A stretch of DNA of 27,355 nucleotides from Minisyncoccota bacterium (GTDB taxonomy: Bacteria; Patescibacteriota; Minisyncoccia; UBA6257; HR35), in the NCBI GenBank assembly GCA_938048445.1, contig CALIVE010000050.1, positions 1 to 27,355 on the forward strand, read 5' to 3'. How positions within the stretch are numbered: position 1 is the first letter of the stretch; each line of letters begins with the position of its first letter. The translations under genes were made by a program, and so were the position numbers. Positions 1 through 27,355 of this stretch are shown here, piece by piece. The notes beneath the pieces are model-generated. The model did no database searches and was not told the origin of the DNA. It was given only the letters and a program-made list of their open reading frames with translations.

Positions 1-517
1 CTTCTTTAAACACTTTTTTTATTTCCACCATCCCAAAATCTCTATTCACACATTCAAAAGTCCCTTCTTTAATTTCTTCGGCATAAATAGATTTAAATCT
101 TTCTGATATCAAATCAAACCATAAAGAAGCATCATTAATCACAATATTTATGCTTTCAACTTTTTCAATCTTATTATCTTCTTCTTCATTAATAATTATA
201 TCTAACCGAATATTTAATAAATTTTTAAGCTCTGGATAATGACTTTTTATTTCTACTTTGCGCTTCTTATTGTAATAAGATAATACTCTTTTAACAAAAT
301 TTGATAACTCATCCACCCAATTTACATTCTCATTAGGTATGTCTCTAATAATAACATCTGAAAAATATTCCTCACATTTTGGCAAATCTTTCATCCTTTT
401 TATAACATCTTCAGAAACATTTTGAATTGTAACGGAAATTTCTTCAAAATCTAAATTTATTTTCTCTTCTCCTTTTATTCTTGGATAAATTATGCCTTCA
501 ACAAATATTTTTTTCAT
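1..517 (-). CDS. Unrecognised protein, 3' end beyond the window (172 residues visible)
   Basis: The reading frame opens with ATG at 517 and stays open to the window edge, so the C-terminus is missing. The start is well supported: a strong AAGGAGG ribosome binding site followed by TTAAA lies just upstream. The visible protein begins MKKIFVEGIIYPRIKGEEK and is acidic and soluble-looking, with no membrane segment and no signal peptide. A charged stretch, INEEEDNKIEK, lies near the middle. I do not recognise a family and propose no function. It is the last gene seen in the minus-strand array, downstream of two other small unknown genes, so it is probably cotranscribed with them. Confidence 0.75.
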   Translation of the reverse strand, partial: MKKIFVEGIIYPRIKGEEKINLDFEEISVTIQNVSEDVIKRMKDLPKCEEYFSDVIIRDIPNENVNWVDELSNFVKRVLSYYNKKRKVEIKSHYPELKNLLNIRLDIIINEEEDNKIEKVESINIVINDASLWFDLISERFKSIYAEEIKEGTFECVNRDFGMVEIKKVFKE

Positions 518-550
518 TTTAACCTCCTTTTTAATTTTTTAAATAAATTT

Positions 551-877
551 CTAAACATTTCTTGTTGGAATATAACTTGCATTTGAAATATTTTGTGCCC
601 AAGTTTTTACACATTCATCTAATACATCTAACACAAGAGAATCTCTAATTGAAATTCCTTCTATTGGCAAAACTGAAATTATATATGCTTCACCTAATAG
701 TGCTAAACATCTCGCACATCTGATTATCAGCATATAAGTATCCTGCCTAGCAAGTTTAGACAAAACCCATTCAACTTTTAAAGTCTCTTTCTTTGATTTA
801 AAAGGACAAATATGATATTCAGTTTTAATTCCAAGAATACCTTTTTTGCTAATTATTTTTTCTTTCTCCATATGCAT
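551..877 (-). CDS. Small hypothetical protein with a CxxC pair
   Basis: A 108-residue protein of unknown function that ends in TAG. It has a possible metal-binding or redox CARC pair near residue 55, plus one more Cys in each half (HICPF and DECVK). No transmembrane segment is evident. The start is uncertain: ATG codons at 877 and 871 are both possible and neither has a good ribosome binding site. Translation may be coupled to the preceding gene, whose end overlaps this start by 25 bases. It sits in a run of small unrecognised genes downstream of the NusG-like factor. Confidence 0.6.
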   Translation of the reverse strand: MHMEKEKIISKKGILGIKTEYHICPFKSKKETLKVEWVLSKLARQDTYMLIIRCARCLALLGEAYIISVLPIEGISIRDSLVLDVLDECVKTWAQNISNASYIPTRNV

Positions 878-1131
878 CTTACACTTTTTAATTCATTAAC
901 ATCAATTGATGGTCGCCAGAGCATCTTTGTAGTCAAAGAAGAACTGAAAAAATTACACCAATTTTCAAAATATTGAGGCTCAAACCCTCTCATTGTTTTA
1001 AAATAAATAAGAAGATAAATTTTATCATTTGTTATTTCTTCTACCCTTCCAATGATATTTGATGTAGTTTCATTTTCTAACCAATCATCCTTTTTTATTA
1101 TGTTTCCAAATTTATCAATAACCTTTACCAT
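853..1131 (-). CDS. Small hypothetical protein
   Basis: A 92-residue protein of unknown function beginning MVKVIDKFGNIIKKDDWL and ending in a basic tail, CIWRKKK. The N-terminal half could form a small beta-barrel, because it reads like a short strand-rich fold (NIIGRVEEITNDKIYLLIYF), but that is only an impression. The start ATG lies one base beyond the stop of the upstream gene (TAA at 1133-1135) and has no clear ribosome binding site of its own, which suggests translational coupling. The 3' end overlaps the next gene by 25 bases. Confidence 0.6.
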   Translation of the reverse strand: MVKVIDKFGNIIKKDDWLENETTSNIIGRVEEITNDKIYLLIYFKTMRGFEPQYFENWCNFFSSSLTTKMLWRPSIDVNELKSVRCIWRKKK

Positions 1132-1132
1132 T

Positions 1133-1828
1133 TTATTTTAAATAAAAGTTATATTGAAAATTTTTAAAATCTTCATCACTCATTTCATCAATATACCTTT
1201 CAACAAAAGCAGAAAGTAATAACGAAACAAGCAAAGCAAAATCATAAATGCTTTTGCCAGAAATCTTATAAAAAGCTGAAATTTCATTTGTTAAAAAATA
1301 TTCATAACTTCTATTTATCTCATCAAAATTATATTTTTCCATATTAAGAATTTTAAAATAAAAATTTTCTAATATTGAACTATAAATTTTTATAATTGTA
1401 TCAGGATTAATATGATTTAAAGCAAAAGTTGAAGACTTATCTAAAATTAATTTATCACCTTTCATTTTATAAATATACCAAAATTCTTCTTTTGGCTTTT
1501 GAAATTTTAATTTTGCTAAAAGAACAGAAATATTAAATGTATCACTCTTTGGTATTTCAAAAATAATTTTGTCATCTGTTTTTACAATTATTTTGTCATA
1601 TTCAATATCTTCTTTAAGTTTTAACATTTTCTCTACATAAATTTTATGAAAAATGAATAATAATTTAAAAATTGCAATAACTTTTTCAATCGGTTTGTAA
1701 TCTTTAATCTCATTAAGAATTTTTTCAACAATTTCATCAATTTTTGTCTCATCATTTTTATTTTTTAAATAATTATCAATGTGTTTTAATAACTCATCTT
1801 CAATTAACATATAAAGTGTTAAAGACAT
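1133..1828 (-). CDS. Hypothetical helical protein, 231 residues
   Basis: A mostly helical, Lys- and Glu-rich protein with no motif I recognise. The start is well supported by AAGGAGG a few bases upstream of ATG at 1828. The N-terminal 90 residues contain charged amphipathic helices (MLIEDELLKHIDNYLKNKN). The middle looks strand-rich and the C-terminus is helical again. There is no signal peptide or convincing membrane segment. A short possible gene overlaps its start by 29 bases from upstream. No function is proposed. Confidence 0.75.
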   Translation of the reverse strand: MSLTLYMLIEDELLKHIDNYLKNKNDETKIDEIVEKILNEIKDYKPIEKVIAIFKLLFIFHKIYVEKMLKLKEDIEYDKIIVKTDDKIIFEIPKSDTFNISVLLAKLKFQKPKEEFWYIYKMKGDKLILDKSSTFALNHINPDTIIKIYSSILENFYFKILNMEKYNFDEINRSYEYFLTNEISAFYKISGKSIYDFALLVSLLLSAFVERYIDEMSDEDFKNFQYNFYLK

Positions 1829-1919
1829 TTTTCCTCCTTTTTATTAAATTCCAAAAACAATAATTAAAATTTGTTTTATCTTTTTCATAACTTTTTCTTT
1901 TTCTAATTAACCCATCCAT
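1800..1919 (-). CDS. Possible 39-residue small protein or leader peptide
   Basis: A short frame with ATG at 1919 preceded by GAGGAG at good spacing and, just above that, a promoter-like AT-rich palindrome. The product would be basic and Cys/Trp-containing (starts MDGLIRKRKSYEK), ending in TGA inside the start of the next gene. The ribosome binding site and position favour real translation. The short length, the lack of a recognisable family, and an overlap of 29 bases with the next gene leave it open that this is only a leader or a chance frame. Confidence 0.3.
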   Translation of the reverse strand: MDGLIRKRKSYEKDKTNFNYCFWNLIKRRKNVFNTLYVN

Positions 1920-1929
1920 TTCTTCTCCT

Positions 1930-1952
1930 CTATATAGTACTATACAAGAGTT
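1930..1952 (-). promoter_or_regulatory. Possible promoter or operator with TATAGTACTATA palindrome
   Basis: A perfect 12-bp palindrome, TATAGTACTATA, lies at 1933-1944 in the 140-base gap between the double-HTH gene and the next gene. Read on the minus strand, the ACTATATA part resembles the core of the promoter-like elements found elsewhere in this window (GCACTATAATATA), and a ribosome binding site and ATG follow within about 15 bases. It could be a promoter or a binding site for a dimeric regulator such as the HTH protein encoded directly upstream. Weak evidence. Confidence 0.3.
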
Positions 1953-1968
1953 TTAGGCCGAACGGAAA

Positions 1969-2448
1969 TCAATTTTTAAAAAAATTTTTATAATTATTTA
2001 ACCTTCTTCTGCCAAACAAAATTAAAAAAAACATTTTTAAAAAATCTTTTGTTACTTTATTTAATTTTTTGGTTTTAATTTTTTTTCTTAAATTCATTGT
2101 AAAAATTTTAATAGTTGATTGAGAAACTGATAATTTATTTGCTATTTCTTTTGAATTATATAAAATATATTTTAAAATCATATTAAATCTTTCAAGACTT
2201 TTATCATCAAGAATTTTTTTAAGGTCATTAATAATATCATTTTTGTGAATCAAATAATAAGATATCATTTTTAACCACAAATTATATAATAAAAGCCGAT
2301 TTTTCATTGTTAAATAACTTATTCCTAAATAACGATAACTTGAATTTTTAGTATAAGAATAAATAAAAATCAAATCTTTAATCTTTTCTGGCAGGCAATT
2401 GAAGTATTCTATTACTTGTTTCTTTAATTTTTGTTTTGAAATCACCAT
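1969..2448 (-). CDS. Double helix-turn-helix, putative transcription regulator or sigma-region-4-like protein
   Basis: A 159-residue basic protein. Two stretches look like helix-turn-helix units. Around residues 19-50 there is a sigma region-4-like pattern starting LPEKIKDLIFIYSY and continuing YRYLGISYLTMKNRL. Around residues 96-125 NSKEIANKLSVSQSTIKIF fits a LuxR/sigma-type recognition helix. The C-terminus is strongly basic (FGRRRLNNYKNFFKN). The start was set at ATG 2448, although an upstream TTG is possible. It overlaps the preceding gene by 71 bases, unusually long for this region. Its position directly downstream of the NusG-like factor suggests a transcription role, but the target is unknown. 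The gene ends in TGA. Confidence 0.5.
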   Translation of the reverse strand: MVISKQKLKKQVIEYFNCLPEKIKDLIFIYSYTKNSSYRYLGISYLTMKNRLLLYNLWLKMISYYLIHKNDIINDLKKILDDKSLERFNMILKYILYNSKEIANKLSVSQSTIKIFTMNLRKKIKTKKLNKVTKDFLKMFFLILFGRRRLNNYKNFFKN

Positions 2449-3028
2449 ATATACTTTCAAAGGACATCTTAATTTTTTCTAAAATTTTATTTCTTAAACT
2501 TTTATCTTCTATCATATCTGCTATTATATTAACAATTGTTTCTGAAATCTGAAAAAAATAATCATCAATAAAATTATTTAATTCTTGAATAACAATTTCT
2601 TTATTTATATTATAACTTTCTAAAAAACTCTCACGCTCTTTTTTTAATTTAACTATCATATTTACAAAATTAAGATAAGTCGTAGCAGCATAAGGACTTG
2701 TCTGTTTTTTAAGATTTTCAAATAATTGTTTTGCTTGCTCATTCAATTTATCCAAAACTTCATCAATAAACTCAAATTCAGTTTTTTTAATATTTTTAAA
2801 AAGTCCTGTTTTTGGTTTGGAATTAAGACGTGTCATTATCTCATCTTTTAAATAATCATTAAGAGTATCAAATTGTTTCAATTTATTCGCAACAATCTGA
2901 TAAATCATATTTTCATTATAAATATAATCAAAAAACAAATTGGCAATATATTGAATCCTTATCGCATCAATTCCTTGTAAAAATAAATAAAGAATAAAAT
3001 TTTCAAAATCAGTTCTTACTATTTTCAT
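2378..3028 (-). CDS. Hypothetical helical protein downstream of the NusG-like gene
   Basis: A 216-residue, almost entirely helical protein with heptad-like Leu/Ile spacing over residues 75-130 and again near the C-terminus, so it may form coiled coils. I do not recognise a family. The chosen start is ATG at 3028 (MKIVRTDFENF), which lies inside the end of the NusG-like gene in another frame. A TTG a few codons upstream is less likely. Its start and end both overlap neighbours, so it is tightly embedded between a transcription elongation factor and an HTH protein. A transcription-associated role is only guilt by association. Confidence 0.65.
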   Translation of the reverse strand: MKIVRTDFENFILYLFLQGIDAIRIQYIANLFFDYIYNENMIYQIVANKLKQFDTLNDYLKDEIMTRLNSKPKTGLFKNIKKTEFEFIDEVLDKLNEQAKQLFENLKKQTSPYAATTYLNFVNMIVKLKKERESFLESYNINKEIVIQELNNFIDDYFFQISETIVNIIADMIEDKSLRNKILEKIKMSFESIYGDFKTKIKETSNRILQLPARKD

Positions 3029-3563
3029 CGTTAATGACAACAACTAATGATTGAGGAATATTAATTTTGATTTCTCTATTAAAAATAAAAATTTTAATTA
3101 TAAGTTTGTCATCTTTTACTTCTTCAACAATTCCTCTAAAACCTTTAAAAGAACCACTAATAATTTCAACTTTATTGCCTTCTTTAATATTCATATTTAT
3201 CTTTTTTTCACTTAATTGTTTAAGTTTTTTTTGAAACTTTCTAATTTCAAACTCGGGAATTGTTACAACTTTGCTTGTATTTTTAATAAACAACTTTAAA
3301 GGATATAAAATACGATTATCTAATTTTTTCCACTCTTCAAACATCTCATTAATTTGATGCTCTAAATTATTATTATCAATATCAATTTTTAAAAATAAAA
3401 TATTTGGTATCACAAAGCAATCATTATCCATAATTTTATAAGAAGGAACCAAAAATTCCGATACTCTGTTCTTTAATAAATTCTTTAATTCAAGATTATA
3501 TTTTTCAATTATTTTAAATTGTGTGCAAGACTTTACATAAACCCCAACCCAAACTGATTTCAT
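3009..3563 (-). CDS. NusG/Spt5-like transcription elongation factor
   Basis: A 184-residue protein with the NusG layout: an NGN-like domain (about residues 1-115, starting WVGVYVKSCTQFKIIEKYN, with VIPNILFLKI as the core strand) followed by a KOW motif at about 127-152 (KEGNKVEIISGSFKGFRGIV). In cellular NusG the NGN domain binds the beta-prime clamp helices and the KOW domain contacts partners such as ribosomal S10 or Rho. This window also encodes a beta-prime, so a dedicated virus pair is a reasonable inference. Length matches bacterial NusG. RfaH-like specialised paralogues are the main alternative. The start ATG overlaps the stop of the upstream gene (ATGA). Confidence 0.8.
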   Translation of the reverse strand: MKSVWVGVYVKSCTQFKIIEKYNLELKNLLKNRVSEFLVPSYKIMDNDCFVIPNILFLKIDIDNNNLEHQINEMFEEWKKLDNRILYPLKLFIKNTSKVVTIPEFEIRKFQKKLKQLSEKKINMNIKEGNKVEIISGSFKGFRGIVEEVKDDKLIIKIFIFNREIKINIPQSLVVVINDENSKN

Positions 3564-4474
3564 TCTGATAAAGGACTATAACATTTTGGACAAATATGTT
3601 CTTTTGTCTCTATCATAAAACAACTAAATTCTCTCAACGCTCTTTGATGTTTAATTGATTCAAAATTATTAGCAGCAGAAGAAACAAAGTTTATTATATT
3701 AAATAAAGTTGGTTTTTCTTCAAGTGAAGGAATTGTATCAAGAAGATTAGAAAGAACCTTCTTTGGTAAACGAAAATGTTTTTCAAAACGATAAATCAAT
3801 TGCGTAGGGTCAATTACTGAAATATTTTGTGTTTCTAAAAATTCTTTAATAAGTTTTTCGCTTTCTGAAAACATATAATTAATATCAGTACTCAATTCAT
3901 CCAACAAATCTTCTTCTGTCTCTGCTTTAATGCTTGATACTCTTCGCTCAGCACCAATAAAACCATTAGAACAAATAACTCTAAAAAAGAAAGGTCCTGA
4001 ATAATATCTTACATAATTCCTGATGCTAACTTCAAAACTTATGCCCGCAATAAGATTTTCATTTTGTTCCTTAATAAAACAATCATAATAAGTAACACCA
4101 TCCAATTTTGAAATGTTCATTGCATAAGCACCTTTTGCTTCAAGAAATTCAACAAGTTTTTTTGAAGTCAAATAAAAAGATTTTTTAAATAAATGCAAAA
4201 TTTCTTTGTCTTCTTCGGAAATAACAAAAGTTAATTCTTCATCTGGCAAAAGTTCTTTAATTACTTCAAGTTTAAGCCTTTCAGGTAATCTTTTAAATAA
4301 AGAAAAATGAACATCAGCAAGCCTAAGCAACTCTTTTAAAGACTGGTCATTTAAGCGATAACCATTTAAACAATAAAATTCTCTTTTTTCTAAATTAATT
4401 TCTTTTGTTTCTAAATTAATTACTTTTTCTTCTTTTAAAGATTTTTTAATATCATTAACAGGTATGAAAATCAT
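3560..4474 (-). CDS. DUF932-like phage protein
   Basis: A 304-residue protein with features of the DUF932 phage/plasmid family: an N-terminal section on choosing 'YRLNDQSLKELLRLAD', a central stretch with SFEVSIRNYVRYYSGPFFFR followed by the hallmark ICSNGFI, then a helical C-terminal half. It ends with a possible zinc pair, CPKC. DUF932 members are common near phage recombination and SSB genes, but no biochemical function is established to my knowledge. The start has a strong GGAGGTC ribosome binding site. The stop TGA overlaps the NusG-like ATG, so the two are probably translated together. Family placement is by pattern only. Confidence 0.5.
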   Translation of the reverse strand: MIFIPVNDIKKSLKEEKVINLETKEINLEKREFYCLNGYRLNDQSLKELLRLADVHFSLFKRLPERLKLEVIKELLPDEELTFVISEEDKEILHLFKKSFYLTSKKLVEFLEAKGAYAMNISKLDGVTYYDCFIKEQNENLIAGISFEVSIRNYVRYYSGPFFFRVICSNGFIGAERRVSSIKAETEEDLLDELSTDINYMFSESEKLIKEFLETQNISVIDPTQLIYRFEKHFRLPKKVLSNLLDTIPSLEEKPTLFNIINFVSSAANNFESIKHQRALREFSCFMIETKEHICPKCYSPLSE

Positions 4475-4487
4475 TTTGACCTCCTTT

Positions 4488-5189
4488 TTAGTTATTTTTC
4501 TTTTTTTTATTATCCCAAATTATTTTATGTTGTTGTATAGATAAATTTATTTGCAATTTATTTAAAAGAATAAAGTTTTCTAACAATCTCCAAAAATTTT
4601 TATCTTTTTTTAAAGGCAAAACCCAAAATATATTTCTTAATCTTACATCAAAAGGTTTTAAATCATCCACAAGAGTTTCATAAACTTCTGCCATTCTTAT
4701 TAAATCTTCTTTATTAAATACTACAAATTTTATTTGGTCTCCTATTTCAATCTCTTTAAAATTATCTTTATACATTTTATCTTCTTCACCACTACTTGGA
4801 AGTTTATAATTAATCGTAAAAGTTAAAAAAGGATGCTCAATTTTATTTCTTATATCTGAAATTGGAATTGAACCATTAGTCTCAATCTCAATAGAACATA
4901 ATGGATTTATTAAATCACATAACCTAACAACAGCATCAGATTGCAAAAGTGGTTCGCCACCTGTTATAATTATATGATTTGGATAACTAAAATTGTTTGT
5001 CATTTCTTTTATTTTATTATAAAGTTCAACAAGCAATATTGTTTCATAATTCTGTTTTGCATATAATGTATCACAATAACGACAATTTAAATTGCAACCA
5101 CCAAGTCTAATAAATAAAGTTGGCGTTCCTTTTGTTCTACATTCACCACTTAAACCAATGAAAATTTCAGAAATATTTAATCTGTCCAT
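4488..5189 (-). CDS. queE: 7-carboxy-7-deazaguanine synthase (QueE-like radical SAM enzyme)
   Basis: A 233-residue radical SAM protein. QueE converts 6-carboxy-tetrahydropterin to 7-carboxy-7-deazaguanine, the step before preQ0, used for tRNA queuosine/archaeosine and for 7-deazaguanine DNA modification in phages. Visible evidence: ISEIF near the N-terminus, FIRLGGCNLNCRYCDTLYA carrying the CxxxCxxC iron-sulfur motif (C32, C36, C39), SAM-binding TGGEP at 76-80, and IEIETNGSIP. The start was set at ATG 5189 because AAAAGG lies just upstream and the longer frame would overlap the resolvase. No QueC, QueD, FolE or transglycosylase is visible here, so other steps must come from the host or from elsewhere in the genome. 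Confidence 0.85.
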   Translation of the reverse strand: MDRLNISEIFIGLSGECRTKGTPTLFIRLGGCNLNCRYCDTLYAKQNYETILLVELYNKIKEMTNNFSYPNHIIITGGEPLLQSDAVVRLCDLINPLCSIEIETNGSIPISDIRNKIEHPFLTFTINYKLPSSGEEDKMYKDNFKEIEIGDQIKFVVFNKEDLIRMAEVYETLVDDLKPFDVRLRNIFWVLPLKKDKNFWRLLENFILLNKLQINLSIQQHKIIWDNKKKKNN

Positions 5190-5247
5190 TTTACCTTTTG
5201 GTGAGTTAGGGCCAAGATAACTAAAAAGGAGGAAAACATAGCTCCTA

Positions 5248-5721
5248 TTAATTAAGAATCTGCATCGTTCTTGCCCTAACCCACCAATCAATCATTCCTA
5301 ATGCATCTGATATATGAACCAATTTATTATTTAATTTAGGAACTAAATTTGTATATTTTTTTCTAACATAAAAATACACTTTTTCTTTCATATTTTTGCC
5401 AGGAAACTTTTTGTATTCTTTTGTCCATTTTCTATTTAAAACAAATTCAATATCAATTTTTTTTAATTTTAAAAGAGTATACCAAATTGCAATACTTTGA
5501 CCAAGTTTATAAAAAGCTTTCCGATTTATTATTGGCGTTATTGAAATATCTTCTAATAAACATAAATTTGGTTTGTATTTTCTAATTATCTTTTTTACAT
5601 ACTTTATTAACTCATCCATATTTTTACAAGAATAATTTTCAGCACAAATTATTTTTCCTGAATCTATATCTTTAACTACTATTCCACCTTCAAAACCCGT
5701 ATCAATTGCTAAAACTATCAT
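5248..5721 (-). CDS. RuvC-like Holliday junction resolvase
   Basis: A 157-residue RNase H-fold nuclease resembling the phage RuvC family, which cuts four-way or branched DNA. Likely metal-binding acidic residues are visible in order: D7 in the first strand (VLAIDTGFEGG), E57 in LLEDIS, and D139 and D145 in HISDALGMIDWWV. The typical variable middle with a Trp-Lys stretch (RKWTKEYKKFPGKNMKEK) is also present. Length is close to bacterial RuvC (about 170). It lies directly downstream of the Rad50/Mre11 and RecA genes, as expected for processing of recombination intermediates or trimming of branched DNA before packaging. No clear ribosome binding site. Confidence 0.8.
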   Translation of the reverse strand: MIVLAIDTGFEGGIVVKDIDSGKIICAENYSCKNMDELIKYVKKIIRKYKPNLCLLEDISITPIINRKAFYKLGQSIAIWYTLLKLKKIDIEFVLNRKWTKEYKKFPGKNMKEKVYFYVRKKYTNLVPKLNNKLVHISDALGMIDWWVRARTMQILN

Positions 5722-5729
5722 TCAATTTT

Positions 5730-5771
5730 GGACAAAGCAAAACTAAATATATTTATAAAATTGCTTTGCCC
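5730..5771 (-). other. Imperfect hairpin between the Rad50-like and resolvase genes
   Basis: In the 52-base gap, GGACAAAGCAA (5730-5740) pairs with TTGCTTTGCCC (5761-5771). As RNA from the minus strand this gives an 11-bp stem with one G-U pair and a 20-base AT loop. There is no U-run after it, so it is not a convincing terminator. It may be an mRNA processing or stability element. It directly precedes a gene without a ribosome binding site. Confidence 0.45.
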
Positions 5772-5773
5772 AT

Positions 5774-7519
5774 TTATAATATTTTAGAAATATTATTTAT
5801 TTTTTCAACTTTTAAAATTCTATCAAAAATAGGTATAGAAGTTAACTTTTCATTATGACTAATAACAAATATAGAAAGGCCTTTTTGCTTCAATTCTATC
5901 AATAAATTAATAACAAGTTCACAACCAACATCATCAAGAGGGTCTAAAACTTCATCTAAAATTAAAAGATTTACTGGAAAAATAATGTTTAAAAACGAAT
6001 TTAAAGCTAAATAAATAGCAATATCTATTCTTCTTCTTTCGCCACTGGAACAATTATGATAATTATCAATCCCTGAAAAACCATAAATGTCAAAATCCCA
6101 TTTTTCTCTAATTTCTCCTGTTTTTAAATATGTAAAAGGTTTAAACTCTGCTCTAATCGGCCTATCAAATAATTTTGTTAAATAATTATTTAAATTTTCA
6201 TTGAAAGCCGATAAATAAATTGATAAAATATAATGAACAAAACCCTGCGAAGAAAAACCTTTATTATACCAAAAATCATACACTTCATAATCCTCTTTTA
6301 TTAATTCTAATTCTTTTTCTTTTTCTTTTATTTTAATATCAATTTCTTTAATTGAATTTTCAATCTCTTTAATCCTTTTATTTATATTATCAAATATAGT
6401 TTCAAGTTCTTTAATCTCTTTTTCTAAAAGAATAATTTCTTCATCAAATTTTTGAATAGTTTTATTTTTAATATTTATTAAATCCACTTTATGAGAAATA
6501 CTTTCGTTAATTTGTTGGCTTTTTCGTTTCAATTCATTCAATTGAAATTCTAAATTTTTATATTCCTCTTCTAAATTTTTTAATTGAGAATCAAAAATTT
6601 CAATTTTTGAATCAACATAATCAGAAGAAACAATACTTCCACAAACAGGACAAATTCCTTTTTGTTTTAATAATACAAAATTGTTTTTTCTTTCTTTAAC
6701 TTCTGTTAATTTTTTTCCTTTATTTAATAAGTTATTTGTTACTTCAAAAATTTTTAATTCAGTATTAATTTTTAAATTATTTAAATCATTAAGACTTCTT
6801 TGAAGACATTCAATTTCTGAATTCAAATTTTGTTTAAAACTTAAAATATCATTTTTTATTTTTATTAAATCATCTAATCTATTCTTTTTTTCATTTAAAT
6901 TAATTATTTCTTTTTCTTTATCATTTTTTTCTTTTATCAATTTTTCTCTAAAATTAATATTTTCTGTAATTGATGTTTTTATTTCAGTGATTTTATTTTC
7001 AATTTCTATAAGAATATTTTTTGCTTTCTGCCTTGCTTCTTCAATCTTATCTAAACCTAAAAAATTCATAAATAATTGCTTTTTTTCTTTATCACTTGCT
7101 AAAACAAAAGATTTAAAATTCGTACCAGAAATAAAAATATTTTTAAATAAAGAAAAATTAATAATTTTATTAATCAACTCTTCTGTCTTTCTCATATCAG
7201 AAAAAGAAATTTTTTCACCATTTTGATAAAATTCAAGCCTTCCACCTTTATTATCTCTTGTTCTTACTACTTTATAAACATTTGAATCTTTTTCAAATTC
7301 TAACGTAACAGAACAAAAATTCGTTCCTTTTCTAATAACATCAGAAGTTTGAATGCCTCTGGGAGTTGTTCCATAAAGACACCAATAAATTGACTCAAAT
7401 AAAGCACTCTTTCCTGAACCATTATAACCTTGAATAAGAGTTAACGAAGGCTTAAATTCTAAAACATATTCATCATAACTTAAAAAATTTTTTATTATAA
7501 GTTTTTTAAATACAATCAT
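5774..7519 (-). CDS. Rad50/SbcC-like ATPase subunit (T4 gp46-type)
   Basis: A 581-residue SMC-like ATPase that works with the Mre11-like nuclease to resect DNA ends for recombination. Order of parts: N-terminal Walker A GYNGSGKS at 31-38, a long coiled coil rich in Lys/Glu, a zinc hook CPVC at about 288-291, a return coiled coil, the ABC signature SSGERRR at about 493, and Walker B LLILDEVLDPLD at about 523. The coiled coil is short compared with bacterial SbcC (about 1,000 residues) and similar to T4 gp46 (560), supporting the phage subtype. The start ATG overlaps the TGA of the nuclease gene, a typical arrangement for this two-subunit complex. Confidence 0.93.
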   Translation of the reverse strand: MIVFKKLIIKNFLSYDEYVLEFKPSLTLIQGYNGSGKSALFESIYWCLYGTTPRGIQTSDVIRKGTNFCSVTLEFEKDSNVYKVVRTRDNKGGRLEFYQNGEKISFSDMRKTEELINKIINFSLFKNIFISGTNFKSFVLASDKEKKQLFMNFLGLDKIEEARQKAKNILIEIENKITEIKTSITENINFREKLIKEKNDKEKEIINLNEKKNRLDDLIKIKNDILSFKQNLNSEIECLQRSLNDLNNLKINTELKIFEVTNNLLNKGKKLTEVKERKNNFVLLKQKGICPVCGSIVSSDYVDSKIEIFDSQLKNLEEEYKNLEFQLNELKRKSQQINESISHKVDLINIKNKTIQKFDEEIILLEKEIKELETIFDNINKRIKEIENSIKEIDIKIKEKEKELELIKEDYEVYDFWYNKGFSSQGFVHYILSIYLSAFNENLNNYLTKLFDRPIRAEFKPFTYLKTGEIREKWDFDIYGFSGIDNYHNCSSGERRRIDIAIYLALNSFLNIIFPVNLLILDEVLDPLDDVGCELVINLLIELKQKGLSIFVISHNEKLTSIPIFDRILKVEKINNISKIL

Positions 7520-8475
7520 AAATCAAACAATAATTTTTTAGCAATTTCAAAATATTTATCTTTTTTTGTTTCAATTGTTTTATCAACATATTCTTTAAGA
7601 ATTTTCTCTAAATTAAATTCGTTCTGCGAAACTTTTAAAATCTCTTTTTTGTTTTCATCTTTTTTAGCAACTAAAACTTGTAAAACATTATCAGGCAAAT
7701 TTTGTATTTTTTTAAGTTCCTCTTCATTTATTATAAGGCGATAATAACAATTTTCATCATTTATTTCAGAAATTGAATACACAGTTTTATATTTTTTACA
7801 ATTAGTTTGAATAAATTCTAATTCATTTTTATCTAAATCAAATATCCACACACCTTTTTGCTCATTTTCATCATTAAAATTTAATTGCAAAACAGAACCA
7901 ATTTGAACAACATTTTTTATTTTATACATTTTATGACAATGCCCTGAAAATATCCATTCAAATTTATTTGAATAATCAGACCAATTAAATAATTCTTCTT
8001 CTGGCGGACGACTAAAAATAATTGGAAAATTTAAAAGCAATTGATGTAAAAATAAAATATCACCATCTGGTATTTTGATTTTGTTTATCTCTTTTGTATA
8101 AGGAATAAACACAAATTTTTTGTCTTTTATTTTAACAACTTTTGGAATACTAATAACTTTAAAATTTCTTAAACCAAATAACTCAAGAGATGTTATTTGT
8201 TCAATATATTTGTCGTGATTGCCAACTAAAAAATAACCTTCAATTTTAACTTCTTGAAAAATCTTTGAAATAGCATATATTGCTCGTGAATCTAACAAAT
8301 ATTTATCATTAAAAAAATCACCAGCAAAAATAAATAATTCAACATTGTTTTTATCAAAAATTTCAAATACCTCTCTTAAAATATTAATTCCATCTAAAAG
8401 ATAAGAATCCCAAATCCCTTCAACTTTCTTTCCACCTTTCCTTAAATGTAAATCACTAAAAATACCTATTTTCAT
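7516..8475 (-). CDS. Mre11/SbcD-like nuclease subunit (T4 gp47-type)
   Basis: A 319-residue calcineurin-like phosphoesterase. It is the nuclease partner of the Rad50-like protein encoded immediately downstream. Metal-binding motifs appear in the expected order: SDLHLRKG near the N-terminus, FAGDFFND around residue 50, VGNHDKY around 100, and FSGHCHKMYK around 178. The C-terminal third is probably the capping and Rad50-binding region. Length agrees with T4 gp47 (339). AAAGGATT upstream of ATG 8475 is a fair ribosome binding site. The start overlaps the exonuclease stop (ATGA). Together the pair should prepare 3' ends for RecA loading. Confidence 0.93.
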   Translation of the reverse strand: MKIGIFSDLHLRKGGKKVEGIWDSYLLDGINILREVFEIFDKNNVELFIFAGDFFNDKYLLDSRAIYAISKIFQEVKIEGYFLVGNHDKYIEQITSLELFGLRNFKVISIPKVVKIKDKKFVFIPYTKEINKIKIPDGDILFLHQLLLNFPIIFSRPPEEELFNWSDYSNKFEWIFSGHCHKMYKIKNVVQIGSVLQLNFNDENEQKGVWIFDLDKNELEFIQTNCKKYKTVYSISEINDENCYYRLIINEEELKKIQNLPDNVLQVLVAKKDENKKEILKVSQNEFNLEKILKEYVDKTIETKKDKYFEIAKKLLFDL

Positions 8476-9374
8476 AATGTTAAAATCCTTTTTAGTTTTT
8501 TCTTTTCTTTACTAATAAAAGGAATTAAAAACTCATTCGTTTTTATGGCAAATTTTTTTAATTTGTATTTAATACAAAGACTTTTAAATTTTTTAATATC
8601 TAACTCTAACTTTTCTTTTAACTTTTTTTCTAATGCATCAATAAGCTCTTTTTTTGGTGTTAAATCAATCAATTCAATATTTTTTAAAATTATATTTTTA
8701 TAAGGCTGTAATTCAGGCAAATCAATAAGTTTTTTAATATCTTTTGTTTTTGAAATTATTTTCTTAAATTGTGCAATAGTCATATTAGGAACACCATCAA
8801 TATTATCAGCTGGGTCGCCAAATAAGATTTTTTTAATCTTAAAAACTTCAATGGGCATTTTAAAATAATTTTCAAAATTATCTTTTGTTACTAATTGTTT
8901 TGGTCTTAAAACACCAACATAATCATCAACAAGCTGTAATAAATCAGTATCAGAAGAACATAAAAGACATCTTTTTTTGTTTTGTTTACAAATAAAAGCT
9001 ATGCCTGCTAAAACTTCATCAGCTTCATAACCAAAAATATCAAAAGAATTAATAGAAAGAGTTGGTAAAATTTCTCTAATTTTCTTTTCTTGAGACCAAA
9101 TCTGTCTGTCAAATTCTGAATATTCCCGTTTTTTATATTCTGGATGTTTTTCTTTTTTCATATATTTTTTTGAATCCCAAACAACAATAATTTTTTCTTT
9201 ATCAAAAAATTCACATAAAGAAGATAACCGCTGTAAAAAATTAATTATTCCACTTACCCTAACACCATTCACAAATAACCCTGGAGAAAATTCAGAATTA
9301 TATAAAAACCATTTGCCATCAATTGCAATAATATCAGGAAAAAAATTATAAATTTCTTCTAAATTAAAAGACAT
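8472..9374 (-). CDS. 5'-3' exonuclease / flap endonuclease (T4 RNase H / Pol I N-domain family)
   Basis: A 300-residue FEN-family nuclease that would remove RNA primers or flaps. This is needed because the family B polymerase here carries only a 3'-5' exonuclease. Acidic metal-binding residues are in family positions: D19 (IIAIDGKWFLY), D67 (VVWDSKKY), FGYEADE at 114-120, SSDTDLL with D142 and D144, and the helix-hairpin-helix stretch GDPADNIDGVP at 186-196. Basic residues around 73-85 (KKEKHPEYKKREY) fit the helical arch. T4 RNase H is 305 residues, a close match. No ribosome binding site is evident ahead of ATG 9374. It sits between RecA and the Mre11-like gene. Confidence 0.9.
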   Translation of the reverse strand: MSFNLEEIYNFFPDIIAIDGKWFLYNSEFSPGLFVNGVRVSGIINFLQRLSSLCEFFDKEKIIVVWDSKKYMKKEKHPEYKKREYSEFDRQIWSQEKKIREILPTLSINSFDIFGYEADEVLAGIAFICKQNKKRCLLCSSDTDLLQLVDDYVGVLRPKQLVTKDNFENYFKMPIEVFKIKKILFGDPADNIDGVPNMTIAQFKKIISKTKDIKKLIDLPELQPYKNIILKNIELIDLTPKKELIDALEKKLKEKLELDIKKFKSLCIKYKLKKFAIKTNEFLIPFISKEKKKLKRILTL

Positions 9375-9400
9375 TAAATTATTTAAATAAAATTAAATTT

Positions 9401-10384
9401 TTATAAACGAAAACTTTCTTGAATTAAACTTTCAAGCTCCTCTTGATTTTGTTTAAAATATTCTTCTAAATCATTAATCCGATAGTTTTTATCTTTATAT
9501 TTAATCCATCCTTTGTTTTCTGTTATTATCCCCTTTTCTATCAAAAAATTAATACTTGTTAAAATATCATTAATTCCTTTTTCAAAATCAAGTATAAAAA
9601 GACATTCTCTAAAAGGAGTAGCCACCTTATTTTTCACTGTTCTTGCCTTTACTGAAACACCAATTATTTTATCATCTTTAATTAATTTATCTTTTATTGT
9701 TAATTCAAGACGAACAGCAGCATAAAATTTTAATGCTTCGCCACCTGGCGTCGTCCATTTAGGTCCAAACATTACACCAATATTCTGCCTAACTTGATTA
9801 ATAATAATTAAAGTAAATTTTTCCCAAGTTAAAAACCTTTTCATTCTTCGTAAAGCAGAACTCATTGCTTTAGCACCTATGCCATAATAATTTTCACCAA
9901 AATCACCTTCAATCTCTAATCTTGAAGGAGTAGCTGCATAAGAATCCCAAAGAACTACAATTGAAGATTCACCAGAAACAGTTTCACCTGTTTTTTCAAT
10001 AAATTCAAAAACTTCTTCAATCGTATTAAGTTGAACATAAACTAATTCATTTGTATTTAAACCTAAACTTTTTGCTCTTAAAGAATCATAACTTGTTTCT
10101 GTATCAATAAGAATTGTTGTAAACCCTCTTTTTTGTGCATTAGCAAGAATTTGATATCCCAATGTGCTTTTGCCTGTTGCTTCTTGCCCAAATATTTCAA
10201 TTATCTTTCCAACAGGAATTCCTTTGCCAATAGTTTTATCTAAAATAATTGAACCAGTTGAAATCCAATCTTTAACATCAGCAATCGTTTCTTCGCCTAA
10301 TGAAACAACTGCCCCTTTACCAAAATATTTGTCGCCAATCTCAATTATTTTGTTGATTATTTTATTTTTATTTTGCTTCTCCAT
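9401..10384 (-). CDS. RecA-like recombinase
   Basis: A 327-residue strand-exchange protein. It looks more like bacterial RecA than T4 UvsX: FGKGAVVSLGEE and ISTGSIILDKTIGKGIP near the N-terminus, Walker A GQEATGKST at 66-74, ILIDTE as the next strand, WDSYAA as Walker B, then INQVRQNIGVMFGPKWTTPGGEALKF, split here as INQVRQNIGVMFGP and TTPGGEALKF, covering DNA-binding loops L1/L2. The MAW-type glutamate is present in FGQEATGK, where bacterial RecA has PESSGK. The C-terminal acidic domain is short. It follows the UvsY-like candidate with a 17-base overlap and lies with SSB, exonuclease and Rad50/Mre11, forming a recombination-dependent replication block. Confidence 0.93.
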   Translation of the reverse strand: MEKQNKNKIINKIIEIGDKYFGKGAVVSLGEETIADVKDWISTGSIILDKTIGKGIPVGKIIEIFGQEATGKSTLGYQILANAQKRGFTTILIDTETSYDSLRAKSLGLNTNELVYVQLNTIEEVFEFIEKTGETVSGESSIVVLWDSYAATPSRLEIEGDFGENYYGIGAKAMSSALRRMKRFLTWEKFTLIIINQVRQNIGVMFGPKWTTPGGEALKFYAAVRLELTIKDKLIKDDKIIGVSVKARTVKNKVATPFRECLFILDFEKGINDILTSINFLIEKGIITENKGWIKYKDKNYRINDLEEYFKQNQEELESLIQESFRL

Positions 10385-10796
10385 ATTTTAATAAACTTTC
10401 AATAAGAGATATTTTATTTTTTATTGTCTCTTCTAATCCTTTTAGGAAAAAAACTTTTCTTTTACATTCAGCAATCTCTTCTAAAAGCTTTTGGTATCTT
10501 TCATCGGAAACAACTAAAGACCAAATCGCTTTTTCTGTTGGTTTATTAGCTTCATTAAATTTATTTCGTATTTCTAATTGTAATTCTGATTCAACAAGAT
10601 TTAGTTTATCATTTTTTCTTAATAAATCATTATTAGCAAGATTGTATAAAGTGTGGATAGCAAGATGCAATTCCAAAGTTTCATTAATATCTTCTTTTAA
10701 ATTATCTTCTTTAATCTTTGTTGCGATTATGAGAATATCAGGCCTTTTAAGAATTTCAGAATTAAGAATTTTTTCTTCTAATTCAAAAATATCCAT
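10368..10796 (-). CDS. Possible UvsY-like recombination mediator
   Basis: A 142-residue helical protein with no catalytic motif. The C-terminal half (EKAIWSLVVSDERYQKLLEE, then a helix with FFLKGLEETIKNKISLIESL) resembles the pattern of T4 UvsY (137 residues), where a short 'V-L-S-D' stretch is followed by a helix ending in an 'I-K-S' repeat. UvsY loads the recombinase on SSB-coated ssDNA. The setting fits exactly: SSB directly upstream and RecA directly downstream, with the RecA start overlapping its end. AGGAGG within the SSB 3' end precedes ATG 10796. Identification depends on context and weak similarity. Confidence 0.45.
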   Translation of the reverse strand: MDIFELEEKILNSEILKRPDILIIATKIKEDNLKEDINETLELHLAIHTLYNLANNDLLRKNDKLNLVESELQLEIRNKFNEANKPTEKAIWSLVVSDERYQKLLEEIAECKRKVFFLKGLEETIKNKISLIESLLKYGEAK

Positions 10797-10798
10797 AA

Positions 10799-11551
10799 TT
10801 ATTTCCTCCTTAATTCATCACCTAAATTTTTAACCTGTTTTAAAAAATCATCAGAAGAACCCTCTTGCAATTGAACAATATCAGAAGTCTTATTAATTTC
10901 TTGTCTTTTCAAAGCTAACTCTTGTTCAGCAATTTGTTTTAAAACATCATTAGGTTGGCAAATAAAAATATTACGAAAATCAACATTTATTTTATTAAAA
11001 ATCTCATTTAATTCTTTTTCATCTTTAGCAAGAGGAGAAGTATTCGGAAAAGCAGTTAATGTATAAACAAAATACATACCGTGTTTGGATTTTTCAAGAA
11101 TAAAATCTCTTCCATTATAAGGATGTGTAAAATCACCATAGATATTTTCAATTAAATAATTAATTAAAGTCAAATGAACTTTTGAACTTGCTAAAAACAA
11201 ATAAGGAGTAGTAGGTGAAATACTTCGGTCAATAATCCAATAAGCACCTTTTTCAGATACCTCAAAATGTGAGGCAAGTCCTTGGTCTGTTAAATCCATA
11301 CTTATTGATAATCTATCAGCCATTTCGCATAAAGGACAAGGCCTGTTTTCAACAATAAGAGGACATAACACTGAAACATTTGTTAAATAATGATAACCAA
11401 TTGGAACAAAAGGCAAATCAGCTTCTGGATGTTTTATAAATCTAATTATGTTGCGTCCAATTTGAGGAATGTAAAATTGAATATTTTGTGTTTGTATTTT
11501 TTGTATTCTTTCTTTTAATACTTTTAATTTTTCAATGTTTATTTGTTTCAT
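10799..11551 (-). CDS. Single-stranded DNA-binding protein, T4 gp32 type
   Basis: A 250-residue gp32-like SSB. Evidence: NIIRFIKHPEADLPFVPIGY leading to a His-Cys zinc site, H54 then C63, C72 and C75 (VLCPLIVENRPCPLC), matching the H-C-C-C arrangement known in T4 gp32. An aromatic-rich OB-like core follows (GAYWIIDR, TPYLFLASSKVHL, GMYFVYTL). The C-terminal 50 residues are charged and probably form the protein-interaction tail. gp32 is 301 residues, so this is slightly shorter. Strong AAGGAGG ahead of the ATG, overlapping a degenerate promoter-like element. It coats ssDNA during replication and recombination. Confidence 0.88.
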   Translation of the reverse strand: MKQINIEKLKVLKERIQKIQTQNIQFYIPQIGRNIIRFIKHPEADLPFVPIGYHYLTNVSVLCPLIVENRPCPLCEMADRLSISMDLTDQGLASHFEVSEKGAYWIIDRSISPTTPYLFLASSKVHLTLINYLIENIYGDFTHPYNGRDFILEKSKHGMYFVYTLTAFPNTSPLAKDEKELNEIFNKINVDFRNIFICQPNDVLKQIAEQELALKRQEINKTSDIVQLQEGSSDDFLKQVKNLGDELRRK

Positions 11552-11560
11552 TTTTTACCT

Positions 11561-11593
11561 CCTTATTAATTAAAGGTCATTAAAAACAAATTT
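11561..11593 (-). promoter_or_regulatory. Degenerate copy of the 32-bp promoter-like element, ahead of SSB
   Basis: On the minus strand it starts AAATTTGTTTTT and ends TTTAATTAATAAGG. About 25 of 33 positions match the copy at 18696-18727, including the whole 11-base upstream box and the same spacing to a TAAT-containing core. It begins right at the stop of the methyltransferase gene and runs into the SSB ribosome binding site. Unlike the other copies, the gene it serves has a strong Shine-Dalgarno sequence. Confidence 0.4.
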
Positions 11594-12244
11594 TTAAAAA
11601 ATAGTTTTATTAACATCATTTAATCTATTTTCTATAATTTTACAATATTTAGGATTTATTTCAAATAAAATAAATCTTCTATTCATTTCTTTACAAGCAA
11701 CACCAACACTACCAGACCCAGCAAAAGGGTCTAAAACAATATCGTTTTCTTTTGTAGCAACTTCTAAAATTTCTTTGATTAATTGAACTGGTTTTTGATT
11801 TAAAACATATCTTTCCTTTTCTCTGGGAACTTCTAAAACAGCATCTTTTTTCTTATATCTTTTTGGTTGCCCTTTATCAAAAATTAAAATTATTTCATAA
11901 TTATATCTCCAATATCTACCAGAATGTGAAATTTTCTTATACCAAATAAGCATACCTGAATATCTAAAATAAGCATTAAATAAAGGAAGCCATTCTGCCA
12001 ATTTTTTACAAGAAGAAAAAAGATATAAAGAACCGTGTAATTTTAAAACTCTAAACATTTCTGGAATAAGATAATAAATAGAATTTCCTAAATCACCTAA
12101 CATTTGAAATTTCGCTCTTCATCCTTGTGCCACACCATAAGGCGGGTCAGTAATAATCAAATCAATGCTTTCATTAGGAATTTGTTTAATTAAAATATTG
12201 CTATCTCCACAAATCACTTTGTTTATTATATTTTCAAAACCCAT
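11594..12244 (-). pseudogene. DNA methyltransferase (N4/N6 beta-class order) interrupted by in-frame TGA
   Basis: A frame from ATG 12244 reads MGFENIINKVICGD and reaches motif IV as IITDPPYGVAQG, then meets TGA (codon 42, at 12119-12121). After it, the same frame stays open to 11594 and contains the rest of the enzyme: a central target-recognition section and motif I VLDPFAGSGSVGVACKEM followed by FEINPKYC. Motif IV before motif I is the beta-class arrangement of amino-methyltransferases. The break separates the catalytic DPPY from the SAM-binding half, so the enzyme should be inactive unless the TGA is read through. A single TGG (Trp) to TGA change would explain it. The fragment from 12103 (MLGDLGNSIYY) might still be translated. 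No ribosome binding site is seen for either start. Confidence 0.7.
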
Positions 12245-12271
12245 TTAAATAATGAATAACCAAAACTTTTT

Positions 12272-14434
12272 TTAAAAAAGAGTATTTTCATTTTTAAAAA
12301 GTATATTATAAATTGGCATAATTTTTAAATCAATAATTCTATAAATTATTTTTTCATAATCAATTCCAAAGCCATCTGGAAATTTATCAATAAAAGCAAT
12401 AACATCAGTTAAAGAATAACCTTTTGGCACTTTATTTACAAAAATATATTTAAAACGAGAAATAAATGGGTCAATTTTATCTATAATTTTATGTTCTAAA
12501 CTATATTTTAATGCACGAATATGAATAGGGTCAATTTTATAATCTTCTAAATTTTTAATTGAAACAGGAAAACCTAAAAGCGAAGGGTCTATTTCTTTAA
12601 TTTCTTTTTTTACCTTCTTTATAAAATTATCTATTTCATTTTTATTGCCATCACATACTAATTCATAAAATTGTTGTAAAATTTGTTTGCAATATTCAGG
12701 AGTATCAGACCTTTTTGTTTCAAAACCAACAACATCAATGTATTTTTTATCATCTTCAACAACCCTACCAAAATATCTCTTTTTAGCACCAAAGAAAATT
12801 GTTTCATAAAATTTATCAAATTTTATTGAAAGATAATGATTTTGAATATTATATTTTTTAATATAAGAATCAACAAGATTATTAAGAAGATTTTCAGAGT
12901 TTTCAATCTCTTTTTTAGCATCTTCATAATTATTTGATTTAAGTTTCAAAAAATAACTATCTGTGTCAATATAAACACATTGCAAACCACTATTTTTTTC
13001 TAAAAAACTTAATAAATCTCTTCCAAGAAAAGTAATAGTTTCAGCAACATTACGTGAATATAATCTTGAACCAACAAAAGTAGCATAACCATAAACTGCA
13101 TTTATAATTCCTTTTATTCCCATATATTTTAATTTTTCAATTTCTAAAAAATAACTTCTTTTTTTATATTCTTCTTTTAATTCTAAAAATTCTTCACAAA
13201 CATAAGGAAATAAACCTTGTTTTTCTTGCGAAAAATAAATACCATTTATATTAACTTTTTTAACATTATCATTTTCTTTGCATTCTGTTTCTGGTGATAT
13301 ATTAAATGTTCTAATAAGATTTGGATACAATGAAACAAAATCAAAACTGGCAATATTTTTAAAGAGACCTTGTTCTGGTTGCTTTACATATGCTCCTTTA
13401 AAAGTCTTATGCTCTTTTTGCTTTTTTGAAGGAAGAACAATATTTAATTTTTTTGCAAAATATAATAAAAGATTATCTATTAAACTTGAACTATAAAAAA
13501 TATCATCAAAAGTACTTCTGGCCAATTTTCTAATTACATTATAATAACCAATTATGTTAAATTTCTTTTCAAGTTTAACCATAATTTCAATATCTCTTTT
13601 GTTATACTCTAAAAGTTGTGAAAAATCATCAAAACTTTTAATATCAATTTTTTTAATAGATAAAAATTTTTCAGCAACATAATTAAGAGAATAACTATCA
13701 AGATTTTTTATAAGATTTTTAAACATTAAAAGATAATCTTGTAAACTTGTTCCTGGAATTTTATCTTCCGACAAATTAACTTCTTTCAATTCTTCAATCG
13801 GTGTCGCCTTTATGAGCCTTTTTCTTCCATAACGATTAAATAAATATGGAAAATCAAAATTTTGACTATTCCAACCTAAAATTAAATCAGGAAAATTTTC
13901 TTCCAAAAAAGATATATAACTATCTATCATCTGCTCTTCATTTTCACATTCATAATAAATAGTATCATCAGAAAATTTTGTTTTTTTTATGGTGTTTTCT
14001 TTCCAATAAAATTGATAATATTTTTCTGTTAAAGAATCCCAAACACCAATTAAATTAATAGGCAATCTTGCTTCTTTTGGATTTGGTAAACCTGACTCTG
14101 TTATAATTTCAATATCAATAAAATGATAACGCAAAGGTTCCTCAAAATCTAAATCAATTTTGTTTTCAGCATATAAATCAATTAATATACGATTTGGATA
14201 ATGAATATCTGCTTCATAAGTTTCTTCATATTTTTCTCTTTCAATTTTAACATCATAAGGACTATTACAAACTATCTTTTTTAATCTTTTTCCAAAAATA
14301 GAACAATATTCACCTTCTTCAGAAGGAATATAAAAATAAGGATAAAAATCATCAATTTTTTTAATTATAAGCGAATAATCTTTTTTGCGCTGTGTAATCC
14401 AAGCTAAATGGCCGTAAGTAAAAATGTTATTCAT
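12272..14434 (-). CDS. Family B DNA polymerase with 3'-5' exonuclease
   Basis: A 720-residue replicative polymerase. Proofreading domain: Exo I FIDIEI (D107, E109), Exo II LGWNSQNFDFPYLFNR, Exo III YNKRDIEIM. Polymerase domain: motif A SFDFVSLYPNL at about 368, motif B KGIINAVYG at about 445 followed by a nearby SRLYSRNVAE, motif C YIDTDSYF at about 490. The C-terminal part is the thumb. It is shorter than T4 gp43 (898) and closer to compact viral/archaeal PolB. It should act with the clamp and loader encoded upstream. There is no Shine-Dalgarno sequence; the leader is A-rich and preceded by a large hairpin, so translation may be regulated. The start MNNIFTYGHL is the first ATG in the frame. 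Confidence 0.93.
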   Translation of the reverse strand: MNNIFTYGHLAWITQRKKDYSLIIKKIDDFYPYFYIPSEEGEYCSIFGKRLKKIVCNSPYDVKIEREKYEETYEADIHYPNRILIDLYAENKIDLDFEEPLRYHFIDIEIITESGLPNPKEARLPINLIGVWDSLTEKYYQFYWKENTIKKTKFSDDTIYYECENEEQMIDSYISFLEENFPDLILGWNSQNFDFPYLFNRYGRKRLIKATPIEELKEVNLSEDKIPGTSLQDYLLMFKNLIKNLDSYSLNYVAEKFLSIKKIDIKSFDDFSQLLEYNKRDIEIMVKLEKKFNIIGYYNVIRKLARSTFDDIFYSSSLIDNLLLYFAKKLNIVLPSKKQKEHKTFKGAYVKQPEQGLFKNIASFDFVSLYPNLIRTFNISPETECKENDNVKKVNINGIYFSQEKQGLFPYVCEEFLELKEEYKKRSYFLEIEKLKYMGIKGIINAVYGYATFVGSRLYSRNVAETITFLGRDLLSFLEKNSGLQCVYIDTDSYFLKLKSNNYEDAKKEIENSENLLNNLVDSYIKKYNIQNHYLSIKFDKFYETIFFGAKKRYFGRVVEDDKKYIDVVGFETKRSDTPEYCKQILQQFYELVCDGNKNEIDNFIKKVKKEIKEIDPSLLGFPVSIKNLEDYKIDPIHIRALKYSLEHKIIDKIDPFISRFKYIFVNKVPKGYSLTDVIAFIDKFPDGFGIDYEKIIYRIIDLKIMPIYNILFKNENTLF

Positions 14435-14462
14435 TTTTTAATTTAACTTTTTTTATTTTATT

Positions 14463-14543
14463 AGCGGGTGGAGTAAAGAGGAGTAGGAGGTTAAAAGAAA
14501 ACAGAAAATAATGGAGGGTAATATGGCAGGAACTCCACCCGCT
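14463..14543 (-). other. GC-rich long hairpin in the DNA polymerase leader
   Basis: AGCGGGTGGAGT at 14463-14474 pairs perfectly with ACTCCACCCGCT at 14532-14543, leaving a 57-base loop. The stem is far richer in GC than the surroundings. As minus-strand RNA the loop is pyrimidine-rich and carries AACCTCCTACTCCTC, complementary to Shine-Dalgarno sequences. As plus-strand RNA the stem is followed by TTAATTTTTT, and the loop shows AGGAGG plus a tiny frame MAGTPPA. It could be a translational operator for the polymerase, a small RNA, or a replication or packaging signal. Direction and role are undetermined. Confidence 0.6.
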
Positions 14544-14560
14544 TAATTTTTTAATTATTA

Positions 14561-14602
14561 TTTAAAAAAGAAGGGCTTTGCAAAATAAATTGCAAAGCCC
14601 TT
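14561..14602 (-). terminator. Rho-independent terminator after the KH-domain gene
   Basis: A perfect 13-bp stem, AAGGGCTTTGCAA at 14571-14583 with TTGCAAAGCCCTT at 14590-14602, and a 6-base loop. On the minus strand it is followed by CTTTTTTAAA. It lies about 20 bases past the KH gene stop and should end transcription of the clamp, loader and KH block before the polymerase. Confidence 0.85.
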
Positions 14603-14623
14603 TGGTTTAATTGTTAATTTAAT

Positions 14624-14866
14624 TTATTCTTCAATGATTTCAATTTGAATCCGCTTTCCATTCTTTAAACCAACAGCTGATAATATCTGTCGCAATGCTC
14701 TAATCATTTTTCCTTCTTTGCCAATTACTTTTCCTAAATCACCACTGCCAACTTTTAATTCAAGAATTATTGTTTTTGAACCACTGATTTCTTTACAAGA
14801 GACCTCTTCTGGTTTATCTACAATCATTTTTACAACGTTTTCTAATATTTCTTTGAAAGAAACCAT
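14624..14866 (-). CDS. KH-domain RNA-binding protein (KhpA-like)
   Basis: An 80-residue protein made of one KH domain with the GxxG loop as GKEG (49-52), in GDLGKVIGKEGKMIRALRQ. The N-terminal half (VVKMIVDKPEEVS) and the end (KNGKRIQIEIIEE) match the layout of bacterial KhpA, a small RNA chaperone/translation-linked protein, over its full length. Start ATG 14866 has an excellent AGGAGGTG site. It sits between the clamp-loader block and DNA polymerase, the place held by the translational repressor gene regA in T4, which suggests, without proving, an RNA-level regulatory role. A terminator follows. It is probably acquired from a bacterial host. Confidence 0.85.
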   Translation of the reverse strand: MVSFKEILENVVKMIVDKPEEVSCKEISGSKTIILELKVGSGDLGKVIGKEGKMIRALRQILSAVGLKNGKRIQIEIIEE

Positions 14867-14893
14867 ATTCACCTCCTTCTTTTAATTTTTTAA

Positions 14894-15757
14894 TTAGTAT
14901 TTAAATCTAAATATAAGTTGAGTTAGTTCTGGCCGACTAATAAAATCTTCAAGAGTAAAAATAAATCTGTGGCCAATATTACATATTCTATCTGGTTCAA
15001 AACCAAATAATTCTTTAATTTTTTTAGAAATTTCCTCGGGAACATAAATTCTGAACCTTCCTTTATTAACACGAACAAATACTCCTTTTTGACAACCTTG
15101 AATATTTGGATACATACGCTTCAATTCATTCATTATTTTAAGATTTCTTTCTTTTGCTTTACTGATTTTTCCTTGTTCAACTTTATTTTCAACTACTTTA
15201 ACAGGAATAATTTCAGGAGATTGGTCAAATAACTTTTTTGCATCTTCACAATCTTGAAATATGTTGCAATTTTGACAAAGCTCATCATTTTTATCAAAAA
15301 GAATACCAAAACAATCGGAAGTAGTTTCGTTTATTATTTTTTCAGTCTTTAGCCATTTTGATAATCGCTCTTTAAAAGCATCGGAAATTGGAAAATTTTT
15401 TAACTCTTCTTCTTTAATATCTTTTGGGTCTTTTTCTAATTTCTTTTTTAAATAATTGTATTCTAAACGTGTTAATTCCATTTTACCTCCTATTTTAAAT
15501 GTTTTTAATTTATGAACAAAAGTTATTATTTCTTTATTTTCTACTTTATTTAATTCATTAAAGTTTTTAACTTCAACTTTTTGATTTTTCAACTGACTTA
15601 AAGCATTTTTTACATAAAATTCAAGATAAGAAGTATTAACTTTATCAAGTTTCCCCATTTTAATTAATTGATTAAGCACAGCATACTTCCAAGAATCAGG
15701 AAGTTTATATTTTTCAGCAAAATAATTAAGTTTCTTCAATAAATCTTCTAATTTCAT
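14894..15757 (-). CDS. Cys-cluster protein of unknown function, with internal start
   Basis: A 287-residue protein. Residues 1-90 are helical and Lys-rich. The centre carries a cysteine cluster, DCFGILFDKNDELCQNCNIF followed by QDC: one Cys, then about ten residues, CxxC, then Cys. This fits a zinc or iron-sulfur site of a kind recurrent in phage proteins, whose function I cannot name. The C-terminal third (GVFVRVNKGRFRIYVPEE) looks strand-rich. In frame, ATG at 15481 (Met93, MELTRLEYNYL) has a perfect AGGAGGTAAA ahead of it, so a 195-residue short form is likely made too, or instead. The full-length start at 15757 overlaps the upstream gene by 32 bases and has only AAAGAAG. Confidence 0.65.
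   Translation of the reverse strand: MKLEDLLKKLNYFAEKYKLPDSWKYAVLNQLIKMGKLDKVNTSYLEFYVKNALSQLKNQKVEVKNFNELNKVENKEIITFVHKLKTFKIGGKMELTRLEYNYLKKKLEKDPKDIKEEELKNFPISDAFKERLSKWLKTEKIINETTSDCFGILFDKNDELCQNCNIFQDCEDAKKLFDQSPEIIPVKVVENKVEQGKISKAKERNLKIMNELKRMYPNIQGCQKGVFVRVNKGRFRIYVPEEISKKIKELFGFEPDRICNIGHRFIFTLEDFISRPELTQLIFRFKY
15482..15491 (-). promoter_or_regulatory. Internal ribosome binding site for a short form
   Basis: AGGAGGTAAA directly ahead of an in-frame ATG at 15481, inside the coding region of the Cys-cluster protein. It is stronger than the site of the full-length start. The short product would keep the Cys cluster and C-terminal domain and lose the helical N-terminus. Confidence 0.55.
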
Positions 15758-16127
15758 CTTCTTTAATTATACCAAGTTTTTCTTTTGCTAAATTAATAAT
15801 TTCATTAGTTAAATACATCATATTTAAATTAAACTCTCTTGTTGACCATTTAAAATATCTTTTAACCCTATTAACAAAATTTTCATAATTTTCATTTGTT
15901 TTCTCTTTTTCCTTTTTTTTCAAATATAATTTTAATAATTTTTTATTTCCTTTTACAAAACATAAAAAAATTTTATAAAAAATTTCTGGTTTATAATAAA
16001 TATTATTCAAAACATCAGCAATCTTTATAAAATCAATTTTTTGTTTTAATAAATTAAGTGTATACTTTTGAGGCGGTAAAAAATCTGGAATTTCACCTCT
16101 AATTAAAGCTTCCTTAAAATCATTCAT
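15726..16127 (-). CDS. Candidate clamp-loader small subunit (T4 gp62-like position)
   Basis: A 133-residue basic helical protein. Two things suggest a gp62-type loader subunit. It directly follows the RFC-like ATPase as gene 62 follows 44 in T4. Its C-terminal half (ENFVNRVKRYFKWSTREF, then helices) recalls the 'KRxxKW' stretch I associate with phage clamp-loader A subunits, and LPPQKYTLNLL near the N-terminus could be the matching 'iN..' segment. It is shorter than T4 gp62 (187). It has its own promoter-like element and no Shine-Dalgarno sequence; the leader is A-rich. If wrong, it is an unknown small protein. Confidence 0.4.
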   Translation of the reverse strand: MNDFKEALIRGEIPDFLPPQKYTLNLLKQKIDFIKIADVLNNIYYKPEIFYKIFLCFVKGNKKLLKLYLKKKEKEKTNENYENFVNRVKRYFKWSTREFNLNMMYLTNEIINLAKEKLGIIKEDEIRRFIEET

Positions 16128-16140
16128 AATTATATTTTAA

Positions 16141-16203
16141 TAAAAATTTGTTTTTTGTAAATATTTTTCTTATATATAATAGTGCAATAAAAACAAATTT
16201 TTA
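16141..16203. repeat. 15-bp perfect inverted repeat flanking the promoter-like core
   Basis: TAAAAATTTGTTTTT at 16141-16155 and AAAAACAAATTTTTA at 16189-16203 are exact inverted copies, 33 bases apart. The right arm is the upstream box of the minus-strand promoter-like element, and its -10-like core lies between the arms. The same box therefore also points the other way. Confidence 0.6.
16169..16200 (-). promoter_or_regulatory. 32-bp promoter-like element, copy A
   Basis: Minus strand: AAATTTGTTTTTA, then TTGCACTATTATATATAAG. It lies in the 79-base gap ahead of the gp62-like gene, 41 bases from its ATG. It is nearly identical to copies B and C, each placed directly upstream of a gene. The TATTAT/TATATAA core resembles a -10 element; the T-rich box is at a conserved distance, but no standard -35 is seen. 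Confidence 0.65.
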
Positions 16204-16206
16204 AAA

Positions 16207-17103
16207 TTAAAGACTTTCACTAATTTCTAAAATACAAGCCAATAATTGAATTTCTTTATCCAAAACAAAATAACTTTTATACTGCCTATCAGCAATTTTT
16301 ATTAAAATATTTGCTTTTTTATCATCTGGTATCTCATTAGCGTTAAAAACTTTGTTAAATAAAAAAGTATAAATATTATCATCTTCAAGAATAATTGGAT
16401 AAGTTTTAATTATTTCTTTTATTGCTTCAAAATTTCTTTCTTTAACACCTTTCTCATACAAAAGTTCATATATTTCAGTATCTGTAAAAAAATTAGATAT
16501 GTCTAATTTTGAATCTTTAACAGAAGATTGAAGAATATTTATCATTTTCCGAATATCAGGATAACATAAAGTTATAAGTTTTTCAACATCTTCTTTTTGA
16601 TACGAAACTTTTTCATTTATAAGAATATATTCTAACCTTTTTAATAATTCATTTTTATCAATATTACCAAAATTAACCAAGGCAGTACGAGAAATAATCG
16701 GTTCAATAAACTTTCTAATATAATTGCCTGTTAAAATAAACCTCGTATTTTCAGAATATTGTTCCATAATCCTTCTTAATGAATTTTGAGCATCATTTGT
16801 CATTGAATCAGCTTCATCAAGTAAAACAATTTTTAAAGGTTTATCAGTCGCCTTCATACAATAACTTTTTATTGTTTCTCTAACAGTATCAATTCCTCTT
16901 TCATCAGAAGCATTTAATTCAATGTATTCAGCATCAAGCATTTTTATTATTATTCTGGCAACTGTTGTTTTGCCCGTTCCAGGAGGCCCTATGAAAAGAA
17001 AATGAGGTATCTTATTATCAATTTTCAAATTCTTAATCTCATTTGGAAGACTAACAACTTCATTTAATTCTTTTGGCCTATACTTTTCAACCCAAATATC
17101 CAT
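16207..17103 (-). CDS. RFC small-subunit-like clamp loader ATPase (T4 gp44-type)
   Basis: A 298-residue AAA+ protein that opens the sliding clamp and loads it on primed DNA. It is closer to archaeal/eukaryotic RFC small subunits than to bacterial gamma/tau: MDIWVEKYRPKELNEVV at the N-terminus, Walker A GPPGTGKT at 39-46, NASDERGID, Walker B LLDEADSM, then QNSLRRIMEQYS, sensor 1 LTGNYIRKF, and the arginine-finger region IISRTALVNF, where the usual SRC triad reads SRT. A C-terminal helical collar follows. The start was set at ATG 17103, one base after the clamp stop, because the longer frame runs into the clamp gene. T4 gp44 is 319 residues. Confidence 0.92.
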   Translation of the reverse strand: MDIWVEKYRPKELNEVVSLPNEIKNLKIDNKIPHFLFIGPPGTGKTTVARIIIKMLDAEYIELNASDERGIDTVRETIKSYCMKATDKPLKIVLLDEADSMTNDAQNSLRRIMEQYSENTRFILTGNYIRKFIEPIISRTALVNFGNIDKNELLKRLEYILINEKVSYQKEDVEKLITLCYPDIRKMINILQSSVKDSKLDISNFFTDTEIYELLYEKGVKERNFEAIKEIIKTYPIILEDDNIYTFLFNKVFNANEIPDDKKANILIKIADRQYKSYFVLDKEIQLLACILEISESL

Positions 17104-17104
17104 A

Positions 17105-17866
17105 TTAAACAAAAGGCAAATAATTAACAAGATAATTTTTTATAAAATAATCATCAGTCTCTTCAATTAAAGATAATATATAAGTATCTTTCTTTTCTGG
17201 TATGAAAAACATTGCAAAAGTAACCATATCAAGAGATAATTTTTTGATAACTTCCATAATTTGTTTAGTCTCATAATGAACTTCTAAATTAATATTTATT
17301 GGTTCCAAATCTAAATAATTTATTATTTTGTTTTCACTTCCAGCAGGAGCACTAGCAATAATTTTAATTGATTTTGGTGAAAATTCAAAAGTTATAAATT
17401 TTGAATCAAAAATCAATGCATCATTTATTGATTGTTCTAAAACATCAGAAGGAATATTAAAAGAAAATAATAAATTTTCTTCTTTCTCAAAAGACCTAAC
17501 ATTCTCTGGTGTATCAGTATATTCAATATAATCAGGAACAACAAGAGTATATTGCACTTCTCGTTTTTCAGTTTTTAAAAATAAATGAGTATTTTTTATA
17601 AGCGTAATTAATTCATCAAAAGATTCAATAATTTTAATAAAAATTGGAAAATCAACAATAGGCAATAATTCTTCTGACTCAACTTGATAATCTTTAAAAT
17701 AAGAACTCTTATTTGAAATAAAAAGATTAACATATCTTTGCTTTGTTCTGTTTGCCTGCTTAATTATTAAACCTTCTGGTCTCAACCTTATTAAAATATC
17801 TTTAAGTTCCATTCCTTCTGCCTTTTTTAAAATTTGTGTAATAGATGGGTCTATTTTAATTTGCAT
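17105..17866 (-). CDS. Sliding clamp (PCNA / T4 gp45-like)
   Basis: A 253-residue protein with the strand-rich, two-domain look of PCNA-type clamps and no catalytic motif. Supporting sequence: MELKDILIRLRPEGLIIKQA near the N-terminus, a long central linker, SFNIPSDVLEQSINDALIF opening the second half, FEFSPKSIKIIASAP, and ITFE-type strands to the C-terminus. Size fits trimeric PCNA or gp45 (228-260). The best evidence is context: the RFC-like loader follows one base downstream, and the primase overlaps its start by 11 bases. A strong AGGAGGTAAA site sits inside the primase end. Individual residue similarity is weak, so the call leans on neighbours. Confidence 0.75.
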   Translation of the reverse strand: MQIKIDPSITQILKKAEGMELKDILIRLRPEGLIIKQANRTKQRYVNLFISNKSSYFKDYQVESEELLPIVDFPIFIKIIESFDELITLIKNTHLFLKTEKREVQYTLVVPDYIEYTDTPENVRSFEKEENLLFSFNIPSDVLEQSINDALIFDSKFITFEFSPKSIKIIASAPAGSENKIINYLDLEPININLEVHYETKQIMEVIKKLSLDMVTFAMFFIPEKKDTYILSLIEETDDYFIKNYLVNYLPFV

Positions 17867-18674
17867 AGTTTACCTCCTTTATTAAAAAATTTTTTAAAAT
17901 TTCACGACCTTTATTTTTCATAAAATCTGCTGGGTCTTTTTCAAAATCAAAAAATATAATTTTTGTTTCTTTAAAAGGCATTAATTTATTTTGAATTATT
18001 AAACTTTCTTTTAAAGCATCTCTATCAAGACAAATAAATATTTTATTAATACCATTTTTCTTTACTAAAAAAGACATTTGTGTTTCTGATAAATTTTTAC
18101 CAAATAACGCTACTGCAACATCTTTTTTAAAACTAACATTAATAGCCAAAGCATCAAAAACACCCTCTGTAAGAATTACAAAATCACCATTTATTCTATT
18201 AAAATTATAAAGAAAATTTGAAACTTTAATATTAGACGGATATAAATATTTTAAATCTTTTGGATATAAAAACCTTTCAACATAAAAAGCAATTTGCTGA
18301 TTTTCATCATAAACAGGAATTGATAAACTACAAAGATTTAAATTAACTAATATTCCATAATTCTTCGCATCTTCTAATGTAAAACCTCTTTTATACCAAA
18401 CATTTTCAATCCCTTTCCAAAGATATGTCCCTTTTACATTAAATATCGGTATTCTTAAATAACTCTTTTGCTCTTTTTTAACTTCTTTTTTTGTTTTTAA
18501 AAGTAAAACTTCATCTATTAAATCTTCTTTATATTTTCCTGAATAATTGCAACGAAAACAATGAAAAAGTTTAAGACGAATATTAATATATAAATGATAT
18601 TTTGTATCACCACACCTTGGGCAACAAACTCTAATCTCTTCTGGATTTCCCGTCTGTTTAAAATCTCTAATCAT
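17856..18674 (-). CDS. DnaG-type primase (zinc finger plus Toprim)
   Basis: A 272-residue primase that makes RNA primers on the lagging strand with the DnaB-type helicase. The N-terminal zinc finger is visible as C18-x2-C21 and C39-x2-C42 (CCPRCGDTKYH and FHCFRCNYSG). The Toprim domain follows with VILTEGVFDALAI near residue 175 (catalytic Glu) and IFICLDRDAL near 213 (DxD). It is shorter than bacterial DnaG (about 600) because there is no separate helicase-interaction domain, and it is close to T4 gp61 (342) or T7-type primase halves. The gene follows promoter copy B with about 21 bases of A-rich leader and no Shine-Dalgarno sequence. The end overlaps the clamp. Confidence 0.88.
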   Translation of the reverse strand: MIRDFKQTGNPEEIRVCCPRCGDTKYHLYINIRLKLFHCFRCNYSGKYKEDLIDEVLLLKTKKEVKKEQKSYLRIPIFNVKGTYLWKGIENVWYKRGFTLEDAKNYGILVNLNLCSLSIPVYDENQQIAFYVERFLYPKDLKYLYPSNIKVSNFLYNFNRINGDFVILTEGVFDALAINVSFKKDVAVALFGKNLSETQMSFLVKKNGINKIFICLDRDALKESLIIQNKLMPFKETKIIFFDFEKDPADFMKNKGREILKNFLIKEVNYAN

Positions 18675-18695
18675 TGTGTTTTAATTGATTTTTTC

Positions 18696-18727
18696 TTTAT
18701 ATATTATAGTGCAATTAAAACAAATTT
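18696..18727 (-). promoter_or_regulatory. 32-bp promoter-like element, copy B
   Basis: Minus strand: AAATTTGTTTTAA, then TTGCACTATAATATATAAA. Its first two bases overlap the beta-prime stop codon, and its end is 21 bases from the primase ATG, so the RNA leader would be very short. TATAAT and TATATAA are both present in the core. Differs from copies A and C at only one to three positions. Confidence 0.7.
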
Positions 18728-21700
18728 ATTTTATAACATAACCAATCATTAATCTTGATTTTGGATGCTCAAATTTTTCAACTTCACCATAAAGAGCAAT
18801 TTTAGGTAATTGTCTTAAAACATCTTCAAAAGAAAGCCTTGCTAACGGACTATCTGATAAAAATGCAAGTTTTTTAACACCAAAAATTTCATATCTAAAT
18901 TTTTCTTTTAAACCTAAATCAGGTAATTCTTGCCTTTTTAATACTTTATTACCTATTCTTATTTTAAACATTTCTCTAACCAAAATTTTAAAATGCTTTT
19001 CATCAATATCAATTCCATAAAGACTATATATTTGCTTTAATTTTTCTACAAGAAATTTTTGGGCTTCTAAAATTCCTTTTGTTTTCATTATATCCATAAT
19101 ATCAATTTCACCACTTGTTAATCTTTCACCTGCCTTAATAAAATCACCATCTTTTGGAATAACAAAAACAGAATAGGGAACAATATATTTCCTTTGAGTC
19201 AAATCATTATAAACAGTTATTAATATATTTTTTTCTTTATAATCAATTTTTACTTTTCCATCAATTTCAGAAATAATAGCTTTTCTTTTTAATTTTTTGT
19301 TTTCAATAATTTTATTAACTTCTTCAATGCCACTTGTAATATCAGTATCAAAAATTGCTTCTGGAATTATTGCAAGAGTTTGACCCTTTTTAACAACCTC
19401 ATTATCTTTAACTTGTAAATAACATTCAGGCAAATAAATAACTTTTTCTTCATTAGAATTATAAATAATTAATTTTGGTATATTCTTAAAAGAATGAATA
19501 ACTTTATTCAAAGGTTTATTAAATTCATCAAATTCTGTTATTGTTTCAACATCTTCAAATTTAACTCTACCATCTATTGGAGATTCAATTTTAAAAAATT
19601 TACTACCAATTATTTTTATTGCACCACCAAGTTTTGCTAATCTCAAAGTCATTTGGGTTCCTGGCTCACCAATTGATTGTGCTGCTAAAATACCAACAAA
19701 AGGACTACTATAATCACCATAACATTTTGCACAAACTCCTTTTTTACTTTTACATAACAAAATATCGTGTTCCAATTCACCACAATCTTCTTCTGTTATT
19801 TTAATAGGATACAAAGCTTCAATAAGTCTTCTTGTTAAATAACCAGCATCAGCAACGCCTTGTTTTGATAAAGTTCTTCTTGAAGCTTTTGAACTTTCAA
19901 AATAATCAATTGGACTTAAACCTTCATAATAACCTTTATCAATTATTATATAAGTCTTTTTCTCTTCTAAAACAACCATCATACCTTTAAAAATAAATTG
20001 TACTATCTGGTCAATAGAAGCCCTTGCACCTGACTTAACACATTTATAAATATTTGTTTTTTCCAATTCTTTTTCCAATTTATTAATTGTTTCATTTGTA
20101 AGATTTATTAAATTAGTTTCTTTTTCTTTTTTCTCTTTAAATTCTTTAATAACTTGTTTCATATTTTCAGTTATATTAAATTCAAAAGTAAATCCTTTTA
20201 TTGTCGCTATTTCAAAACCCAATTTTTTCAATTCATCAAGATATTTAAGATAAGTTTCTTCACCAAAATTTTTTAATTCCAAAAGTATATCATTTATTAT
20301 TTTTTTATCAACAGGCTTATTAATAAATCTCATTTTTTCTGGCAAAAAAGAATTAAATAAAACTCTTCCAAAAGTTGTTAAAATTTTTTCACCTTTGTAA
20401 AAAACAATAACTGTATCATCAAAATCTATTCCAGAAAAAGCTTCATATGAAGAAATCAAATTAACAGCTTCATCAAAATCATAAATTCCTTTAATTTTTT
20501 CTTTTTCTGGTTCTTTTTCTGTTAATAAATACAAACCAAGAATCATATCTTGATGTAATTTAATTAAAGGTTTATTATTTGCTGGCGAAACAATATCATA
20601 AGGAATTTTTTCAAATTCTTTTTTTGATTTTTCAGAAATTAAAGCATATACAGCCATTGTATCTCCATCAAAATCAGCATTAAAGGGAGGACAATAGCAA
20701 GGATGAAGACCAATTGCTTTTTTATCCCAAAATTTTGGTTTAAATTTTTGAATGCTTGGCCGATGTAAAGTTGGTTGGCGATTAAGAAGAACTAATTCTT
20801 TCTCTTCTATTTCTTTAATTATTTTATTTAATGTTTCTTTTGGTATTTTAAAAACATTTAAACTTTTATTTTTTGGCCAAACACCTTCTCTAACAAAATA
20901 ATAACGCCACATTTCTAAAAATTCAAAAGGTAATCTAACTTCATTATAAGAAAGAGTTGGGTCAGGAACAATAACTGAACGACCTGAATAATCAACTCTC
21001 TTTCCAAGTAAAGAATTTCTTAAAAGACCATCTTTTCCAACTAATGAACCTGTTATTGAAGTTATTTTTTCCCAACGCTTACTTTTTATTTTAAGTCTTT
21101 CTTTCATAAAAAGAATATCAACTGTTCTTTGTAAATCTTTATAAGCATTAATTAATAAAATTAAAGGAGCTAAACTTTCTTGTAATTTTTTTATGTTTTC
21201 ATTAATTATAAAAATTTCAGTATAAAGATGTGTTATGTTATCAATAATTATTTCACCTTCTAATTCAAGATATACTCTAATCCCCGCTGGAATAACTGGT
21301 AAATGTCTTATGATAGTATCAAGAGGATTACAATTATCAATAATTTTAATTGCCTTTTTGATTTTTTCTTTTTCTTTTTCTTTGGTTTCTAATTTTAATA
21401 ATGCTTCTAATCTATTCTTTTTGTTTTCATTTAAAAAAGAATTTAAATAAAATTCAATAATTTCAGCTCCTAATAAATATTTAGAATCTTTTTGATATTT
21501 TTCAAAAAATTTGTCAATTGAAACTAATTCGCCATCAAGATAAACCAATTCAAAATTAAGAATTGATTGAACTTGCTTAAATTTCAACGGAATTAAATTA
21601 TAAATATCTGTTCTTTGACGCCAAAAAAGAGGATTGGCAACAGGAAAATATAATTCAATTCTTGCCATCCTTTCTCTTCTAACATCTGATTTTGTAATCT

Positions 21701-21914
21701 CAACGTGGCAAACAGGACAAAAAATTTGTTCTTTTGGAGGAGAACTTAAAACAATTTTACCACAAGCACAACTATAATCTTTTATAGGACCGAAAATTCT
21801 TTCGCAAAATAAACCATCTGATATAGGACGACCACTACTATCAAAATATCCTGTATTTTTAATTTTAGGTAATTTTTCAATTTCTTTTTGAGGCCAAATT
21901 GTAAATTTATACAT
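18726..21914 (-). CDS. RNA polymerase beta-prime subunit, bacterial type, virus-encoded
   Basis: A 1,062-residue multisubunit RNA polymerase largest subunit in one piece. In order: DGLFCERIFGP, N-terminal zinc ribbon C49, C51, C66 and C69 (CACGK...CPVC), GKRVDYSGRSVIV, LLNRQPTLHRPS, the Mg-binding NADFDGD at 412-418, SGARAS near 628, bridge-helix region EGLSPIDYFESSKASRRTL, ADAGYLTRRL, second zinc site C711, C721, C728 and C731, and trigger loop AQSIGEPGTQMTLRLAKLGG at 746-765. The C-terminal jaw and final helix are kept. It is shorter than host beta-prime (about 1,200-1,500). In the trigger loop Lys761 stands where E. coli has His936. AAGGAGG precedes the ATG. It is placed between helicase and primase genes. 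No beta subunit is in this window. Confidence 0.95.
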   Translation of the reverse strand: MYKFTIWPQKEIEKLPKIKNTGYFDSSGRPISDGLFCERIFGPIKDYSCACGKIVLSSPPKEQIFCPVCHVEITKSDVRRERMARIELYFPVANPLFWRQRTDIYNLIPLKFKQVQSILNFELVYLDGELVSIDKFFEKYQKDSKYLLGAEIIEFYLNSFLNENKKNRLEALLKLETKEKEKEKIKKAIKIIDNCNPLDTIIRHLPVIPAGIRVYLELEGEIIIDNITHLYTEIFIINENIKKLQESLAPLILLINAYKDLQRTVDILFMKERLKIKSKRWEKITSITGSLVGKDGLLRNSLLGKRVDYSGRSVIVPDPTLSYNEVRLPFEFLEMWRYYFVREGVWPKNKSLNVFKIPKETLNKIIKEIEEKELVLLNRQPTLHRPSIQKFKPKFWDKKAIGLHPCYCPPFNADFDGDTMAVYALISEKSKKEFEKIPYDIVSPANNKPLIKLHQDMILGLYLLTEKEPEKEKIKGIYDFDEAVNLISSYEAFSGIDFDDTVIVFYKGEKILTTFGRVLFNSFLPEKMRFINKPVDKKIINDILLELKNFGEETYLKYLDELKKLGFEIATIKGFTFEFNITENMKQVIKEFKEKKEKETNLINLTNETINKLEKELEKTNIYKCVKSGARASIDQIVQFIFKGMMVVLEEKKTYIIIDKGYYEGLSPIDYFESSKASRRTLSKQGVADAGYLTRRLIEALYPIKITEEDCGELEHDILLCKSKKGVCAKCYGDYSSPFVGILAAQSIGEPGTQMTLRLAKLGGAIKIIGSKFFKIESPIDGRVKFEDVETITEFDEFNKPLNKVIHSFKNIPKLIIYNSNEEKVIYLPECYLQVKDNEVVKKGQTLAIIPEAIFDTDITSGIEEVNKIIENKKLKRKAIISEIDGKVKIDYKEKNILITVYNDLTQRKYIVPYSVFVIPKDGDFIKAGERLTSGEIDIMDIMKTKGILEAQKFLVEKLKQIYSLYGIDIDEKHFKILVREMFKIRIGNKVLKRQELPDLGLKEKFRYEIFGVKKLAFLSDSPLARLSFEDVLRQLPKIALYGEVEKFEHPKSRLMIGYVIK

Positions 21915-22011
21915 TTTTCCTCCTTTTTAGTTATCTTTTTTCTATTTTCTAAATAATTTACTAACATAGTTTCCATAAATAATAAAAAAAATTAAAAAAA
22001 AGTCAAATATT

Positions 22012-23265
22012 TTAAATAATATTATTTTCTTTCATCAACCCACTTTTATCAAAAATAATTTCAATTGTTTTGTTTGGTTTTTTTGTTCTTCTAATTTTTA
22101 AAACTTTTAAATAAAGTTTGTTTTCTTGTTTTTCATCTGGAAACATACCAAGAATAAGGTCTGAATCTTGTATTTTTTCTGTTGACCTTTTTACAGCTTC
22201 AAGACCAAATTCTCTATCATAAAAAGATTTACTTATTTGTGAAACTGTCCAAACTGGAATGTTCAATTTTTGAGCCAAAGCTCTCAAAGATTTACAAACT
22301 GAACCAATATCTAACCAATCATATTCTGTTCGGTAACGAGGCTTTAAAAGGTCTAAATAATCAACCAATAAAAGGTCAATATTATAATTAAGTTCCTCTT
22401 TCAAAGAAATTATAAATTCTTCAAGCTCATCAACTGTAATTGATTCACTTGGAAAATATTTTATTATTATTTCGCCCCCTGTTTTCATTTCATTTAACTT
22501 TTTTAAATATTCCTTTTTATTTATGTCAAAAATATTAACATTAAATAAAACTTCATCAATTCTTTTTTTAACAAGTTGTGCCGACAATTCAAAAGAAATA
22601 TACAAAACTACATTTTTAAATTTAAAAGAAGCAACTGCAAGATTAACTAAAAAATAAGATTTACCTAATCCTGTTTGTGCCATTAATAAACCAAGCTCAC
22701 CTGCACCAAGACCACCTTCAAGCCAAAAATTAAGTGTTGGAAGATGCGTCGGAATTTTTTTAATTGATTGATATTCAATATCAATATCTTTTGTATAAAT
22801 AATAAAATTTTCAAATTTTATCTCTTTATTTTCTTCAATTCTTTTTATTTTCTTTAAAGCTTCTATATATTCATCAATATTAACTTTGCCATCTATTAAA
22901 TCAGTATTTATTTTTAACGAAAGTTTTCTTAATTTTTGATATCTTAAAAAAACAGGAAAAATATTTTCAAAATCTTCCTTTTTTAAAACATTACCATTTT
23001 TTAAAAGTTCTTTATAATAATTAATAATTTTTTTCTTATGTTCAGGCAAAATATTTTCATCAAAAATTTTACCAAGCTCTAATTCAATGACCTCTGGCTC
23101 AGGGAATTTATAATAATTTTTATAATAATGATTTATTGTATTTATTATTTCTCTTGCCTCAATTTCATCAAAATATTCAGGTTCAATTAATAAAATCTCT
23201 TTTGCTTTATTAAAAATAAGATAACTTAATATCTTTTTTTGAATTTCAACATTAAATTTATACAT
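22012..23265 (-). CDS. Replicative DNA helicase, DnaB / T4 gp41 type
   Basis: A 417-residue hexameric helicase that unwinds the fork and works with the primase. The N-terminal helical domain (1-165) is followed by a RecA-fold motor: GGLGAGELGLLMAQTGLGKS with Walker A at 196-203, then VLYISFELSAQLV (the Glu-bearing H1a motif), LLLVDYLDLL near 307 (Walker B), VWTVSQISKSF near 340 (H3), and a DNA-binding/arginine-finger stretch to the end. Length fits DnaB/gp41 (about 450-475). The start ATG overlaps the upstream gene's end by 8 bases and lacks its own ribosome binding site. The next gene downstream is the beta-prime, an unusual order. Confidence 0.92.
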   Translation of the reverse strand: MYKFNVEIQKKILSYLIFNKAKEILLIEPEYFDEIEAREIINTINHYYKNYYKFPEPEVIELELGKIFDENILPEHKKKIINYYKELLKNGNVLKKEDFENIFPVFLRYQKLRKLSLKINTDLIDGKVNIDEYIEALKKIKRIEENKEIKFENFIIYTKDIDIEYQSIKKIPTHLPTLNFWLEGGLGAGELGLLMAQTGLGKSYFLVNLAVASFKFKNVVLYISFELSAQLVKKRIDEVLFNVNIFDINKKEYLKKLNEMKTGGEIIIKYFPSESITVDELEEFIISLKEELNYNIDLLLVDYLDLLKPRYRTEYDWLDIGSVCKSLRALAQKLNIPVWTVSQISKSFYDREFGLEAVKRSTEKIQDSDLILGMFPDEKQENKLYLKVLKIRRTKKPNKTIEIIFDKSGLMKENNII

Positions 23266-23842
23266 TGCTTAAATATTCAATCCATTCTTTTAATAAATTT
23301 GGTATTATTTTCATTCCATCAATAGAAATAATTTTTTTTATTGTCTTAACTATTGAAGAATTTAGCCTTTTTAAATATTTTGGTTTGTTAAAAAGTAAAT
23401 ATCTTATATAAGGGTCATAAACAATATGATAAGGACTTACATTAAAAAGATTATAAAATTCAATCCTTTTTTCAAAACTTTTATAATCTTTAATCAATTC
23501 CAAATACAACATTGTATTTTTAATAAATTTTTCTTCAAGGTCTTCACCATAACCAATATCATCAATCTCTATTTTTTCTAAATTTTTTGGTAAAATATCT
23601 TTTTTTCTTTCATATAAAAAAGAAAGAATAGAACGAATATCTCCATAAAAAGATAATTTTTCAAATATTTTATTCAATTTTTTATTTAACTTTTTATTGT
23701 TTGCTAAATCAAAATAATAAAAATATTTTAATTCAAGCAAAAAGTTATAATAATATATAAAATCTTCAAACAAATTTTCTTTTGTATATATAATAATTTG
23801 TTTATTAGAATAAAGTGAGTTTTTTATTGATTTGTTTTTCAT
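23258..23842 (-). CDS. Hypothetical helical protein upstream of the helicase
   Basis: A 194-residue basic protein, rich in Tyr, Phe, Lys and Ile, with predicted helices throughout and no motif I know. Its place directly ahead of and overlapping the replicative helicase gene makes a helicase loader (gp59-like) conceivable, but I see no sequence feature that supports it. The start was set at ATG 23842 (MKNKSIKNSLYSN) rather than the TTG one codon earlier. It overlaps the upstream small gene by 38 bases. Confidence 0.6.
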   Translation of the reverse strand: MKNKSIKNSLYSNKQIIIYTKENLFEDFIYYYNFLLELKYFYYFDLANNKKLNKKLNKIFEKLSFYGDIRSILSFLYERKKDILPKNLEKIEIDDIGYGEDLEEKFIKNTMLYLELIKDYKSFEKRIEFYNLFNVSPYHIVYDPYIRYLLFNKPKYLKRLNSSIVKTIKKIISIDGMKIIPNLLKEWIEYLSNV

Positions 23843-24068
23843 CAATTCTTGGCTTTTTTATAAATAAAATTTTTCCATTTTCTACTCTAAAATATTTTAA
23901 CTTAAAATTTAAATTTTTATTAAAAAATTTAAAAAGATTTGCATCATAAACTTTTTTGACTAAATTTTTAGGATTTATATAAGTGATTTTTTTATTATTA
24001 ATAAAATATAAACCATCTTTTAAAACAAAAAATTTTTTATTTTTTGTGAACGGATTTTTTTGAAACAT
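23805..24068 (-). CDS. Small hypothetical basic protein
   Basis: An 87-residue, very basic, Phe/Asn/Lys-rich protein with a strand-rich look (FFVLKDGLYFINNKKITYI) and no known motif. It is squeezed between two overlapping neighbours: the zinc-finger gene overlaps its start by 49 bases and the next unknown gene overlaps its end. It has no ribosome binding site, so translation would depend on coupling. Coding is plausible from the tiling of frames but not certain. Confidence 0.45.
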   Translation of the reverse strand: MFQKNPFTKNKKFFVLKDGLYFINNKKITYINPKNLVKKVYDANLFKFFNKNLNFKLKYFRVENGKILFIKKPRIDEKQINKKLTLF

Positions 24069-24190
24069 TGTCGGCCGTGCTGTTTTTTAATTGAATCTAA
24101 ATTGGTTAATTTTCTACCACATCGTTTACAATAAGAGACTTGGTTGTTCTTTTGTTGTTTTATAAACAATTTTAAATTTTTCTTTTTCAT
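24020..24190 (-). CDS. Small zinc-finger protein
   Basis: A 56-residue protein with a clear CxxC zinc knuckle, SYCKRCGRKLTNLDSIKKQH followed by GRQCF. This C-C-(H)-C pattern with 'CGRxLTxxxSxxxxxG' is common in small phage and actinobacterial proteins (DUF6011-like) that probably bind nucleic acid; the function is unknown. The start was set at ATG 24190 with a weak GGA ahead. The gene overlaps the UvsW-like helicase end by 65 bases in another frame and the next gene by 49 bases. It is a compact set of nested frames that may be translated by coupling. Confidence 0.55.
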   Translation of the reverse strand: MKKKNLKLFIKQQKNNQVSYCKRCGRKLTNLDSIKKQHGRQCFKKIRSQKIKNFLF

Positions 24191-25523
24191 ACAATTCCAA
24201 TCTTTTTTTAAACTGATTTTTAAAATAATCATTGCATTCATCAACTAAATCAACAATAATAACTTCTTTTTTGCCTTCCTCTCTCCTCATACCCCTTCCA
24301 ACCCTTTGAAGAAGATGCCGATAACTTGCTATTGGATAAGCCAAAACAAGAACTTCAATAGAAGGAATATCTATTCCTTCACCAAATAAAGTTGTAATTA
24401 AAATTTTTATTTCTTTATTTTGAAATTTATTCTTTATTTGAAGGCGATAAAGACTATCATCATTACCACATAAAAAAACTGAATTTGGTATCATTTGTTG
24501 CAAAATTCTTCCGTGTTCAATACGATTAACTAAAATAAGAATCTGCTTTCCTGAATAACTTAAAACAATATCTTTTATTAACTTATTTCTATTTTCATTT
24601 TTAATTAAATAATCAATTAATTCTAAATAATTTTTTCCAAAAATAAAAGGCAAATTTGTTTTATAAATGTGAATTACAGGAGGAATTGAATAACCTTTAT
24701 CAATCATAAATTGATTGGTTATATTATGACCAACTAACCAAGTGCTTGTTAAAGCAATAAGCTTCCAATCATTTATATCATTTGAAAAAGGAGTCGCCGA
24801 TAAACCAAACCTAAAAGGCGATTCTATTTTAAGCAAAATTTTATACCATTCACCTAATGTATAATGATGCACTTCATCAATAAACAAAACAGGAAAATTT
24901 TTTAAATAATTAATATAATTATTTAAACTTTGTATCATTACCACATTTCCATTTTGATTAAATATAAATTTTCCATCACCAATCAAACCAACTTCAATAC
25001 CATATTTTTCCATCCTTTCTTTTGTCTGATAAAGCAATTCTTTTAAATGTAAAACATATAAAAAAGGCTTATTTATTAATTTAATTAACATTATCGCAAT
25101 TTCGGTTTTCCCTGCATTGGTTGGAAGTTGAATAATACATCTATGAAGAGTTAAAGCATTTTTAATAACTTCAATTTGATAATCTCTTGCAAAATCAAAT
25201 AAATTGCAATTGTTTTCTATATTTTCTTTTGGTAAATTCGTATCATACATATAAATAATTTTTGTTGTTACACCATTTTTTTCAAGCTCGTTTTTTACAA
25301 AATAAAGAAATCCTGACGGAAATTTATCTTTATATAAAAAATTATAATAACCATCCCATTTTCCTTCTCTATAAGATTTGGTAAAAAAATATTTTGCTGG
25401 CCTAACTTTTAATGTTTCTTTTAAAATTAAATATACATCAGGAGAACAAAATACCTTTGTCCAAACAGGATAAACATATAATTCGGCATATTGCTTTTTA
25501 AAAATAAAATTACGATTTAACAT
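24126..25523 (-). CDS. UvsW-like superfamily II DNA/RNA helicase
   Basis: A 465-residue helicase. The N-terminal 105 residues are a small substrate-binding domain. Motor motifs follow: Q-like FDFARDYQIEVI, Walker A LPTNAGKTE at 133-141, DEVH at 216-219, SATP at 242-245, LVNRIEHG, ITTLFGEGIDIPSIE and QRVGRGMRR at 406-413 (motif VI). T4 UvsW (587) remodels branched DNA and removes R-loops, switching replication from origin- to recombination-dependent mode; the same role here is inferred from family and context. The gene follows promoter copy C with a short A-rich leader and no Shine-Dalgarno sequence. The final residues overlap the zinc-finger gene. Confidence 0.85.
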   Translation of the reverse strand: MLNRNFIFKKQYAELYVYPVWTKVFCSPDVYLILKETLKVRPAKYFFTKSYREGKWDGYYNFLYKDKFPSGFLYFVKNELEKNGVTTKIIYMYDTNLPKENIENNCNLFDFARDYQIEVIKNALTLHRCIIQLPTNAGKTEIAIMLIKLINKPFLYVLHLKELLYQTKERMEKYGIEVGLIGDGKFIFNQNGNVVMIQSLNNYINYLKNFPVLFIDEVHHYTLGEWYKILLKIESPFRFGLSATPFSNDINDWKLIALTSTWLVGHNITNQFMIDKGYSIPPVIHIYKTNLPFIFGKNYLELIDYLIKNENRNKLIKDIVLSYSGKQILILVNRIEHGRILQQMIPNSVFLCGNDDSLYRLQIKNKFQNKEIKILITTLFGEGIDIPSIEVLVLAYPIASYRHLLQRVGRGMRREEGKKEVIIVDLVDECNDYFKNQFKKRLELYEKEKFKIVYKTTKEQPSLLL

Positions 25524-25542
25524 TGTTTTATAATTTTTTCTT

Positions 25543-25574
25543 TTTATATATTATAGTGCAAATAAAACAAATTT
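25543..25574 (-). promoter_or_regulatory. 32-bp promoter-like element, copy C
   Basis: Minus strand: AAATTTGTTTTAT, then TTGCACTATAATATATAAA. Ends 19 bases from the UvsW-like ATG. It is separated by 14 bases from the palindrome at 25589-25622, whose arms carry the same AAAACAAAT box, so the two elements may be read together. Confidence 0.7.
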
Positions 25575-25588
25575 TCAAATATTAATTT

Positions 25589-25622
25589 AAAACAAATTGT
25601 TCCACGTGGAACATTTTGTTTT
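25589..25622. promoter_or_regulatory. parS-like palindrome, TGTTCCACGTGGAACA
   Basis: At 25598-25613 the sequence is a perfect 16-bp palindrome that fits the bacterial chromosomal parS consensus (TGTTNCACGTGNAACA), the ParB binding site. Symmetry extends to a 17-base arm on each side with a single mismatch. It lies in the 148-base gap between the sigma-like gene and promoter copy C. It could bind host ParB or a phage ParB. A terminator role for the upstream gene is possible but the hairpin would have almost no loop. Confidence 0.7.
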
Positions 25623-25671
25623 GACTGAATTTGAAAAGGATAAAATTGATTTTATGAAAATAAAAGGTGGA

Positions 25672-26295
25672 TTAAATAAATAAAATGCTACTTCTTTTTT
25701 TCTTTTCTCTATATTTTTTAAGTAAATCTAAAAAAAAGTTATCACTAATTAAATATTTTCTAACTTCATCTCTTTTTAAACCTGTTTCTTCTTCAACTTT
25801 TTTCCATATTTTTTTAGATTTTTGTTTTTCCCATTCATTAATAATAATATTTAATGCTTTTTGTAAATTTTCTGGAAGGTTATAAAACCAAGCAAAAAAT
25901 TTCATATGAATGTCTTCAAATTCTTTTGGTTCATAAGGATATTCTTTTTCTTCTAAAATTGGCTCTTCTTTTGTTTGTTTTAAAATTTTATCTATCATAA
26001 AACTTTTCCAAGATTTAAGTGAATTCCTAAAATAAGATTTAAATTTTTCTAAAATAACATCCATAAAATTTAAATTTTTTTCTTTCATTTCTCTTTCAAC
26101 TTCTTTTTCATCATACCTAAAATATTCAAAAGCAATACGAACAAAAAAATTATATAAATCACCTAAAATATCTTCAAAAGAATATCCTGTATGTTTAAAT
26201 TTATTATACATTTCCAAAGCAACATTTTTTAAATAACCTTCCATTTTTGAAAATAATTCATTAACTTCTTTTGCCGTTAATTTCTTTTCTCTCAT
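25672..26295 (-). CDS. Sigma-factor-like protein (putative)
   Basis: A 207-residue, Lys-rich protein. Residues about 18-60 (LKNVALEMYNKFKHTGYSFE, then DILGDLYNFF) resemble sigma region 2.1-2.2, with the 'ED(I/L)xxD/Q' contact segment for the beta-prime clamp helices. Residues about 145-185 (LPENLQKALNIIINEWEKQK, then WKKVEEETGLKRDEVRKYL) resemble region 4 with its recognition helix. Length fits small group-4-type sigma factors. The window carries a phage beta-prime and a repeated promoter element, so a dedicated sigma is attractive, but the similarity is a pattern match only. Start overlaps the endolysin-like stop (TAATG). Other HTH DNA-binding proteins remain possible. Confidence 0.5.
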   Translation of the reverse strand: MREKKLTAKEVNELFSKMEGYLKNVALEMYNKFKHTGYSFEDILGDLYNFFVRIAFEYFRYDEKEVEREMKEKNLNFMDVILEKFKSYFRNSLKSWKSFMIDKILKQTKEEPILEEKEYPYEPKEFEDIHMKFFAWFYNLPENLQKALNIIINEWEKQKSKKIWKKVEEETGLKRDEVRKYLISDNFFLDLLKKYREKKKRSSILFI

Positions 26296-26816
26296 TATTT
26301 ATTATTTGTTAAAGATAATAAAGAAAGATATTTGTCTCTAATTTCATCAAATCTTCTATTATAACCAGATTTGCCAACCCATCTCTGATTATAAACTTTC
26401 CCATTTATGATACTGCGATAAATGACAATCTTGTGCATTAAACGAAAACAGTGAGCTAAGTACTCAAAACTAAAATAAGGCTTTTTCTTTTGTGTAGCAA
26501 CTTCTTTTGCCAGAAAATAACCATTTGGATAAACATTTGAAATCCGCCAATAATTTGACCAACCCCAAGGATATCTTTTTTTCCAAGGGTGCATCCCTAT
26601 TGAATTGTTATTCGGCACATTTAATAAGTACTTTGGGTCTCTGCTTGGCTGTTCAATGACAAAGACTGCTATTGTTGAAGCTACATAGATATCTCTACCA
26701 AATGTTTTAGCAATATTTATCAGAGTTCTTTCATCAACTTTTCGCCAGAATAAAGAAACTTCTTTTAAATCTGATGGAATAACTTGATTAAAAAGAAACA
26801 AGAGAACTAAAAACAT
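26295..26816 (-). CDS. Endolysin-like protein with N-terminal signal/anchor (putative)
   Basis: A 173-residue protein with a hydrophobic N-terminal segment (MFLVLLFLFNQVIPS), so it is exported or anchored in the membrane. The body resembles lysozyme-fold peptidoglycan hydrolases of glucosaminidase or transglycosylase type: a helix ending in AVFVIEQPSRDP with a candidate catalytic Glu, then NNNSIGMHPW, an aromatic stretch WGWSNYW, and a later helix FEYLAHCFRLM. The preceding gene is a three-TM, holin-like protein, joined by TAATG overlap, the usual lysis-pair layout. The catalytic residue and bond specificity are not certain. Confidence 0.5.
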   Translation of the reverse strand: MFLVLLFLFNQVIPSDLKEVSLFWRKVDERTLINIAKTFGRDIYVASTIAVFVIEQPSRDPKYLLNVPNNNSIGMHPWKKRYPWGWSNYWRISNVYPNGYFLAKEVATQKKKPYFSFEYLAHCFRLMHKIVIYRSIINGKVYNQRWVGKSGYNRRFDEIRDKYLSLLSLTNNK

Positions 26817-27130
26817 TACAGAGCAAGAGCAAGAGCAATGATTACAGCAGCATAATATAAACCGAGAAAAATAGCAGTTGATTTATAAATCAAAACTTTA
26901 ATAGAATTATCTGTTGACTCTGCTCTTTTATAAATCTCGCCTAAATCCCAGTAAGGAAACAAAAGCTGTCTTGAGAAATGAGCAACGAGAATTCCAAGTG
27001 AAACTTTGGCAATTGCGCTAAAATAGAGTGGAATTTCTCCGTGTCCAAAGAAAAGAATGATGAGAAAAGAAATAACAACTAAAATAAGAGGCAAAATAAC
27101 TCTTTTAATTTCTTGTTTTGGTTTTCTCAT
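26816..27130 (-). CDS. Holin-like small membrane protein (putative)
   Basis: A 104-residue protein with a charged N-terminus (MRKPKQEIKR) and three hydrophobic segments: about residues 11-28 (ILPLILVVISFLIILFF), 34-52 (YFSAIAKVSLGILVAHF) and 82-104 (KSTAIFLGLYYAAVIIALAL). A short loop holds LLFPYWDLGE, a stretch I have seen in phage holin-like proteins. Small size, three segments and position right before the endolysin-like gene support a lysis role. AGGAGGTAAAA precedes the ATG. A generic inner-membrane protein is the alternative. Confidence 0.5.
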   Translation of the reverse strand: MRKPKQEIKRVILPLILVVISFLIILFFGHGEIPLYFSAIAKVSLGILVAHFSRQLLFPYWDLGEIYKRAESTDNSIKVLIYKSTAIFLGLYYAAVIIALALAL

Positions 27131-27145
27131 TTTTTACCTCCTTTT

Positions 27146-27355
27146 TTATAAAATTCTTTTGTATTCAAAAACATCTCTAATATAACGCCAAAAATATTTT
27201 CCTTTTGATTCAGCATTTATTAAACCTTCATAAATTTCTTTTGGAACATTATAATATTGATAAACTGCTCCACTATGAAATTCTATTTCAAGAATTTTTC
27301 TAACTTTATCATAACCAACAGAAGCAATGTTTGAACTAAAAACAGGAATTCTTTT
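27146..27355 (-). CDS. KTSC-domain protein, 5' end beyond the window
   Basis: The last 69 codons of a frame that enters from the window edge, ending TAA at 27146-27148. The visible part matches the KTSC domain from near its start: SSNIASVGYDKVRKILEIEF, HSGAVYQYYNVPKEIYEGL, then the hallmark SKGKYFWRYIRD and a YKRIL end. KTSC domains are small, named after a lysyl-tRNA synthetase C-terminal context, and are frequent in phages; the molecular function is not established to my knowledge. The start and any upstream domain are outside the window. It is followed 15 bases later by the holin-like gene. Confidence 0.85.
   Translation of the reverse strand, partial: KRIPVFSSNIASVGYDKVRKILEIEFHSGAVYQYYNVPKEIYEGLINAESKGKYFWRYIRDVFEYKRIL

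Follow-up and report, generated by a model that had tools for sequence, protein, structure and literature searches.

An unsplit RNA polymerase beta-prime subunit with an altered active centre in the replication cluster of a phage-type contig

The window, by which we mean the whole stretch of 27,355 bases analysed here, carries a gene for the beta-prime subunit of a multisubunit RNA polymerase that is real and correctly placed, and its product adds a deep phage branch for which no close relative was found. An unsplit phage beta-prime is already known in kind. New here are the lack of close relatives, the lack of an adjacent beta gene and the altered active centre. The window is an entire contig (G000:C50), a fragment open at both ends, from a bin of 638,374 bases in 87 contigs that is 95% complete. 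Its ORFs taken as genes are closely packed and all lie on the minus strand (Table 1), with 18.7 kb to one side of the beta-prime gene and 5.4 kb to the other.

Table 1. Genes and motif copies of the window
Feature	Coordinates	Strand	Evidence or remark
HTH protein (LuxR/GerE-like)	1969..2460	-	PF00196 7.1e-05, 22.8 of 23.5 bits, just below cut-off
NusG/UpxY-like elongation or antitermination factor	3009..3563	-	PF00467 KOW above cut-off; phrog_6386 6.7e-07
SbcCD / gp46-gp47-type recombination nuclease pair	5774..8475 (5774-7519, 7516-8475)	-	phrog_77 6.8e-97; PF00149 1.4e-12
UvsX/RecA recombinase	9401..10384	-	phrog_97 2.4e-67
Single-strand DNA-binding protein, gp32-like, weak	10799..11551	-	phrog_1192 6.7e-07; no Pfam match at 1e-3
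Family B DNA polymerase, T4/cyanophage-like	12272..14434	-	PF00136 5.7e-36; phrog_262 6.6e-115
Promoter-like motif, copy 1	16170..16199	-	Upstream of ORF 15726-16127
Clamp loader (T4 gp44 / RFC type)	16207..17130	-	phrog_168 8.4e-71
Possible sliding clamp	17105..17866	-	Inferred from position and size alone; no family match (Pfam, PHROG)
DNA primase with Toprim domain, 272 aa	17856..18674	-	PF13155 7.1e-07; phrog_47 1.4e-36
Promoter-like motif, copy 2	18697..18726	-	Between beta-prime and primase; overlaps last base of beta-prime stop
Beta-prime subunit of multisubunit RNA polymerase, 1,062 aa	18726..21914	-	Rpb1 domains, NADFDGD
DnaB-like (T4 gp41-type) replicative helicase, 417 aa	22012..23265	-	PF03796 1.4e-20; phrog_19 1.4e-62
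UvsW-type DNA helicase	24126..25523	-	phrog_16 4.4e-79
Promoter-like motif, copy 3	25544..25573	-	Upstream of UvsW helicase
Candidate sigma-like factor, 207 aa	25672..26295	-	Weak fold match: sigma region 2 then region 4

The beta-prime gene is a single open frame of 1,062 codons. Its product contains the Pfam Rpb1 domains 1, 2, 3 and 5, each above its cut-off, and with the NADFDGD Mg site it belongs to the bacterial-type beta-prime proteins of the Rpb1/RpoC superfamily. The rpoC_TIGR model (TIGR02386) matches it at E 1.9e-170 with 569.1 bits, below the curated cut-off of 963.5, so that it does not qualify as an equivalog of cellular RpoC. The E-values obtained with Pfam and rpoC_TIGR exclude a chance match. 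On the same strand, the DnaB-type helicase lies upstream and the Toprim primase downstream. A first reading, made from the sequence only, had placed an unsplit gene between a helicase and a primase inside a phage replication cluster, and both statements stand: the Pfam and PHROG matches confirm the neighbours, and the phage-type contig holds a T4-like replication set.

Since no structural gene (capsid, terminase, tail) was recognised with Pfam and PHROG among the ORFs scanned of this fragment, the label ‘phage’ derives from the replication set and the PHROG matches. Terminase, T4 portal and sheath families were absent from the bin, the portal search being silent in every control genome as well. 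The best 15 of 2572 records matching the family B polymerase include cyanophages and a Pelagibacter phage at ~25-27% identity and haloviruses at ~24%. Membership of a bacterial bin does not prove the host. The DNA N6/N4 methylase gene at 11594-12244 contains a single in-frame TGA right after its DPPY motif; recoding of TGA is not indicated because 5 of the 31 listed window ORFs end in this codon.

All relatives found are at most 38% identical to the window protein. The highest values, 35 to 38%, belong to two metagenomic beta-primes, P0002 and P0121 (1,271 and 1,266 aa). P0121, whose longest listed contig has 50,518 bases, was missed by the full-length protein search, in which the 7994 candidates that shared the largest number of words were scored and the best 120 listed; therefore, other relatives may have been missed too. 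Its Mg site reads GADYDGD instead of NADFDGD, which suggests, without proving, a viral origin, and tblastn against a plasmid collection aligned P0121 to rpoC-like places at ~35% identity (best 8 of 71 records). In IMG/VR, a query with the single window protein yielded no relative among 199 pattern matches, the pair alignment A2 gave one distant relative and P0002 none. A word search with residues 85-290 recovered, among 2331 candidates, the protein itself and one match at E 9.6e-4. The scan of genome contigs yielded at least 588 relatives from at least 594 pattern matches, and the 80 kept are 27-33% identical and come from ordinary bacterial genomes, judging by title.

Two phylogenies were built, a quick one of 55 rows hand-chosen from those fetched and a careful one of 38 rows, for which P0121 was added and 18 rows were dropped (L092, L059, L079 and L062 because of their length, long or short; L009; and a further 13 for thinning). 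Both concur in grouping the window with P0002 (99), joined in the second by P0121 (98/99), outside the cellular rows and those resembling the multi-subunit RNAP-encoding Caudovirales (mReC-type rows). In the second tree, the 19 cellular rows are supported at 100/99 and the 11 mReC-type rows at 100/100 (UFBoot/SH-aLRT), and the window has the longest end branch, 1.89. The AU test does not reject a union of the window with cells (p 0.361) or with the mReC-type rows (p 0.197, or 0.393 with P0002 and P0121 added), for groups named after the first tree was inspected and trees that are unrooted and without an archaeal outgroup. Thus, a firm place for the window is not reached: UFBoot and SH-aLRT values are high, yet AU leaves both unions standing.

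The residues of the catalytic centre were compared in an alignment of 57 rows: 27 cellular rows, 29 rows from phages, metagenomes or the window, and L009, a faecal record placed among Bacteroidota rpoC. In multisubunit RNA polymerases, the bridge helix and the trigger loop translocate the nucleic acid and place the incoming nucleotide. The first reading had credited the protein with all major beta-prime motifs. This holds for the NADFDGD site with its three Mg-binding aspartates and for both zinc sites with all eight cysteine ligands, and R352 and R425 are also retained. It does not hold for the bridge helix, which is two residues short (28 residues versus 30 in 56/56 other aligned rows), and for the trigger-loop histidine at position 936 (enterobacterial numbering), which is replaced by lysine (histidine in 54 rows, asparagine in two). 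Each change is unique to the window among the 57 rows; P0002, P0121 and the isolate-phage proteins have, unlike it, a normal bridge helix and the histidine. Among 222 fetched proteins, which are best matches and mostly alike, positions 934-936 read TFH in 219, SFH in two and LAK in the window; the bridge spacer is 20 in 213 of the 214 that matched the pattern and 18 in the window, the remaining 8 having no pattern match. In another phage beta-prime (L084, 9359-13543), a big insert, intein-like by eye, interrupts the trigger loop.

Conservation was counted over 270 columns at least 95% invariant across the 27 cellular rows. The window retains 157 of them, P0002 202, P0121 194, Rhizobium phage RHph_Y65 166, the 11 small-type viral rows 137-143 and the seven large-type rows 115-127. 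The window is thus less diverged than the mReC-type rows (115-143), yet not host-like, as the first reading had called it. The clamp helices differ as well. R275, E295 and A302 (enterobacterial numbering), which bind sigma in E. coli, are I, A and T in the window and M/V, L and S/A in P0002 and P0121, so that clamp-helix changes are common to these nearest proteins by tree (98/99) and the window. Glutamate 295 is retained in 27/27 cellular rows versus 3/27 of the phage, metagenomic and window rows that have a residue at this position, and it is absent from most other phage rows, some with their own beta among them.

A structure model of the protein, with a mean pLDDT of 63.7, retrieved RNAP beta-prime in Foldseek at E 7.8e-57 (TM 0.31, rmsd 30). 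The structure alignment (A3) had 44 rows, 43 of them from fetched proteins. Residues 672-771, which span the bridge helix, the second zinc site and the trigger loop, fall below a pLDDT of 50; the model is therefore silent on how the shorter bridge helix is built.

Beta HMMs found no beta on the 27-kb contig. The best E was 0.029, to the frame holding the gp47-type gene, although phiKZ-like diverged betas were absent from the HMM training rows and an extreme beta could be missed. Controls (host, small-type and large-type) scored 1e-91 or better, even when the HMMs had been trained with the controls left out. A search of the bin for an rpoB-like gene, which the sequence-only reading had proposed, returned only the host's beta (PF00562), adjoining the host rpoC on another contig (C36). 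Viral loci are commonly arranged otherwise. An alignment query of IMG/VR gave 98 relatives, of which 80 were kept, and beta was present on the fetched stretch in 79/80, fused to beta-prime in three (some loci being near-duplicates or on one contig). From a second query came 73 loci. HMMs were then run on 74 loci (72 new plus L059 and L092), and four of these, including two that share a contig, lacked beta on their stretch. The window, on which no beta was found, is unlike this common viral arrangement. In the viral contigs L062, L076, L087, L265 and L268, beta and beta-prime matches share one frame of ~1,800 to 2,300 codons. Six viral contigs (IMGVR_UViG_3300031669_004775, 3300017991_000092, 3300037245_003526, 3300001533_002103, 3300025087_000039 and 3300037246_001990) carry two polymerases each, a small type (beta-prime ~900 and beta ~1,000 codons) and a large type (beta-prime ~780-1,010 and beta ~1,370).

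Weinheimer and Aylward (2020, PMC7481178) describe 97 mReC contigs with both subunits that form one deep clade. The window resembles them in an unsplit beta-prime with NADFDGD that is alignable to cells. The mReC-type loci from IMG/VR, which presumably correspond to the published mReC although none was matched to a published contig, have RecA, SSB or gp46/gp47-like genes nearby in a minority of cases, as does the window. In the commoner small type, however, a beta-prime of ~885-980 codons is followed by beta, whereas the window has 1,062 codons and no beta near. By tree, the window lies outside the mReC-type clade (100/100), but AU (0.197 and 0.393) does not reject its union with these rows. 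An mReC phage encodes both beta and beta-prime; on the 27 kb of the window, an incomplete contig, no beta was found. In the phiKZ/AR9-type jumbo phages, according to PMC7824862 and PMC7598289, beta-prime comes in two polypeptides. These enzymes and the window's are alike as phage-encoded double-psi-barrel polymerases, but the window beta-prime is one chain. The premise that known phage multisubunit polymerases are split was not borne out, given the unsplit beta-primes of mReC phages (PMC7481178) and of RHph_Y65 (Kleczkowskaviridae), Vibrio 1.031 and Va2. The latter three also resemble the window in having no detectable beta (by whole-genome HMMs for RHph_Y65 and Va2 only). Their beta-primes are 25.8 to 27.1% identical to the window protein (tblastn), and RHph_Y65 differs in gene order and in having a family A DNA polymerase, versus family B in the window. 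In L202 (IMGVR_UViG_3300035492_000044), an RHph-like beta-prime is divided between neighbouring frames of 486 and 509 codons, and no beta accompanies it on the stretch.

Candidate transcription factors are found on the same contig. No sigma family matched ORF 25672-26295 in Pfam (E <=10) or PHROGs (E <=1), searches in which HMMER filters limit such weak matches, and its fold match, which weakly suggests a sigma-like identity, does not reach the score that the tool deems safe for helical folds. The NusG-like gene matched NF033644 (3.7e-11) and nusG (6.3e-09), both below their cut-offs. A 30-bp motif with a TATAAT-like core occurs three times in the window and had no matches in 100 shuffles, a flattering figure because the motif was spotted by eye in the same three gaps that were later tested. 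Its 18-mer core is absent from the remainder of the 638-kb bin at up to two mismatches. Together, the sigma-like ORF, the NusG-like gene and the motif suggest phage-run transcription, and the TATAAT core might be readable by the host polymerase. A perfect 16-bp palindrome (TGTTCCACGTGGAACA) at 25598-25613 is the sole match in the bin at up to one mismatch and fits the parS consensus of ParB; the scanned ORFs of the window yielded no recognisable ParB.

With moderate confidence, we favour the view that the window beta-prime serves as the Mg-binding, catalytic subunit in an RNA polymerase of the phage, and that its partner is a phage beta whose gene lies in the section of the genome missing from the 27-kb contig. 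Judged from the intact Mg site alone, the protein would be enzymatically active. Because the clamp helices are altered, a phage factor rather than the host sigma, perhaps the product of the 207-aa sigma-like ORF, would steer the enzyme to phage promoters. The 30-bp motif may be such a promoter or an operator, and the NusG-like protein would serve elongation.

The main rival, which the first reading had offered alongside a phage beta elsewhere, is a hybrid enzyme, in which the phage supplies beta-prime alone, replacing the host's and assembling with host beta, alpha and omega. It is made plausible by lone beta-prime genes in the complete genomes of RHph_Y65 (206,821 bp) and Va2 (128,360 bp), both unsplit (L006, L194-L197; L198-L200), where four beta HMMs found nothing below E 0.08; one-subunit takeover of the host polymerase is possible in these phages. 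In addition, tblastn with the RpoB of the bin had no match in 10 Rhizobium records, Vibrio 1.031 and Va2, and the window contig itself has no beta. However, that contig is incomplete at either end, and its protein keeps only 157 of the 270 cell-invariant positions. RHph_Y65 retains R275, R278 and E295, whereas the window, like P0002 and P0121, lacks R275 and E295, making a fit to host sigma less likely. Overall, we regard a hybrid as unlikely for the window. In the open-licence literature, we found no paper on a phage rpoC with a hybrid RNA polymerase or, by titles and abstract starts of 10 among 74 RHph papers, on the polymerase of these phages.

Less probable still is that the beta-prime is degenerating or has been repurposed and lacks normal polymerase activity, acting perhaps as a decoy or as an inhibitor by sequestering host subunits. 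The shortened bridge helix, seen in the window alone among the 214 matched proteins, and K936 could reduce or change catalysis, and the longest end branch in the second tree points the same way. Against this reading, the frame is full-length, the Mg site, zinc sites, R352 and R425 are intact, and the listing of the protein has two members with a longest contig of 21,321, not 27,355, bases, suggesting a second assembly.

Host DNA, whether as a chimera or as a recent host pseudogene, either of which would undo the first reading, is so improbable that it can be set aside: although the contig sits in a bacterial bin, the AU test rejects a clade of the window and seven rows of the bin's phylum (p 3.1e-61) and with it a recent host origin, base composition fits the contig and differs from the host, and gaps of only 51 and 97 bp separate the gene from same-strand phage-type genes. 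GC is ~0.25 for the beta-prime gene, as in its neighbours, 0.24 for the contig and 0.31-0.32 for the host contig; third-position GC is 0.093 for beta-prime, 0.183 for the host rpoC and on average 0.126 for window genes longer than 600 bases (beta-prime included). In the bin's phylum, 138/145 genomes have a match at E 1e-20, and the listed ones, the gene itself aside, are stretches with 31-37% identity, the majority of them in frames about as long as an ordinary rpoC.

A further, tentative proposal, also unlikely, is that the window beta-prime represents a deep, separate lineage of phage RNA polymerases, with an active centre remodelled by the short bridge helix and the lysine, its own sigma-like factor and 30-bp promoters, possibly borrowing the host beta. 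As a natural enzyme with a two-residue deletion in the bridge helix and no trigger-loop histidine, it would test how much of this machinery is dispensable. Together with the lone beta-primes of two complete isolates, it raises the question of whether phages may take over transcription via one core subunit.
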